Below are positions 1 to 64,000 of a stretch of DNA of 64,000 bases, piece after piece. Numbering within the stretch: the first letter of the stretch is position 1; each line of letters begins with the position of its first letter. Location of the stretch: the NCBI RefSeq assembly GCF_900215325.1, contig NZ_OCMS01000002.1:310001-374000 (forward strand). The letters are read 5' to 3'. Under the pieces are notes generated by a model. That model worked only from the letters and a program-made list of their open reading frames with translations. It ran no database searches and was not told the origin of the DNA. The position numbers and the translations under genes were made by a program. Source of the stretch: Fibrobacter sp. UWB16. Lineage in GTDB: Bacteria; Fibrobacterota; Fibrobacteria; Fibrobacterales; Fibrobacteraceae.

Positions 1-90
1 TGCAACCTGACCTATCTTATTATATGTAGGATGCGTTCGCTCCTCGGTTTGCTATATCGTTTATTATATGAACTATTACAAGAGGGTGCG

Positions 91-924
91 ATGCAATCAT
101 TTGAATGTTTGTCTCCCGACATTTTATTGCTATCGTTACAAAATCGTGCGGAGGAACTTCTCCGTGCTGTTGAAAGAACGAAAAAATCTTTGAAGCGTGC
201 TCCGCAGGGGCATTTGAGGCTCGCAAAACGCGGAAATCAATTTTACGGTTATCATTTGACTGATGCCAAATCGCTAAAGGGCGAATATATTCCCAAAGAC
301 AATGTTTCGCAAATGTCAAAACTTGCGCAGAAGGATTATGACGAAAAAGCACTTCGGGAAATGGAACATGAACTTTCGTTAATTGATGGTTTTATTGCAA
401 AATACAGTCCCGAAGAATTGACAAACATTTACAATCGGATGAATGAAGTCCGCAAGTCTTTGGTTGAACCAATCCTGCTTTCGGATGAAGAATATGCGAG
501 GCGATGGTTTGCTGTGCCGTATAAGGGGAAAGGTTTTGAAGCTGGAGCTCCAGATTTGCGGACAGCAAAGGGCGAACGAGTCCGTTCAAAGTCCGAAGTG
601 ATTATTGCTGATTCGCTTGGACGATTGGGAATCCCTTATAAATACGAATGTCCTTTGAAACTCGTTGATGGAGGTAAAATGGTTTATCCTGATTTTACTT
701 GCCTTGATTTGCGTACACGTAAAGAACTATTATGGGAACATTTGGGAATGATGGATGATCCTGAATATGCTTCGCTAGCTGTCAAAAAGTTATCATCTTA
801 TCTCAAAAGTGGCTATGTCTTTGGAAAAAATCTTATAATTTCAATGGAAAGTTCTGAAAAACCATTGAATCAAACAGAAGTAAGATTAATTATACAAGGT
901 GTTTTTAGGGTGAATGAAACGTAG
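91..924 (+). CDS. PD-(D/E)XK nuclease-like hypothetical protein
   Basis: Protein of 277 residues from the ATG at 91, which has AGAGGG four bases upstream. The frame is open to 31, but that earlier start has no ribosome binding site. The N-terminal half is charged and helical, with likely coiled coil around residues 15-120. The C-terminal half reads like a restriction-endonuclease fold: SKSEVIIADSL (helix with Glu), then YPDFTCLD (acidic residue at the end of a strand), then LLWEHLG (E-x-G in place of E-x-K). Proteins of this type are usually annotated as hypothetical, and I infer only the fold, not an activity. It looks more AT-rich than its neighbours, which may mean transfer. No partner gene identifies a restriction system. 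Confidence 0.6.
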   Translation: MQSFECLSPDILLLSLQNRAEELLRAVERTKKSLKRAPQGHLRLAKRGNQFYGYHLTDAKSLKGEYIPKDNVSQMSKLAQKDYDEKALREMEHELSLIDGFIAKYSPEELTNIYNRMNEVRKSLVEPILLSDEEYARRWFAVPYKGKGFEAGAPDLRTAKGERVRSKSEVIIADSLGRLGIPYKYECPLKLVDGGKMVYPDFTCLDLRTRKELLWEHLGMMDDPEYASLAVKKLSSYLKSGYVFGKNLIISMESSEKPLNQTEVRLIIQGVFRVNET

Positions 925-968
925 CTCTGAAATATTGCATGTCGATGAAAATTTGTATTATTCCTACC

Positions 969-1580
969 ATGAATAATATTACAAAATCTCATTTGTTCTT
1001 GCTTGGCTTAGTTCTCCTGACAACGCTTTGGTCTGTTGTCGGAGTTGAGGATACTTACCTCACGTGGATTCTTGAAGCGGCTCCCGCGATTGTCGGGCTG
1101 TTGGTCCTTGTATTTACCTACAAAAAGTTCAGGATGCCCACGTATCTTTACGTGGTAATGGCGCTCCACATGGCGGTGCTTTTGGTGGGGGCGCATTATT
1201 CGTATGCGAAGGTTCCTCTTGGATTCTGGATGCAGGATTGGTTCGGCTTTGCGCGCAACAACTACGATAAAATTGGGCACTTAATGCAGGGCGTTACACC
1301 TGCACTTGTGATGATTGAACTTTTGCGCCGCACGACTCCTATCAAGACGGCTGGCTGGACGGGATTTTTGTCGGTGTGCGTGGCCGAGGCAATTTCTGCG
1401 CTTTATGAAATTATTGAGTGGCTGGCATCACTCAGCAATCCGACGGATACGGAAGCCTTCTTGGGAACTCAGGGCTACATTTGGGATACGCAGACAGATA
1501 TGTTCATGTGCCTTATCGGGGCGACAATTTCTGTTTTAATTTGTTTAAATGTTAAAAAGTTCCGCAAATTAGAAACTTAA
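969..1580 (+). CDS. DUF2238 (YjdF-type) inner-membrane protein
   Basis: About 203 residues with five or six hydrophobic helices. It carries the DUF2238 signature: LEAAPAIVGLLVLVFTY, then the conserved loop KVPLGFWMQDWFGFARNNYD, then SALYEIIEWL and LGTQGYIWDTQTDMF. This matches the E. coli YjdF family of inner-membrane proteins, whose function is unknown. The frame also has ATGs at 939 and 945. I prefer 969 because it gives the short N-terminus before the first helix seen in the family, but none of the three has a clear Shine-Dalgarno. It lies 44 bases after the nuclease-like gene on the same strand, so co-transcription is possible. Confidence 0.8.
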   Translation: MNNITKSHLFLLGLVLLTTLWSVVGVEDTYLTWILEAAPAIVGLLVLVFTYKKFRMPTYLYVVMALHMAVLLVGAHYSYAKVPLGFWMQDWFGFARNNYDKIGHLMQGVTPALVMIELLRRTTPIKTAGWTGFLSVCVAEAISALYEIIEWLASLSNPTDTEAFLGTQGYIWDTQTDMFMCLIGATISVLICLNVKKFRKLET

Positions 1581-1596
1581 GAAATATATTTAAGTC

Positions 1597-2877
1597 ATGG
1601 TTGGATTTTGGGTTAAAGCTTTAGATAAAAAAATGTTGGCGTTTTGGGCGCTGGCTTTTGCGCTGCTTTTTGCTGCTTGTAGCAACGACGATAATGGTAC
1701 GATCTTAGTGAATCCTATAGGTGGCGAAAGTTGCGCTGCCATTGAAGAATCAAGTTCTTCGGATTACGCGTTGTCCTCGTCTGTTGTTGCATCGAGCTCT
1801 TCCGCAGATGGGTTAGTTTCGATTTCAACGACTGTTATGGAGGATACGCTTGAAATATTTGCATTCGGGGGTGTGAAACTTGACGTTGTTGCGGATTCGT
1901 TCCTGACAAAGTTTGATTATGGCGATGTCGTGATGGTGATGATTGCGGGGTACGATACGGTGGATGTTCCTGTAGTTGCGGGTTACGGATATGTTTTCCC
2001 CGGTGAATTCTTTTTGTATGTCTCTGAGGGATTGAATTATATCAAGCTTGAGGCTCGTTACGGCCAAATGGCTGAGGTCGTTGGTCTCGGGCGCGATTTG
2101 AAATTCCCGATAGATGTTGTTGTGCAGATGAAGGAAAAGGGTGGCTATGTGGACCATCTTGAAAATTTGAAGTCGCTTTCAATTGCGAATTATCCGGGGG
2201 CTTATCCTGATTTGTCTATTGAGGAGTTTGCGAATTTTAGAATGGTGCATACAACCGGAATGGGCGAGGGTGTGCTTTATCGATCTTCAAGTCCGATTGA
2301 TCCAGCGATTTATCGCAATGCAATTGCGGATTCATTGGCGGCGGTGGCTGGCGTTAGGACTTTTGTGAACCTTGCAGATGAATTACAATATGCCGAAGAA
2401 TACAAAGGCTTTGCAGATTCTTATTATGCAACGCAGAATGTGGTCTATCTTAATGTGGAACCTGCTTTTGCGAATACGCCGTTCAAGGAAGGGCTTGTCA
2501 AAGGCTTGCGCTATATGATAGAGCATGAAGGCCCGTATCTAGTGCATTGCACGTATGGCATGGACCGAACCGGATTTACGATTGCCGTGCTCGAAGCGCT
2601 GATGGGGGCGACCGCTGGTGAAATCAAGGCGGATTACGCCACGACTCACAAGAATTTTTACAACGTGGTTAATGGCCAACATGTTGCTTTGACAGCAAAG
2701 CAAGTGGCGTTGCTACAGGCGATTATTGTAAGACTTATGCAGAATTCGTTCAAAACGGCTGGTGTTGATATCTCTGATTTCGAAAATGCAGATTTAGCGT
2801 CCGCTACAGAAAAGTATTTGCTGGCGCTTGGCATGGAACAATCAGAAATCGAAGCGCTGAAATCGCGACTGAAGTAG
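1597..2877 (+). CDS. Lipoprotein with tyrosine/serine phosphatase domain
   Basis: 426 residues. The start at 1597 is preferred because it puts lysines ahead of the hydrophobic stretch; the next ATG (1633) would leave an uncharged n-region. A lipobox ends at LLFAAC, so a lipidated, probably periplasmic or surface protein is predicted. A serine-rich spacer (about residues 50-70) follows the cysteine, a linker style common in Fibrobacter envelope proteins. The catalytic domain occupies roughly residues 190-380, with LYRSSSP near its start and the P-loop HCTYGMDRTG (Cys-x5-Arg), typical of the bacterial tyrosine-phosphatase family called Y_phosphatase3. Exported members may act on phosphoproteins or phosphoinositides; the substrate here is unknown. 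No Shine-Dalgarno is obvious. Confidence 0.8.
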   Translation: MVGFWVKALDKKMLAFWALAFALLFAACSNDDNGTILVNPIGGESCAAIEESSSSDYALSSSVVASSSSADGLVSISTTVMEDTLEIFAFGGVKLDVVADSFLTKFDYGDVVMVMIAGYDTVDVPVVAGYGYVFPGEFFLYVSEGLNYIKLEARYGQMAEVVGLGRDLKFPIDVVVQMKEKGGYVDHLENLKSLSIANYPGAYPDLSIEEFANFRMVHTTGMGEGVLYRSSSPIDPAIYRNAIADSLAAVAGVRTFVNLADELQYAEEYKGFADSYYATQNVVYLNVEPAFANTPFKEGLVKGLRYMIEHEGPYLVHCTYGMDRTGFTIAVLEALMGATAGEIKADYATTHKNFYNVVNGQHVALTAKQVALLQAIIVRLMQNSFKTAGVDISDFENADLASATEKYLLALGMEQSEIEALKSRLK

Positions 2878-2892
2878 ATAATTTTGTTATTT

Positions 2893-3621
2893 ATGATGTA
2901 TGGCAAAAACTTTAGCAAATTTCTTGGCAAAATCGCTTTGATGACCGCAGCTGCGTTGTGGGCGGCTTGTAACAATTCTGATAAAAAGGAATCCTCTAAA
3001 TTTGATACACCTAAAGCGGAGAAGGCCAATGAACAGCAGTCTGATACTCTCAAAGAAAGGGCTATAGTTTATCCGTTAAAATAAAAAAAGGTTGATGTTC
3101 CTAAAGTTAATATCGATACTTTCTCGGAACGGATTTCAAAGGGATTGGACGGTCTTTTGCAGAATGTAGCTCTTTATGGTGTCCTTCCGGATGTTGTTCA
3201 CAAAGGGGGTGATGGCAAGGTGGTCCCTAGATGCCGTATTAAGCCTTTGTCTGCAAAACATGTTGTCATTGAAGGTCGTGATATTGATGTTCAGACTTTT
3301 TTAAAGGTTTATCGCCAACGAGTTCATGGTTTACGCTTTATCTGCGATAAGAATGTAAGGCGAAGTGAATTTGAAGGAAGAGTAGTTTTGACTTTGAAAA
3401 TTGCTTCAAGCGGCGAAGTTGAAAATGTTCAAATTAAATCGACTACAATTGCCGAAAATAGCCCCTTTAGCGCTATTAATGAAGATGTCAAGGAATCTGT
3501 CAGCCATTGGAAATTCCCGAAAACGAAAAACGGGGCGACATTCTCGTTCCCGATTTCATTTTACGGGGAGCTTCCGCAACCATCGATGTTTGATGATTCG
3601 TCTTCAATAAAGAACAAGTAG
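2893..3621 (+). pseudogene. Lipoprotein with AgmX/TonB-like C-terminal domain, interrupted by in-frame TAA
   Basis: The first part (from ATG 2893 or 2896) is a lipoprotein start with lipobox LWAAC and a charged linker, ending at TAA 3082-3084. The same frame then stays open without a stop to 3621. The downstream part has the C-terminal fold of AgmX/PglI- and TonB-related proteins: an EGRVVLTLKIASSGEVENVQI strand pair, then SVSHWKFPK and a final beta strand. A single lipoprotein of about 242 residues is the natural reading, so this is probably a nonsense mutation or a sequencing error beside an A-run (3083-3089). A second product could in principle start at TTG 3145, but nothing resembles a ribosome site there. 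Confidence 0.65.
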
Positions 3622-3635
3622 CTTGTCGCTATGTT

Positions 3636-4496
3636 CTATCCTTTTTGCGGTTCGCGATTTTCGTAGTCTTCCAAGAACGAATGCAGCTCGCCGCCGGCCT
3701 TGAATCCGGGGAAAGTCTCGATGCAGACGGAGTGCAGGCTGTTGAAAATGCTCTTTTCGATGTTCGGGTTTTCGCGTTTGAGGCGTTTGATGAGCGCCTT
3801 GATTTCTTGGCGCTTGCTGCCGCCACCGCCGTTGTCGCAGACGGTGCAGCTTTCGGTAAAGCGGCAGGCGCACTGGATAAACTGCAGCCCGTTGTAATTT
3901 TTCCAGTTGATGATGTCCTGCTCGTTGATGCAATACATGGGGCGGATGAGTTCCATGCCGCCGAAATTCAGGCTGTGGAGCTTGGGCATCATGCCTTGCA
4001 GTTGCGAGCCGTAGAACATCGCCATGACGGTGGTCTCGATGACGTCGGAGAGGTGGTGACCCAGCGCAATCTTGTTGCAGCCTAGGTCTTTTGCCTTGTG
4101 GTAGAGGTGGCCGCGGCGCATCTTGGCGCAAACGTAGCAGGGGGAACGTTCGGTGTTGTTTGCCACGTCGAAAATGTTCGTCTCGAAAACGGTGATGGGA
4201 ATTTCAAGGAGCTTCGCGTTGCTTTCGATTTTCTGACGGTTGATTTCGTTGTAACCGGGGTCCATCACCAGGTATTCCACGTCGAATTTCACGTCGCTGT
4301 GGCGGTGAAGCATCTGGATGAGCTTCGCCATGAGCATGGAATCCTTGCCGCCAGAGATGCAGACGGCGATTTTGTCGCCTTCTTCGATGAGCTTGTAGTT
4401 CTTTATGGCGGTAATGAACGGCGTCCAGAGCCTTTCGCGGTATGTTTTCGAAATGCTCCGTTCTACGCTTTGGACAAATGAAAGTTCTCTTGCCAT
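3636..4496 (-). CDS. ttcA: TtcA-like tRNA thiolation protein (PP-loop ATPase)
   Basis: 286 residues from the ATG at 4496, chosen because AAAAAAGG lies eight bases upstream. The frame continues to an ATG at 4526 that overlaps the desulfurase. The ATP-pyrophosphatase P-loop SGGKDS is near residue 50, followed by CYVC in the middle and a CTVC pair near residue 210, matching the TtcA layout (2-thiocytidine at tRNA position 32 via an iron-sulfur cluster). Two extra cysteines (CAC) sit ten residues before the second pair. It lies directly behind a cysteine desulfurase, the expected sulfur donor. A related PP-loop thiolase with another tRNA target cannot be excluded. Confidence 0.75.
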   Translation of the reverse strand: MARELSFVQSVERSISKTYRERLWTPFITAIKNYKLIEEGDKIAVCISGGKDSMLMAKLIQMLHRHSDVKFDVEYLVMDPGYNEINRQKIESNAKLLEIPITVFETNIFDVANNTERSPCYVCAKMRRGHLYHKAKDLGCNKIALGHHLSDVIETTVMAMFYGSQLQGMMPKLHSLNFGGMELIRPMYCINEQDIINWKNYNGLQFIQCACRFTESCTVCDNGGGGSKRQEIKALIKRLKRENPNIEKSIFNSLHSVCIETFPGFKAGGELHSFLEDYENREPQKG

Positions 4497-4516
4497 TTTC
4501 ATTACCTTTTTTGCGT

Positions 4517-5638
4517 TTATTTGCAAAGTTCCTTGTAGCAGCTGTCGAATGCGGCCATGAATTCGTCGATTTCTTTTTCGGTGGTGAGGTGCGAAAGGCT
4601 TATGCGCCAGGAGTTCAAAGCATTTTTGCGGTCGCGGCTGACGGCAAAAACGGCGCGGGAGGGGAGCGCATCCACGCTGCAGGCGGACTTGACCGACACG
4701 TAAATTCCTTTGTCCGAAAGTGCCTTTTGGAAAACGCTTCCGCGGACTCCCGCGACACTCAGGTTCAAAATGTGCGGAACAGCGTCTGCGGGCGAATTGA
4801 TGCGGACTTTCGGATAGCCGCAGAGTTTTTCTTGCAAAATTGTTCGCAGTTCCTTGACGCGGGCAAATCGCTCTTCGAAATGTTCCATGGCAAGCGACAG
4901 CGCTGTTTCAAGGGATGCGTCCAGCGCGAGCGTCGGGGTTCCGCTGCGGTAAATGGTGGTACTGGCACCGCCGTAAATGAGCGGCTCCATGGCGATTCCG
5001 CTTTTTTTGTACAAAAGCCCGCTGCCCGAAAGTCCGTAGAACTTGTGCGCGCCGATGCTTGCCGTGTCTGCCAAATTCAGGTTTATGGGCGTTTTCCCGA
5101 TGGCCTGCGTCGCATCCACGTGAAGGCTGCAGTTCGGGAATTCGTGGACAATCTTGCTGATGGATTCTAGCGGCTGCACGGTCCCGAGTTCGCTATCCAC
5201 CGCGTTTACCGTCACAAGCACCGTATCTTTGCGTAGCAGGCCGCGCAAGTCTTCCAGGTCAATTTTCCCGTCGGTGCCGATCTTTACCATCTCAATTTCG
5301 TAGCCCGCTTCTTGCAGGGCCGTGAGCGTGGCGCTTACCGAAGAATGTTCCAGCGGGTTCGTGATGATGTGCTTGCCCACATGGCGCTTGGCCTGGACGA
5401 TGCCGCGGATGGCGGTGTTGTTGCTTTCGCTTGCGCCCGAGGTGTAAATGATTTCGTCGGGGTTTACGCCCAAAAGTTTCGCGATGGAATCGGTCACTTG
5501 GGCGAGGAAAGCTTTTGCTGCATGCCCTGCTTCGTGATTCGAATTGGCGTTGCCGATAAACCTGCGTTCAACTTCGCAGAATCGTTGCAAGGCTTCTTCG
5601 CATGCCGGGGTGTTTGCCGTGTAGTCGAAATAGGACAT
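4517..5638 (-). CDS. Cysteine desulfurase (NifS/IscS class)
   Basis: About 373 residues from ATG 5638 (MSYFDYTANTPA), where homologues start; three codons upstream are also open. PLP-dependent class V fold: ASESNN near residue 75, HVDATQAIGK, then the Schiff-base lysine in SIGAHKFYGLSGSG, and a catalytic-loop cysteine in SVKSACS. It should release sulfur from L-cysteine as a persulfide. The TtcA-like gene begins about 20 bases after its stop, suggesting that it feeds tRNA thiolation. The HAD phosphatase gene ends 41 bases upstream, so the three probably form one transcript. The length is typical. Confidence 0.9.
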   Translation of the reverse strand: MSYFDYTANTPACEEALQRFCEVERRFIGNANSNHEAGHAAKAFLAQVTDSIAKLLGVNPDEIIYTSGASESNNTAIRGIVQAKRHVGKHIITNPLEHSSVSATLTALQEAGYEIEMVKIGTDGKIDLEDLRGLLRKDTVLVTVNAVDSELGTVQPLESISKIVHEFPNCSLHVDATQAIGKTPINLNLADTASIGAHKFYGLSGSGLLYKKSGIAMEPLIYGGASTTIYRSGTPTLALDASLETALSLAMEHFEERFARVKELRTILQEKLCGYPKVRINSPADAVPHILNLSVAGVRGSVFQKALSDKGIYVSVKSACSVDALPSRAVFAVSRDRKNALNSWRISLSHLTTEKEIDEFMAAFDSCYKELCK

Positions 5639-5679
5639 AACTATCAAAAAGATAGAAAATTGGGAGGTGCCTTCTGCGG

Positions 5680-6495
5680 TTAAATGAACTCGGCAAAGTC
5701 CTTGATGTGGCCGGCAGTGTAACGCGGCTCTAGTGGGAGCAAGTTTTCCGCTTTGCCGAAGCCTTCAAAAAGCGTGATACAGTCAATGCCTGCGTTCTTT
5801 GCGGCTAGAACATCGGGCGTGTCATCTCCAATCATGATTGCTTTTTCGGGGGCGATTCCTGTCTGGCGGAGAATCTCGTTAATGCCGGCGGGGCTTGGCT
5901 TGCGTTCGGGGGTGGTGTCGCCGCAGAGGTATGTGGCGAAAGAATTTTCAAGACCGAATTTTTTGAGAATCTTTTGTGCGGGGGCGACCGGCTTGTTCGT
6001 AAGCATCGCCGCGCATCTCGTCCCGGCGTGGTTCTCGTCACGATTGAAGACCGCGCGGTTCCCATTACTTGTCGCGCAATCCCCATCACGGTTTTCATCG
6101 GCGATTCGTTGCACGAGTTCTATAATGCCTTCGTACGGTTCCGTGTTTTCGGTGCAATGTTCCCAGTAGTATTCCGAATAAACTTTATGGATTTCCTTGA
6201 TTTTCTCTTCACTGTAGTTTTCGCGGGCGAGCGTTTCGGCGACTTTTGCCATGTCGCGGGTGCTTACGACGGGAATGAAATTGGCAGCGACAGCTCGGCG
6301 GATCAAGTTCATGGAACCGTTTCCGATGAATGTGCGCACGTCGTCGTTTGAATGCGTGTGCAGGCCGAATTGCGTCATCGCGTAGTTTACGGCTGGCGCT
6401 AAATCGCCGAGAGTATTGAAGAGCGTGCCGTCCAGGTCGAAAATGAACAGTTCTTTTTGCGCGATGAGAGCCTTGATTTCGTCGAGTGGAGTCAT
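5680..6495 (-). CDS. HAD-superfamily phosphatase (phosphoglycolate phosphatase-like)
   Basis: 271 residues. HAD motif I is FDLDGTLFNT near residue 20, motif II is in MLTNKP, motif III lysine is in RKPSP, and motif IV is GDDTPDV. The helical cap between motifs I and II fits the Gph/PGP group, which removes phosphate from 2-phosphoglycolate or similar small molecules. Just before motif II there is an extra polar segment of roughly 28 residues beginning DENRDGD and ending HAGTRC, where relatives have only a short linker. It heads the minus-strand unit that continues with cysteine desulfurase and TtcA-like genes. Confidence 0.8.
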   Translation of the reverse strand: MTPLDEIKALIAQKELFIFDLDGTLFNTLGDLAPAVNYAMTQFGLHTHSNDDVRTFIGNGSMNLIRRAVAANFIPVVSTRDMAKVAETLARENYSEEKIKEIHKVYSEYYWEHCTENTEPYEGIIELVQRIADENRDGDCATSNGNRAVFNRDENHAGTRCAAMLTNKPVAPAQKILKKFGLENSFATYLCGDTTPERKPSPAGINEILRQTGIAPEKAIMIGDDTPDVLAAKNAGIDCITLFEGFGKAENLLPLEPRYTAGHIKDFAEFI

Positions 6496-6529
6496 GGCGC
6501 CAAAGCTAGAAATTTTGTATATTCACACC

Positions 6530-7264
6530 ATGATGTCTAAAATTTTTAAATCTGTTTTTGCGACGGCACTCGCTTTTTCGGCGACGGTCATGGCTGAAGA
6601 TATTATCCGTTTTGTGCCGGACCCGTACCCGATTGGCTATGCGGACCAGGGCGATGTGCGCCATATCGTCATCAAGGGTGCCAATATTACGAATAAAGAA
6701 ATTGTTCTTGAAACTGTGATGGGCCAGGGCATTGGCATGTCGAACTTCAAGTATCCGACGAAAATTGCGCCGAATGCTCCGGTGACGATTGAATTCGATA
6801 TGGATTTTGCAGGCATGGACGGCCAAATCAACCCGGTCGTGGTGATGGTCGATAATCAGGGCAAGTCGTATGCAGCACAGCTCGACGGTTATGTGAAAAA
6901 TCCGATTTTCTTTGGCGAAAAGCTTTTTGATACGGGCTATTATGCCGCCAATGAAAAGCGTGAATGGACGTTCTACGTCTGGGGAACGGACAAGAAGACG
7001 CGCCCGGATTTGGCGCTTGACGAAAATGCCCAGAAGGAATTTAAGCTCAAGACTAAGAACGTGATGCTCAATGTTGATGACATGGGCAAGATCAAGGAAG
7101 GCGGCAAGGTGCCTGGCATCAAGGTCACGCTTTCGACTTCTGGGCTTACGCGCACGGGCTGGGAACTCAAGCAGAAGAGCATCCGCAAGATTGTGGGCTT
7201 CAAGAGTAAAAAATTCCCGAAGGCAACGCCCGAAGTGCTGATTGTTGGTTACTGGAAGGACTAG
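6530..7264 (+). CDS. Exported hypothetical protein
   Basis: 244 residues from ATG 6530. The frame extends upstream to 6416 inside the divergent HAD gene, but the signal peptide (FKSVFATALAFSATVMA, cleaved before ED) fixes the start here. The mature protein is beta-rich. Residues 30-120 suggest an immunoglobulin-like fold similar to DUF1573 proteins: HIVIKGANITNKEIVLET, then PVTIEFDMDF. I do not recognise the remainder. Periplasmic or outer-membrane location is inferred. It is transcribed away from the HAD gene, only 34 bases apart, and followed by tRNA-Pro. Confidence 0.65.
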   Translation: MMSKIFKSVFATALAFSATVMAEDIIRFVPDPYPIGYADQGDVRHIVIKGANITNKEIVLETVMGQGIGMSNFKYPTKIAPNAPVTIEFDMDFAGMDGQINPVVVMVDNQGKSYAAQLDGYVKNPIFFGEKLFDTGYYAANEKREWTFYVWGTDKKTRPDLALDENAQKEFKLKTKNVMLNVDDMGKIKEGGKVPGIKVTLSTSGLTRTGWELKQKSIRKIVGFKSKKFPKATPEVLIVGYWKD

Positions 7265-7329
7265 CGCTATTCTAGAAAGGACTGGAACTGCCGGAATGGG
7301 CTAATTAATGCTTTTTTCGGGAGCTTGCC

Positions 7330-7358
7330 TTGAAAAAATACCGTGGTTTAACTAACTT
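7330..7358 (+). promoter_or_regulatory. Possible promoter of tRNA-Pro
   Basis: TTGAAA (7330-7335) and TAACTT (7353-7358) are 17 bases apart, about 24 bases before the tRNA. The -10 is a weak match; a CATACT at 7362 is an alternative. Confidence 0.35.
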
Positions 7359-7381
7359 TGGCATACTCTTGTAAGAGACCT

Positions 7382-7455
7382 CGGGATGTAGCTCAGCCTG
7401 GTAGAGCGCTTGAATGGGGTTCAAGAGGTCGCTGATTCGAATTCAGTCATCCCGA
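7382..7455 (+). tRNA. tRNA-Pro (anticodon GGG)
   Basis: Full cloverleaf in 74 nt: acceptor CGGGATG pairs perfectly with CATCCCG, the D arm is GCTC/GAGC, the anticodon stem CTTGA/TCAAG encloses loop ATGGGGT, and the T loop is TTCGAAT. The loop gives anticodon GGG, which reads CCC and CCU proline codons. The terminal CCA is not encoded and would be added after transcription. A strong terminator follows directly. Confidence 0.95.
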
Positions 7456-7458
7456 CTA

Positions 7459-7487
7459 AAAAGACTCGTCATTGACGAGTCTTTTTT
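7459..7487 (+). terminator. Intrinsic terminator after tRNA-Pro
   Basis: GACTCGTC and its complement GACGAGTC form an eight-pair stem around a short loop, followed by six T residues. Confidence 0.9.
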
Positions 7488-7575
7488 GCGTTAAGGTCTG
7501 CGGGCTTGGGGTGCGCATCTTGCAAAACATTTGCCGTTTGAATTGCGCGCGCCTTGTGCGCGGGCATTTCGTGGA

Positions 7576-9543
7576 TTATAGCCCGTGTTCGAGCGAGTAA
7601 TCCGAAATCTTGATGAGCGTGTCGAGCAGGTTCAGATTCTCAAGCTTGATGGCTTCATCGCTTTTGTTTTCGGCAAGATTGTTTTTTTGGTGTGTATCCC
7701 CTTCGTCGAATAGTCCCTGGATTTCTCCTGTAATAGGATATTTGGCGATGAGTCGCTTGCCCTTGTAGCCGATGTCGGCATAGCCGGTGTAGGTCCCGAG
7801 GGAGAGGCCTTCTCCGTAACCCCTCAGAAGATTGTGCCCCATGAAAATGTTTGGTGCTGCAATCCCGGCGAGTTCCAAAATCGTTGGTGCGACATCGATT
7901 TGTGCTGCGGTCGTTGTGTCGCTAAAGGCGTCAATGCCTTTGCCATGTATGAGGAACGGAATCCAGGTGGCGTTGGAGTAGGCTCCGCCGTTCATTGTGG
8001 AAACCCCGTTTTCGCCGAGGGGGAAGCCGTGGTCTGCAATGACAATCAAATAAGTGTTCTTGTACCAGTCTTTATCTTCGAATGTTCGTATAAAGCGTGC
8101 AAGTTGCCTGTCGGCGTAGCGCATGGTAATATTGATGCGTTCGGTGAGCGGTTTTTGCTTGTCTTCATCGGACATGCCGGCGGCAAAGTTAAACGGATAA
8201 TGGTTAGAGCGCGTTGCGAACGTGGCGAGGAACGGCTTGCCTGTTTTCGCGAGCGTGTCGTTGACGTAAATTGCTGCATGGTCAAAGAAGGTGGAGTCGT
8301 CTTCGCGATTGCGGTCGTAATGGACTCCGTTGTACCATTTGGACATCCAGACACCGAGATTATCCCAGGCTGGGTCTGCAGCCGAGAAGTAGTGTGTCAC
8401 ATAGCCGGAGTCTGTCATGATGGATGCAAAACTCGGGAGGGTGACATGTGTGAGTTCTGTTGCCTGCGCCAGTCTGGAGTGGTGTGGAATACCGATAAGT
8501 GTTGAAAGAACGCCGCCAGTTGTGGGGACGCTGCTGGCATGCATTCGGGTCCATGTTCTGGAGTGCGCTGCGAGAGAATCGAGGAATGGTGTGGGCGAAG
8601 GCTGAATTTGCGGATTCATGTAGCCCGTGTTGAGCCCGCGGTGGGATTCCATGAACACGAAAATGAAGTTTGGCTGTTCAGCGCGTTTGGCTTTCAAGGT
8701 TTCATTTTGGCGGAGCTGTTCAGTCGGAATGCGGTAGAAGGGTATCTTGGATTCTGGACTTGCCTTAACAAATTCCCAAAGACTATCACCTTCGATTTTC
8801 TGCCATAAAGCTTGGTAGGCCTTCCCGTATTTTTCCGCATCCTCATCGGATAAGCTTGCGTTCTGGCTTGCATTGAAGAGCTCGTTATACACATTGGAAA
8901 CGAACGGTCGTAGCTTTTTCATTCGTCCGTTACCGGTCCATATGAAGTTGATGAACAGGTACGAGGCTACGTAGAAAATCGCCATAGCAATAATTGTTTT
9001 GGTCACAGGTGCATTTGCATTAGCGTAAGTCCGCTTGCGCATGAAAAGCTTAAATACAAAGTATGTCAAAGGCAGGATAAGGACGAGTACAAAGAACTGC
9101 AAATAGGGAACGGAAAGGTCATTTGCCACGTAGTCATAGAACATGGCAATGGACGATACGTCTTTGTATGTATTTGTAAGTCCTAGCGTGAGGTGGCTTC
9201 CGAGGAATCGCTGGACCTCGTTATCTAGGAGCGTAAATAGCAAAACAACGGAATGGAATGCGACATAGAATTTGCTAATAAAGGATTTGAATGAAGCCTT
9301 GGTGGAAATGAGCGAAATGAGCGCAAATACGATAAGTGCATTGCAAATCCACAGAAAGTCGATACAAACGGCATGGAAAATGTACCAGTCCGGTTTCGAA
9401 ACAAATGGGAATCCGTAAGGGTTGTTACGGAATAGCAAAAGAATTCGCAAAACAATATGCGAAACCCAGAAGGCAAGAGAAATAAAGATTAAGTTTTTAG
9501 AAGGTTCTAATCGTGAGACGATTTTCCGTATAAAATCTTTCAT
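7576..9543 (-). CDS. LTA-synthase/phosphoglycerol-transferase-like membrane sulfatase
   Basis: About 655 residues from ATG 9543, whose ATGA overlaps the stop of the glycosyltransferase gene. The frame is open 17 codons further, but the overlap fixes the start. About five hydrophobic helices occupy the first 210 residues, followed by a large extracytoplasmic alkaline-phosphatase/sulfatase fold. It has NFIFVFMESHRG (metal-binding Asp replaced by His in this strand, Glu kept), then SSVPTTGG with the likely catalytic Thr, and IVIADHGFPLG with the C-terminal metal Asp-His. This layout is that of LtaS, OpgB and EptA relatives that move phospho-alcohol groups onto envelope glycans or lipids. The substrate is unknown. 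Confidence 0.8.
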   Translation of the reverse strand: MKDFIRKIVSRLEPSKNLIFISLAFWVSHIVLRILLLFRNNPYGFPFVSKPDWYIFHAVCIDFLWICNALIVFALISLISTKASFKSFISKFYVAFHSVVLLFTLLDNEVQRFLGSHLTLGLTNTYKDVSSIAMFYDYVANDLSVPYLQFFVLVLILPLTYFVFKLFMRKRTYANANAPVTKTIIAMAIFYVASYLFINFIWTGNGRMKKLRPFVSNVYNELFNASQNASLSDEDAEKYGKAYQALWQKIEGDSLWEFVKASPESKIPFYRIPTEQLRQNETLKAKRAEQPNFIFVFMESHRGLNTGYMNPQIQPSPTPFLDSLAAHSRTWTRMHASSVPTTGGVLSTLIGIPHHSRLAQATELTHVTLPSFASIMTDSGYVTHYFSAADPAWDNLGVWMSKWYNGVHYDRNREDDSTFFDHAAIYVNDTLAKTGKPFLATFATRSNHYPFNFAAGMSDEDKQKPLTERINITMRYADRQLARFIRTFEDKDWYKNTYLIVIADHGFPLGENGVSTMNGGAYSNATWIPFLIHGKGIDAFSDTTTAAQIDVAPTILELAGIAAPNIFMGHNLLRGYGEGLSLGTYTGYADIGYKGKRLIAKYPITGEIQGLFDEGDTHQKNNLAENKSDEAIKLENLNLLDTLIKISDYSLEHGL

Positions 9544-10721
9544 TTTTTTAGTCCAGAAATTTCTTTGTACAAAGCTAGCTGGCGCTTGAAACAATCGTTC
9601 CAGCTGAATTTTTCGGCGTACTTTCGTGCTTTAATCTTCTTGTCGGTGAGGTCGGAATGGTAGAGCTCGACAATGGCTTCTGCCAAGGCTTCGGGCGTGC
9701 GTTCTTTGAGAATCGTGCCTGCGCCAGAGGTCGTGACATGCTCGAATGCAGCTCCGGCGGCAGCTCCGACGAGTGCGTTTCCGCTTGCCATGCTTTCCAG
9801 AATCGAAAGACCAAAAGTTTCCCAGCCAGAAAGTGCAAGTCCCATGTCGACGCTAGCGTAATAGCGAGCCATCTCGTCGATGGAATTCACAAAGCCGATA
9901 TAGCTGACGTGCTTGTATTTTGCGGCTGCTTCTTGCACGAGCGGGAGGCTTGGGCCAGTGCCAGCAAAGACAATGGCGGGTTCGTGCCCGAGCTTTTGCG
10001 TCAAGATGTCGTAAGCGCCGAGAACGAGGTCAATGCCTTTTTCATTGCAATGCCTGTGCGGGAAAAATATCGTGAGGCGGTTTGGGTCGCCATCCTTGAG
10101 CTCGTTGACGAGCGCTTCGTCGCGGCGGCTTGGCGAGAACGTGTCGATGTCGCAACCGAGCGGTATCCAACGCGGGTCGGGGAGTCCGTTTTTCTTGAGG
10201 CGAGCCATCGCTTCTTTCGATGACGCTTGTACGCAATCGTAACCTTTGAATTCTTGTTTCGCGTACCAGAATGCAATTTTTCGGGTGAATACGCCTGCGT
10301 TTGCACCGAATTTTTTGGCAACGGGGCGGCCCACGTATGTCACGGGGAAGTCTGCATGCCAAAAGCTGAACAGTGCGGCTTTGGGGACAACCTTTTTTGC
10401 AATGCGGCGTACGGCCGAGGGCAAAATGTAGGGAGAGCCCACTTCGATCACGTCCGGTTTGTACTTCTCGAGAATCGGGCGAATTTGTTTGGACTTCCAC
10501 ATAAAGCGGTATTCCCAGTTGCCGGGGAATCGGAATGCTTCCACGTGCTCGATAATCAAACCGTCGCTTCGCGTTTCTGTATAAGTGCTTGCTGATGGCA
10601 TCACGAAGACGGAACGGACTTCATTTTGACGTTCGTAAAACGCCATCTTTTGCAAATGATAACGGCGGACTCCGCCGCCTGACGGACTCCAGAAGTTGTT
10701 AAAATCGACAATGGTAAACAT
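9540..10721 (-). CDS. Glycosyltransferase, GT4 (GT-B fold)
   Basis: 393 residues. The N-terminal acceptor domain begins FTIVDFNNFWSPSGGGVRRY, with the glycine-rich loop of GT4 enzymes. The C-terminal donor domain has FFPHRHCNEKGIDLVL, then FAGTGPSLP, and the E-x7-E type motif within GWETFGLSILESMASGNALVG. It should transfer a sugar from a nucleotide-sugar donor, probably to a lipid or glycan, on the cytoplasmic side of the membrane. Its start shares one base with the stop of the primase-like gene (TAATG), and its stop overlaps the start of the LTA-synthase-like gene (ATGA). The three are therefore translationally coupled. Confidence 0.88.
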   Translation of the reverse strand: MFTIVDFNNFWSPSGGGVRRYHLQKMAFYERQNEVRSVFVMPSASTYTETRSDGLIIEHVEAFRFPGNWEYRFMWKSKQIRPILEKYKPDVIEVGSPYILPSAVRRIAKKVVPKAALFSFWHADFPVTYVGRPVAKKFGANAGVFTRKIAFWYAKQEFKGYDCVQASSKEAMARLKKNGLPDPRWIPLGCDIDTFSPSRRDEALVNELKDGDPNRLTIFFPHRHCNEKGIDLVLGAYDILTQKLGHEPAIVFAGTGPSLPLVQEAAAKYKHVSYIGFVNSIDEMARYYASVDMGLALSGWETFGLSILESMASGNALVGAAAGAAFEHVTTSGAGTILKERTPEALAEAIVELYHSDLTDKKIKARKYAEKFSWNDCFKRQLALYKEISGLKK

Positions 10722-12604
10722 TAAGCTTCTTTCATGCGGCTAGATTGTGAGTCAATCAAAATCTTGTCTTCATAGACGCGGCTTGTGCCCATGCGCTTGG
10801 AATCCACTGAGAGGTTTAGGGCGCCTTCCTTTTCGGTAAGCCAGTAGATGGCGTCAGAGTCGCGGAGGTATGCGCGCGGTCCCAAAAGTCCCATGTTCGA
10901 ATCAATGAGTTCGCCACCGAGGAATATCGGAATATCGAGCGCCTTGTACAAGTCAAGCATGATGGACGAACGCTTCTCGTGGATGTCCGGGAGTTCCGGG
11001 CGGTCGGTGATCTTCATGTGGTCGATACCGTCAATCACGAGAATCAAGTCCGGATGGTCCTTGAGTTCTTGGCTAAACGTCTTGAGCAAGTCGTTAAAGT
11101 CAAGCGAAGGCATGTCGTCCCAAATTTCAAGACGGTTGTTGCGAACATAAGCCATTAGGTCGCGTGTAGCGTCTGTAATTTTCTTGTTGATTTGGTTGTC
11201 TGCATTCTGTTTGCGGACGTTCAAAATCGATTCGCCGATGAGCATGGAAACGAAGCGGTCAAAGATTTGACGGCGCGGCGTTTCGTAAGCCACGTAAATG
11301 ACCTTGAGGTTCGGGTTGCTCTCGATAAGGTCGAGTGTGAAACTCGAAAGCAAGAACGTCTTGAGGCCGAATGGCTGAGACGATACAAAGAAGCATCCCG
11401 ACTGAACGCCGTCGATTTCCTTGGTGAGCTTGGGGAATGTGCTGAGCTTGTAGCCCACGCTCTGGTCTGGCGGACAAGCCATCGCGGTATCGAAGTTTTC
11501 CTTGATGTCCTGCAACAGCATGGAGCGGCGGTGCGAATGAATGGTATCGACTTCGGTATTGGCAATGAGGTCGATGAGCTGGTCGGCGCCGTTCTTGCGG
11601 ACAAAAGTATCGACAGTTTCGTCCTTCGGCAGTACAATGGACTTGAGGCTCATGTGCATCTGTTCGGCGAGCTTCAAGTACTTCTGGATCTTGAGTTCCT
11701 GATTGCGGCGGTCTTCTTCGCGGCGTAAAATGACTGTGAATGATTCGGCTCCGCAGGCCTTGAGTTTGTACAGGTGGTTGACGTTCAGTTCCTGGAACAT
11801 CGTGGAAACGACGCCCGGGATGCCGGCGAGGTCCGCCGTGAGCGCATCAAAGAAACCTTGTACGATAATGGGATTCTCGCTATCCGCCTGGATGTTGAAC
11901 GGAATAACGGTCGGGCCTGAAGCATACGTGATGTAGGTATGGCTCTTTTCGTTGTCGTCGATGAGTCTACCGTAAACGGAATGGATAAATCCCTTGGAAT
12001 TGCGGGCCGGAATGGTAATTCGCGGTTCGTGGTATGCTTCGAGGTTGTCGAGGTAAAAACTGATCTGGTGGCGTTCGATGCCGGAGAGCATGCAGTAGCT
12101 GATGAACGGTTCGGGGTCGCCGCTGTAGTAGCCGAGACCGTAAAGTTGGGCTTGGCCAATGCTCCAGCCGCGGGCTTCGAGAAACTTTGCCGAAGATGGG
12201 CTCTTGCAGGCGGCCCAGTGGCAGTAACGCACAAAGCATTCGAGCACTTTGGATTTTTCGCCACCGACTTCCTTGACCCACGGGTGTTCGCTATCCTGAT
12301 TGTTTGCGAGGTCCTTGTCGAGTGCGCCGAGGAATTCAAAGGCTTCGGAACGGGCACTCTGTTCATCCATGCCGTTAAAGCGGCTCTTCATCAAAAAATC
12401 GACCAGGTCGCCTTCGGCTCCGCATTGGAGACAGCGGTAGCGCCAATAACCTAGCGCATCGTAGAAAAACAGCGATGTTTCTTCTGGAGCGTGGAACGGA
12501 CAGCAGGCGATAAGGTTACGCCCCCAACGGCTCAGGGGAATTCCCAGTTGCCTCGGATGAGCTTTAGTTCTCATATACTCTGCATGTTCTTGATCAATCA
12601 GCAT
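10721..12604 (-). CDS. Degenerate DnaG/DnaB-type primase-helicase-like protein
   Basis: 627 residues, preceded by a strong AGGAGG. Residues 30-75 form a CHC2 zinc finger as in DnaG (CCPFH ... CLQCGAEGDLVDFLM). Residues 125-340 follow the DnaG core and Toprim fold, but the catalytic glutamate position reads VQGFFDAL instead of V-E-G-Y-x-D, and the D-x-D motif is replaced by LRREEDRR. Residues 385-620 resemble the RecA-like domain of DnaB/Twinkle: a Walker A region reading SSQPFGLKT, with the glycine before KT lost, and a Walker B LILVIDGID. The architecture is that of a T7 gp4/Twinkle fusion, but both active sites look eroded. A structural or regulatory role is more likely than priming. Confidence 0.75.
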   Translation of the reverse strand: MLIDQEHAEYMRTKAHPRQLGIPLSRWGRNLIACCPFHAPEETSLFFYDALGYWRYRCLQCGAEGDLVDFLMKSRFNGMDEQSARSEAFEFLGALDKDLANNQDSEHPWVKEVGGEKSKVLECFVRYCHWAACKSPSSAKFLEARGWSIGQAQLYGLGYYSGDPEPFISYCMLSGIERHQISFYLDNLEAYHEPRITIPARNSKGFIHSVYGRLIDDNEKSHTYITYASGPTVIPFNIQADSENPIIVQGFFDALTADLAGIPGVVSTMFQELNVNHLYKLKACGAESFTVILRREEDRRNQELKIQKYLKLAEQMHMSLKSIVLPKDETVDTFVRKNGADQLIDLIANTEVDTIHSHRRSMLLQDIKENFDTAMACPPDQSVGYKLSTFPKLTKEIDGVQSGCFFVSSQPFGLKTFLLSSFTLDLIESNPNLKVIYVAYETPRRQIFDRFVSMLIGESILNVRKQNADNQINKKITDATRDLMAYVRNNRLEIWDDMPSLDFNDLLKTFSQELKDHPDLILVIDGIDHMKITDRPELPDIHEKRSSIMLDLYKALDIPIFLGGELIDSNMGLLGPRAYLRDSDAIYWLTEKEGALNLSVDSKRMGTSRVYEDKILIDSQSSRMKEA

Positions 12605-12694
12605 TGCGGCCTCCTATAAGAGAAATCTAATAAAGTACGCTCCCGTAAATGCGTTTTTTTTGAAAAAAAGGCAATTTTATCTATTTTTTGAAAT

Positions 12695-13264
12695 ATGGTT
12701 ATTCTTGGTATTGACCCGGGCTCGATTACGACCGGATATGCGTTCTTGAAAAAGACTGGCAACCAGATTCAGGTGCTGGAATATGGCACGTTCCATGCGA
12801 ATGCGACTAAAAATCTCGAAGACAGGCTTGTGCATATCGTGACGGAGCTCGAAAAGCGCCTGGACCATTACCACCCGGATGCGCTTGCGATGGAAGGCGT
12901 GTTCTTTGCGAAGAACGTGAAAAGTGCCTTGGTGCTCGGGCATATCCGCGGGGCGATACTTGTGGCGTGCCACCGTCGAGGATTGACGTACGAGGAATAC
13001 CCGCCGAAAGTTGTAAAGCAGGCTGTAACGGGCAATGGTGCTGCCTCGAAGGAACATGTGGCGAACATGATTTTTGCACATTTGGGAATCGCTGGCGGGG
13101 ATCTCCCGCTCGATGCTTCGGATGCGCTTGCTATTGCATGGACTCATGCGAACCCAGCCCCGTTGGCGCAGTCGCTTTTGGGTAAAAAGTCGAAGCCCAA
13201 AAAGAAAACGACGGTGCAGCAATGGAAAGACTTGATTGAAAAAATGGGAGGGACGATTCAATGA
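12695..13264 (+). CDS. ruvC: RuvC, Holliday junction resolvase
   Basis: 189 residues, somewhat longer than E. coli RuvC (173) because of a lysine-rich tail. The acidic catalytic set is visible: Asp in LGIDPGS near the start, Glu in ALAMEGVFFA near residue 68, and the DASDALAIAWTHA pair near residue 140. It cleaves four-way junctions as a dimer, normally with RuvAB, which are not in this window. The gene is divergent from the primase-like gene. Its last codons overlap the next start as ATGA, so the M15 peptidase is translationally coupled to it, an unusual partnership. Confidence 0.96.
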   Translation: MVILGIDPGSITTGYAFLKKTGNQIQVLEYGTFHANATKNLEDRLVHIVTELEKRLDHYHPDALAMEGVFFAKNVKSALVLGHIRGAILVACHRRGLTYEEYPPKVVKQAVTGNGAASKEHVANMIFAHLGIAGGDLPLDASDALAIAWTHANPAPLAQSLLGKKSKPKKKTTVQQWKDLIEKMGGTIQ

Positions 13265-13941
13265 CGGACTTGTCTCAGGATTTGTTGCCCTACGGCCTTG
13301 GAACGCCAGACTTGGTGGAATTCCAGCCAGGATACTTTGTAGACCGCGAGATTGTGGATGATTTGTGCGCGTTGTCAAACGAAGCCAAGGCGAACGGTTT
13401 TGAACTGCGCATTGAATCGGCGTACCGCTCGTTTGAAAAGCAACTCTCGATTTGGAACCGCAAGGCTCGTGGCGAACTCAAGCTTTTGAATGAAAAGGGC
13501 GAGCCGATGGAACGCGCGAAAGACGAAGAAGAGCTGATGTATGCGATTCTCACATGGTCGGCATTGCCGGGGGCGAGCCGTCACCATTTGGGGACGGACA
13601 TCGACGTGGTCGATGGAGCTGCATGCCCGGAGGGCTACGAGGTGCAGCTTACGCCCGCGGAGTGCAGTGGCATGTTTGCGAAGTTCCATGCTTTTTTGAC
13701 GTCTCGGATGGAAGCTGATACATCGTTTGGCTTTAGCCGTGTGTTTATTCCCGGGCGCGGGAAAATCAAGCCTGAAGGCTGGCACATTGCGCACTTGCCG
13801 ACATCGCGTAAGCGCTTGGAACATTTCTCACTAGACACGCTGCGAAGCATTTATGAATGCTCGGATATGGAATGCAAACGTGTTGTGCTTGCCCGCTTGC
13901 CCAAGCTCGCGGAGGATTACATTTATCCTTACTTTATTTGA
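13261..13941 (+). CDS. M15B (VanY/DdcY-type) D,D-carboxypeptidase-like protein
   Basis: 226 residues. The zinc peptidase motifs are present: SRHHLGTDIDVVD (S-x-H-x2-G-x2-x-D, zinc ligands His and Asp) near residue 105, and PEGWHIAH (E-x-W-H, catalytic Glu and third ligand) near residue 170. RIESAYRSFEKQ before them is the conserved entry of the family. Such enzymes trim D-Ala-D-Ala or L,D peptide ends in peptidoglycan. No signal peptide or membrane segment precedes the domain, so it may act in the cytoplasm on recycled muropeptides. The following gene is a muropeptide amidase-like enzyme, which supports this. Confidence 0.85.
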   Translation: MTDLSQDLLPYGLGTPDLVEFQPGYFVDREIVDDLCALSNEAKANGFELRIESAYRSFEKQLSIWNRKARGELKLLNEKGEPMERAKDEEELMYAILTWSALPGASRHHLGTDIDVVDGAACPEGYEVQLTPAECSGMFAKFHAFLTSRMEADTSFGFSRVFIPGRGKIKPEGWHIAHLPTSRKRLEHFSLDTLRSIYECSDMECKRVVLARLPKLAEDYIYPYFI

Positions 13942-13965
13942 AACTTAGATGGCGGCGGCATTCCG

Positions 13966-14024
13966 CTACGTCATACTGAGAAATGCACTACGTCATACTG
14001 AGCCCAAAGGGCGAAGTATCCAGT
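13966..14024. repeat. Dispersed short repeat, one partial and one full copy
   Basis: CTACGTCATACTGAG occurs twice (13966-13980 and 13988-14002). The second copy continues into CCCAAAGGGCGAAGTATCC and then AGT. This is a variant of the GTCATCCTGAG...GGATCCAGT element seen at 14.8 kb and 41.7 kb. Confidence 0.7.
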
Positions 14025-14048
14025 TAAACTTTACAGTCTTCTAGTCCT

Positions 14049-14747
14049 ATGAATTTTTCTCCAGATTCTCGCGGTATTATCCAGTTGCCTTCTCTTGAAT
14101 ATGGGCGCTCTGTGCTGGGCGCTCCGCTGTTGTACTACCCGTGCAAGAGCGAATGCAAGTTGCTTGTAATGGCGGGAATTCACGGCGAAGAGCCGGAGAC
14201 AACGTTCCTCCTGAGTCGTGTGCTCCGTGCTTTTGACGAGCCTTTTGAATCTATCGCATTTATTCTGTGCGCCAATCCGGACGGAGTCTCTCTTGGAACA
14301 CGCGGGAACGCAGGTGGCGTGGACTTGAACCGCAATTTCAAGACGCAGAACTTTTCGACGGAAAAGGTCGGCTCGCGCTCGATTCTCGAAGCGACACGCG
14401 ATACGCTTTTATCGCCGGGAGCATTTGCGGGGAGCGAACCGGAAACGCAAGCGCTTGTTGCGTTAATTGAAAAACTGAAGCCTGCGAGCGTGCTTGCGAT
14501 GCACGCCCCGATGGGCTGTGTCGATGCACCGCAAAAGACAACGCTTGTCGAAGGCGTGATGGAGACGTTCAATTTGCCTTGGCTGCCGGACATTGGGTAC
14601 AAGACGCCGGGGAGCTTCGGAACGTGGTGCGGTGATCGCGGCCTCGAATGCGTGACGCTTGAACTCCCGCGCATGTCGCTTGAACATTTGTTCGACCGTT
14701 ATGGCCGTGTGTTTGCGGAATTCTTGGAACGCATGTCGTTGCGCTAG
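14049..14747 (+). CDS. mpaA: M14-family murein peptide amidase-like protein (MpaA type)
   Basis: 232 residues, close to E. coli MpaA (about 240). Zinc site: MAGIHGEEPET supplies His and Glu near residue 43, and LAMHAPMG the third ligand near residue 155. ANPDGVSLGTRGNAGGVDLN carries the substrate-binding Asn-Arg of M14 enzymes, and VTLELPRMS the catalytic Glu. MpaA cleaves the L-Ala-gamma-D-Glu-meso-DAP tripeptide during cell-wall recycling. There is no signal peptide, consistent with a cytoplasmic role. With the preceding M15B gene it suggests a recycling pair. An aspartoacylase or succinylglutamate desuccinylase-like activity is the main alternative. Confidence 0.75.
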   Translation: MNFSPDSRGIIQLPSLEYGRSVLGAPLLYYPCKSECKLLVMAGIHGEEPETTFLLSRVLRAFDEPFESIAFILCANPDGVSLGTRGNAGGVDLNRNFKTQNFSTEKVGSRSILEATRDTLLSPGAFAGSEPETQALVALIEKLKPASVLAMHAPMGCVDAPQKTTLVEGVMETFNLPWLPDIGYKTPGSFGTWCGDRGLECVTLELPRMSLEHLFDRYGRVFAEFLERMSLR

Positions 14748-14756
14748 AACGCAAAA

Positions 14757-14785
14757 AGAAATGCCCGCTCGCGGCGGGCATTTCT
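14757..14785. terminator. Hairpin terminator, probably bidirectional
   Basis: AGAAATGCCCGC pairs with GCGGGCATTTCT around a small loop. The minus strand continues into TTTTTGCG, so it can end transcripts from both sides (mpaA, and pssA reading towards it). Confidence 0.75.
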
Positions 14786-14795
14786 CATAAAATTT

Positions 14796-14839
14796 ACTGG
14801 ATCCTTCGACTTCGTGCTGCGCACTTCGCTCAGGATGAC
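14796..14839. repeat. Dispersed short repeat (REP-like)
   Basis: On the minus strand it reads GTCATCCTGAGCGAAG, a short variable middle, then CGAAGTCGAAGGATCCAGT. It is the fullest copy of the intergenic element family in this window. Confidence 0.75.
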
Positions 14840-14845
14840 GTGGCA

Positions 14846-15643
14846 CTACTTTTTGGCTGCTTTAGCTTCTTCGATAATCTGCTTGCGATAGGCGAGACCC
14901 ACACCGAAACCGATCAGCATATAGCTTGCTCCGAGAATGAGCAGGTATTCAAGAATGAACGGCACCTTCGGGTTGTAGAAGAGGAGACCGGCAACGTAGG
15001 TGAGCAAAATCAGGACAATCTGGAAAATGTTGAAAGCCTTGTTCTTGCGCGGCTGGAGCTTCGGGAGGAACAGCGGGCTCACCATCAAGAAACCCGTGGC
15101 GACAAACACGATGATCGGGAGCCAGAAGAGGAACGTGCTCGAGTCTGCGAAAACGCCCTTGGTCATGAGGAATACGATGAGTGTTGCATTGACCATGCCT
15201 GCGAAAGTAGAGGGGAGGCCGGAGAAATGGTGATGATACGTGTCTGAATCGCAAGCATTATACTTGGCGAGACGCATAGCGGCGCAGAGCACATAAACGG
15301 TAAGTGCAACCGTCATCAGAAGCCCGTGGTTCTGGAACCATTCCGGTGCGTAAATCTTGTAGGTGAAGAAAAAGCAGAATGCCGGTGCGAGACCGAAAGC
15401 AACCAAGTCGGCGAGGCTGTCGAACTGGGCGCCGAATTCGGAGCTGGCGTTTACGAGGCGTGCGGCAAAGCCGTCAAGCTTGTCGAAAAGAGCGCTCAGC
15501 ATTACAAAGTATGCACCCATGCGGATTTGGTCTGCCGTACTAAACGAACCAAAAGCTCCGGTTGTCCAGCAAATGGAAAATACACCGAGCAAAAAGTTCA
15601 GGCTTGTGAAAGTATTAGGCAAAACAAAACGTAATTTTCCCAC
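14846..15643 (-). CDS. pssA: CDP-diacylglycerol-serine O-phosphatidyltransferase
   Basis: 265 residues with about seven hydrophobic segments. The CDP-alcohol phosphotransferase motif D-G-x2-A-R-x8-G-x3-D-x3-D is complete (DKLDGFAARL, then FGAQFDSLAD) near residues 53-80. The N-terminal LPNTFTSLNFLLG is typical of the membrane-integral PssA of Gram-positive and many other bacteria, which makes phosphatidylserine from CDP-diacylglycerol. The C-terminal tail is lysine-rich. It is the last gene of the long minus-strand run, 60 bases behind the solute-binding lipoprotein gene. Confidence 0.9.
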   Translation of the reverse strand: MGKLRFVLPNTFTSLNFLLGVFSICWTTGAFGSFSTADQIRMGAYFVMLSALFDKLDGFAARLVNASSEFGAQFDSLADLVAFGLAPAFCFFFTYKIYAPEWFQNHGLLMTVALTVYVLCAAMRLAKYNACDSDTYHHHFSGLPSTFAGMVNATLIVFLMTKGVFADSSTFLFWLPIIVFVATGFLMVSPLFLPKLQPRKNKAFNIFQIVLILLTYVAGLLFYNPKVPFILEYLLILGASYMLIGFGVGLAYRKQIIEEAKAAKK

Positions 15644-15703
15644 GATATACTCCTTGAATTGGTTTGCTAAAGATAATTTTTTTACGGAGAAAAAGAAACT
15701 TTT

Positions 15704-17485
15704 TTATTGATTATCCGCTTGATCGACGGGTACAATCTCCCAAAGAGCGCTTACTCCTGCGGCAACAATAAGGTTGCTTGGGGGGGCATACGGGTTTTCT
15801 GCCGTAGGGAAGTTCGTCCAGTGCTTGGTCGAGAACTGGTAGAATGTCGATGGCCTGTACATGAGGGGGAGTACAGGGACCGTTTCCATGAACAGTTTGT
15901 TGAGTTCCCGGTATGCCTGTACAAGGCTATCTTCATTGGTTATAGTGGGGATTTCTTTTAGGAGAATGTTTATGTCTTCATTCTGGAAACGCCCCTGGTT
16001 TACAAAAGTCTCTTCACCGACTGGTTTATAAGATATGGTGCTTAGCATCTGGTAGAACCTGTTCCATGGATTGGCGACGGAGTGTTCTGTCGGCGGAGTC
16101 TTCATGGCGAGGTCGAATGTTCCTCGGCGTAGATCCGAATCCCATATTGCGTAGTCGACAATCTTAGGTGTTGCTGTAATCCCTATCTCTGCAAACGATT
16201 CCACGACGACATTGATGGTTTCAACCCAGTCGTTCCAACCTTGCGTACACTCGATGGTGATATCCCGGATAGGCTTTTTCTTCTTGTCGAGGAGTTTCCC
16301 GTCGGCGTTCCAGGAATAGCCTGCTTCCGAGAGTATTTCTCTAGCTTTTTCGGTATTGTAGCTGTAGCCGAACTCGTCGGCATCTTCTTTGTTGAAATAC
16401 TTCTTTTCTAGGCCAAATGGGAGGATGAACCCGGGCTGCATGGCGGGGGTGTAGTTCGAAAGTGCGCGAGCCTTGATTTTATCGAAGTCAATCGAGTGGG
16501 CTAGGGCTCGTCTAAAGCTTACGTTGTTGAACGGTTCCTTGGTGACCGCAACGACCAAGGCCGTAATGGTTGCAGGAAGCTGGTACGGTTCTTCGCGACT
16601 CCAGGCGCGGATGCTGTCTTTGGCCTTTTCCCAGATTCTAGGCAAGTAGATGGAAGAAACGTCCAGGTTTCCTCGGGTCATGGCATTGTTGAAGTTGTCA
16701 TTCTTGTCGTAAATGGGGTGAATGATATACTTGGGTGCCGGTTTTCTGCCACCGTATTTGCTGGATCTCCAGTAGTTTTCGCTGCGCTTGAGCACAATTT
16801 GGTCCGGAGAATAATTGGCTAAGGTATAGGGCCCCGATGCGACCGGTTGAACGTCGTTCTTGAATTCGAGAATCTTCTCCATGTTGTAGCTCTTGCCGGT
16901 CTTGGCGGACTTGAGCAAAGGCTCGAATACGGACTTGGGGAGGATCGATGTCTCGGCAATGGCATTCAGAACCATGAGCGGATTCTTGTTTTCCGTCAGG
17001 TGGAACGAAATATGATTGTCGCCATCGTCTGTAACGGTCTTGATGTATTTCCAGTTGTTGTGGTGGGCTGTTGGCAGGATAGAATCCATCTTGAAGGTGT
17101 AAATAACATCTTCAGTCGTGATTTTTTCGCCATTGTTCCACTTGGCTTGCGAATTTAAGTGGACCGTAATGCAGGAATCCGTTTGACTATAGGAATCGGC
17201 TAGCATTGGATCCAGCTTGCCTGTCAGTTGGTTAAAGGCAAGCAAGGATTCGTACATCAGCCGGATGTTTCCATCCGATGGAAAGTTTGGGTCGGGGTCG
17301 AGCGGATTGAAAGTCGCTGGAGGGGACCAGTCGAAACCGCCTACGTAAAGAGTTTCGTTTCGCGGGTATTCAGATGTTTTTGTCTTGATGTTTTTGGTGT
17401 TATCGTCCTTGCAACCTGTTGCCAGGAGTGCTACCGCTATGGAGAGGTAGCAAAGAGGGGCAACTTTTTTGAAATGGACGCTCAT
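15704..17485 (-). CDS. Family 5 solute-binding lipoprotein (oligopeptide/dipeptide type)
   Basis: 593 residues. It starts with a lipoprotein signal (LSIAVALLATGC) and continues as an SBP_bac_5 protein: LYVGGFDWSPPATFNPLDP, IRLMYESLLAFN, WNNGEKITTEDVIYTF and VSFRRALAHSIDF are the conserved blocks. Such proteins bind peptides, oligosaccharides or nickel for an ABC importer. No permease or ATPase gene is adjacent, so it either works with a transporter elsewhere or serves as a sensor partner for the two-component system upstream. A palindrome ACTAAATTTTAGT (17541-17553) lies just before the gene and could be an operator. Confidence 0.87.
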   Translation of the reverse strand: MSVHFKKVAPLCYLSIAVALLATGCKDDNTKNIKTKTSEYPRNETLYVGGFDWSPPATFNPLDPDPNFPSDGNIRLMYESLLAFNQLTGKLDPMLADSYSQTDSCITVHLNSQAKWNNGEKITTEDVIYTFKMDSILPTAHHNNWKYIKTVTDDGDNHISFHLTENKNPLMVLNAIAETSILPKSVFEPLLKSAKTGKSYNMEKILEFKNDVQPVASGPYTLANYSPDQIVLKRSENYWRSSKYGGRKPAPKYIIHPIYDKNDNFNNAMTRGNLDVSSIYLPRIWEKAKDSIRAWSREEPYQLPATITALVVAVTKEPFNNVSFRRALAHSIDFDKIKARALSNYTPAMQPGFILPFGLEKKYFNKEDADEFGYSYNTEKAREILSEAGYSWNADGKLLDKKKKPIRDITIECTQGWNDWVETINVVVESFAEIGITATPKIVDYAIWDSDLRRGTFDLAMKTPPTEHSVANPWNRFYQMLSTISYKPVGEETFVNQGRFQNEDINILLKEIPTITNEDSLVQAYRELNKLFMETVPVLPLMYRPSTFYQFSTKHWTNFPTAENPYAPPSNLIVAAGVSALWEIVPVDQADNQ

Positions 17486-17540
17486 TCTTTTCCTGCAAAA
17501 CTTAATGCAGAAAATGTAGTGAGATTTTCTTAAAATGACT

Positions 17541-17553
17541 ACTAAATTTTAGT
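17541..17553. promoter_or_regulatory. Short palindrome upstream of the solute-binding protein gene
   Basis: ACTAAA-T-TTTAGT is a perfect 6-1-6 palindrome in the 83-base gap between two minus-strand genes. It could be a binding site, but AT-rich palindromes of this size also arise by chance. Confidence 0.3.
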
Positions 17554-17568
17554 TTACTATAGTCCAAG

Positions 17569-20100
17569 TTAGAGCGGAAATGCGTAAAGGACCCGCTTGG
17601 GGGAAGCGCTATATAAGGTATGGTTTAAAATAAATGGTGTGCCGGCTCCACCGGGGGTGTTGAATGTCTTTACGACCTTTCCGTCTTTGAGCGAAAGAGC
17701 GATGATTTCGTTTCCTTGGTCAATCCAGGCCTTGCCATCGTAAATAAACGGCTTGGAGAAAACGGATTTTTTCCCTTGATATTTCCAAAGCGGCGTTCCG
17801 ATGTTAGAATAAAGAAGAATGGACTGGTCGGCAAGCGAGATAATGATCTTGTTCTCGTTTTGATCGCGGAGCAACTGCATGGAAATGATGGGGTATTCCA
17901 TGAGGACCTGTGTCGGGCTAAAATCCTTTCGCTTTGTATTTTGAAGAAATAGCTTGTTTGTGCTGGAAACGAGTACGATTGTCGAGTCGATTCCATCCAT
18001 GGCGGTGATGTTGACTTGAACTTTGTTCGTTGAATTGTCTATGGTAAGTCCGTTGTCGTCATTGAGCCGCATCAGTTCTCCGTCGAGGTTGCAGAGCTGT
18101 AGGTTGCGGGAAAGCTTTACGACATGGAACGGCATGGAATAGACTTTGCGCGACCAGACGATGCTGTTGTTGGAGCGTGATATCTTGAGTAAAAATCCAT
18201 TCCAGGTTGAAGCGTATATGTAGTCCCCGCTAATCGTGAAGTTGAAAGCCTTGCCTGGCAATTGAATGGGCTTGTTGAACAAGTCCTTGTTCATGTCGTA
18301 GATGTGCATCTGGTACCCAGTCGAAATGACGATGGTATTCTCGTCAGACTGGATGACAGGGGCGTTCCCGATTTTTCCGATATACTTGCTCCAGCGCTGT
18401 TCTCCGTTTTCTGTATTGATACAGATGAGCTGTTCTGTAGCAGGGTCAACAGTATAGAGGTTCTTTTTGGAACCGAGGAGCTGCGGGTAAACTGTTTTGG
18501 GAGATACATTTAGCTGGCTTGCAAAGTTTGCACCAACGGCTTTGCTGTAATACCTCAAAACGATGCGTGCAATTTGCGGACTGCCAGTAGAGAGTCGAAC
18601 GGCTTCGGCCCATGCCTTTTGGCGATCCTTTTCAGACGCCTTTTCGCGTTCTAGATTGAATGCCTTTAAAAAATGGGCTTCGGCATTGCCTGGTTCTTGC
18701 TGAATAATCGAATCCAGGAGTGGCGTGATGTTATCCCAGAGCTTTCGCTGGGCTCTATGGACGGCTTGGGACGCAAGCTTGCTGGAATAAAGCGGGCGTT
18801 GTCCATAGTAATGGGCGTCAATGGCGTAAATTCGCTTGTTGTCGAACGGTACGTATATGAATCGCCTTTTGGCAATTGGGCTTGTCATTGGAGCTTTGGC
18901 AAGGTTAAAGCCCCATAAGGGACTGAGTAACGTATCGACGGTGATGACGGAACCTTCGTTAGAGAATAGTCCGAGTGTTCCCTGAGCGAGAGGGTAGATG
19001 TTTGAAGCGTTTGCACGGACGGCAGAACGGATTGAACCTGTTGCTTGGCTGTAGAGGGTGATTTTTCCGGAGGCTTCGAGCGTGACGATGTTGTTTTCGA
19101 AAGCCTGAATGCTTTCAATGTTTCCAACGGAGACCTTCCACAGAGGTTTCTTGGTATCTTGTAACGTATAGCAGAAAAGTTCGTTTCCAGAAACTAGATA
19201 AATGTAGTTCTTATGGACATATGTTTTCTGGATATTGTCGTATTGAGCAATTGTGAAAGCTTCGGTTGCAGAACTTGCCGAAATGAAATGGAGGGCGTTA
19301 TCCGAGCAGTTCAAGATAAAGTTGTCATTGATGAATTGCTCGCTTTGCAATTGGCACGACGTGTAGTCGGCTGTCCCTTTGTTGAGGGCTCCTTTGCGGT
19401 CAAGAATGTAGAACTCTTTTTCTGTGATGGCTATGGCTGTTCCATTTACGGCGGTGAACTGTGAAATATTCTTGATTTCAAAGGAGGTTATCTGATTGGG
19501 CGCGTTGTGGGGCTTGTAAAAGAGGGAATCGCGTGTGGCGTTTTGGTACCACATTCCTTCAGAATTGATATACAGCAGGTGGTCGTTTTCATTGAGCTTC
19601 GTGCCGATTTCAATAATCATGCCACTTTCAATTTTGGCAATGTGGCCGTTTTCAAATAGAATGTTGGCGTTCTTGCCTTCAAAAAAATGACGGATGGGGC
19701 TGCGGAGCGGAATGGTCTTTTGCAAAAGCCTTTCCGGGGCATAGCTTGTGGCCGCATCGCGCTTGGCAAGCCAGTAGGCCTTGCTTGTCGTCTTTGTATA
19801 TGCTTGGCTTCGGCTGTAAAAGTGGTTTGCCTGAGCTTTGTTGTTTGCCAAGTCGTAAATTTTTCCGAGGTAGAAAAATGCAGATTCCTTATCGTCGTTG
19901 TCACCTTGACGGGAAATTTTTTCGAGCAATCGGATGGACTCGTCTACTTCACCCTTCATTTCGAAGAGGTAAATGGCTTCTTGGAGTTGCGAAGCCATCT
20001 TGTTTGCCATCGCTTGACTAGAAAACAAAGTGCAGAGGGCGAGGATTGTCAGAACCCACGCCTTGCTAAAGATGTTTCCTTTTTGCAAGTGATTACGCAT
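17569..20100 (-). CDS. Exported TPR / beta-propeller (PQQ-like) protein
   Basis: About 843 residues from ATG 20100, whose ATGCGTAA overlaps the stop of the response-regulator gene; the frame is open seven codons further. A signal peptide ends near SSQAMA. Residues 35-115 contain TPR-like helices (YLGKIYDLANNKAQANHFY). Residues 120-430 and 520-840 look like blades of a WD40/PQQ propeller with repeats such as NGEQRWSKYIG, NSIVWSRKV and GTPLWKYQG. A TPR stretch near 460-510 links them. It is probably a periplasmic or surface scaffold. Its tight coupling to a sensor kinase and regulator suggests it helps sense, or is controlled by, the same envelope signal. The function is unknown. Confidence 0.75.
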   Translation of the reverse strand: MRNHLQKGNIFSKAWVLTILALCTLFSSQAMANKMASQLQEAIYLFEMKGEVDESIRLLEKISRQGDNDDKESAFFYLGKIYDLANNKAQANHFYSRSQAYTKTTSKAYWLAKRDAATSYAPERLLQKTIPLRSPIRHFFEGKNANILFENGHIAKIESGMIIEIGTKLNENDHLLYINSEGMWYQNATRDSLFYKPHNAPNQITSFEIKNISQFTAVNGTAIAITEKEFYILDRKGALNKGTADYTSCQLQSEQFINDNFILNCSDNALHFISASSATEAFTIAQYDNIQKTYVHKNYIYLVSGNELFCYTLQDTKKPLWKVSVGNIESIQAFENNIVTLEASGKITLYSQATGSIRSAVRANASNIYPLAQGTLGLFSNEGSVITVDTLLSPLWGFNLAKAPMTSPIAKRRFIYVPFDNKRIYAIDAHYYGQRPLYSSKLASQAVHRAQRKLWDNITPLLDSIIQQEPGNAEAHFLKAFNLEREKASEKDRQKAWAEAVRLSTGSPQIARIVLRYYSKAVGANFASQLNVSPKTVYPQLLGSKKNLYTVDPATEQLICINTENGEQRWSKYIGKIGNAPVIQSDENTIVISTGYQMHIYDMNKDLFNKPIQLPGKAFNFTISGDYIYASTWNGFLLKISRSNNSIVWSRKVYSMPFHVVKLSRNLQLCNLDGELMRLNDDNGLTIDNSTNKVQVNITAMDGIDSTIVLVSSTNKLFLQNTKRKDFSPTQVLMEYPIISMQLLRDQNENKIIISLADQSILLYSNIGTPLWKYQGKKSVFSKPFIYDGKAWIDQGNEIIALSLKDGKVVKTFNTPGGAGTPFILNHTLYSASPKRVLYAFPL

Positions 20101-20815
20101 CGAACTTGTAGCCTGCTCCACGGATAGAAAGGATGATTTTCGGATTTGCCTGGTCGTCTTCGAGTTTACGCCTCAAGTTCACGATATGGTTGTCAATCGT
20201 GCGTGTTGAAGGCATATTCTCGGGAGTGTAGCCCCAGAGATCCTGCAACAAATCTTCGCGCAAGACGACTTCGCCACGACGCTGCCAGAAATATTTGAGG
20301 ATCTGGAATTCTCGTGTGGATAGCTCCAGCGGAACGCCTGCCTTTGTAGCGACGAATTTCTTGAAGTCCAAGTGGATGTCGGCAAAATCGACGGCATCGA
20401 CAGATGCGAGCTGCTTTGTCGGGGTTGCTTGTGCCTGCAAGTCGATACGGCGGAGGAACGCCTTCACGCGAGCCAAAAGTTCTAGAATTGAGAACGGCTT
20501 TGTCACGTAGTCATCGGCGCCCATGTCGAGCCCTGCGACTTTGCTCGTTTCTTCGGTCTTTGCGGTAAGCATGATGATGATGCATTCCGGGTGCTTCTTG
20601 CGAATGATGCGGCAGACTTCAAAACCGCTCTTCTTGGGGAGCATCACGTCCAGCAAAATGAGGTGCGGCTGGAACGAGTCTGTCTTTGCTATGGCTTCTT
20701 CGCCGTCGCATGCCGTTTCGACTTCATAGTTTTCGAGCTCGAAGTTATCCTGGAGCCCAAGCCGGATGATTTCTTCGTCTTCAACAATGAGGATTCTGTG
20801 TTGCTGCATAATCAT
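20093..20815 (-). CDS. OmpR/PhoB-family response regulator
   Basis: 240 residues. The receiver domain has ILIVEDEE (acidic pocket), LILLDVMLP with the phosphoacceptor Asp near residue 55, the Thr of MLTAK and the Lys of YVTKPFS. The C-terminal winged helix (about residues 145-240) has ELSTREFQILKYF and IDNHIVNLRRKLE, the DNA-recognition pattern of OmpR-family proteins. Its start overlaps the kinase stop as ATGA and its stop overlaps the propeller gene. It is therefore a cognate partner of the upstream kinase. Target promoters are not identified. Confidence 0.93.
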   Translation of the reverse strand: MIMQQHRILIVEDEEIIRLGLQDNFELENYEVETACDGEEAIAKTDSFQPHLILLDVMLPKKSGFEVCRIIRKKHPECIIIMLTAKTEETSKVAGLDMGADDYVTKPFSILELLARVKAFLRRIDLQAQATPTKQLASVDAVDFADIHLDFKKFVATKAGVPLELSTREFQILKYFWQRRGEVVLREDLLQDLWGYTPENMPSTRTIDNHIVNLRRKLEDDQANPKIILSIRGAGYKFDA

Positions 20816-22860
20816 TCTGCCTTTTTGAATCTTACGGTGAAAGTGGAGCCCTTGCCGGGTTTGCTGGTGAGTGAGATGGTTGCCTTGTGCGTTTCTGCCA
20901 CGCGTTTGACGATGGCAAGCCCAAGTCCGGAACCTTTTGTGCTGCGGGTCATCTCATCGCCGACTCTATAAAAATCATTAAATATATTTTTTTGCTCCGA
21001 AGACGGGATGCCTATGCCGGTATCTGCTACGGAGAAAACGACTCTGTCTTCGTCAGGGGCGACCGTTATGGTGATGTCGCCTGGAGCATTTGTGTATTTA
21101 ATGGCATTTTCGATAAGGTTCTGTACCAAGCTGTAAAGAGCTGTGTAATCGCCAATGACAAATAAGCTTGGTTCAATTTTGGTATGGAACAAAAGTCCTT
21201 TTTCGACGCCAATGTCTTCTACGTTATCGAAAACCTTCTGGACACATGCAGAAAAGTCTAGCTTTTCCCAATGGAAACCGCCCTTGCCATGTTCCATGCG
21301 CGTGTAGTTCAAAATGGCGCCTATCAAGTTTTCCAGACGTGTCGCTTCCTTGCCGATAAGGCCGGAATATTCCTGCACTTTTTCGACTTTTTGCACACGG
21401 CCGCGAGCCATCATTTCGGCAAACATCTTGATGGATGTCAGCGGCGTCTTGAGTTCGTGCGACACGCTCGAAAGGAAGTTCGCCTTCATGGCTAAAAGCT
21501 TATGTTCTTGCGTGAGGAAGCGGAACATTACGATGGAGCCAAGAAGCACGGTAATGAGCGAGAATGACAAAAGCCCGTACATGAGGAACATGCGCTTGCG
21601 CGTGTCGCGCTTGATTTCGCTTAATCCCTTTTCGTACAAGGTCAAATTCCATGATATGACTTTATCTAGAGTAACTTGCGTGAGGACGGCCGAACTGTCC
21701 GAGACGTGTCCGAGTATAAGCGTCTTGTCGGAACCTTCAGTGATGGAGTAGGGAATGCCCTTCCAGCCCTGGGCCGAAGTCTTGAGCTTGGAACGCATGC
21801 GTTCGCGGTATTCGTCGATGTTCACCTTGGCGAGAACCACCTGGTCACCAGAGAGGATCGGGTAGCTCATCTTGATGAACGTCGACTTGTTGTCGCTCAT
21901 GATGTCGATGCCGTTTTTGGACGTCGTTTCTTTGTTTAATAGCGACTGGACAATATCTTTGTTGCTAAAGAATATGTCCATATAGCCGAGCTGGCGGTTG
22001 AAGTTCTCTCTCAAGTTCCAAAACGCTTCGCGTTTTTCCTGGCTCAGGTTCTCGAAAGAAAGAATTTGCGTAAAGGCGGTTTCAAAGAAAAATTTTGCCG
22101 AAGGGAGGTTCTCGATGTTTTCGCTTTGCAAAAACTGGTTTAAGACCGCGATTGTGTAGTCTTCAGCTTCTTTGTGCTTCTTTTGCGCAACGAGAATTTC
22201 AAAGTGCAGCAAGTTGACGGAGCGAGTTAAGTCCGAGTGGAGGTAGCCTTGCTGGTGCGGGTGCTCCTCGAGAATGTTCAAGAGGCGGAGCGCTTCGTCG
22301 TAGTCCTTGGTCTTGTATGCGATACGCACAAGTCCAAGAATGTTCTGGATCTGGTCGTCCAGGTTTTCGAATGAAAAACGAAGCTGGCGTGCCGAACGCG
22401 AAAGGTTTGCCGGTTGCGGCATGGCCGAAGTGACTTCTTCGCGGAACAGCATCTTTTCGAAATGGCTTGCAATACTGTTCGAAAAGTCCGAAGTCTTTGA
22501 AAAATGCTTGGACGAAATGTCGGGGTAGATGAGCGTCCCGTTGTTGTACAGGAACATCGCTTCAATGCCGTTCACCGTCTTGAACTGAGTGGCATTTCCG
22601 AAGTCGAGCAAGCTATGGGGCTGTTCGTAAAGGTACAGTGAGGCCGACTTGACTTCCTGGAATATCTTGCTCTGTTCTTTGCTGATGGTCGATTCGCATT
22701 GTTCTCGGAATGTAGCAACGCTCTCGCTGAAGTTCTTTTGTGCAAGGTAAGCTTCGTTCTGGATGTTTCTCACACTCAAGAACGAGAGGATTGCCGTTGG
22801 TAAGACAATTCCCCCTGCAAAAAAGGAGAGAAAGAGAAGATTGCTACGTGATATCCGCAT
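20812..22860 (-). CDS. Membrane sensor histidine kinase
   Basis: 682 residues. One membrane helix near residues 8-28, then a large periplasmic sensor of about 390 residues that is largely helical in its middle (TPR-like heptads around 150-260), and a second helix (YGLLSFSLITVLLGSIVMF) near residue 430. The HisKA motif is SSVSHELKTPLTSIKMF; the ATPase has N box NLIENAIKY, G1 DTGIGIP and G2 GSGLGLAI. It should autophosphorylate on His and pass phosphate to the overlapping OmpR-type regulator. The 38-codon membrane peptide lies 14 bases upstream. The signal is unknown. Confidence 0.93.
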   Translation of the reverse strand: MRISRSNLLFLSFFAGGIVLPTAILSFLSVRNIQNEAYLAQKNFSESVATFREQCESTISKEQSKIFQEVKSASLYLYEQPHSLLDFGNATQFKTVNGIEAMFLYNNGTLIYPDISSKHFSKTSDFSNSIASHFEKMLFREEVTSAMPQPANLSRSARQLRFSFENLDDQIQNILGLVRIAYKTKDYDEALRLLNILEEHPHQQGYLHSDLTRSVNLLHFEILVAQKKHKEAEDYTIAVLNQFLQSENIENLPSAKFFFETAFTQILSFENLSQEKREAFWNLRENFNRQLGYMDIFFSNKDIVQSLLNKETTSKNGIDIMSDNKSTFIKMSYPILSGDQVVLAKVNIDEYRERMRSKLKTSAQGWKGIPYSITEGSDKTLILGHVSDSSAVLTQVTLDKVISWNLTLYEKGLSEIKRDTRKRMFLMYGLLSFSLITVLLGSIVMFRFLTQEHKLLAMKANFLSSVSHELKTPLTSIKMFAEMMARGRVQKVEKVQEYSGLIGKEATRLENLIGAILNYTRMEHGKGGFHWEKLDFSACVQKVFDNVEDIGVEKGLLFHTKIEPSLFVIGDYTALYSLVQNLIENAIKYTNAPGDITITVAPDEDRVVFSVADTGIGIPSSEQKNIFNDFYRVGDEMTRSTKGSGLGLAIVKRVAETHKATISLTSKPGKGSTFTVRFKKAE

Positions 22861-22874
22861 TGGCGTCCATTTCC

Positions 22875-22991
22875 TTAAAATGGAATATGCGCCGACAATT
22901 CAGGAAAAATCAGTATAAGGACACTTCCTGCCATGAGAATGGCTAGAAGTGAAATCGCAACGCCGATGATAATCAATAAGTTCTTTGTCAC
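22875..22991 (-). CDS. Small single-pass membrane protein, 38 residues
   Basis: A GTG start at 22991 overlaps the TGA stop of the LysM gene as GTGA. The frame encodes VTKN, then a hydrophobic helix of about 25 residues ([20 protein letters not shown] and onward), ending PELSAHIPF before TAA. The kinase ATG is 14 bases beyond its stop, so it fills the gap between two genes of one operon almost exactly. The stop-start overlap, the clean membrane helix with a positive N-terminus and the location support a real gene. No family is recognised. It may modulate the kinase or the LysM protein; that role is inference. Confidence 0.6.
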
Positions 22992-24145
22992 TGCGCCAAG
23001 TTCGCCTGATGGGTTACAGAAACCTTGTGTCCTACTTCAATGCGACGACTGTTCGAATAGACTTCGCGGACGAGTACTGTCGATTCGTTGTTGGTGGCTC
23101 TTGCGATTACACCGCGGCCAAGAAGTCTCGGCGGGAGTCCTGCATCGGATTTGTCTTCTTCCCAGATGGCAATGGCATCACCCGTGTTGAAGCCTTGCTT
23201 TGCACCCTTGTCGACCAGGATGTAGGCATAGGCGCCAATGATGAGCATCGGGTCCATGGTGTAACGGATCATAGCCATATCTTCGATTTTGGCTTCTGGA
23301 ATGGCTGTATAACCCGTAACGTTCAAGATATTGAGCGGCTGTTTGAGACGGGCCTTGGAGTGGTCCATCTTGATTTCTCTAAAGCTCTGGACAATCTTTG
23401 CTCTCGAAAGGGAATCGCCAATATCGGTAATTTTTGCATAGCCAGTGAGTCGGACCAGTGCAAAATTGTCATAGCTCTTGCCCTTGTGAGCCGGAACTTC
23501 GATTGCGCGGGCATCCAGAATTTCAATAAGGTCGCCCTTCTTGAGACTTGCATTTGTCTTGCGGCCGATCTTTACGACAACTTCAGATTCCGGGATATGG
23601 ATAATCGGTTCTTTCTTTTCGCCAGAGCGGATAGCAAAGAATCGCTCATCCTTTTTAATAGAATCAAGCGTGTAGATTTCGGGAGCGAGAATCTGGTAGT
23701 AGCCGTTGAAAATCTTCGGAGCCGGACGCTTCTTGTAAAGGTAGGTGTCCGCAGCTTTTTTCTTCTTGTGCTTCTTGTCCTTGTCGCGGAGGTTTCCAAG
23801 CATGTTTTCGAAGTCACCATTGCGGGCGTCACTTTCGTCGCAACCGACGGAGGTGATTCCCTTCGGCAAGTTGGAATCGGCGACAGCTGCTTCGCAGGGT
23901 CTCGTTTTGGGGAGACGGTAACTGTCATCCTTGATGCCTTCGCCTAAATAAATGGAGTCGCCCGGATAAATCCAGTGCGGGTCTTCAATGTGCCTGTTAT
24001 TTTCCCAGAGGTCCGGCCATGCGAACGGATCGTTTAAAAATTCGGCACTGATGTCCCAGAGGGTGTCGCCTTTTTTAACCACATAGGCGGATGCAATCAG
24101 AGCCGAAAGACCAAGACAGATCGAAGCACATTTTAAAAATCGCAT
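22988..24145 (-). CDS. LysM-domain envelope protein
   Basis: 385 residues. After a signal peptide ([15 protein letters not shown]), residues 20-70 form a LysM domain ([20 protein letters not shown], then [10 protein letters not shown]) that should bind peptidoglycan. A basic stretch KDKKHKKKK near residue 128 leads into a beta-rich C-terminal region with repeated strands ([38 protein letters not shown]), as in LysM proteins of the outer periplasm. It is upstream of, and coupled to, the small membrane peptide, kinase and regulator, which suggests cell-wall surveillance. Confidence 0.82.
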
Positions 24146-24184
24146 ACGTTTCCCTAAGCAAAAATTTGGTATTTGTTAAATAAT

Positions 24185-25579
24185 TTAATCTTTTCTTTGC
24201 TTAAAAGATGGCGTTTTTTGCACAAAATGCGGAATATCCGACGAATTTGAGCGCATGGGGCGTTCTTTCGGGCGCTGGATATTGCGGGAACGGTGTGCAA
24301 GGGCGGGGTTTTGGCCCAAAATGCCAACTCTATCCGGCACGAACAAGAAGAGAATTTCGAAAGTTCCGCGACCCGGTTCCATGTAGAGCGGGATGTTCTT
24401 GCGGAGCATGTAGCCTTCGTTACGGAAAGCCTTGATCGCTTTGGTGGCGGTTTCGAGGTTCCCGGTCTGCAAAAGAATGCGTTCGGGGCGCGATCCAGCA
24501 AGCGTCTGCACCATTTCGGAATTGATGGTGTCGTTCATGCCCAGGTTGAGGTAGAACGTCCAGCGGCCTTCGGCGTTATCGCTCTTCGAGAAGAATTTCG
24601 AGACGAAATTGGCGTCCAAATGGCTGCGGTGGAAGCGCATGTTCTGCGTGGCAAGGTTACGGATATTCAGCTTGGACGACTGCATGGCGGATTCGCGGCA
24701 ATCAAGCGCTTCGACCTGCTTGAAGAACGGGGCGAGCGATGCCGAAACGTAAGACGGACCGGAGCAGAATTCGAAGAAACGGTCTTCACGGTTCGGGTGG
24801 ATGGCGTCTTTGATGCGAACTGGTAGGTTAAGCCATGCATCCTTGATGCGCGGTGTCCAGTCGAGAACGTGCATGCTAAAGCCGGTCGAGGCAATCGGCA
24901 TAAAGCTGCTGCCGAAGGAGCACTTGGATTCGACCTTCATGCCCTGAGCATCGGCGGGATCAAACAGACGGTCCGGCAAGCATTGGATCTGGTGGCAGCT
25001 GATGACTTCGGGGCAGCTGCGTTCGATAAAGTCTACGAATGTCTTGTAGCCGTGTGCCGAAATTTTACCCTTGACGTTCACTTGTACGAGGAGCGCAAAG
25101 CGGCCGTCGCCTGTGGCGCGGAACCAGATTTGGCGCAAAGCCTTTTTGAAGATGCGCAAATGTTCCTTGTGGAGCTGTTCCAAGACGCGCTTCACGAGCT
25201 CGAGCGGCTTCATCTCACGGGACGGAGCGTCAATGACCAGGTTTTCCTGGGCGCCGTGGTATTCCTTGACGATTCTCCAGTCGGAATTCTCAGGAGTTGC
25301 ATCAGCGGTGAACCATGCTTGCAACTTTCCCGGAATGCGATCGTTTTCCATCCAAGCGGCTACTTGGGTCTTGATGTCGTCAAACGAAAGAATCTTGCGG
25401 ACAACAGGTTTTTCGACCTTTGCCTTCTTTTCGTTGAGTTCTTCGTCCTTGCGGACATCGGATTTTCTGGAAGCGTGGAATTTGCCTCCGGCGAGGGGTT
25501 TGCCGATTCTGTTGCCCATGGTGTTACGGGCAATGCTCCCTTCGGAGCGGCGTGAAAAACGATTGTTCTGTTTGTACAT
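24185..25579 (-). CDS. TrmA/RlmD-like methyltransferase fold, probable pseudoenzyme
   Basis: 464 residues. Residues 50-200 resemble the N-terminal part of RNA uracil-5-methyltransferases. Residues 260-320 carry the SAM-binding block FFEFCSGPSYVSASLAPFF, then VEALDCRESAMQSSKLNIRN. The C-terminal region follows the RlmD pattern (AIKAFRNEGYMLRKNIPLY, then TFEILFLF). The catalytic elements are missing: where D-P-P-R-x-G is expected the protein reads YLNLGMND, and where S-C-N-P is expected it reads LQTGN. Both ends are rich in Arg and Lys, suggesting RNA binding. It may bind RNA or SAM without methylating. It sits 21 bases behind the AEP/RecA gene. Confidence 0.65.
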   Translation of the reverse strand: MYKQNNRFSRRSEGSIARNTMGNRIGKPLAGGKFHASRKSDVRKDEELNEKKAKVEKPVVRKILSFDDIKTQVAAWMENDRIPGKLQAWFTADATPENSDWRIVKEYHGAQENLVIDAPSREMKPLELVKRVLEQLHKEHLRIFKKALRQIWFRATGDGRFALLVQVNVKGKISAHGYKTFVDFIERSCPEVISCHQIQCLPDRLFDPADAQGMKVESKCSFGSSFMPIASTGFSMHVLDWTPRIKDAWLNLPVRIKDAIHPNREDRFFEFCSGPSYVSASLAPFFKQVEALDCRESAMQSSKLNIRNLATQNMRFHRSHLDANFVSKFFSKSDNAEGRWTFYLNLGMNDTINSEMVQTLAGSRPERILLQTGNLETATKAIKAFRNEGYMLRKNIPLYMEPGRGTFEILFLFVPDRVGILGQNPALAHRSRNIQRPKERPMRSNSSDIPHFVQKTPSFKQRKD

Positions 25580-25600
25580 CTTTATAATCGTGTTGAATGT

Positions 25601-27385
25601 TTAAACTATAAATCTAGGATAAATCCAGGAGCATTCGCGGGCGAGAGTCTTCGGGAATTCACGGAACGAGCCTTTAATCTGGTAAGTGTTCAGGCTTCCT
25701 TCTACCGGCGTGAGCGAAATGACGCTGTCGGCGCGGGATTCGAGATAGGGGTATTCGCCTATGTTCGTGGAAGTCACGACGGCGCAACCCGTGAGGGCTA
25801 TAATTGAATCGACCATCTGCATCAAAATCTGATGCGGGGAGCCGCTGAGTCTTGAAGACTTCGGGTTGTGCAAAACGGCAGATATCGGGTCAATCACGAC
25901 GACCTTGTAATCGTGATTTTCGAGCTTCTTGGCGCCTTGAATGCGCTTTGCGATGAGCTGTGCGATTTCAAGCGGTGTAAGCGCTGTGCCGCGGAGGTTC
26001 AAGAAACCGAATTTGGGCGTGTTGGGTTGAAGATTGCGCTTTTCGCCAAGCAAAAAGAGACGGTTCAGGAACACGGACTTGGTGAGTTCCAAGTTGATGT
26101 ACAGAACGTCGTTTGCATTTGTCGTGTTGCCGAGCCAGTCTTCGCCGTGGCAAATGGAAAGCGCCATGTCCATGAGCGCAAGCGACTTTCCGCTTTTCGG
26201 CGGGGCTGTGAACAAGAAAAATTCACCAGCGCGGAGTACGTTCTCGATAATGGTAACGTCTTTTTTCGGGGCTTCTTCGCTATCGCTTGCGAGTTCCACG
26301 AGCGGCTTTCCGTCGAGCGAGTATTCCGCCCATTCGCGCCAATCCGTGAAGTTCTTGGCACCTTGTTCCAAAGCGATGAGGTACTGCTGCTTGCCGTTGC
26401 GGAGCACGCCTGGCATGCGGACCATCTGGTTCGGGTTGCGGTTGCCGTCATCGACTTTAAAGCCTTGCGATTCAAGCGTCTGGAAAAGGAAGTCTACGCG
26501 TTCCTTGTATTCTTCCTGGTCATGCGCTTCAATCTTGATCCAAGCCTGCACGGAGTTTGCGCCCGTGTTCACAAGGGCGGCGCAGGGGAGGTTCAATGCT
26601 TTGTAGTAAGCGAGCTGTTTGGCGAGCGTCATCTTCGGGTTGTCTACGACAACGTAACGATAATGCCAACTTTCGTCGGTGGCATCGGCTCCGCCTTTCA
26701 CAGCGTTAATTGTGAGGAGCGCTCCGTCCGGACCGTCGAGTTGCTTCATGATTTTCTTGAGCGCTTCGTCTTGCGCGATAATCTTCGAGACGATTTCGCG
26801 AGAACCCGATGGCGTGTTCGAAATCTTGAATTCAACTGTTTCGTCGGGCTTGAACGTTGCCGCCAGGAGCTTTGCAAAGTCTTTGCGCCAGTCTGGAGCG
26901 GGCCATGGAATCGAGAGCGCTTCGGGGTCGATCTTGAAGTTCTGCAACAGCTCAAGAGACTGGTTGTCGAGACCGAGCGCAATCATCTGCTGCATCATCG
27001 TTGCCGAAAGTGGCGAGATGACGGTTGGGCCCATGGCTGCGTAGCCCGGAGCCATTCCGGGAGCCATGCCAGGTTGTGCTTGGGCTGACTGAGCTTGCGG
27101 CGCTTGTGTAGGCTGCGGAGCGGCTTGTGCGGCCGCTTTTTGTTCGACTTCGCGTTCGGTACGGCGCTTTTCTTCGGAGAAGGCGTTGCGCAAAATCTTC
27201 TCGACATCGTCTGCCGAGAGCCCCTCGTCGCGAGCCTTGCCGCCGAGCTGGAATGTGGCGTCCATGAACGTCCAGCCTTCGTCAAGCGCGGCAACGCCGG
27301 CTTGGAACAAAGCCTTCTTTAGTTCATTCTGGTCGGCGAATTTGCTCTTTACGAAGTCGTTAAGAATTTTCTTTCCGTTTTCCAT
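25601..27385 (-). CDS. AEP-type primase / RecA-like ATPase fusion (RepA-like)
   Basis: About 594 residues from ATG 27385, which has GGAGGTG directly upstream; the four extra codons to TTG 27397 would overlap that site. Residues 1-85 are helical, then a Gln/Ala/Pro-rich linker (85-135). Residues 175-350 resemble the RepB-type archaeo-eukaryotic primase fold: YRYVVVDNPKM (acidic motif, second Asp absent), NTGANSVQAWIKI, and NRNPNQMVRMPGVLRNGKQ, the family's third motif. Residues 365-590 are an AAA_25/RepA-like ATPase with Walker A TAPPKSGKS and Walker B VVVIDPIS. This fusion is typical of plasmid or phage replication proteins, but here it lies 41 bases behind thiC with no other mobile genes. 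Confidence 0.75.
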   Translation of the reverse strand: MENGKKILNDFVKSKFADQNELKKALFQAGVAALDEGWTFMDATFQLGGKARDEGLSADDVEKILRNAFSEEKRRTEREVEQKAAAQAAPQPTQAPQAQSAQAQPGMAPGMAPGYAAMGPTVISPLSATMMQQMIALGLDNQSLELLQNFKIDPEALSIPWPAPDWRKDFAKLLAATFKPDETVEFKISNTPSGSREIVSKIIAQDEALKKIMKQLDGPDGALLTINAVKGGADATDESWHYRYVVVDNPKMTLAKQLAYYKALNLPCAALVNTGANSVQAWIKIEAHDQEEYKERVDFLFQTLESQGFKVDDGNRNPNQMVRMPGVLRNGKQQYLIALEQGAKNFTDWREWAEYSLDGKPLVELASDSEEAPKKDVTIIENVLRAGEFFLFTAPPKSGKSLALMDMALSICHGEDWLGNTTNANDVLYINLELTKSVFLNRLFLLGEKRNLQPNTPKFGFLNLRGTALTPLEIAQLIAKRIQGAKKLENHDYKVVVIDPISAVLHNPKSSRLSGSPHQILMQMVDSIIALTGCAVVTSTNIGEYPYLESRADSVISLTPVEGSLNTYQIKGSFREFPKTLARECSWIYPRFIV

Positions 27386-27426
27386 GGACACCTCCAATTC
27401 TCTCGAATGGTTTGGCTAGTTTCAGT

Positions 27427-29123
<1,697 letters not shown>

Positions 29124-29151
29124 ATAATATAGATATATAGTCGCCGGCATA

Positions 29152-29180
29152 AAAAAAGCACCTCGACTGAGGTGCCTATT
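29152..29180 (-). terminator. Intrinsic terminator of the beta-helix gene
   Basis: On the minus strand GGCACCTC and GAGGTGC form a stem around AGTC, followed by seven T residues. It separates the beta-helix gene from the thiC riboswitch. Confidence 0.88.
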
Positions 29181-29196
29181 TTGCAAGTTTTGGGGA

Positions 29197-30495
29197 TTAC
29201 TTTTGCTTTTGAGCGCCGTAACCTTCCATCAGTCCAAAGAGGTTTAGTGCTTCTTCCATCGGGTACTTGTTCATGAACATAGATACCTTAGACTTGATGG
29301 AACCCTGTTTGTTGAGGCCCATGGCGGCTCTGAAAAGGTTTGCCGGGGAATTTTCGTTATACGAAGCCTGTTCTGTGTAAGTGGCGTTTAAGAAGCCTTC
29401 CAGATAAGCCTGGTTGATTTTTCCCTTGAAAATGCTAGGATCGCTAATGGAGATGTTTCCATTGAGGCTTTGGATGCTCGGTGCGTCTTCCAAGTCTTCG
29501 AATGCGCCGTCGGCAACGTTAAGCCAAAGAATGTTCGGGCTCACGGTAACAGTGACGTCACCCTTCTTGTTCAAGATGAAGGCGTTCTTGTCGAGATAGA
29601 CCTTCTTTGATTTGGGGTCACCCTTGGTGTTGTCGAATCCGGCCATCATATTGAGGGCCAAAATGTTGTTGTGAACTCGGGTAATGCAGTTCGTGTTGGC
29701 TCGAACACCGTAACCCATGTCTTCGAACAGCTTGGTGCGTGTCCAGGTGAACATCACGGTATTATAGGCAAATTCATAATCGACGGCGTCGACTTTATTT
29801 TGCTTGGCTTGCACGTTTGCACCAACAATTCTATTGGCAATAAAAATGTTGTTCAAAACCTTGACCTTGCCTGCGACATGGTTTAAGTTCAATGCGATAT
29901 TACCGGCATTTACAAAGACGCAGTTCTGGATGGTAAGGTCGCCTTCAGAGTTTTCACCGTAGAGGCTGTAGTTGTTAAGGGAAGGGAAGGTGGTGTTTCC
30001 CTTGGATGGCGGTTCAAGCCACATACCTGTTTCGACGCCTTCTGGCTTACCTTCAACCGGGTGGTAACTGTTGGCTTCGCCTTGGTCAAAAATGAATCCA
30101 TCGATGACGACCTTCGAATTGGCACCCTTATAATTGAGGTGCAGAATACCTTGGCCCTTGGTGCCGTTCATTTCGTTGGTGGGCTGGAATAAGGTCTTGT
30201 TTTTAACGACATCGCGACTGGAAAAATCGTTCGAGTAGCCACCTATGATGGATACTGGCTTGTCGAGCTTGATCCACCCCTGTTTCATCTGACCGTTGTA
30301 ATTACCGGCTGCCACGCGGATGACATCTCCGTCAGAAGCGAGTTCTATGGCTTTCCAGATGTTTTTGAGCGGGGCGGATGTTGATTTTCCCTCGTTCTTG
30401 TTTTTGCCGTTAGGGCTTACGTACCAGTCTGTTGCGAACGATTGACCTACGAAACAAAACGCTGCGGCTGCAGCTAAAATTTTAATGGATTTCAT
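29197..30495 (-). CDS. Secreted right-handed beta-helix protein
   Basis: 432 residues with a signal peptide (AAAAAFCFVGQSFA). TDWYVSPNGKNKNEG, followed by GDVIRVAAGNYNG, is the DUF1565-type entry of a parallel beta-helix, and the middle contains repeated short strands (GDLTIQNCVFVNAGNIALNL, GKVKVLNNIFIANRIVG). Such folds occur in pectate lyases, polysaccharide-binding proteins and surface adhesins. No catalytic aspartate cluster of a lyase is evident, so I do not assign an enzyme activity. The C-terminus is a helical segment without a recognised sorting signal. Secretion or surface location fits a polysaccharide-degrading organism. Confidence 0.78.
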   Translation of the reverse strand: MKSIKILAAAAAFCFVGQSFATDWYVSPNGKNKNEGKSTSAPLKNIWKAIELASDGDVIRVAAGNYNGQMKQGWIKLDKPVSIIGGYSNDFSSRDVVKNKTLFQPTNEMNGTKGQGILHLNYKGANSKVVIDGFIFDQGEANSYHPVEGKPEGVETGMWLEPPSKGNTTFPSLNNYSLYGENSEGDLTIQNCVFVNAGNIALNLNHVAGKVKVLNNIFIANRIVGANVQAKQNKVDAVDYEFAYNTVMFTWTRTKLFEDMGYGVRANTNCITRVHNNILALNMMAGFDNTKGDPKSKKVYLDKNAFILNKKGDVTVTVSPNILWLNVADGAFEDLEDAPSIQSLNGNISISDPSIFKGKINQAYLEGFLNATYTEQASYNENSPANLFRAAMGLNKQGSIKSKVSMFMNKYPMEEALNLFGLMEGYGAQKQK

Positions 30496-30633
30496 TTTTT
30501 CTCCTTGATAGGTGTTCGAAATATAGTAATGAATCTTAAAAATGGAGTATCATATGGGTTTTGTAGCTTGAATTTGCAAAATAATATTTAGATTATTTAA
30601 GCTATTTTTTAAAAGAATGCAAAGGAGATTTTT

Positions 30634-30807
30634 ATGTCGGAAAAAGTGATGAACAACCAGAGGGCTATTTATGCGCTTTCTGACTTGAGAATGTATGCTA
30701 GTTCGCATTCTTTGGATGCGATTGATTATGCAATTGAAGTCCTGCAAAAATTGGAAAATGCAGGGATAAAAAATCCGCTTGAATCCTTAAAACCTGAGGA
30801 AAAGTAA
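30634..30807 (+). CDS. Small protein of 57 residues coupled to the NhaC antiporter gene
   Basis: ATG 30634 is preceded by AAAGGAGA at ideal distance. The frame runs to TAA 30805-30807 and encodes a soluble, helical, mildly acidic protein (MSEKVMNNQRAIYALSDL, a middle YASSHSLDAIDYAIEVLQ, and tail LKPEEK). The antiporter ATG begins three bases after the stop, so the two are almost certainly co-translated. No family is recognised. A regulatory or assembly role for the transporter is inference only. Confidence 0.75.
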   Translation: MSEKVMNNQRAIYALSDLRMYASSHSLDAIDYAIEVLQKLENAGIKNPLESLKPEEK

Positions 30808-30810
30808 TTT

Positions 30811-32331
30811 ATGGAACAGGCCACAAATACAATAATGGCTTATGGAACCTTCTGGGCTCTTGTGCCGGCTCTTGTCGCAATTATTCTTGCCCTTGTGAGT
30901 AAAGAAGTTTACTCGTCGCTTTTTTTAGGCATCATTGTCGGTGGACTTCTTCTTTGTCAGGGGACTGGTTCGGGATTTTTTGATGCCATTTTCAAAAACG
31001 GCTTGATTGCAAAGGTCGCAGACCCTTATAACGTGGGCATTCTCGTGTTCCTTGTTATGTTGGGTGCTATGGTCGCGCTCATGAACAGAGCCGGTGGTTC
31101 TGCCGCTTTTGGCAACTGGGCCAAAACGCATATCAAGTCAAAGGTCGGTGCGCAGATTGCGACGATTTGCTTTGGTATCTTGATTTTTATTGATGACTAT
31201 TTCAATTGCCTTACGGTCGGTAGCGTGATGCGTCCGGTGACGGACCGCTTCAAGGTGAGTCACGAAAAACTTGCATACCTGATTGACTCTACCGCAGCTC
31301 CGATTTGCATTATTGCACCGATTAGCTCCTGGGCTGCTGCTGTTTCGGGATTCGTGGAAGGCGAGGATGGCCTCACGCTCTTTATCAAGGCGATTCCGTT
31401 TAATTTTTATGCTCTCTTGACGATTCTTACGTTGTTCTTGGTTGTCATCTGGAATGTGAATATTGGTCCGATGAAAAAGCATGAACAGCATACAAGCGCA
31501 GTTGGCCTTGGTCCTGAAGAATTGACTGTAATGGAAACCAAAGGTAAGGTTTTGGATCTTGTCATGCCGATTGCATCGTTGATTGTATTCTGCGTGCTTG
31601 GCATGATTTATACGGGCGGTTATTTTGCGTCGGGCGATGCGGCAAAGGGCTTTGTCGATGCGTTTGCATCTAGCGATGCGTCTGTCGGTCTTGCGATTGG
31701 TTCGTTTGGCGCGTTCATCTTTACCGTTTGTTTTTACATGAGTCGCCGCGTGTTGCGTTTCAGCCATAGCATGGCTTGCTTGCCGGATGGCTTTAAGGCT
31801 ATGGTTCCTGCAATTTTGATTCTTGCTTTGGCATGGACGCTTAAGGGCACGACGGATGCTCTTGGCGCAAAGGAATTTGTAGCAGGCCTTGTGAAGGGCG
31901 GTGCAGCTGGATTCATGAACTTTATGCCGGCGATTATCTTTGTGATTGCTGCGTTCCTTGCTTTTGCAACGGGAACATCCTGGGGCACGTTCGGCATCCT
32001 CATCCCGATTGTCGTCGCGGCGTTTGGCGGTGTGGATTACAGCCTCATGGTCATCTCGATTTCGGCTTGCATGGCGGGTGCCGTTTGCGGAGACCACAGC
32101 TCTCCGATTTCGGATACGACGATTATGGCAAGTGCGGGTGCAGAATGCAATCACGTGAATCACGTCAATACGCAAATCCCGTATGTGCTTATTGTGGCTG
32201 CGATTTCATTTGTCACCTACATTATCGCAGGCTTCACTCGTAGCGCAGTACTTTCGCTCTTGTTCGGCTTTGTACTGACCTTCGGTACGCTCGTGATGAT
32301 TAAAAAGCGTGCCAAGAAAAAAGGCGAGTAA
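30811..32331 (+). CDS. Na+/H+ antiporter, NhaC family
   Basis: 506 residues with about 11-12 membrane helices. Family marks include FIDDYFNCLTVGSVMRP, STAAPICIIAPISSWAA, TGTSWGTFGI and AGAVCGDHSSPISDTTIMAS. NhaC-type carriers exchange sodium for protons, and the branch with GDHSSPISDTT also includes proteins annotated as malate/lactate or arginine-linked antiporters, so the substrate is not certain. It sits in the inner membrane. The 57-codon gene directly upstream shares its transcript. A hairpin repeat after the stop separates it from the convergent transporter gene. Confidence 0.88.
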   Translation: MEQATNTIMAYGTFWALVPALVAIILALVSKEVYSSLFLGIIVGGLLLCQGTGSGFFDAIFKNGLIAKVADPYNVGILVFLVMLGAMVALMNRAGGSAAFGNWAKTHIKSKVGAQIATICFGILIFIDDYFNCLTVGSVMRPVTDRFKVSHEKLAYLIDSTAAPICIIAPISSWAAAVSGFVEGEDGLTLFIKAIPFNFYALLTILTLFLVVIWNVNIGPMKKHEQHTSAVGLGPEELTVMETKGKVLDLVMPIASLIVFCVLGMIYTGGYFASGDAAKGFVDAFASSDASVGLAIGSFGAFIFTVCFYMSRRVLRFSHSMACLPDGFKAMVPAILILALAWTLKGTTDALGAKEFVAGLVKGGAAGFMNFMPAIIFVIAAFLAFATGTSWGTFGILIPIVVAAFGGVDYSLMVISISACMAGAVCGDHSSPISDTTIMASAGAECNHVNHVNTQIPYVLIVAAISFVTYIIAGFTRSAVLSLLFGFVLTFGTLVMIKKRAKKKGE

Positions 32332-32337
32332 TTTGTC

Positions 32338-32362
32338 ATTCCCGCCACTGAGCGGGAATCTC
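32338..32362. terminator. Hairpin repeat between convergent genes
   Basis: ATTCCCGC and GCGGGAAT form a perfect eight-pair stem around CACTGA. The same element with small changes (GTCATGCCCGCCACCGAG) lies at 58102-58129, so this is also a dispersed repeat. It lies between two converging genes and may terminate both. Confidence 0.6.
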
Positions 32363-32385
32363 CCTCTGGTTGTTTAAGTATGCTT

Positions 32386-33300
32386 CTATCGGCGTCTGAT
32401 TTTGACTTGCGCAAGGATGACGGCGGTAAACATTAGCACGCAACCGATTGCTTCTTGAAGGGTGAATCGCTCGCCGAGCATTACCCATCCAGAAATCACG
32501 GAAAATACAGATTCAAGGCTCATCAATAGCGATGCTATGGTGGGCCTTAATTTATTTTGCGCAACAATTTGCAACGTGAAAGCTACACCGCTCGAAAGGA
32601 TGGCGGCGTATAAAAGTGGAATCCATGGCTTGAAATGCGAATAGACGTCTATCACCGTGCCAAACCCCGCAAAATTTCCTTTCAAGTCCACGAAAAACAT
32701 CGGGAAAATGGAAAGCGATGCCACCACTAGAAACTGTATTGCCGAAAGTCTCACATTGTCCATGTAAGGGCCGTACTTCCCGACGATGAGAATGTGTGCT
32801 GCAAAGGCGAGCGCGCAAAGCAACAGAATAATATCAGATGGCTGGATGGTAAAATCTTCTTTGATGCAGAGCAGGTAAAGCCCTTCAAGCGTGATGGCTA
32901 CGCAGAGCCAAATTTTCGGGGAAATCTTCTTGCCAAAAAATGTGCTTAGAATCGGTACGAAAATGATGTAGCACGCGGTCAGGAACCCAGCCTTCCCGGC
33001 GGAACATCCGAGAAAAAGCCCTGTCTGTTGCAAGTTCATTGCAAAGAAAAGCGTAAGCCCGCAAAAAAGTCCTGCTTTCCAGAGAGTCTTGTTTTCTTCT
33101 TTTGTTTTCGGCTTTCTAGGACTTTTGTTGAATTTGTCCAATACCTTCGCCAGTCCGAAAAGGACACCTGTGGCAATGAAATTTCGCATGCACACGAAAG
33201 CGAACGGGCCGACGTCGTTCCCTTCGATTTGGGCGACAAATGTGGAACCCCATAGAAATGCCGCCAGTACCATTAAAAAACTATATCCAATATTTGCCAT
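32386..33300 (-). CDS. DMT-superfamily transporter (EamA domains)
   Basis: 304 residues with about ten hydrophobic helices in two EamA halves. AAFLWGSTFVAQ and FAFVCMRNFIATGVLFGL open the first half; SSGVAFTLQIVAQNKLRPT and LESVFSVISGWVMLGE mark the second. These are inner-membrane exporters or importers of metabolites such as amino acids; the substrate cannot be read from sequence. It is divergent from glnS with a 62-base shared promoter region. Confidence 0.85.
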   Translation of the reverse strand: MANIGYSFLMVLAAFLWGSTFVAQIEGNDVGPFAFVCMRNFIATGVLFGLAKVLDKFNKSPRKPKTKEENKTLWKAGLFCGLTLFFAMNLQQTGLFLGCSAGKAGFLTACYIIFVPILSTFFGKKISPKIWLCVAITLEGLYLLCIKEDFTIQPSDIILLLCALAFAAHILIVGKYGPYMDNVRLSAIQFLVVASLSIFPMFFVDLKGNFAGFGTVIDVYSHFKPWIPLLYAAILSSGVAFTLQIVAQNKLRPTIASLLMSLESVFSVISGWVMLGERFTLQEAIGCVLMFTAVILAQVKIRRR

Positions 33301-33362
33301 CTCGGGTGAGAAAGTTAGAAATTCTTATATTTGGATTGAAAAAATTTTAAAAGGACCCTGTT

Positions 33363-35030
33363 ATGGAAATCCCCGAATCTTCGAATTTTATTCAGGACAT
33401 TATCGTTAACGACCTCCAAACCGGCAAGCGCGATCACGTGCTGACGCGTTTCCCGCCCGAACCGAACGGCTATATTCACATTGGCCACGCCAAGTCCATC
33501 TGCTTGAACTTCGGCACTGCTAAAAAGTTCGGCGGCTTTACGAACCTCCGCTTCGACGACACGAACCCGACCAAGGAAGATGTGGAATATGTCGATTCCA
33601 TCCGCGAAGACGTGAAGTGGCTCGGCTTTGAATGGAAAGAAGAATTTTTCGCAAGCGACTACTACGACCAGATTTACGCCTTTGCCGAAAAGATGATTGA
33701 AATGGGCAAGGCTTACGTCGAAGATTTGACTCGCGACGAAATGCAGGAATACCGCGGCAACGATGCTGGCAAGCCCTCCCGCCCGAGCCCCTACCGCGAC
33801 CGCAGCGTCGAAGAAAACATGAAGCTCTTCCACGAAATGCGCGACGGCAAGTACGCCGACGGTGAAAAGTGCCTCCGTGCCAAGGTCGACCTCGCTAGCC
33901 CGAACATGAACATGCGCGATCCGGTCATCTACCGCATCAAGCATTGCACGCACCATCGCACTGGCGACAAGTGGTGCATCTACCCGATGTACGACTTTGC
34001 CCACCCGATCAGCGACTGGATCGAAGGCATTACGCACTCCATCTGCACGCTCGAGTTCGAAGCCCACCGTCCGCTTTATGACTGGTTCCTCATTGAACTT
34101 GGTTTGCAGAACCGTCCGCAGCAGATTGAATTTGCCCGCTTGAATCTCACGTACACGATGATGAGTAAGAGGAAGCTCCTCGAACTTGTGCAGACAAACG
34201 CTGTGCTTGGCTGGAATGACCCGCGTATGCCGACCGTTTGCGGTTTCCGCCGCCGTGGCTTTACCCCGAGCTCCATCCGCGAGTTCTGCAGCCGCATCGG
34301 TGTTTCCAAGGCCGACTCCATGGTCGACGTGAACCTCCTTTACTTCTGCATCCGCGAAGAATTGAACCAGACTGCTAACCGCGTGATGGCCGTGATTGAT
34401 CCGGTCAAGCTCGTGATTGACAACTGGGAAGCAGGCAAGGTCGAAATGATCGAAGTCGAGAACAATCCGAACGACCCGAACGCAGGAACCCGCAAGGTGC
34501 CGTTCAGCGGTGAACTCTACATCGAAGCCGACGACTTTATGGAAGAACCGCCGAAGAAGTACTTCCGCTTGAAGCCGGAAGGCGAAGTCCGCCTCAAGGG
34601 CGCTTACTTTGTCACTTGCAAGAGCGTCGAAAAGGATGATGACGGTAAAGTCAAGGTGATCCACTGCGTCTATGACCCGCTTAGCAAGGGTGGCGAATCT
34701 CCGGATGGCCGCAAGGTCAAGGGCACGATCCACTGGGTTTCTGCAGCACACGCTGTGGATGCCGAAGTGCGCCTCATTGATAACTTGTTCACGCTCGAAG
34801 ATCCTGCTCAGGTCCCGGAAGGCGAAGACTGGCACGATTACCTGAACCCGAACTCCATGGTCGTTAAGCAGGCCAAGGTGGAACCCGCTCTCGCCGATGC
34901 CAAGCTCGAAGACCGCTTCCAGTTCATGCGTCAGGGCTACTTCTGCCTCGATAGCGAAGACTCCAAGCCGGGTCACCTCGTGTTCAACCGTACTGTTGGC
35001 TTGAAGGATTCTTTCAACCCGACAAAGTAA
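33363..35030 (+). CDS. glnS: Glutaminyl-tRNA synthetase
   Basis: 555 residues, the normal length for bacterial GlnRS. Class I signatures are present: [16 protein letters not shown] (HIGH motif, near residue 35) and TYMMSKRKL (KMSKS equivalent, near residue 265), with NLRFDDTNP following the HIGH region as in GlnRS. The C-terminal anticodon-binding beta barrels are present. It charges tRNA-Gln directly, so this organism need not rely on GatCAB for glutamine. The start has AAAAGGA upstream, and a good terminator follows. Confidence 0.97.
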
Positions 35031-35065
35031 TATTCGTTCGGTTCTAATCCGAATCTGATTTAAAA

Positions 35066-35093
35066 GCCCCGGCTATCGAGCCGGGGCGTTTTG
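35066..35093 (+). terminator. Intrinsic terminator after glnS
   Basis: GCCCCGGCT and AGCCGGGGC pair around ATCG, followed by GTTTTG. It lies between glnS and the convergent phosphatase gene. Confidence 0.85.
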
Positions 35094-35717
35094 TTATAAG
35101 GATTCCATTTTCAGCGGTGGCATTTGAAGGCCATCGTGGATTTTTTCAAAAGATCCGTGGTATTTCCCGTCGCTATTACGAGTAAATTCAAAACGAGTAA
35201 CCATGGCGTAACTGAACATGCCTTCGACAAATATGTTGTCAGGTAGTCCGCAACGAGAGTGCTGCAAAGAGGCGATTACGCCAGCATGTGTAATGCACAG
35301 AAATTCACCATCGTCTGGGAGCGTGTCTATGAACGATCCTGCGCGTTTGTCTATATCGTAAAAGTTTTCTCCGTTAGGGAACCTATAGCCGCGGAGGTCG
35401 CTAGTCCAGGCGTGCATCTCAGAACGGGGAACTGCCGTGAGCTTTTGACCTTCCCATGAGCCGAAGTTAAGCTCAATGATGGCGGGCTCTTTTTCGACGG
35501 GCAATCCCAAAAGCTGTGATGCTTTGTCGGCGAACTTGACGCAGCGGATGAGCGGGCTTGAAAACAAACGAGTTGGCTTGGCTCCTTTGTTTGTGAGAGC
35601 CTTGAGTGCTTTGTCTGATTCTTCTTCGAACGTGGGGGAGACGTCAAAGTCCAGTCTTCCGTAACAAACATCATTTGGGTTGTAAGGCTTGGTATGTCGA
35701 ATTGTCCAAAGAATCAT
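35094..35717 (-). CDS. Histidine phosphatase family protein (CobC-like)
   Basis: 207 residues. The phosphohistidine motif is IRHTKP near residue 6, followed by CYGRLDFDVS; the acid/base region is ELNFGSWEG and the second catalytic histidine is in ITHAGVIAS. CYGR...D and the E-x-x-F-G-x-W-E-G block are typical of alpha-ribazole phosphatase (CobC) and related branch-1 enzymes. No cobalamin genes are nearby, so a general phosphatase role is equally possible. It is transcribed behind the small RNA gene, which has its own terminator. Confidence 0.8.
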   Translation of the reverse strand: MILWTIRHTKPYNPNDVCYGRLDFDVSPTFEEESDKALKALTNKGAKPTRLFSSPLIRCVKFADKASQLLGLPVEKEPAIIELNFGSWEGQKLTAVPRSEMHAWTSDLRGYRFPNGENFYDIDKRAGSFIDTLPDDGEFLCITHAGVIASLQHSRCGLPDNIFVEGMFSYAMVTRFEFTRNSDGKYHGSFEKIHDGLQMPPLKMESL

Positions 35718-35727
35718 ATTTATCCAT

Positions 35728-35750
35728 AAAAAAAACGCCCTTGGCGGGCG
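35728..35750 (-). terminator. Intrinsic terminator of the SRP-like RNA
   Basis: On the minus strand CGCCC and GGGCG close a short hairpin, followed by eight T residues, seven bases after the RNA's closing helix. Confidence 0.85.
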
Positions 35751-35757
35751 AAAAAAA

Positions 35758-35853
35758 GTCCTAGGCTACCTGAGCACATAAAGATCCGCAAGTCCGTTGC
35801 TGCTTTCGCCCTGGCGAGTTGCCCGCAAATAATCATTGCGCAGGGCCTAGGAC
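35758..35853 (-). ncRNA. ffs: Signal recognition particle RNA, small bacterial type (probable)
   Basis: A 96-base non-coding unit. Its ends pair perfectly (GTCCTAGGC with GCCTAGGAC) and extend into CTG/CAG. The middle reads GGCAACTCGCCAGGGCGAAA then GCAGCAACGG, close to the SRP domain IV consensus: CCAGG on the 5' side, a GNRA tetraloop (GAAA), and AGCA on the 3' side, forming the Ffh-binding internal loop. The helix under the tetraloop appears to be two base pairs, shorter than the usual three or more. A sigma70 promoter and a terminator bracket it exactly. SRP RNA is the best reading; another structured RNA remains possible. Confidence 0.72.
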
Positions 35854-35858
35854 CTACA

Positions 35859-35887
35859 AATATAGAAACAAACTATATTTTTTTCAA
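35859..35887 (-). promoter_or_regulatory. Sigma70 promoter of the SRP-like RNA
   Basis: On the minus strand TTGAAA (35887-35882) and TATATT (35864-35859) are exactly 17 bases apart. The expected start is within a few bases of the RNA's 5' end. Confidence 0.85.
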
Positions 35888-36007
35888 GGGTTAATTTTAT
35901 AGCCCTGAACGGGCCAAAATGTTCCATATAATACGGAATTGTTATTGTTCCTTACAAAAAGTGGTCGAAAATGCCCCATTTTTCGTACATTTTACCGTAA
36001 CGAATGT

Positions 36008-36035
36008 TTTACAGTTAAAAAAATGTTACTATATT
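36008..36035 (+). promoter_or_regulatory. Promoter of the first giant cadherin gene
   Basis: TTTACA (36008-36013), a 16-base spacer and TATATT (36030-36035). The -10 context GTTACTATATT recurs upstream of the second giant gene. Confidence 0.6.
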
Positions 36036-36082
36036 CAGTAATAGGTGTTTGAGGTTGTAGATCTTAATTGTTGGGGTCTGTT

Positions 36083-39000
36083 ATGAAAAAAGGAAATCTG
36101 TTTTTGAGAACTGTATTGAGTACATTGGCGGCCGCACTAGGGCTGGCGGTTCCCGCTATGGCACAAGAAAATGTGCCGGAGGTTGAACGCATTGTTGTCA
36201 AATTGGATCCGTTACAATTTTCCGGAGTGACGGACGAGGATCAAGGGCAGAAGCTCTGGAACGACCTCATGAAGTACAAACTATGGGGTACTCAAACCAT
36301 AATTTTCAATAAGCATGATTTTAAAATTGCCGAAACTAGTGGGTACACGGGAACGGCTGTTGGTGATGTTGTCTTCAATGATTATGGGCATACACTTGGT
36401 GGTCCGATTGTTTCGGGCCGTGATCTTGTTTTTGCAAAAGGTGCGGCTACGGAAGATTCTCTAATAGGAGGATCAATATATGCCAGAAAACTTTATTTGC
36501 CAGATAACTATAAAGTCGAAAATTCTCGGTATGATGGGAATATTTGTTTTGAAGACGATATCGTTTTTTCTGCGCCTGACAAAAATGGAGCTGAATGGGA
36601 ATATTATGAGTGGATTAATACTTTAAATCGTTTTATCGAAAATGCTCACAAAGCAATTCTTAATGACGACCGTAGAAAAGAAGGCAAGGTTTATGCTAAC
36701 TGGGCTAAGGATCTTTCTAATCCGTCTGCTGTGAATCTTGATGGTGTCTTTAGTGATGATGAAGGTGCTGTTAAATGTCCTTCGGATGTTCCGAGACCAG
36801 ATGTGGGACTGACCGTACCTGTGCTTGATGAGTCTGGTATTAATTGGGAACCCTCCGTTAGTTTGAGCTCAAGCTTTTATGGCGAAGTCCAGTATATTCA
36901 CGTTCCGCCCATTTCTGAAGATGATATCAAGAACGAACATACTTGGTTCGATAAGTATGTCGAGAATATTGAATTTTTCGGAAATTACGGAAAGAAGCTT
37001 TATATCTTGATGCCGTCCAGTCAGCAGAACGCTGATAAAAAGACGACTGGTCGCTTGACGCGTATCTTTACACAACAAGGTATTAATATTCAAAGTTCTG
37101 CAAATGATACAAAGATTCAGGTGGCTTATGTCGGTAGTGATGCTACGTGGGACTCCGAAAATAAACGATGGAATTTTGACGAAAACGAAATAACCGTAGT
37201 CCATGATACCGCTTATGCTGGTAATCTTTTGTTCTATACGAACGCGGACATCAATTGGCCTGCAATGAATAGTAATAGGGAATCTGATTATCAGGGAACC
37301 TTTATTACTACGGGCGATTTTACAATCAACGATCATTTAAGTGTTGCTGGTCAGCTGATTGCTGGTGGAACTCTTTGGTTTGAATCTGAATTTAATGGGG
37401 AATTCCACTATGTTCCATTCAATACTCCTGAAATTAAGACAAATGTTTTTGCGGGTGATAAGTTCAAGGAAGATGACAATACATGGTATGACATGCAGTT
37501 CTACTTGACGGATACCGCACATACCGAAGTATCTTTCGATTATTGCTTTGCTTTCTTTGATGAAATTGAAGATGCTGATACGAAATTTGCCGCTTATAAA
37601 AGTAAGGAATACGGCAACCTTTCGGGTGAGTTTGCTAAACGTGAAGATTTAGGTGTAAATGATGATAACCATAAAATGCCGTTCTGCAAGGATGGTGAAT
37701 CAAGACATATAGTCATTAGAAAGGGAAAACGTCATCCAGATGTTCCTGAATATTCAGCATGGCTCAAAGTCATTGATGATGATAAGATCGAAGGCGATGA
37801 ATACATGTTATTCAAGATTATGAACTTGAATGGTGCTGCTATCTCGGGCAACAAGTTCGGTGGTGGTCTCGTGGTTAAACTTGTGGATTCCAATAATAAG
37901 CCGCCACACTTTGTTGATTTGGATAAAGTTAATCTTGCTGTTCCTGAAAATGCCACAAAGGCTTTGGCGGGTACGCTTGTTGCCGAAGATGACGAAGGTG
38001 ATGAATATGCATATGAAATAGTGGGTGGCTCTGCTGAAGAATTATTCCAAATTAATTCTAAAGGCGAAGTTTCTATGAAAAATGGTGTTGATCCGTTTGA
38101 TTATGAAGCTTGGAAGGCCGCCGGTACAAAGCTAACCCTTGATATAGAAGTTTGCGATACAAAGGATACGCAACATAGTACATTCCTTTGTGATAGCCGC
38201 ACGTTCACGGTTAGCATTATTGACGTTAACGAAAAGCCATACTTCGACTACGCCGCAGATGCGAAAAAGGAAATCAAGATTGCCGAAAATTCAATGAATG
38301 CTGATGAAGCGGTGAAAACGGCGGATCTTGATACCTATATTGATAAATTGGGTATTGTTGTTAAAAATTCGAAGTTTACGAATAACGAAGTCGTAGTAAT
38401 TGGTGGTGATGTCGATGACTTTGGCGTTTCCAAGGCTGGTGTTATCTACGCAAAGCATAATCTTGATTATGAACTGAAGAGCACGTATAAGATTACCTTG
38501 CGAGTCCGTGATGTGGATACGGAAAATTATCCGGATCTTTATGACGATATGGAATTTACCATTACCGTAACGGATATCGATGACGGTCCGAAGTTTGAAT
38601 TTGCAGCCTACAATGGAACCGTTGATGAAAACTCCGTCGCTGGCACTGTAGTCGATTTAGACCACGCTATCGTGGCAAAATCAACTCTTGAAGATGCTAC
38701 GATTACTTACAAGTTGCTTGATGAAACCAAGTCGTTTGTAATCGACCCGGTTACGGGTGTCATCACGGTGGCTGAAGGTGCTGTCCTCGATTTCGAAACG
38801 AAGGATACTTACGAGATGAAGGTTGTCGCTTCTGATGAATCTGGTGTTGAAGGTCAAATAGTGCAGACCGATACAGCCGATGTTATCATCAAGCTTAACG
38901 ACTTGAAGCATTACCTGAAGGAAACTGTATTCGAAATTGCGGAAGATGCGGCTAAGGAATCTAAAATCAAGCCGTCGCTTGAAACCACTGAACCTGGCAT

Positions 39001-41530
39001 TGTTGATGATGCCAAGTATACCTACTATATCCTCGACGGTTCCAAGGAAGTTTCTTCGAATAAGATCTTTGAACTCGATCCGGAGACTGGTACGTTCTCC
39101 GTTGTAGCCGGTCTGGATTATGAGACGAAGGACTCCTATTCCATCAAGGTCCGTGTGAAGAATGCTATTGGCAATTCTTCTGATACAACAGTGACGATCA
39201 ATATTATCGATGTGAATGAAGCTCCGTCTATCCTTGTGGATACAATCTATGTGAAGGAAAATCATCCTGTCGATGAACCGTTCAGCACTGTCAAGACGGA
39301 TAAGGACGATCCGGATACAAAGAATCCTGATTTCCGCAACAACGTTTATACCAATACTGATGGTAGCAAAATCTTCAAGGTGGATTCGAATGGCGATGTC
39401 ATTCTCCTGAAGCCTCTCGATTACGAAGCTGATTCAGTCTATACGATTGATGTACGCGTAAGCGATAAGGAAGACAATACGCTGACTTCGACCAAGAAGG
39501 TTGTTGTTAAGGTTGTGGATGTCTATGAAAGGTCCGAAGTCGAAATTACACGTGTCGAAGATAGGGATTCTATCTATCTCAAGCCGGATTCCGTCTTTGT
39601 GAACGATTCTGTCGTGGGCATTGAATGGACTCGTGACGGTAAGATCGATTCTAGTGTCGATTCGCTTAAAGAAGGTTGCAATGTCATTATCAAGAAATTC
39701 CATGACAAGACTAAGAATGATCCGGGTGCCGATACGGTTGTCGTTTGCTTCAGCTCTGCCGCTCCGATTGTGACGGTCTCTGCCAATGGTGATGATGTTA
39801 CTGCAGATAACATTTATACAGTCGTTGAAAAGGCGACAAAGAACGATACTGCTGTTTACGTGAATGAAAAGAAGAATGATATCAAGGTGACTGTCAATGA
39901 CACTGCGTCTCATGTTACTAAGTCGTTCACGGTAAAGCTGGAACTGGATACGGTTGCAGTCTCTTCGAAGAATTTCAAGAGTCTCAAGAGTGTAGCGGAC
40001 TCCGAAATTACTCGTAAGAAGAATCCTGATTCTGGAATTACATCTGTTCCTGAAAATGGAACGACCTATAAGAATTCTTATACGGATGAAGTAAACGGCG
40101 TCAAGGTGACTGTTTCTTACTACACCGATAAGAATGGTAAGGATGTCAAACGTTCTGTTATCACTTCTTCTGGCAAGACAAAAGATCTCGCTGTAATCGA
40201 AGTCTCGTACACGACAAAGGTCAATGGCAAGGAAGTTACGATTTCGTACTTCGCCGCTGCATCAACGGGTGAACGTGTCACGCTGAATACTGGCCTTACC
40301 GATAGCGAGTCTGTGCTCTCTGCAGATGGCGAATACGTGACGGCTTCGTACAAAGTGTACTATGACTATGTTGACAAGAACGGCAACACCGTCGAAGTCT
40401 CTTACTATCTGGATGACAAGGGCAATATCGCGAAGAACAACGAAGGAAACATTGGTTACAATGTCGCTTATACTTATGTGAACAAGTATGGCAACTCTTC
40501 GAAGAAGGACGTGTTTATCGTTCTTGACCAGAAGGGACCTGTTGTAAAGATCGTTTCTCCGCGTGAAGATGACGTTCTTACCGCAAACTTTGCTGTGGTC
40601 AAGTGGACTGTCAATGGTGAAGAACAGGATACGCTCCGCGTTCAAGGCCTTGACAATGGCGTGCAGACGATTGTCCGTGTGTTCCGCGACAAGGCCGGCA
40701 ACGAATCCCGCGATTCTGTGCATGTCTTGGTCAAGAAGGCAAAGGACATCAGTATTGATGTTGAAAAGCCTGTAACGAAGGTCGATCGCGACTCTGTCGA
40801 AAAGTACTACAAGGACAGCAAGCCGAGTGATGACCAGACTTATAGCGTGACATTCTTCAACTATGAAAAGGACGCCGAAACCGAAGCCATTGTTGGAATT
40901 AAGGGCAAGGCCAAGAAGGGCTCTGGCGAAGAACCGTATTCTGGCTTGAAGGGCCACCTCGGACCGACACTCAAGGTCGACGCTCGCGTTCCTGTGGTAA
41001 GTGCTGTGGGTGGACTGGCAACGCTGGACGACATCATGAGCAGTGATGGCCTTGTGGCCGTGGAAGGCGTTGATGCCGCTAACGGTAAGAAGATGGCTGT
41101 GGACGAATACGTTGAAAAGCACTGTACCGAAGAGTTCAGAAAAGCTTTGAAGAAGTCCAAGGATTACAGCCACATGAACCTTTACTGGACGACGCTCAAG
41201 GTTAAAGTCTGGGTGTACTCGAATACGGGTGTGTTTACGGACTACTATAGCTTTGACTACGACCTTGATGATCCTGAATATGTGAATGAAGCTGGTCTTT
41301 TGAAGTTCTACTTCGAACTCAAGCCTGATGAAAACGGTGACGTGAGAACTAAAGATGGACGTCTCTATGGCACCGGGGCTTACCTCTTCAAGACCGAAGT
41401 CAGGATGAGTTCTAAGCTTCGCTGCGACCTTCCGCCGATATCCGACGAAGGCAAGAAGAAGAACTCCGTTGTTAAGACGAGCGACGACTTGCTCAAGTCG
41501 TTCGGCTACAGACGTCCCGTTAACAAATAG
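36083..41530 (+). CDS. Giant secreted cadherin-repeat protein, paralogue 1
   Basis: 1815 residues from ATG 36083, chosen because the signal peptide (FLRTVLSTLAAALGLAVPAMA) begins there. Head, about residues 25-600: beta-rich, with TRIFT, then AGNLLFYTNADI, LSVAGQLIAGG and FDYCFAFFDE, shared with the protein at 42.0 kb. Residues 600-1150: about five cadherin-like repeats marked by linkers such as IDVNEKPYF, TDIDDGPKF and IDVNEAPSI, and by LDYE cores, which should bind calcium. Residues 1150-1815: a module shared with the paralogue, opening VEITRVE and containing GHLGPTL, VSAVGGLATLDDI and DGRLYGTGAY, ending FGYRRPVNK. It is probably a surface adhesin. No known sorting domain is recognised. Confidence 0.85.
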   Translation: MKKGNLFLRTVLSTLAAALGLAVPAMAQENVPEVERIVVKLDPLQFSGVTDEDQGQKLWNDLMKYKLWGTQTIIFNKHDFKIAETSGYTGTAVGDVVFNDYGHTLGGPIVSGRDLVFAKGAATEDSLIGGSIYARKLYLPDNYKVENSRYDGNICFEDDIVFSAPDKNGAEWEYYEWINTLNRFIENAHKAILNDDRRKEGKVYANWAKDLSNPSAVNLDGVFSDDEGAVKCPSDVPRPDVGLTVPVLDESGINWEPSVSLSSSFYGEVQYIHVPPISEDDIKNEHTWFDKYVENIEFFGNYGKKLYILMPSSQQNADKKTTGRLTRIFTQQGINIQSSANDTKIQVAYVGSDATWDSENKRWNFDENEITVVHDTAYAGNLLFYTNADINWPAMNSNRESDYQGTFITTGDFTINDHLSVAGQLIAGGTLWFESEFNGEFHYVPFNTPEIKTNVFAGDKFKEDDNTWYDMQFYLTDTAHTEVSFDYCFAFFDEIEDADTKFAAYKSKEYGNLSGEFAKREDLGVNDDNHKMPFCKDGESRHIVIRKGKRHPDVPEYSAWLKVIDDDKIEGDEYMLFKIMNLNGAAISGNKFGGGLVVKLVDSNNKPPHFVDLDKVNLAVPENATKALAGTLVAEDDEGDEYAYEIVGGSAEELFQINSKGEVSMKNGVDPFDYEAWKAAGTKLTLDIEVCDTKDTQHSTFLCDSRTFTVSIIDVNEKPYFDYAADAKKEIKIAENSMNADEAVKTADLDTYIDKLGIVVKNSKFTNNEVVVIGGDVDDFGVSKAGVIYAKHNLDYELKSTYKITLRVRDVDTENYPDLYDDMEFTITVTDIDDGPKFEFAAYNGTVDENSVAGTVVDLDHAIVAKSTLEDATITYKLLDETKSFVIDPVTGVITVAEGAVLDFETKDTYEMKVVASDESGVEGQIVQTDTADVIIKLNDLKHYLKETVFEIAEDAAKESKIKPSLETTEPGIVDDAKYTYYILDGSKEVSSNKIFELDPETGTFSVVAGLDYETKDSYSIKVRVKNAIGNSSDTTVTINIIDVNEAPSILVDTIYVKENHPVDEPFSTVKTDKDDPDTKNPDFRNNVYTNTDGSKIFKVDSNGDVILLKPLDYEADSVYTIDVRVSDKEDNTLTSTKKVVVKVVDVYERSEVEITRVEDRDSIYLKPDSVFVNDSVVGIEWTRDGKIDSSVDSLKEGCNVIIKKFHDKTKNDPGADTVVVCFSSAAPIVTVSANGDDVTADNIYTVVEKATKNDTAVYVNEKKNDIKVTVNDTASHVTKSFTVKLELDTVAVSSKNFKSLKSVADSEITRKKNPDSGITSVPENGTTYKNSYTDEVNGVKVTVSYYTDKNGKDVKRSVITSSGKTKDLAVIEVSYTTKVNGKEVTISYFAAASTGERVTLNTGLTDSESVLSADGEYVTASYKVYYDYVDKNGNTVEVSYYLDDKGNIAKNNEGNIGYNVAYTYVNKYGNSSKKDVFIVLDQKGPVVKIVSPREDDVLTANFAVVKWTVNGEEQDTLRVQGLDNGVQTIVRVFRDKAGNESRDSVHVLVKKAKDISIDVEKPVTKVDRDSVEKYYKDSKPSDDQTYSVTFFNYEKDAETEAIVGIKGKAKKGSGEEPYSGLKGHLGPTLKVDARVPVVSAVGGLATLDDIMSSDGLVAVEGVDAANGKKMAVDEYVEKHCTEEFRKALKKSKDYSHMNLYWTTLKVKVWVYSNTGVFTDYYSFDYDLDDPEYVNEAGLLKFYFELKPDENGDVRTKDGRLYGTGAYLFKTEVRMSSKLRCDLPPISDEGKKKNSVVKTSDDLLKSFGYRRPVNK

Positions 41531-41554
41531 GTGCATCGCCTGTTGATAAATTGT

Positions 41555-41583
41555 AGGGTGAAACTTCGGTTCCGCCCTTTTTT
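41555..41583 (+). terminator. Terminator after the first giant gene
   Basis: AGGGTGAAAC and GTTCCGCCCT pair (one mismatch) around a TTCG tetraloop, followed by T residues. Confidence 0.75.
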
Positions 41584-41676
41584 CTTATCCACGCCTCATG
41601 CTAAGCTCATCGACAACACTGAACGTTGCTTTTTCATCCTGTCGTTCGCATATTCGACATCCTGAATGCCTCGCCT

Positions 41677-41783
41677 CTCGTCATCCTGACGCCACGTTTC
41701 TCGTCATCCTGACGCCATGTTTCTCGTCATCCTGACGCCACGTTTCTCGTCATCCTGACGCCGAAGGCGGAAGGATCCAGTGA
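41677..41783. repeat. 23-bp tandem repeat merging into a REP-like element
   Basis: Three full units of 23 bases (CTCGTCATCCTGACGCCACG then TTT; the second has one change) at 41677, 41700 and 41723. A fourth starts at 41746 and continues into GCCGAAGGCGGAAGGATCC and AGT. The core is the dispersed GTCATCCTGA element. This fills most of the 475-base gap between the two giant genes; the remaining part holds a terminator, the next promoter and a stem-loop. Confidence 0.9.
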
Positions 41784-41908
41784 CCTTCCATAGCTCATAT
41801 AATACGCATGATACAGATTCCGTAAATCAACTCCTGAAAATCGGCGAAAATGATACTTAAATCTTACAATTTTACAAGATTTCACATTTCTTTAGATTGA
41901 GCCGTTAC

Positions 41909-41914
41909 TATATT
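41909..41914 (+). promoter_or_regulatory. Likely -10 box of the second giant gene
   Basis: TATATT in the context GTTACTATATT, identical to the context upstream of the first giant gene. No convincing -35 is seen. Confidence 0.45.
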
Positions 41915-41954
41915 TCATTAGAAAAGTGTTTGGATGATTTGGGAAGGAAACTGT

Positions 41955-41980
41955 GACAAATTTCTGGAGTGAAATTTGTC
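41955..41980. promoter_or_regulatory. Perfect 10-bp inverted repeat in the leader of the second giant gene
   Basis: GACAAATTTC and GAAATTTGTC are perfect complements around a six-base loop, 25 bases before the ATG and just ahead of AAAGGAG. It could be an mRNA stabiliser, a translation-control hairpin or an operator. Confidence 0.6.
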
Positions 41981-42005
41981 GTAGCAAAAGGAGCATAAGG
42001 TTATT

Positions 42006-45000
42006 ATGTGGTTTGGCAAATTAAGTCTTAAAGCTGCAGCTTTAGTTCTGTTTGGCGCTGTTTCGTCAATGGCTGCAGAAACAGCTGTTGCCCCAATGAC
42101 ATTTGGGGACACAAAAACGGATGTCAACAACTGGAACTACCTGACTCAGTATAAGCTTTGGGGTACCAATGGTATCGAACTGGGCAATAGACCTGGTTTC
42201 TATAATCCAAATTACTTTAACAAAGAAACTGGAGTCATGACTTATCCAGCTAACTTTCCTTTGTTAGACTCCCTTGGTGCTGTGGGTACTAATAAAACCC
42301 TTTCCTCAGTTGGTGATGGCGGTTGGCTTGATGGCCCTGTTGTTGTCGGTGGAAACATTACTAATAAAGGACAGAACTTTGAAATTTTGACAGGCCCGAT
42401 TCGTACAAACGGCTCTAATGCTGCTATTGTTCGTGATGGCGTTCTAAGCTGTCGTTTAGACAATACGACTGGAAATTGTAGTCCAGCTAAGGTTCCTGAT
42501 TATCGTTCTGCAATCAAGGTGCCGACCTTGACGGGTAGTATTACATGGCGTTCCGCCATTACCGTGCCCAATAGTAAAAGGTACACAATCGATGTCAATT
42601 CGATGTGCTCGGGAACAGGAACGTGTGATATCTACTATGAAGCCATTAATTTTGAAAATGATGGCCGTCTTGTTGTTTCCATGCCAGATGATGGACGCAC
42701 GACTCGTATTTTTACGAAAAGCTTGAACATGAATACTCATCCCCAGATTGTTGTTCGTTATCCGAGCAAGGGTGATCTTAAGGCTAATGAGTACGAAGGT
42801 AATTTGCTGATTTATGTTAATGGCGATATTACTTTTGTGAATACGGATAATGCGGACATGATGGGTACCTTGGTCAGTAATGGTACCATTGAAATGCGCT
42901 GCAATATGACGGTTGCTGGACAGTTTATTGCAAATAAAATCATTATTGGTAATGAAATCGAAGCAAAAAAGTTTACTTTTAAGCCGTTTAACAAAGTTCC
43001 GGAACTTGTTGTTGGTAACAATTCAAAGAAGATTACGGAAAATGACAAATGGTATGATCTCGACATTGTGTTGAATGGCGATGAACCGGCTACAGAAAAA
43101 GTGACTTTTGATTATTGCTTTGAATTCCAGTCTGCTAGCGGTGTCCAGAACACTTATGCTGGCTATCAGGATGTTGGTGCTGCAGACGCCTCGCACAAGT
43201 TCCCGATATGCAATAAGGGTGAAGTCGGAAAGGGCGAAATCCCGGTTGGTGAAACAAAGGCTAAAGGTATTGGAATCAAGCCCTTACTTGATGGTCTCGT
43301 AGAAGAAGATGAAGCTCTTTGGTTCCAGCTCAAAAATATCCAGGGTGCCAAAACATCAAGTGATTATGAAGATGGCAAGGGTTACAAAATCTTTATCGTA
43401 AGTAAGGATGTTGCTCCTTCTGTTTCTAGTCAACTTGTTATTAAAGTCAATGAAGATAGCAAGTACACGTTCTCGAAGAATGACTCTAAAAATGAATTTA
43501 AATTCCAGCATGCAACTCAGTCCTTTGCTGCTGTTATTATTACAAGTCTCCCGACGGCAGGTACTTTGACTTTGGACGGTAAGGCTGTTACAAGAGATCA
43601 GAAAATTGCTGTAGGTGATCTTGGCAAACTTGAGTATACGCCAAAAGCTGATGAATTTGGCAATAAGTATGCCACGTTTGGTTATAAAGTTGTTGGCGAT
43701 GGTACTGGCACTAATACCTCTGGACCTGATCCGTACACGGCTACTATTAATGTTGTTCCTGTTAACGATGCCCCGACAGTTTCGACTAATAACAGCAATG
43801 AAGTTGTTTTTACGGTAATGGAAAAGGGCGATCTTGCTAGTGGCAAGATTACCGTCGGCGATGTTAACAATGAAAGAAACGTTGATACGTATACCTACAA
43901 TTTGGTGAACGTTTCTGGCTCTGATTATGATGCCTTTAAAAAGGCTTTCACCATTGTTAAGGATGGTGACCAGAATGCAACGCTCAAGGTCAATTCTGGT
44001 GTTACGTTGAATTATGCGACAAAGAAGAAATATGTCGTTTATGCTAAAATTTCAGATAACGCTGCAACGGAAACGGAAACCGTTACAGGTGGTGGCACAA
44101 AGGAATCTAAGCAGTTCATAATTGTAGTCAATATCAAGAACGAAAATGATGCTCCGACGATTTCTGCTCAGACCTTTACGAAACCAGAAAAGAAGTCTGA
44201 TGGAAGTGATTGGCCGAATGGCGAAAGTGTCGGTAAAGTGACCACCGCTAGTGACCCTGATGGGGATCCTTTGACTTACACAGCCCCAACCAATGTGCCG
44301 TTTAAGTTCAAGGATGGAACGAACGAACTTGTTATTACGGATGGTAGTCAGCTTGATTATGAAACAAAGCCGACTTGGACTTTCAAGGTGACTGTCACGG
44401 ATGGTGAATTTTCTGCATCCGCTAATATCACTGTGAACTTGACCGATGTCAACGAACCGCCTCCGCCGCCAATAGTTGATAAGAACTATTATATTGACGA
44501 AAATTCGGACAAGGGTACCACTTTGGGTACATTTAAGGTTACCGATGCCGATAAGATTTCTGGCTCTTATGAAACGCTGACGTATGAGATTTCTGGTGCG
44601 TTGACTGGTGCTGCCAATACGAATAAGACTTTGACTAATAAGTCTTTGAAAGATTTGTTTACCCTTACTCAAAAGAGTGTCAATAGCTCCACAGGCGAAA
44701 GAACTGTCGCTATTGTGGTAAATAATAAGGCTTTGCTTGATTACGAAGAACTCTATAAAACGAGTACCGGTAATGCAACTTATGTTGCTACCATTAAAGT
44801 CACGGATACGAAGGGCCATTCTGTTTCTAAGACAACAAATATTACCATTAGAGACGTCAATGAATCGTTGACAGCTACGGGTGGTACTTTCTACCTGCAG
44901 GAACATTCTCCGGGTGCTTCTTATGTGTGTGCAACTGGGTATGATACTGACGGTTCTTGCAAAAATGATAAGTATGGTCAGGTTGTGGGTAACGATAAGG

Positions 45001-48000
45001 ATAAATACAATCCGGCCTTCAGAAAGTTTACCTATAAGATGTCTTCTGCAAATGCCAATAATACGAAAAATGCAAAGGACGCTAAAAAGTTTACTGTTGA
45101 CAGTCAGGGATTTATCAAGACAGCCAATGATGCTGAATTTGATTACGAAGAAGGTCAGAAATCATATGAATTCTATGTCACGATTTCTGATGGAACCTTC
45201 TCCGATGATGCTAAGGTGACTGTTGTAATCGAAGACGTTGAAGAACCTACAATCAACTTGATTGCTGAAGGCGAAGATGGCATTAACGAAAATGATGCGA
45301 GCGCTTCTGTTCCGTTCTCCGCTGATAAGATTACAGATCCTGTGATGAAACAACAGTTTAATGATATTGGTGACATTCAATCCTATCAGCTTGCTGATGG
45401 TACCAGTGATGATATCAAGGGAATTTTCTTTGTTGATTTTGATGATGGAACGATTTCCATTGATGATGTGACAAAGCTCAATTACGAAGCTTTGAGCTAT
45501 GAAAAGGATAAAAATAAATTCTTGGTGAAACTGAAGGTTACGGGATCCAAGGGTACACTCGATATTACCAGAACAATTGTTGTGATGGATGTCAATGAAA
45601 AGCCTGTTTCAAAAAATCAGACATTTACGGTTCCTGAAACTCTTGAAAGCTTAGGCAAGGTGGGTTCTCTTTGGGCTACTGACCCGGACTCCTGCTCTGT
45701 AACAAAGCCTTGCAAAAACGGAACACATCCGTCTGGATTCAATAAGTTGAGTTATTCTATTGTTGATGACGAAGACCTTCCGTTCGATATCAATCCTAAT
45801 ACGGGCGTAATCACTCTCAAGAATGGAGCAAAGCTTCGCTATAAAGAAAAGAAAAAATATCAGTTTGAAGTCAAGATTTCTGACCGTTCCTTGGATAAGA
45901 ACAATCCGCCTTTGACAACGTATGCTACGGTGACTGTCAATGTCACGGATGAAAACGAACCTTCTGAATTCAGAGTTCTGTCTAGTCTTTATGAAGTCAA
46001 TGAAATGGTTCCGTTAAAAACTCAGCTCGACGATAAAATCGTGGTCTTTGATGATGACGATGCCGATGTTGATGCCTTGACGATTACTATAGAAGATAAT
46101 GCTACTGCAGCAAGTCTCTTTGAAGTTGTCCAGGTGGGTAAAACGAAGGATAACGAAAGTACATTTGCTATCCAGGTCAAGAAGGACATCGACTATGAAA
46201 AGCTGTATGATGAAGTCGAAAAGAATGCAGACTTTGAAGTCACTTTGACCATAAAAGATAGCAGAGGTAAAAATCCTGTTAGCAAGCAGACTGTGATTCG
46301 CGTTAATGACGTGAACGAGGAACCTGCATTTACAGAAGATTCTTACGCATTTGAAATTAGCGAAAGTACTACAAAGCCGACTGCGATTGGTGTAGCCGAA
46401 GCTAAAGATCCGGATATTTACAATCCGAAGTTTGGAACGAAGTATTTCTCACTTGAAGGTGATGATGCCGCTCCGTTTGATGTTGATGTAAGCACTGGTG
46501 AAATCTCTATTATTAAGACGTCTGAACTTGATCATGAAACAAAGCCGGTCTACAAGTTTACTGTCATTGTTACTGATAAGGAGTATACTGCTTCTGTTCC
46601 GGTAACAGTCAATATTTTGGATGCCCCTGAAGGTCCTGTATTCCCTGATCCTCCTCCAGCAATGGATGTAGACGAAAACTCCAAGAAGGGTACGAAGGTC
46701 GGTGAAATCGTTGCTAGCGATGACGACTGCAAGAACAAGCGTCCTTGCAAGACTCCGACGTATAAGCTTATTGAAAGTGAAATTGCTCCTGATGATTACA
46801 CTGCATTTGTCATTGATAATAACGGTGTCATCACGGTGGCTGCAGATAATTCCTTGAACTACGAAAAGCAGAGTGAATATCTTGTTCGTGTTGTTGCTAC
46901 AGATGGCGCCAATAAGGACTTGACCGATACAGCTGAATTGACCATTTTGATCAATGACGTGAACGATGCTCCGACATATGAACAGAAGGAATATGTCTTT
47001 GAAATTCACGAATCTGCTAAAAAAGGTGAGTTTGTTGGCTCTGTTGTTGCCGATGATGAAGACGCCTGGACCAAGCTTTCTTATGCACTTTCTGATTATG
47101 TTGATAAATCGGGAGATAAGGCTTCCTTTACGATTGACGGCTCTGGCAAGATTACCCTTACGGCTGGTTCCTTGAATTATGAAAAGAAGAAGCTATACCA
47201 GGTTTGGGCTACGGCTACAGATAACGGTGAAGCCTATGGTAAAAAGATTGGTAGAACTGATTTTAAGAATTACGAAGCATCGACTCTCGTGACCATCAAC
47301 CTCATCAATGATCCGGATCCTCCTGTGATTCACGATGATGACGAAGAAGGCTATGATGTCGAAGAAAATACGATCGACAAGAATTCGCCGACCGGTAAGG
47401 AAATTGCATGCTACGATGTCGAGGATGAAGATGAAGGCCAGGTGGCAACTCTCGTTCCTTACGTGACTGACGTTGGTGAAACAGATGCTGATCGTCTTTT
47501 CGATGCTAAGCTCAAGAAGGATGGCTCCAAGTATAAGCTTTGCCTCATCGTAAAGAATGGTGATAGACTGAATTACGAAACAATCGCTCATACTCATAAG
47601 GTTAAGGTCTTTGTCATGGACGGAGATCAGTTGACGGACTATGTTGCAAAGACCATCAACATTGTTGATGTGAACGAAATGCCGGTTATTTCGAGCACGC
47701 CTTCGCTTTCGTTCTACGAAAACAAGGGTGAAAATTATGTTATTGGCAAGCTCCTTTCTGATGACATTGACACATCTAAGGCATTCACAAATAACGTGTT
47801 TAAAGCTATTGGCGGCGATACGGATCTGTTTACGATTACCGAAGATGGCAAGATCAAGGCAAAACGCGACTTTGACTATGAAACTGAAAAGCGTCATACG
47901 TTCGAATTGGAAATTTCCCTGTCCGATAAGGATTCCAAGAAGTATCCGAAGTTGACTACTTCGACAACGGTTTCTATTACGCTTAAGGATATGCCGGAAT

Positions 48001-50723
48001 TCCCGGAAATCACGAGTACGGAATTTGATGTCGATGAAAATTCTGAAGGTGGAACGCCTATCGGAGTTCTTGAAGCTGTTGACCCGGATGGCGATACTGA
48101 ATTCCTGTTCGCTCTTGCTGAAGATAATCCGTATGTGTCTGTGTATTCGACCGGTGAAATCAAGGTTCTTCCGGATGCCAAGATTGACTATGAAAAGACT
48201 CAGAAGTTTACGATCTTGGTGAGTGTTACGGATATGGATGGCATGTCTTCTGAAAAGGAAATCGTCATCAAAGTCAATGACTTGAATGAAGCTCCGAAGA
48301 TTAAGCCGCAGGAATTCACGTTCCCGGAAGATTCCAAGCCTGGAACCAAGAAGGGCCCGGTCAAGGCTGACGATCCGGATACGAAGAATCCGAAGTTCAA
48401 TGACTTGAAGTTCTATCCTGTTGAAGAAAATGATAAGTTCGAAATCAAGCCGAATGGTGATATTGTCTTGAAGAGCGAACTCGATTATGAAAAAGAAAAG
48501 TCCTATGTTGTCAAGGTCTATGTCACTGACGGTGAATTCAATGACACTACGGATGTGACGATTAAGGTTGGCAACGTTGTTGAAAAAGCCGAAGTCGAGA
48601 TTACTCGTGTTGAAACTGGCAAGTCTGTTTATATCAAGCCGACTCCTAAGGATACAATCTTTACGAATAAGGATCTCGTCTCGGTGGAATGGAAGCAGGA
48701 AGGCAAGACGAAGTCTAGTATCGATACTCTGAAGAGTGAAGGCTGCCACGAAATTGTTAAGACATATAAGGACCCGAGTAAGGATCTCGCTGGTTCTGAT
48801 ACGGTTGTCGTGTGCTATAGCACAGCTGCCCCGATTGTCGATATCGGTGCCAAGAAGACGACGGTCGAAGCTGACAATATCTATACGATTGTCGAAAAGG
48901 TCGATAAGAAGGACTCTACAATTTATGTGAACAGCAAGTCTAAGGACGTCCAGGTTTCTGTGCAGGATTCTGCATCTGGAATCAAGAACTCCAAGAGCAC
49001 TGTTGAGGTTAAGCTGGATACGGTTGCCATATCGGATAAGACTATAAAGAATATGGTGGATGTATCCAAGTCCGAAATTGCACTTGAAAAGAATCCGAAG
49101 ACTGATGTTTATGAAACCCCGATTGGCGATAAGACCAAGATCTCTTACGACAAGGTTGTCGATGGCGATACGGTAACGGTTTCTTACCTCGTTGACGAAG
49201 ATGGCGATATTGTCAAGACTACTGTTTATGACGAAAATGGTAAGAAGAAGACCATTGAAGTCATTGAAGTGTCTACCGTTATCGAAGTTAAGGGCAAGGA
49301 AGTTACTGTTTCTTACAAGGCCGATGCCGAAACAGGCAATATCTTGTACGGTGACTCCGAAGGCAACTTGATGTTTGATACTCCGAAGAGCTCTTCTAGC
49401 AAGGATTCTAAGGACAATAGCGCTGTTGACTTGAAAACTGGTGTCGGTGCATTTACCGTGACTTACGATGCTCAGGGTGTCGAAGGCAATAAGACCACTG
49501 TCTCTTACGTCGTTGACGAAAAGGGCAAGATTGTTGCTAACGAAGAAGGTGACAGAGGCTATCTCGTGACCTACACCTATACCAACAAGTATGGCAACTC
49601 TGCTGAAAAGTCCGTGTTCATGGTGCTCGACAGGATTGCTCCGAAGGTTATTATCAGATCTCCGAAGAAGGATGCTGTGGTTTACGCAAACTACGTCGAT
49701 GTTGACTGGTGCATTGCCTACGATGGCGACGAAGACAATTGCGTTACTCAGGATACCTTGAATTTCCAGAGCCTTAACAAGGGTATGAATACCATTAAGC
49801 GTATTTATCGCGATAAGGCCGGTAATGAAACCGTTACTGAAGTTAGCGTCTTGATGAAGAAGGCTAAGGATGTCGATATCGAACTCGAAAAGCCGATGGT
49901 TCTTGTCTCGATTGACTCGGTGAACAAGTACTATGACATTAACCCGCCTGAAAAGGATCAGACATTCGCTGTTAGCATCTTGAATCCGAGTACCCAGAAG
50001 GAAATGGAAGTTATTAAGGGCTTTAGCGATGATAACAAGAAGGGCTCGGGTGATGAACCGTATCCTGGTTACGATGGACATCTCGGTCCGACGATCGATA
50101 TCAAGATGAAGTTGCCGCTTGTCAGCGCTGTTGGTGGTCTCTCCACTTTGGATGATATCATCATCAACGGTAATATGGTGCCTTTGGATGGTGTCGATGC
50201 AGACAATAGTCCTAACAAGGTCTCTGTAGAAAAGTATGTTGAAAAGTACTGCTCTACGGAATTCCAGACGGAATTGGAAAAGAACCACAATGACTATAGC
50301 AAGGCTAACCTCTACTCCACAAAGGCTCACGTCACGCTGTGGTTCTACACGACTGGCGGTCAGTTCGTTGACAAGTACAGCTTCGATTACAAGATCAATG
50401 ACCCTGATTATGTGGACAAGTCTGGTCTCGTGAAGTTCTTCTTCGAAATGAAGCCGGATATGAATGGCGAATTGAGGGATGCTGATGGACGTCTCTACGG
50501 TACGGGTCCGTACATCGTAAAGACTGAAGTTGAACTTCGTTCCAAGCTTCGCTGCGTAGTTCCGCCGGTGGATGGAAATGCCAAGATTGGCGATGTGCTG
50601 AAGTCTAGCGACGAAATGATGAAGCGCTTCGGTTACAGACGCCCGGTGGTTCGCGGAAACGAAAAGTCCTCTTCTTCTAAGAAGGATTCTAAAAAAGGAT
50701 CTTCTTCAAAGAAGAAAAAGTAA
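42006..50723 (+). CDS. Giant secreted cadherin-repeat protein, paralogue 2
   Basis: 2905 residues with a signal peptide (LKAAALVLFGAVSSMA). Head (to about 480): LWGTNGIELGN, TRIFTKSLNMN, EGNLLIYVNGDI, MTVAGQFIANK and VTFDYCFEFQ, parallel to the neighbour at 36.1 kb; the last part resembles a Calx-beta strand pattern. Residues 480-2195: about 14 cadherin-like repeats, each ending in linkers such as VPVNDAPTV, LTDVNEPPP, VNDVNEEPA, INDVNDAPT and VNDLNEAPK. Residues 2195-2880: the same terminal module as paralogue 1, from VEITRVE to FGYRRPV, with an inserted SSSSKDSKD linker. The tail is Ser/Lys-rich (SSSSKKDSKKGSSSKKKK). It is probably a long calcium-stiffened surface adhesin. Confidence 0.86.
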   Translation: MWFGKLSLKAAALVLFGAVSSMAAETAVAPMTFGDTKTDVNNWNYLTQYKLWGTNGIELGNRPGFYNPNYFNKETGVMTYPANFPLLDSLGAVGTNKTLSSVGDGGWLDGPVVVGGNITNKGQNFEILTGPIRTNGSNAAIVRDGVLSCRLDNTTGNCSPAKVPDYRSAIKVPTLTGSITWRSAITVPNSKRYTIDVNSMCSGTGTCDIYYEAINFENDGRLVVSMPDDGRTTRIFTKSLNMNTHPQIVVRYPSKGDLKANEYEGNLLIYVNGDITFVNTDNADMMGTLVSNGTIEMRCNMTVAGQFIANKIIIGNEIEAKKFTFKPFNKVPELVVGNNSKKITENDKWYDLDIVLNGDEPATEKVTFDYCFEFQSASGVQNTYAGYQDVGAADASHKFPICNKGEVGKGEIPVGETKAKGIGIKPLLDGLVEEDEALWFQLKNIQGAKTSSDYEDGKGYKIFIVSKDVAPSVSSQLVIKVNEDSKYTFSKNDSKNEFKFQHATQSFAAVIITSLPTAGTLTLDGKAVTRDQKIAVGDLGKLEYTPKADEFGNKYATFGYKVVGDGTGTNTSGPDPYTATINVVPVNDAPTVSTNNSNEVVFTVMEKGDLASGKITVGDVNNERNVDTYTYNLVNVSGSDYDAFKKAFTIVKDGDQNATLKVNSGVTLNYATKKKYVVYAKISDNAATETETVTGGGTKESKQFIIVVNIKNENDAPTISAQTFTKPEKKSDGSDWPNGESVGKVTTASDPDGDPLTYTAPTNVPFKFKDGTNELVITDGSQLDYETKPTWTFKVTVTDGEFSASANITVNLTDVNEPPPPPIVDKNYYIDENSDKGTTLGTFKVTDADKISGSYETLTYEISGALTGAANTNKTLTNKSLKDLFTLTQKSVNSSTGERTVAIVVNNKALLDYEELYKTSTGNATYVATIKVTDTKGHSVSKTTNITIRDVNESLTATGGTFYLQEHSPGASYVCATGYDTDGSCKNDKYGQVVGNDKDKYNPAFRKFTYKMSSANANNTKNAKDAKKFTVDSQGFIKTANDAEFDYEEGQKSYEFYVTISDGTFSDDAKVTVVIEDVEEPTINLIAEGEDGINENDASASVPFSADKITDPVMKQQFNDIGDIQSYQLADGTSDDIKGIFFVDFDDGTISIDDVTKLNYEALSYEKDKNKFLVKLKVTGSKGTLDITRTIVVMDVNEKPVSKNQTFTVPETLESLGKVGSLWATDPDSCSVTKPCKNGTHPSGFNKLSYSIVDDEDLPFDINPNTGVITLKNGAKLRYKEKKKYQFEVKISDRSLDKNNPPLTTYATVTVNVTDENEPSEFRVLSSLYEVNEMVPLKTQLDDKIVVFDDDDADVDALTITIEDNATAASLFEVVQVGKTKDNESTFAIQVKKDIDYEKLYDEVEKNADFEVTLTIKDSRGKNPVSKQTVIRVNDVNEEPAFTEDSYAFEISESTTKPTAIGVAEAKDPDIYNPKFGTKYFSLEGDDAAPFDVDVSTGEISIIKTSELDHETKPVYKFTVIVTDKEYTASVPVTVNILDAPEGPVFPDPPPAMDVDENSKKGTKVGEIVASDDDCKNKRPCKTPTYKLIESEIAPDDYTAFVIDNNGVITVAADNSLNYEKQSEYLVRVVATDGANKDLTDTAELTILINDVNDAPTYEQKEYVFEIHESAKKGEFVGSVVADDEDAWTKLSYALSDYVDKSGDKASFTIDGSGKITLTAGSLNYEKKKLYQVWATATDNGEAYGKKIGRTDFKNYEASTLVTINLINDPDPPVIHDDDEEGYDVEENTIDKNSPTGKEIACYDVEDEDEGQVATLVPYVTDVGETDADRLFDAKLKKDGSKYKLCLIVKNGDRLNYETIAHTHKVKVFVMDGDQLTDYVAKTINIVDVNEMPVISSTPSLSFYENKGENYVIGKLLSDDIDTSKAFTNNVFKAIGGDTDLFTITEDGKIKAKRDFDYETEKRHTFELEISLSDKDSKKYPKLTTSTTVSITLKDMPEFPEITSTEFDVDENSEGGTPIGVLEAVDPDGDTEFLFALAEDNPYVSVYSTGEIKVLPDAKIDYEKTQKFTILVSVTDMDGMSSEKEIVIKVNDLNEAPKIKPQEFTFPEDSKPGTKKGPVKADDPDTKNPKFNDLKFYPVEENDKFEIKPNGDIVLKSELDYEKEKSYVVKVYVTDGEFNDTTDVTIKVGNVVEKAEVEITRVETGKSVYIKPTPKDTIFTNKDLVSVEWKQEGKTKSSIDTLKSEGCHEIVKTYKDPSKDLAGSDTVVVCYSTAAPIVDIGAKKTTVEADNIYTIVEKVDKKDSTIYVNSKSKDVQVSVQDSASGIKNSKSTVEVKLDTVAISDKTIKNMVDVSKSEIALEKNPKTDVYETPIGDKTKISYDKVVDGDTVTVSYLVDEDGDIVKTTVYDENGKKKTIEVIEVSTVIEVKGKEVTVSYKADAETGNILYGDSEGNLMFDTPKSSSSKDSKDNSAVDLKTGVGAFTVTYDAQGVEGNKTTVSYVVDEKGKIVANEEGDRGYLVTYTYTNKYGNSAEKSVFMVLDRIAPKVIIRSPKKDAVVYANYVDVDWCIAYDGDEDNCVTQDTLNFQSLNKGMNTIKRIYRDKAGNETVTEVSVLMKKAKDVDIELEKPMVLVSIDSVNKYYDINPPEKDQTFAVSILNPSTQKEMEVIKGFSDDNKKGSGDEPYPGYDGHLGPTIDIKMKLPLVSAVGGLSTLDDIIINGNMVPLDGVDADNSPNKVSVEKYVEKYCSTEFQTELEKNHNDYSKANLYSTKAHVTLWFYTTGGQFVDKYSFDYKINDPDYVDKSGLVKFFFEMKPDMNGELRDADGRLYGTGPYIVKTEVELRSKLRCVVPPVDGNAKIGDVLKSSDEMMKRFGYRRPVVRGNEKSSSSKKDSKKGSSSKKKK

Positions 50724-50741
50724 GGCGTAAAGCTTAGATTC

Positions 50742-50775
50742 AAATCCCGGTCCATCGACCGGGATTTCTATTTTT
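50742..50775 (+). terminator. Terminator after the second giant gene
   Basis: AAATCCCGGTC and GACCGGGATTT form an 11-pair stem, followed by CTATTTTT. Confidence 0.92.
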
Positions 50776-50796
50776 GTACAAAAAAGAGGTTATTAC

Positions 50797-51123
50797 ATGG
50801 GTATCGAAGAACGTTCTACTTTAGTATTTGCTAGTGGCGTCGGCCGGATTAAAGAAGAAAAGCCCAAGGCGAGCCGACCGCAGGGCGATGGAATCGTACG
50901 AATAACCCTGAAACGACTTGGGGGCGGTAAGATGGCGAGTGTTGTTTCTGGCATCCCCGTAGACGAAGATGAACTTAAGGATTTGGCCCGTGCGTTGAAG
51001 CAAAAGTGCGGTGTTGGCGGTTCCGTCAAGGATTTCAATATTGAAATCCAGGGCGATAAGCGAAATGTGTTAAAGGCTGAACTAGAAAAAAAAGGCTATA
51101 CCGTCAAGCTTGCTGGCGGGTAA
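50797..51123 (+). CDS. SUI1/eIF1-family protein (YciH type)
   Basis: 108 residues. The C-terminal 75 residues match the SUI1 fold: IVRITLKRLGGGKMASVVSG, then DLARALKQKCGVGGSVKD and IEIQGDKRNVLKAELEKKGY. YciH in E. coli can influence start-codon selection, and the bacterial role is otherwise unclear. The short N-terminus is basic and less conserved. It stands alone between terminator-bounded units, with ATG after AGAGG. Confidence 0.92.
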   Translation: MGIEERSTLVFASGVGRIKEEKPKASRPQGDGIVRITLKRLGGGKMASVVSGIPVDEDELKDLARALKQKCGVGGSVKDFNIEIQGDKRNVLKAELEKKGYTVKLAGG

Positions 51124-51213
51124 TGTGTTTTGTGTCATCTTCTATAAAACTTCTTCACAAATTTTTTGCAAAAAAAGTAAATTTCTTGTAAGAAAAATAA
51201 ATAGAGAGGTCTT

Positions 51214-52530
51214 ATGTTTAAGCATCTGTCTTTGTCTTGTTTGCTACTTGCAATGGTTGTTCCGGTGAGTGTTTCTGCTGCAAAGGTTGGGACCACTCGA
51301 ACTGTTATACCGGTTGCAGAAAAGAGTAAAGGTAGCTGTGATGACGATGCCAAGTGGAAGTCGGCTAGTGGCAAAATTGATAGCAAAGATTGCTTTAGAA
51401 CGAGTAATGAGGGCTCCATTGAATTGCAGTTGAATGGTGACAAGAGCATTCTCACGATTGAGGAAAATTCCACTGTCCGTATCGATACCCTTGTGGAGCA
51501 AGATGAAGATGGCTTTTTCAAGATTAAAACCAATATCCAAAAGGGATATATGGGTTTTAATGTCGAAAAGAAAAACAGGGTACATTTCTCTACTGGAACG
51601 GCAGCCGCTTCGATTCGTGGTACGAATGGAGCTATTGGCGGTAACCAGACGACTATGTTTGCCGGTCTTAAGAATGGTTTTTTGTGGGTGAGTGACACGC
51701 TTACAGGGGATTCTCTTGTTATCAGCGATGGTGAAACTGTAATTGGCAAAGGGCAGTTTGCTGTATTGAAACTCAAGTCCTCGGGAGATATTAATTTTGC
51801 AAAAATCCTGAATGAACTTATTGCGGATTCGACGTTGTCTTTGGAAGATCTGAAGGCCGCCGCTATTTCTGCCGATTCTGCTTATCAGGAATTGCTTGCG
51901 GCAAAGGCTTCTGCTCAGACTCCTGCTACAGAGGTCGAGGACGCTGCGTTGAAGGTGCCGCAAATAAAGTATTCCTCTTATGATTCTTTGCGCTGTGTAG
52001 CAAACGTTACGGTATCAGACGTTCAGAAAGGGACTGAAGTCCGTGTGTCTGCCGTGATGGACGGAACTCCGATTTCTGAGGTCAGCGTAAAGCGCAACAT
52101 GCCGAAGCGCCTTGCACTTCGTAGCGGAGTTCATGAATATGAATTTGTTGTAGAAAACGATGCCGGCCGCAATAGCGTGAAAAAGACTTTGGGCTGCTAT
52201 CCTATGAAGCCTTTCTCTGTCAAGGTTTTTGGCAAAAAGTATGAGTTTTTGCCGATCCCGCCAGCACCTCCGGGAGCAGAAGACGTCATTATGCAGACTT
52301 TGCATTTCCAGATTCGAGTGCCGGAATACGATCCGAGTTTCTTGAATAAAGTTACTGTCCGTCAGGATGGCAAGGTTATTTTGCAGGAACGTTTATCGCA
52401 AATCCAGAACCTGGATTACCAGATTCCGGTGGAATTGAAGCGTAATCACAAGAACCGCTTTGATATTGAAGTCATCCATAAGAGTGGTTTTGCTGTCAAG
52501 ACGACCAAGGTCTATGAGGTGGGCAAATGA
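51214..52530 (+). CDS. Exported FecR-domain protein
   Basis: 438 residues with a signal peptide (CLLLAMVVPVSVSA). Residues 45-200 form a FecR domain: GSIELQLNGDKSILTIEENS, VEKKNRVHFSTGTAAASIRG and NGFLWVSDTLTGDSLVISDG. Residues 250-438 look like two or three beta-sandwich domains. Unlike classic FecR, there is no N-terminal cytoplasmic anti-sigma region and no sigma factor nearby, so this belongs to the structural periplasmic FecR group. The stop overlaps the start of the beta-barrel gene (ATGA), pointing to a partnership in the envelope. Confidence 0.85.
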   Translation: MFKHLSLSCLLLAMVVPVSVSAAKVGTTRTVIPVAEKSKGSCDDDAKWKSASGKIDSKDCFRTSNEGSIELQLNGDKSILTIEENSTVRIDTLVEQDEDGFFKIKTNIQKGYMGFNVEKKNRVHFSTGTAAASIRGTNGAIGGNQTTMFAGLKNGFLWVSDTLTGDSLVISDGETVIGKGQFAVLKLKSSGDINFAKILNELIADSTLSLEDLKAAAISADSAYQELLAAKASAQTPATEVEDAALKVPQIKYSSYDSLRCVANVTVSDVQKGTEVRVSAVMDGTPISEVSVKRNMPKRLALRSGVHEYEFVVENDAGRNSVKKTLGCYPMKPFSVKVFGKKYEFLPIPPAPPGAEDVIMQTLHFQIRVPEYDPSFLNKVTVRQDGKVILQERLSQIQNLDYQIPVELKRNHKNRFDIEVIHKSGFAVKTTKVYEVGK

Positions 52531-54809
52531 TTTTTAGGGGACTTGCTCTAGCTACTGTTGCTGTAATTCCTGCTTTGGCTCAGGATTCGTCGTGGACTGT
52601 AAATGGTTCTGTCGGTGCTGAGTTTGGTTTTCATTCCGTCGTGACGGAAAAGAATGATTCCAATGAAGTTTTTGTGAATGGCAAGGATTCTATTTTGCCA
52701 GGCAAGAAGTACAAAAACTATTTCCAGGTGCCCGGTGTTTTTGGAGCCTGGAATGCGTTTGTGCAGATGGAATCCCCGATGGGGCAGAAGATTGAATTTA
52801 CGATGGATGTATCCCATGACAAGTGGAATTACTTTGATCCAAAGTTTGTTCAAATTTCGTATGAAGATCGCTTGCAAAAGTTGATTTTGGGCGACTTTTA
52901 TGTTTCCAAAGGTGATTTGTATTTAGCTGGCGTTGATGTCTTTGGCGCTAGCTATGATTTTAATTTGAATTTGAACAAGTCCGTTGATCCGTTACTTGTC
53001 TTTAGCGTTTTTGGTGGCGAAAATCGCGCTCCAAAATTGCCTGGAGAAAAAGACCCGGACCAGTACAACAGGTACATTGGTCTTGATGAAGTCGAAGCTC
53101 AAAAGATGCTGATTGGCGGTAAGGTTCTTTGGAATGCTTCCGAAAATTTTGATGCTACTGTAGGTTTTATCGGCAGTAAGGATTATCTGGAAGAGCCGTA
53201 TTTTCGAGATGGAATTTCGAGAAACGTCAATCTCTCGAATCCCATGTTCTCATCGAAGACGTTCTTTGGCGAAGTGAATGGCAAGGTCCTTGGTGGTCGT
53301 GGCACGTATAATGTGCAGCTCGGCTTTGGTGGTGCAGATACGGTGAATGTTGTTGCTCACCGTGCTGTGAATTCCGTTTTTGAGGAGGCTGGACTTGACG
53401 TGTCTCGCTTTGCGCAGTTGCGCCGCCTGATGAACAATTCTTCACTTGTAAACTATATGAGTCGCGATGAACTGGAACTCATCTTTGGCGACAATATGGA
53501 TATGAGTGTAGATGATATGCGAAGTGAACTCAAGCGCGTGTTGAAAGATGCTCAGAGCGCCCTTAAAAAATATCGCGATGAAAAGAGTGATGATCCGACG
53601 GAATGGTCTGCGCAGAATCTTGCGTTGTCCGGCTCTTACAACTGGAAGCATAAATCGACGAATGTTGATGCTTATTTCCGCTTTGTCGGTCGTGATTATT
53701 ACAGCGCTGGTTCTCCGGACCTTTTGCAGAATTCTCGTCAGTTTGGCGCTAAAATAGAACGGGATATTCAAGATTTCTGGAAGTTGAATTTTGGGTATGA
53801 ATTGAATATCGAAAATGCATCGGGTGAAGACGATACATATAACGTATTTGGTTTTGCCGAAGGTTCTGAACTTGGGCTTTTGCCGGGCGCCGATGAGGAC
53901 TGGTTGAAAAAGCATGAACAGGATGCTTCGAGAACGCTTTATATTCACGACTTTAATTTGAAGAATACGTTTAAGGTACGTGATTCTATCGAGGTTGTTG
54001 CCCGCTATGCTCTCAACTACCGCACTCGCAGTACACCTCAGAGATTGCATGGCAATTATTTTGCATCCTCGGGAATTTATTCTGATTCCTGGTTTGATGT
54101 GCAAAAAGGAAAGCCGACGGTTGATGTGATATCCGATGACGATACGATCAAGATTGACTCTGCGCGATGGGCTAAGTATGCAGCCCTGCAAGACAAACCG
54201 TATCTCGCAACTCAGTTCGAAGAACGTTTGCTGAAGCACACCATTGAACTTGCGGCTACGTTTAGATTCCCCAAGAATGTACTGAAGGTCGGAGGTGTAT
54301 GGACGTACCGTACGGATTTGTCCAAGTTCAATCAGGATGACCTGTTGGATGGTTTTGATTTCTCTGATGAAACTTATGGGATCCTTGGATATTATTTCCA
54401 CGGTGGCGATTACTTTGATGCCCGCTATCCGATTTCCTTGACGACAACGCTTGACCGTGTGCGCAATACGGTTTCTGTGACGCCGAGATTCCGAATTTAT
54501 AATCGCAATGAAATGAGCGAATTTGAATGGAATCTCATGGACAATGCAACGATTAAGTTGAAGCCAGGTTTCCTTGACTTGATGTTGCATGGTAGCATCC
54601 GTCAGAACTTCATGAGTCGTGAAGAAAATGGTCAGGATGTGGACGAAATGGAAATGGATTTGGATCTCTCGGCGGGAGCAAAATTCCAGTTGACCGAAAA
54701 GCTTAGCACGGAATGCACGCTTGGTGCTTTCTTTAACTATCGTCCGGATAATGCTTCTGAAGATTACAGAGACATTTACGGCAGTGTTTCCGTCAATTAC
54801 GATTTCTAG
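52527..54809 (+). CDS. Outer-membrane beta-barrel protein
   Basis: 760 residues with a signal peptide ([12 protein letters not shown]). The mature protein is rich in alternating amphipathic strands ending in aromatic residues ([38 protein letters not shown]), and its last residues are SVSVNYDF, a terminal phenylalanine as needed for BamA-dependent insertion. A helical, charged insert lies near residues 290-360. No plug or TonB box is recognised. Co-translation with the FecR-domain protein suggests that the two form a complex. It may be an anchor, porin or export channel; none is proven. Confidence 0.8.
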
Positions 54810-54811
54810 TT

Positions 54812-55639
54812 ATGCATATCGGTTGTCATTTGTCCTCTTCGGGTGGCTTCTTGGCGATGGGCGAGACCGCCCTTTCCATTGGTGCTGATACATTCCAGTT
54901 CTTTACGCGTAATCCGCGTGGCGGTACCGCAAAGCCTTTTGACAAGGCCGATGCCGAAGCTTTGAATACGTTTATGGATGCGCATGACTTTGCCCCGATT
55001 TTGGCTCATGCGCCTTACACGCTCAATGCTTGTGCTGCGGATCCGTCGTTGAGGCAATATGCACAGGACGTGATGAAAGATGACTTGTTCCGCATGGACC
55101 ATTTTCCTCGTGCGATGTATAACTTTCATCCGGGCAGTCACGTAAAGCAAGGTGTTGAGGTCGGAATTGAACTCATTGCGCAGCATCTGAACTGCATTTT
55201 GCATAAGGATCTCAAGACGAAGGTGCTGTTGGAGACGATGGCGGGGAAGGGTAGCGAAGTTGGCCGTACTTTTGAGGAATTGCGTGCGATTATAGACTGC
55301 GTAGAACTCGCTGAAAAGCTTGGCGTCTGCTTGGATACATGCCACGTTTTCGATGGCGGTTACGATATCGTGAATCACCTGGATGATGTGCTTGAAGAAT
55401 TTGACAAGGTGATAGGGCTGAAGCGCTTATGCGCGATTCACTTGAACGACAGCAAGAATCCGATGGGTAGCCATAAGGACCGTCATGAAGTCATTGGTGG
55501 CGGAAATATCGGGCTTGAAGCGCTTGTGAATGTCGTGAATCATCCGGCGTTGAAGGGGCTTCCGTTCTATTTGGAGACTCCGAACGAGCTGCCTGGCTAT
55601 GCCGCAGAAATTGCTTTGATGCGTAGCCGGGAACGCTAA
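54812..55639 (+). CDS. nfo: Endonuclease IV (AP endonuclease)
   Basis: 275 residues. It has the AP-endonuclease 2 TIM-barrel signatures: [10 protein letters not shown] at the start, [49 protein letters not shown] and [20 protein letters not shown], which together supply the zinc ligands. It nicks DNA 5' of abasic sites in base-excision repair. It starts two bases after the barrel gene's stop, although its function is unrelated. Confidence 0.96.
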
Positions 55640-55690
55640 TAATGGTTCAACGTCTATCGCAAAAAAAAGAAAATTTTTAGCCTTAATGCC

Positions 55691-55719
55691 TTGACAAAAG
55701 AATAAAAAACATCTATATT
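55691..55719 (+). promoter_or_regulatory. Promoter of tRNA-Asn copy 1
   Basis: TTGACA (55691-55696), a 17-base spacer and TATATT (55714-55719), followed by GGACCC. Confidence 0.92.
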
Positions 55720-55731
55720 TGGACCCGTCGA

Positions 55732-55804
55732 TGCTTCATAGCTCAGTTGGTAGAGCCCGCGACTGTTAATCGCGTTGTCCTTGGTTCGAGTCCAAGTGAA
55801 GCAG
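55732..55804 (+). tRNA. tRNA-Asn (anticodon GTT), copy 1
   Basis: 73-base cloverleaf: acceptor TGCTTCA/TGAAGCA, anticodon stem CGCGA/TCGCG with loop CTGTTAA (anticodon GTT), and T arm CTTGG/CCAAG with loop TTCGAGT. CCA is not encoded. Confidence 0.96.
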
Positions 55805-55807
55805 CTC

Positions 55808-55845
55808 AAAACCCTCGATCGAAAGATCGGGGGTTTTGTGTTTTT
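55808..55845 (+). terminator. Terminator of tRNA-Asn copy 1
   Basis: AAAACCCTCGATC pairs with GATCGGGGGTTTT around a GAAA loop, followed by GTGTTTTT. Confidence 0.9.
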
Positions 55846-55894
55846 GTGCAAGATAACGAAAAATGAATAAAAGCGAAAAATGCGCGCAATCCCC

Positions 55895-55923
55895 TTGACA
55901 AAAGAATAGAAAACGTCTATATT
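55895..55923 (+). promoter_or_regulatory. Promoter of tRNA-Asn copy 2
   Basis: TTGACA (55895-55900), 17 bases and TATATT (55918-55923). Confidence 0.92.
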
Positions 55924-55935
55924 TGGACCCGTCGA

Positions 55936-56008
55936 TGCTTCATAGCTCAGTTGGTAGAGCCCGCGACTGTTAATCGCGTTGTCCTTGGTTCGAGTCCAAG
56001 TGAAGCAG
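55936..56008 (+). tRNA. tRNA-Asn (anticodon GTT), copy 2
   Basis: Identical in sequence to the copy 204 bases upstream; anticodon GTT. Confidence 0.96.
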
Positions 56009-56011
56009 CTC

Positions 56012-56051
56012 AAAACCCTCGATCGGAAGATCGGGGGTTTTGTGTTTTTTG
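56012..56051 (+). terminator. Terminator of tRNA-Asn copy 2
   Basis: The same stem as the first copy, with a GGAA loop and a longer T tract. Confidence 0.9.
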
Positions 56052-56063
56052 TTTAAAAACATC

Positions 56064-56108
56064 ATGGCGGACTCCTGTGCTGAGCATCGTCGAAGCATGG
56101 TCCGCCAT
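56064..56108. repeat. Inverted repeat enclosing a REP-like core
   Basis: ATGGCGGAC and GTCCGCCAT are perfect complements. The enclosed GTGCTGAGCATCGTCGAAGC resembles the middle of the dispersed GTCATCCTGAG element. Confidence 0.65.
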
Positions 56109-56124
56109 CTCCCGCATTAGTTGC

Positions 56125-56155
56125 AAAAATCCCGGGCGGTGGAACCGTCCGGGAT
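56125..56155 (-). terminator. Terminator of the nfeD-floA unit
   Basis: On the minus strand ATCCCGGACGG and CCGCCCGGGAT form a strong stem around TTCCA, followed by TTTTTGC. Confidence 0.8.
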
Positions 56156-56216
56156 GAATTTTAAGATTTGGGCTGATTGCGCGTTTAGCAGATTGCGCAT
56201 TGGCAAATCGCGCGAA

Positions 56217-57044
56217 TTACCTGCTTAGGGCTGTCCAGCGCTTTTTGAAGCGGGGCTCATCGATAATCTTGCCCCAGATGAATCCGCGTCGGACACTTTC
56301 CCTGCTTATCGAGCGCACAACAGTGCGCTTGTTGATCGGGTCTGCAATCTCGCTAGGATCAACTGAATAGCCGTTTTCGATGTCGCTTCGGCGTGCAGCT
56401 TCTGCAGCCTCTTCACGGGCCTTGCGGGCGCGTTCCTCGAGGATTTTCAGCTGGTTCTGCTTATCGCTTGCTGCCGTTGATGCGCTTGGCTTGGGTGTGG
56501 TTGTTGATGCTTGGGCAAAAACTTCCGCTTTCTGCTCGTGCGCTAGCAAGTTGTTGAGTTCGTCGATGTCTTGCACGAGAACGTCGTATGCGCCATCTCC
56601 CATATCGTGGCCGATAATGCGGTGTTGCTGAAGCTCGTGGATGAGCTCGATAGCGCGAGCTTCGGACACTTCGAATTCGATCTTGAGGTAGTCGATATCG
56701 ACGATGCCTTGCTGTACGATATCCTCGGCGACTTCACGCATGGTCACCTGGTCGCCCAGGCGATGGTAGTTCTCGGGAATGGGCGGCGGCATGGGCGATT
56801 CCATCGTCCCTTGTGCGGCTTCGCGCTGTGCTTCTTCGAACTGCTTGATGTACTCTTGCAGTTTTCGATTTGCAGAAGGCGACTGCTCAAGAGAGGGTTC
56901 CTCGCTTTCGTCGAATTCCTCGTTTTCGGTTTCATCGGAATCTTCGTGGAGTTGCTTCTCTTCAAGGGCTTTTTTCTTAGCATTAGCTCTTTTGATAAGC
57001 GCGTCGATGACGAAAATCGCAATGAATATGAGTAATGATTCCAT
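56217..57044 (-). CDS. Membrane-anchored protein with FtsK-gamma-like winged helix
   Basis: 275 residues. One N-terminal membrane helix (SLLIFIAIFVIDALI), then an acidic Glu/Asp-rich coiled region (30-70) and a linker. Residues 100-150 read VAEDIVQQGIVDIDYLKIEF, then EVSEARAIELIHELQQHRII, which resembles the winged helix of the FtsK gamma domain. A helical Ala/Arg/Glu segment and a basic C-terminus follow. The gene lies 22 bases behind floA, so it is probably part of the flotillin unit. The function is unknown. Confidence 0.65.
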   Translation of the reverse strand: MESLLIFIAIFVIDALIKRANAKKKALEEKQLHEDSDETENEEFDESEEPSLEQSPSANRKLQEYIKQFEEAQREAAQGTMESPMPPPIPENYHRLGDQVTMREVAEDIVQQGIVDIDYLKIEFEVSEARAIELIHELQQHRIIGHDMGDGAYDVLVQDIDELNNLLAHEQKAEVFAQASTTTPKPSASTAASDKQNQLKILEERARKAREEAAEAARRSDIENGYSVDPSEIADPINKRTVVRSISRESVRRGFIWGKIIDEPRFKKRWTALSR

Positions 57045-57066
57045 GGGCTAGACCCTTCTGGTCAAA

Positions 57067-58041
57067 TTACTTGCTTGCTTCCGGTGCAGAACCGATTTCT
57101 TTACGCATCTGCGTGTCGGCTTCGATGTTCTTGAGGTTGTAGTAGTCCATCACGCCGAGCTTTCCGTCGCGGAGGGCGGTTGCCATAGCCATCGGGATCT
57201 GGGCTTCGGCTTCGACGAGCTTTGCCTTCATTTCCATCACCTTTGCCTTCATTTCTTGTTCGGCGGCGAATGCCATGGCGCGGCGTTCTTCGGCCTTTGC
57301 CTGAGCAATCTTCTTGTCGGCTTCGGCACGGTCGGTTTCAAGGATAGCACCGATGTTCTGGCCCACGTCCACATCAGCAATGTCGATGGAGAGGATTTCG
57401 AATGCTGTACCTGCGTCAAGGCCGGAGGCGAGCACCTTCTTGGAAATCATGTTTGGGTTTTCGAGCACTTCCTTGTGGCTTTGTGCAGAACCGATGGAGG
57501 ACACGATGCCTTCGCCAACGCGGGCGACGACCGTTTCTTCGCCGGCACCACCGACGAGCTTCTGGATGCTGGCGCGCACGGTGATACGGGTAATGGCGTG
57601 GAGCTGGATACCATCGAGAGCAACTGCGGAAACCTTCGGAGTTTCAATGACCTTCGGGTTCACGGACATCTGCACGGCTTCGAGCACGTTACGGCCGGCA
57701 AGGTCGATTGCGGCTGCTTCCTTGAAGTCGAGCTTGATGTTTGCCTTGTTGGCGGCGATGAGTGCCTGGATCACGCGGAGCACGTTACCGCGGGAAAGGT
57801 AGTGGGCTTCGAGCAAGTTTGTATCGACCGGAAGACCTGCCTTGCAGCTGAGGATTCGGGCTTCCACGATGACCTGCGGCGGCACTTTACGGAGGCGCAT
57901 ACCGATGAGCTGGAAGATGCTCACGTTTGCCTTGGAGAACAAGGCCTGGAGCCAGAGGCTAAAGAACTTGCCGATAAAGGCGAGAACGATGATGACGACG
58001 ATGGCGGCAATGATAATGCCAACGGTAAGAAGTGTATCCAT
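57067..58041 (-). CDS. floA: Flotillin-like protein FloA
   Basis: 324 residues. An N-terminal membrane hairpin ([17 protein letters not shown]) and SPFH domain precede the conserved [26 protein letters not shown] and [20 protein letters not shown] blocks. A heptad region rich in Ala/Glu/Lys (about 230-300) is the flotillin coiled coil. FloA forms membrane microdomain assemblies and is typically paired with NfeD, as here. There are 61 bases to the nfeD stop, including a dispersed repeat. Confidence 0.93.
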
Positions 58042-58101
58042 TTGTTTTTCTCCAAGTTAGTTGTTTTTGTTTTAAATTTTTTGTCATGCCTGTTTTTTCT
58101 T

Positions 58102-58129
58102 GTCATGCCCGCCACCGAGCGGGGATGAC
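58102..58129. repeat. Dispersed repeat overlapping the 3' end of nfeD
   Basis: GTCATGCCCGCCACCGAGCG then GGGATGAC. It is a relative of the hairpin at 32338. The nfeD stop codon (58103-58105) and its last codons lie inside it. Confidence 0.8.
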
Positions 58130-59653
58130 ACGAGAAACCCATATATGACCTTCCTGTATTGCTTCTATCTTGACGTTTTCGCCGGCCTCGATGATTTCTC
58201 CGTGAGTCTGCACGTCAAAAAGCTTGGTGCTTCCGTCCGGCATGGTAAAGCTTGCTTGGCCTACAGGGCGAAGGAACGTTTTGGCGGTTCCGACAGTGCC
58301 GATGGCGACTTCTTGCACAGCTTCGGTCGGGGAAACGGCTGTTTCCATGTCGGTCTTGAGCATCGGAGTCCAGCCTTCGGGTAAAAGCGGAATCAGGTAC
58401 TTGCTTGCGGCAATCGGGATGATGAGTGCAATTGCTGCACTCCCGAGAACAAAGAATAGCCCAAATAGCCATGGGGTTGCATCGAATGTCGTTTCGACGG
58501 CTTCAGGGACGTATTCCGGGATGTTTGCTGTGTCAAAGCTCATGATAAGTGCGATAATCATGCAGGCGATGCCGCCAATGCCAAACAGGAACGTGCCCGG
58601 CATGACGAATATCTCGACTAAGAACAGGATCACGCCCGCGACAAGCAGGATGGCCGGGATGTAGCCGTCGAGCTGCGGTGCGAACTGTCCGAAGAATACG
58701 ATGCCGATAAGGATAATGCCGATAATGCCGAACATCCCGAATCCAGGCGTCTTGAATTCAATATAGAGGGCTCCGAATCCGAGAATCAGGAGAATGCCAG
58801 AGATGGCGGCGATGGCGCTTGCAATTTTCTCGCCGGTGTTCGTCTCGACTTCGCTTTTGCGTTCGATAGCAAGCTTTGTTTCAAAGTCTTCGCGGCTCTT
58901 GAATGTGCCTCTAGAAAAGCCGAATTCTTCGGCTTCCTTGTCGGTCATGGTCAAGAGTTCGCCTTCTTTCACGAGAATCTTGGGCGAGCCCCAGAACTTC
59001 TTTTCGGTGCTGTCCATGACGGCGAATTTTTTGCCTTCGATAATGAGAGTCGTGTCGCGCTGTGTCGGCAAGTCCTTATCGAGTGTGGCGGTGAGTTCGA
59101 GTACCTCGAGTTCCGGCGTCACAAACGAGGAGGCGAGGAGCTCTGGGTAGTTGTTGCGCTGGGCGAGGTTTCTGAACTTCGCGCGGAGCGGGGACTGGAT
59201 CTTTTCACCGACGATTTGCGGAGTGCCGTCGCCACCTTGCACAATCGGGGCGCAGTCGCCAATGGTTGTGGCTTCGAGCATGTAGAGGCGTTTGCAGGCT
59301 AGAGCAATGAGCGAGCCTGCGCTTATAGCCTTCTTTTTCACAAGAGCAATCGTTTCGGGGCCCTTGACCGCCATGATGGTATCGACGAGGTCGAATGCGG
59401 CATCGAGGCGACCGCCAAACGTATTGATTTCAAAGACGATGTAGTCCGGTTTCTTTTCGAGAGCTTCACCAATAGCTCGGGCGCAGAATTCGTACATGGC
59501 GGGGTCGACGTCGCCTTCCAGTTTTATCCAAACGGCCTGCTTTTTAGGGGCTTTAATCTCGGCTTTTGCGGTATCGACCACAGTTGTTGTGTCGGCAAAC
59601 GTAAATGAGGCTAAAAATGCTAAAAGGAGAATTAATTTCGGTAATATTTTCAT
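58103..59653 (-). CDS. NfeD-family membrane-bound ClpP-class serine protease
   Basis: About 516 residues from ATG 59653, where a signal peptide (LILLLAFLASFTFA) begins; the frame is open 37 codons further without a credible start. Residues 40-235 form a ClpP-like protease with FEINTFGGRLDAAFDLVD and the catalytic serine in KKAISAGSLIALA. Residues 270-410 contain about five membrane helices (ISGILLILGFGALYIEF, GIIGIILIGIVFFG). The C-terminal NfeD OB-fold ends in VIPARWRA, which is encoded by an inserted repeat. Such proteases act with flotillin/stomatin partners in membrane quality control, and floA is next. Confidence 0.9.
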   Translation of the reverse strand: MKILPKLILLLAFLASFTFADTTTVVDTAKAEIKAPKKQAVWIKLEGDVDPAMYEFCARAIGEALEKKPDYIVFEINTFGGRLDAAFDLVDTIMAVKGPETIALVKKKAISAGSLIALACKRLYMLEATTIGDCAPIVQGGDGTPQIVGEKIQSPLRAKFRNLAQRNNYPELLASSFVTPELEVLELTATLDKDLPTQRDTTLIIEGKKFAVMDSTEKKFWGSPKILVKEGELLTMTDKEAEEFGFSRGTFKSREDFETKLAIERKSEVETNTGEKIASAIAAISGILLILGFGALYIEFKTPGFGMFGIIGIILIGIVFFGQFAPQLDGYIPAILLVAGVILFLVEIFVMPGTFLFGIGGIACMIIALIMSFDTANIPEYVPEAVETTFDATPWLFGLFFVLGSAAIALIIPIAASKYLIPLLPEGWTPMLKTDMETAVSPTEAVQEVAIGTVGTAKTFLRPVGQASFTMPDGSTKLFDVQTHGEIIEAGENVKIEAIQEGHIWVSRVIPARWRA

Positions 59654-59759
59654 ATCGTCAATGTATAAAGATTTGTTTTCGTATGGACACATTTTTGTGA
59701 AAAAAAGCACGTTTTTGCAGAAAACTAGTACAAAAGCATTTATTTTTTTGAAATTTCCC

Positions 59760-59787
59760 GTCAAAACGTGTTTTCAAAATGTATAAT
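59760..59787 (+). promoter_or_regulatory. Likely promoter of the hybrid kinase gene
   Basis: A perfect TATAAT (59782-59787) with a weak GTCAAA (59760-59765) 16 bases upstream, about 26 bases before the ATG. Confidence 0.5.
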
Positions 59788-59813
59788 ATACTTGGAAATG
59801 TTACAAAAAACTT

Positions 59814-62800
59814 ATGAACAATAATTTTTTTAAAAGAAATCTAATTGTATCGCTGCTACTTGTTGCGTTTTTGTTTATTGTAACAAACGTTTCTTTTTTG
59901 TACATAAACAGGCAGGCGATTGACGATAGCTGGGACTCCCTTGACGAAGTTGCCTATGCTTCTGAAGCGAAAATTGGATTTTTGGGACGTTCTCTGTTGA
60001 GCGCCTTGTCCAATATTTCGACTGTGGTGGGGATGGAAGAGAATCTCCTGTCTGAAAACATGATTCGATTGATTCGCGGATCCCGTATTGGTCCTCTGGT
60101 TTCTGTGGTTCGCTTGTATTTGCCCGATGGTCATATTATTGCAGACCATGCGGTCGTTTTTGATTCCTCGTACATAGAGAACTATCAAAAAATCGTATCT
60201 CCAAAGCCGTATATTTCGAAAGTCGGCCGCGATGTTGTTCATTCCGAAAATATTGTGTTTGAACAGATGGTGCCTGTCCGCCGTAGGGGTCAGGTGGTGG
60301 CTATGCTTTCTGCGGTTTCCGAAATCAAGCCGTTATATGGCTATGTTGCATCAAATGCGTTCAAGGGTAAGGTTTCCCTGATTGTGGTTGACCGTCGAGA
60401 TGGTTCCTTTGTTGTCGAAAAAACGGGAAAATGGAAGAATTTTAACGAGTTTGTTAGGACGATTAAGTCTAAGAAAGGGTATTCTGTAGATGAGTGGGCG
60501 GCAACCGTGATGAAGGGGGAATCTGCGCATTTGGCGTATGAGGAAACTTCCTCGGATGATGCTAAGCTTTTGGTTGCGCTCCCTTTGTTTGGCGGTAGCT
60601 GGACTCAACTTTTGTATGTCAATGAAAATATCGCCTTTGCGCGCGTGGATAAAATCCGCAAGTTCTATATCGGAATTTCGGCAATTGAACTTCTCGTGAT
60701 TCTTTTGTACTTGCTGCGCACGGTGTGGAATGCTCGCCGCATGGCCGAGGCCGAAAGTAACGAGTATTCCGAAATTGCCGATGCCTTGAGCGGAACTTAC
60801 GAATGCATTTTCTACGTGAACGTTCTGGACGATACATTTGACACGTTCCATTCCGACAGGCTTATGGATAAGCTACACGAAGAGGTTCACGGAAAGGACT
60901 TCTTCTTTGAATCGATATCGAGCTTGCGTCATAATCTTTATGAAGATGATCTTGAAGTTGTCATGCACTTTATGGAAAAGGGTTCCTTCTTAAAACGTCT
61001 TGAAGAAAATCCAAGTGCATCTGTAGAATATAGACTTGTCATTGATGGAAATCCACAGTTCTATCGAATGAAGGCGATTAAGTCCAGCAAAGATGAAAAC
61101 CATGTCATTGTTGCTGTGGAAAATATCAATTCCGAAGTCAACAAGGCTATTGCCCAGCGTCAGGAAATGGACCGCAACAACAGGGTGATTGAATCCCTGG
61201 CTTCGGACTTTGATTTTGTGAACTACGTAACGCTTGGCGAAGATTCTTCTTCGGACTTTGTTGTGACGTACCGCGCCAGTTCTGTGCTCTTGAAAGCGAT
61301 TCCGGGCTGGTCTTCGGAAAAGAGCTTTGCCAAGAGAATGAATTTGTTGCTCAAGTATCTTGTCTGTGATTCTGACAAAAATCAGTTCCAGAAGCAGACG
61401 AGTCGCGATCGCCTTGTTTCAACCTTGAAGAACGAATCGGTGATTCATGTCAACTTCAAGATCAAGCTTGAAGGCAAGGAAGTTTGTTACCAGATGAAGA
61501 TTATTGCCGACAAGGATGAAATCGGCAATCTCAAGGGTATCGTTTTTGGTCTGCACAGTGTCGATGAAGAAATCAAGAAGCAGATGGAAATCCAGTCGAA
61601 CCTGAAGCAGAACCTTGAAATTATCGACATTCTTTCGGAAGATTATTCATCACTCTTCTACTTCAATCTTGTCGATAACACAAGCGGTGTCCTTGCTGTT
61701 CGTGAAGATATTAGGGCTGCTTTAAAGGATCCTTTTGCCAACTGCGAAAGGCTGGAAGATGTCTTTAAGGCGTTTGTCCTGGATATGGCGCACCCGGATG
61801 ACCGTGAAAAGCTTATCGGGCTTGCTTCTAGAGAGTATGTGGCAGGACAGCTTATGCACCAGAAGCGCTTGACCATTGTATTTAGACACCTCTACGGTAC
61901 TGAATACAAGTACACGCGTCTCGTGTTTGCCAAGGCTGAACCGATTGATGTCCCGCCGAAGCTTATCGCTGTTGGCTTTGTCGAAGTGGATGCCCAGTAC
62001 CGTGCAGAAACGGAACACCAGGAAAATATTGAACGCATTATGAGCCTTTCGGATCAGTACGAAGTCGTGTTCGATGTCAATATCGATACGGGCTTGTTTA
62101 GCGTTTCGTTGACGGGCGGAAAGTTCAAAGATGTCATAAATGAAGAGACTGGAGAAGGCGTTGACTTCTTTAAGGACAGGGTGAAGGATGTCCGCAAGAT
62201 TGTCTATAAGGACGATGTTGATTCCGTGCTCTCTTCGCTTAATCGCGATACCGTAATTGCTCGCTTGCAACACGATAACTCCTTCTTCCTGGATTATCGT
62301 CGAGTGACTAATGAAGGGCTCAAGTGGTACCGTATGAAGGTGACCAAGATGGGCGACTGGTCTAAGTCTCGTCGAGTGCTTGTGGGACTTTTCAATAACG
62401 ATGTCGTTTACCGCAAGGAAATGGCGCAGCAGGCAGCTCTTGAACAGGCGCTTGAAATGGCTAAGTCTGCATCGCGTGCAAAGACGATGTTCCTCAACAA
62501 CATGAGCCATGATATCCGCACTCCGATGAATGCTATTATCGGCTATACGGAACTTGCGACCATGCACATTGGCAACAAGGAACAGGTCAAGGGATTCCTT
62601 GGAAAGATTGAACTTTCGTCGAATCACTTGCTGTCGCTTATTAACGATGTGCTTGACATGAGTCGTATTGAATCGGGCAAGCTTAACTTGAACGCAAAGC
62701 CTGAACGCCTGCCCGATATTGTTCATACGCTCAAGGATATTGTACAGGCGGATATCAATGCCAAGAAGTTGCAGTTCTTTGCCAATAGCATAGGCATTCA

Positions 62801-64000
62801 CAATGAAGACGTTGTCTGTGATAGGCTCCGTTTGAACCAGGTTCTTCTGAACGTGATTTCGAATGCTATCAAGTACACACCTGCAGGTGGCTCTATCTGG
62901 TTCTCCGTGGAGCAGAAGGAATCTCCGGAACCGGGCTTTGGGGCTTATGAATTTAGGATCAAAGACTCGGGCATTGGCATGAGTGAAGATTTCTTGCCGA
63001 AGATTTATGATGCCTTTACGCGTGTGAACTCCTCGACGGTTTCTGGTATTCAGGGAACGGGTCTTGGCATGGCGATTACAAAGAACATCGTCGATATGAT
63101 GAAGGGTTCCATTGATATCAAGAGCAAGGTGGATGAAGGGACTGATGTTGTTATCGACTTTAAGTTCAAGCTTGCTGGGACTAAGCAGGAATCGTCTCGC
63201 ATCAAGGAACTGGAAGGCAAGAGAGTTCTTGTCATTGATGATGATGTGGACTGCGCTAAGAGCATTCCGCAGATCTTTAAGGAGCTTGGTATCGAAGCGG
63301 ATTGTTGCTATTCTGGCGCTGACGCTTTGGAACATGTAAAAGCTGAAAAAGCTAATGGTCGTTTGTATGATGCGTTCCTCGTGGACTGGCGCATGCCGAA
63401 CATGGATGGCATGAAGACGACACAGATGCTTCGCGAATTGTTGGGGAATGATATCCTCGTGATTGTGATGTCGGCTTATGAATGGTCGGATATAGAGGAC
63501 AAGGCAACGGAAGTCGGAATCCACAACTTTGTAAGTAAACCGGTGTTCCCGTCGGATGCCCGAGATTCGTTGATGCGTTGCTTTGGGCTTCTGCAGGCGG
63601 AAACTCCAGTTTCGGATAAGAAGTTCTCTTTCAACGGCAAAAAAGTGCTGCTTGTCGATGATAACGAACTGAACCGTGAAATTGCTCAGGAAATCTTGGA
63701 AGACTGTGGCATTCAGGTGGCTACGGCTTGCGATGGCGAAAAGGCTGTGGAGTACATGAAGAATGTGCAGCCGGGCGCCTGCGACTTGATCTTGATGGAT
63801 GTCCAGATGCCGATTATGGATGGTTACGAGGCGACAAAGCTTATCCGCAAGCTCGATAACAAGATTGCGGCGGAGATTCCGATTATCGCCATGACGGCAA
63901 ATGCCTTTGCTGATGACCAGCAGGCGGCTTTGGATGCCGGCATGAACGAGCATGTGGCAAAACCCGTGAACGTCAACAAACTGAAGGAAGTTCTGTCAAG
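59814..64000 (+). CDS. Large hybrid sensor histidine kinase / double receiver protein, partial
   Basis: From ATG 59814 the frame runs without a stop past the end of the window (at least 1395 residues). Membrane helix near residues 10-30, extracytoplasmic sensor (30-285), second helix (YIGISAIELLVILLYLL), then about three PAS-like regions (300-870). HisKA motif NNMSHDIRTPMNAIIGYTEL near residue 900; ATPase with NVISNAIKYTPAGG, DSGIGM and GTGLGMAITK. Two receiver domains follow: first VLVIDDDV and FLVDWRMPNMDG, second VLLVDDNELN and LILMDVQMPIMDG. No HPt is visible before the edge. No Shine-Dalgarno precedes the ATG. The signal and output are unknown. Confidence 0.9.
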   Translation, partial: MNNNFFKRNLIVSLLLVAFLFIVTNVSFLYINRQAIDDSWDSLDEVAYASEAKIGFLGRSLLSALSNISTVVGMEENLLSENMIRLIRGSRIGPLVSVVRLYLPDGHIIADHAVVFDSSYIENYQKIVSPKPYISKVGRDVVHSENIVFEQMVPVRRRGQVVAMLSAVSEIKPLYGYVASNAFKGKVSLIVVDRRDGSFVVEKTGKWKNFNEFVRTIKSKKGYSVDEWAATVMKGESAHLAYEETSSDDAKLLVALPLFGGSWTQLLYVNENIAFARVDKIRKFYIGISAIELLVILLYLLRTVWNARRMAEAESNEYSEIADALSGTYECIFYVNVLDDTFDTFHSDRLMDKLHEEVHGKDFFFESISSLRHNLYEDDLEVVMHFMEKGSFLKRLEENPSASVEYRLVIDGNPQFYRMKAIKSSKDENHVIVAVENINSEVNKAIAQRQEMDRNNRVIESLASDFDFVNYVTLGEDSSSDFVVTYRASSVLLKAIPGWSSEKSFAKRMNLLLKYLVCDSDKNQFQKQTSRDRLVSTLKNESVIHVNFKIKLEGKEVCYQMKIIADKDEIGNLKGIVFGLHSVDEEIKKQMEIQSNLKQNLEIIDILSEDYSSLFYFNLVDNTSGVLAVREDIRAALKDPFANCERLEDVFKAFVLDMAHPDDREKLIGLASREYVAGQLMHQKRLTIVFRHLYGTEYKYTRLVFAKAEPIDVPPKLIAVGFVEVDAQYRAETEHQENIERIMSLSDQYEVVFDVNIDTGLFSVSLTGGKFKDVINEETGEGVDFFKDRVKDVRKIVYKDDVDSVLSSLNRDTVIARLQHDNSFFLDYRRVTNEGLKWYRMKVTKMGDWSKSRRVLVGLFNNDVVYRKEMAQQAALEQALEMAKSASRAKTMFLNNMSHDIRTPMNAIIGYTELATMHIGNKEQVKGFLGKIELSSNHLLSLINDVLDMSRIESGKLNLNAKPERLPDIVHTLKDIVQADINAKKLQFFANSIGIHNEDVVCDRLRLNQVLLNVISNAIKYTPAGGSIWFSVEQKESPEPGFGAYEFRIKDSGIGMSEDFLPKIYDAFTRVNSSTVSGIQGTGLGMAITKNIVDMMKGSIDIKSKVDEGTDVVIDFKFKLAGTKQESSRIKELEGKRVLVIDDDVDCAKSIPQIFKELGIEADCCYSGADALEHVKAEKANGRLYDAFLVDWRMPNMDGMKTTQMLRELLGNDILVIVMSAYEWSDIEDKATEVGIHNFVSKPVFPSDARDSLMRCFGLLQAETPVSDKKFSFNGKKVLLVDDNELNREIAQEILEDCGIQVATACDGEKAVEYMKNVQPGACDLILMDVQMPIMDGYEATKLIRKLDNKIAAEIPIIAMTANAFADDQQAALDAGMNEHVAKPVNVNKLKEVLS

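Follow-up and report, generated by a model that had tools for sequence, protein, structure and literature searches.

How would two giant cadherin-repeat proteins, encoded side by side in the genome of Fibrobacter sp. UWB16, be brought to the cell surface and held there, and what is the C-terminal module that both of them share? Fibrobacter succinogenes is a leading rumen cellulose degrader that works without cellulosomes, and how its fibro-slime adhesins and large cellulases are delivered to the surface is unsettled. The two genes, here called cadA and cadB, lie in a stretch of 64,000 nucleotides (hereafter the window), as adjacent plus-strand open reading frames (ORFs), both intact, with the following features:

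36083 to 41530, plus strand: cadA, an ORF for a predicted giant cadherin-repeat surface protein (PF00028) of 1815 aa, 201.7 kDa, pI 4.7
36083 to 36163, plus strand: Sec-type signal peptide of cadA, read by eye as MKKGNLFLRTVLSTLAAALGLAVPAMA, cut before Q
36164 to 37450 (approximate limits), plus strand: head of cadA, without Pfam family; in related genomes apparently a cassette exchanged among strains
37889 to 39532 (approximate limits), plus strand: cadherin rod of cadA, with four PF00028 stretches and DVNExP/LDYE motifs
39533 to 41521, plus strand: C-terminal module of cadA, Ig-like rod end and terminal domain, starting SEVEITRVE
40766 to 41521, plus strand: terminal domain of cadA, whose core, common to fibro-slime and GH9 proteins, is 41180-41518
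42006 to 50723, plus strand: cadB, an ORF for a predicted giant cadherin-repeat surface protein (PF00028) of 2905 aa, 319.1 kDa, pI 4.7
42006 to 42074, plus strand: Sec-type signal peptide of cadB, read by eye as MWFGKLSLKAAALVLFGAVSSMA, cut before A
42075 to 43010 (approximate limits), plus strand: head of cadB, without Pfam family
after the head, to about 43460, plus strand: Calx-beta-like stretch of cadB, by eye
43461 to 48587 (approximate limits), plus strand: cadherin rod of cadB, with eight PF00028 stretches, one PF17803 and 11 LDYE-type motifs
48588 to 50648, plus strand: C-terminal module of cadB, 687 aa, starting AEVEITRVE (AlphaFold2 model m2aa0ec820d63)
49890 to 50648, plus strand: terminal domain of cadB, 253 aa, with its core at 50310-50645; the predicted fold is T9SS-CTD/FlgD-like Ig and holds a conserved insert (AlphaFold2 model m9aafa4d2de41)
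50649 to 50720, plus strand: basic tail of cadB, beyond the conserved FGYRRPV end (last 60 residues of cadB, pI 10.4)

The start codon of cadA is an ATG, with an alternative TTG 15 bases upstream. Cadherin repeats are found in both proteins well above the Pfam gathering score of PF00028 (cadA, 121.6 bits; cadB, 276.2 bits; cut-off, 28.8). The heads gave no match in a Pfam search; across 37 heads, conserved positions are W43, K50, G91, G94, G110, G130, C149, C158, P173, Y263, and G265. The original prediction gave the two proteins a common plan in which a head is followed by a cadherin rod and then by a C-terminal module of about 670 residues, and this was confirmed. BLASTP aligned the two modules from end to end (about 670-690 residues, up to FGYRRPV) at 50% identity (E = 3.7e-184 for the module alone) and found the segments GHLGPT, VSAVGGL-TLDDI, and DGRLYGTG conserved between them. 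That the modules are more alike than the rest of the proteins also held across Fibrobacter loci, where tails averaged 61% and heads 36% identity in 37 within-locus comparisons.

The module is composed of several units, some 430 residues of Ig-like rod end and then a C-terminal domain (CTD) made of the last 110-250 residues. Structure prediction, one of the checks proposed, was made with AlphaFold2: the 687-residue module of cadB (36 sequences) was modeled as a string of Ig-like beta domains (mean pLDDT 82.1), and the last 253 residues, folded alone, reached a pLDDT of 88.5 and a pTM of 0.84. The predicted terminal domain begins with strands at positions 24-32, 37-45, and 68-74; after these come an insert containing short helices and five further strands that finish in the FGYRRP segment. 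The insert is large (roughly 90 residues) and conserved (GHLGPT ... TLDDI ... EYVxxYC), and the ending GTGxY ... G(F/Y/V)(R/K)R is conserved across the proteins that carry the domain.

By searching Pfam and NCBIfam with the whole proteins, the module, and the terminal domain, we found that only cadherin models match the cadherins; the terminal domain had no Pfam match up to an E-value of 10. Nor was a recognizable autotransporter or RTX C-terminus found, full Pfam scans of both cadherins giving only cadherin models (to E 0.1). A profile search of PDB sequences returned nothing (best E-values of 1.1 and 0.16).

The terminal domain is nevertheless not private to the pair. A first search of the genome with the module gave two extra weak matches, both at the ends of large ORFs. 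Profile A1, built with these two matches included, picked up further loci outside its building set at E-values from 1.6e-17 to 8e-5, all at the extreme C-termini of large ORFs; a second profile led to 13 loci. In its own genome, the domain thereby stands at the extreme C-terminus of 13 large, secreted-looking proteins, namely the two cadherins, eight fibro-slime proteins carrying TIGR02148 domains, and three GH9 proteins with lengths of 1957, 2143, and 2178 residues; on the non-cadherin proteins, recurrence was demonstrated for the last ~110 residues of the module only. The 11 non-cadherin members are acidic as whole proteins (pI 4.7-5.3) and basic over their last 110 residues (pI 9.1-10.0). 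The last 110 residues of the cadherins are less basic than those of the other members (pI 6.2 and 8.6), with pI values of 9.9 and 10.4 over the last 60. A Sec-like signal was recognized by eye in 10 of the 11 non-cadherin members; for the 2143-residue GH9 protein, no clear signal peptide was found by eye from the first methionine. Both cadherins have the layout of type IX secretion system (T9SS) cargo, with an N-terminal Sec signal and a conserved C-terminal end followed by a short tail only. The three GH9 genes are consecutive at one locus (L236, G000:C2:403500-423400), ~30 kb past the window, and all of them end in the terminal domain.

Conservation beyond the pair, for which a profile search had been proposed as a check, was found in all or nearly all genomes of the genus. 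The last 253 residues matched in 80 of 80 Fibrobacter genomes, mostly at full length; the matches usually lay on one contig, in a tandem pair or array, while in a few genomes the match covered only a weaker shared terminal part. In the phylum Fibrobacterota, 125 of 168 genomes matched the terminal-domain profile at E <= 0.001, the matches outside the family being mostly weak, and the relatives found in named genomes all belong to Fibrobacter or to Fibrobacteraceae/Fibrobacterales assemblies.

Which known class of C-terminal domains comes closest? The curated models of T9SS signals did not recognize the 13 proteins. The type-A CTD model TIGR04183 (cut-off 23 bits) had 79 matches in the genome at E <= 1, at least 43 type-A CTDs in the genome being above the cut-off, and none was at the C-terminus of any of the 13. 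Type-B CTDs (TIGR04131) end giant adhesins in Bacteroidota; this class was rejected here, the best score in the genome being 19.8 bits, at another site, for a cut-off of 35 bits. FlgD_ig (PF13860, cut-off 27 bits) did not match the cadherins and every member tested scored below its gathering score, the best PF13860 match being one fibro-slime member (E = 0.025, 15 bits). Weak HMM matches of individual members had best E-values of 0.0086 for FlgD and 0.045 for the PorU C-terminus.

Folds and profiles were also compared. With the whole module, the top Foldseek match was PorU (E = 4.8e-5); Foldseek found nothing significant with the isolated terminal domain alone. VIA-align placed residues 1064-1158 of PorU first for the isolated domain (Z = 6.8, rmsd 2.9, 93 residues; Z below 8), and its 15 best matches also include FlgD (3c12, Z = 5.3) and the end of PorZ (696-776, Z = 5.2, 21% identity), all these Z values being below 8, a range that unrelated Ig folds reach too. 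When the terminal-domain family was aligned by hhalign with the FlgD/PorU-like tails of the same genome, a probability of 79% was obtained; the score of 20.1 was equaled by none of 100 column-shuffled controls (1.4 +/- 1.3). Because these tails were chosen with PF13860, this result tests kinship to that superfamily and not T9SS function. Against the type-A CTDs of the genome the likeness was weak, with a probability of 4.9% and a score of 7.4 that 2 of 100 shuffles matched. The profile comparison supports a kinship of the terminal domain with the FlgD and PorU CTDs, and the predicted fold is closest to the PorU CTD.

The genome also encodes SprA (1362 and 259 bits), two matches to the PorV family above cut-off, and one C25 peptidase as a PorU candidate (L242:1770-6251), which has a FlgD-like, Ig-like C-terminal tail. 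This set is what is expected of a working T9SS; it is necessary and not discriminating. As SprA is found in 164 of the 168 genomes of the phylum, its co-occurrence with the terminal domain fails as a discriminating test.

Taken with the predicted fold, these data lead us to regard the terminal domain as probably a divergent T9SS-type CTD that exports and anchors proteins in contact with cellulose. T9SS dependence, surface anchoring, cleavage or retention of the CTD, and the ligands of the heads are what we infer in the following scheme. CadA and CadB would be rod-shaped surface adhesins, each with a head at its N-terminus, a rod of calcium-type cadherin repeats, and an anchor at its C-terminus. 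Sec export would bring them into the periplasm, where the terminal domain (the last 110-250 residues, ending FGYRRP) would act as a T9SS C-terminal signal recognized by the SprA/PorV translocon; it would carry the protein across the outer membrane and leave it attached at the surface, the CTD being either cleaved off, as it is from type-A cargo, or retained, as PorU and PorZ retain theirs. The cadherin rod would keep the head at a distance from the cell, and the heads may be variable binding tips recombining between strains. A divergent CTD class common to the cadherins, the fibro-slime proteins, and the giant GH9 cellulases would imply that one signal marks large cellulose-contact proteins. 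The broader proposition, that in Fibrobacterota a third class of T9SS cargo signal marks fibro-slime adhesins, giant GH9 cellulases, and giant cadherins, with recombining head cassettes as a polymorphic tip on a constant anchor, is in our view evenly poised. One CTD shared by these three groups would allow all of them to be tested by the same prediction, and it supplies a profile with which to find further members.

The same domain might instead be an Ig-like anchor that docks on an outer-membrane partner, the proteins being exported by another route such as type II secretion. The lack of any match between the T9SS CTD HMMs and the terminal domain, together with the large conserved insert that classical CTDs do not have, speaks for such an anchor, as do the proposal of type II secretion for the genus (PMC3079729; PMC4668043) and the presence, in the clade of UWB16, of a FecR-domain protein and a 760-residue barrel-like protein after cadB. 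Conservation of these two neighbors does not extend to other Fibrobacter clades, however, and the extreme C-terminal position on unrelated secreted proteins, the first rank of the PorU CTD among the folds, and the presence of a T9SS fit export better, so that we hold a pure anchor to be unlikely. Ig-like stalk domains, for their part, are common and typically give middling Z scores like those obtained here, and the terminal domain could be a mere last stalk domain kept for folding or stability, with no part in sorting. Yet a mere stalk domain should not be found at the very end of every one of the 13 proteins, with their cellulase, PA14/fibro-slime, and cadherin architectures, and the conserved GTGxY ... 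G(F/Y/V)(R/K)R ending also counts against it, which makes this explanation distinctly improbable. With a divergent T9SS-type CTD as the preferred reading, the original idea of an undescribed anchoring, export, or maturation module survives in part: the domain belongs to no curated family, is conserved across the genus, and is C-terminal on 13 secreted-looking proteins, but most probably it is related, at some divergence, to a known class. A module without any tie to type IX C-termini is not supported: no type-A or type-B model matches it, but comparison by fold and by profile leads in both cases to the family of the PorU CTD and the FlgD Ig domain, and the T9SS genes are present.

Several known systems invite comparison. 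The CTDs of PorU and PorZ from Porphyromonas gingivalis (PDB 6za2 and 5m11) are C-terminal Ig-like sandwiches, as the terminal domain is predicted to be, and tolerate C-terminal extensions (PMC11285876), of which the basic tail of cadB may be a counterpart. CTD classes are known to differ in a species-specific way (PMC11285876). The CTDs of PorU and PorZ belong to components of the sortase, whereas the terminal domain is found on giant adhesins and cellulases, has a ~90-residue insert and an FGYRRP-type ending, and has no sequence match above a curated cut-off. With the type-A CTDs (TIGR04183; named BTD or FPm-1 in F. succinogenes enzymes), it shares the C-terminal position, secreted cargo, the same genome, and, in most members, a basic character; it differs from them in its larger size and weak profile likeness, and none of the 13 loci matches TIGR04183. 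FlgD_ig (PF13860) has profile likeness to the terminal domain but belongs to the context of the flagellar hook cap. In F. succinogenes, type II or III secretion was proposed for cellulases and adhesins (PMC3079729; PMC4668043), and a T9SS only for enzymes with BTD/FPm-1, the BTD being seen as a surface-attachment signal of cellulases (PMC6851124). Two proteins of strain S85, FSU_2931 and FSU_2932, were annotated as cadherin domain proteins and detected in envelope fractions by proteomics, with predicted signal cleavage at 27-28 and 23-24, respectively, and a mass of 317.9 kDa for FSU_2932 (PMC4619616). Given their adjacent locus numbers and their matching cleavage sites and mass, they are probably the orthologs of cadA and cadB. 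Their publication consists of annotation and proteome detection only, the C-terminal module, the shared CTD, and head exchange being undescribed there; we found no description of the shared CTD or of head exchange in the open-access literature, where both appear to be new.

How did the pair arise? In the original prediction, the pair came from a duplication after which the rod grew. If the C-terminal likeness had its sole source in a tandem duplication, recent and specific to the lineage, this is indeed what the tree of the last ~265 residues would suggest on its own, because the cadA and cadB tails of the clade of UWB16 are sister groups (supports of 100/98, and 100/96 in a second tree) and, within a locus, tails are more alike than heads. 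The wider comparison tells against it. Across 59 named loci, the upstream gene is the shorter one (~1450-2030 aa) and the downstream gene is commonly longer, with three or more tandem copies in some, and a histidine phosphatase gene is the upstream neighbor of the pair across clades; other clades thus have the pair beside the same gene and in the same order, shorter gene first. The tails of these other clades likewise group by lineage, while heads group more by position (6-8 label changes for heads against 10-11 for tails, on the same 68 proteins; long branches leave parts of the head tree unsure). We consider a recent duplication alone rather unlikely; an old pair with recombination or conversion fits better. 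One duplication with rod growth is too simple a history for tails that cluster by lineage and for heads whose clustering follows position more and which pass from strain to strain. Some horse-gut Fibrobacter genomes (L040/L041 and L161/L211) have three or four tandem cadherin genes and not two.

The conflict between the head and tail trees is explained by pairwise comparisons, in which heads and tails evolve independently. Between genomes G045 and G042, tails are 99% and 98% identical in both genes and heads 40%; between G040 and G004, the values are 96-97% for tails and 41-51% for heads. The upstream genes of G042 and G076 present the reverse case (head 92%, tail 71%), and the head of cadA shares 90% identity with the G072 head, against only 25-70% in the body and 25-60% in parts of the rod. 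Identity profiles step sharply, for example from ~30% up to residue 600 to 83-100% thereafter. In the DNA of G045 and G042, the upstream flank and signal peptide are 94% identical, no similarity is detectable over the head, and 86-91% identity resumes near codon 610 in gene 1 and near codon 500 in gene 2, which puts the breakpoints right behind the signal peptide and around codon 500-610. Head cassettes replaced by recombination between strains would give this pattern. A chimeric assembly of metagenome-assembled genomes is an unlikely source, because several independent pairs of genomes show the exchange, both genes are affected, and low-contig genomes are among the cases. Such exchange suggests selection on the tips by substrates, phages, or predators, and the exchanged heads offer naturally occurring alleles that could be used in binding assays.

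The surroundings of the pair have some features of their own. Between cadA and cadB, at 41653-41785, lies a tandem array of a 23-base unit, CTCGTCATCCTGACGCCACGTTT, in several near-identical copies. Directly 3' of cadB, a small ORF of 108 aa (50797-51123), which we take to be SUI1/eIF1-like, is 93% identical in a relative. It is followed, at 51214-54809, by a gene for a FecR-domain protein (PF04773) that overlaps the start of one for a 760-aa protein without Pfam family, which reads as an outer-membrane barrel. In genome G044, the SUI1-like, FecR, and barrel genes are missing, and the AP_endonuc_2 gene (54812-55639 in the window) comes directly after cadB. The barrel-like neighbor (52527-54809) was considered as a dedicated outer-membrane partner and rejected, being missing from the syntenic place in another clade. 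Finally, an open frame of 1045 aa runs antisense to cadB at 47193-50330, and long antisense frames occur in relatives too; the frame is probably a by-product of codon usage.
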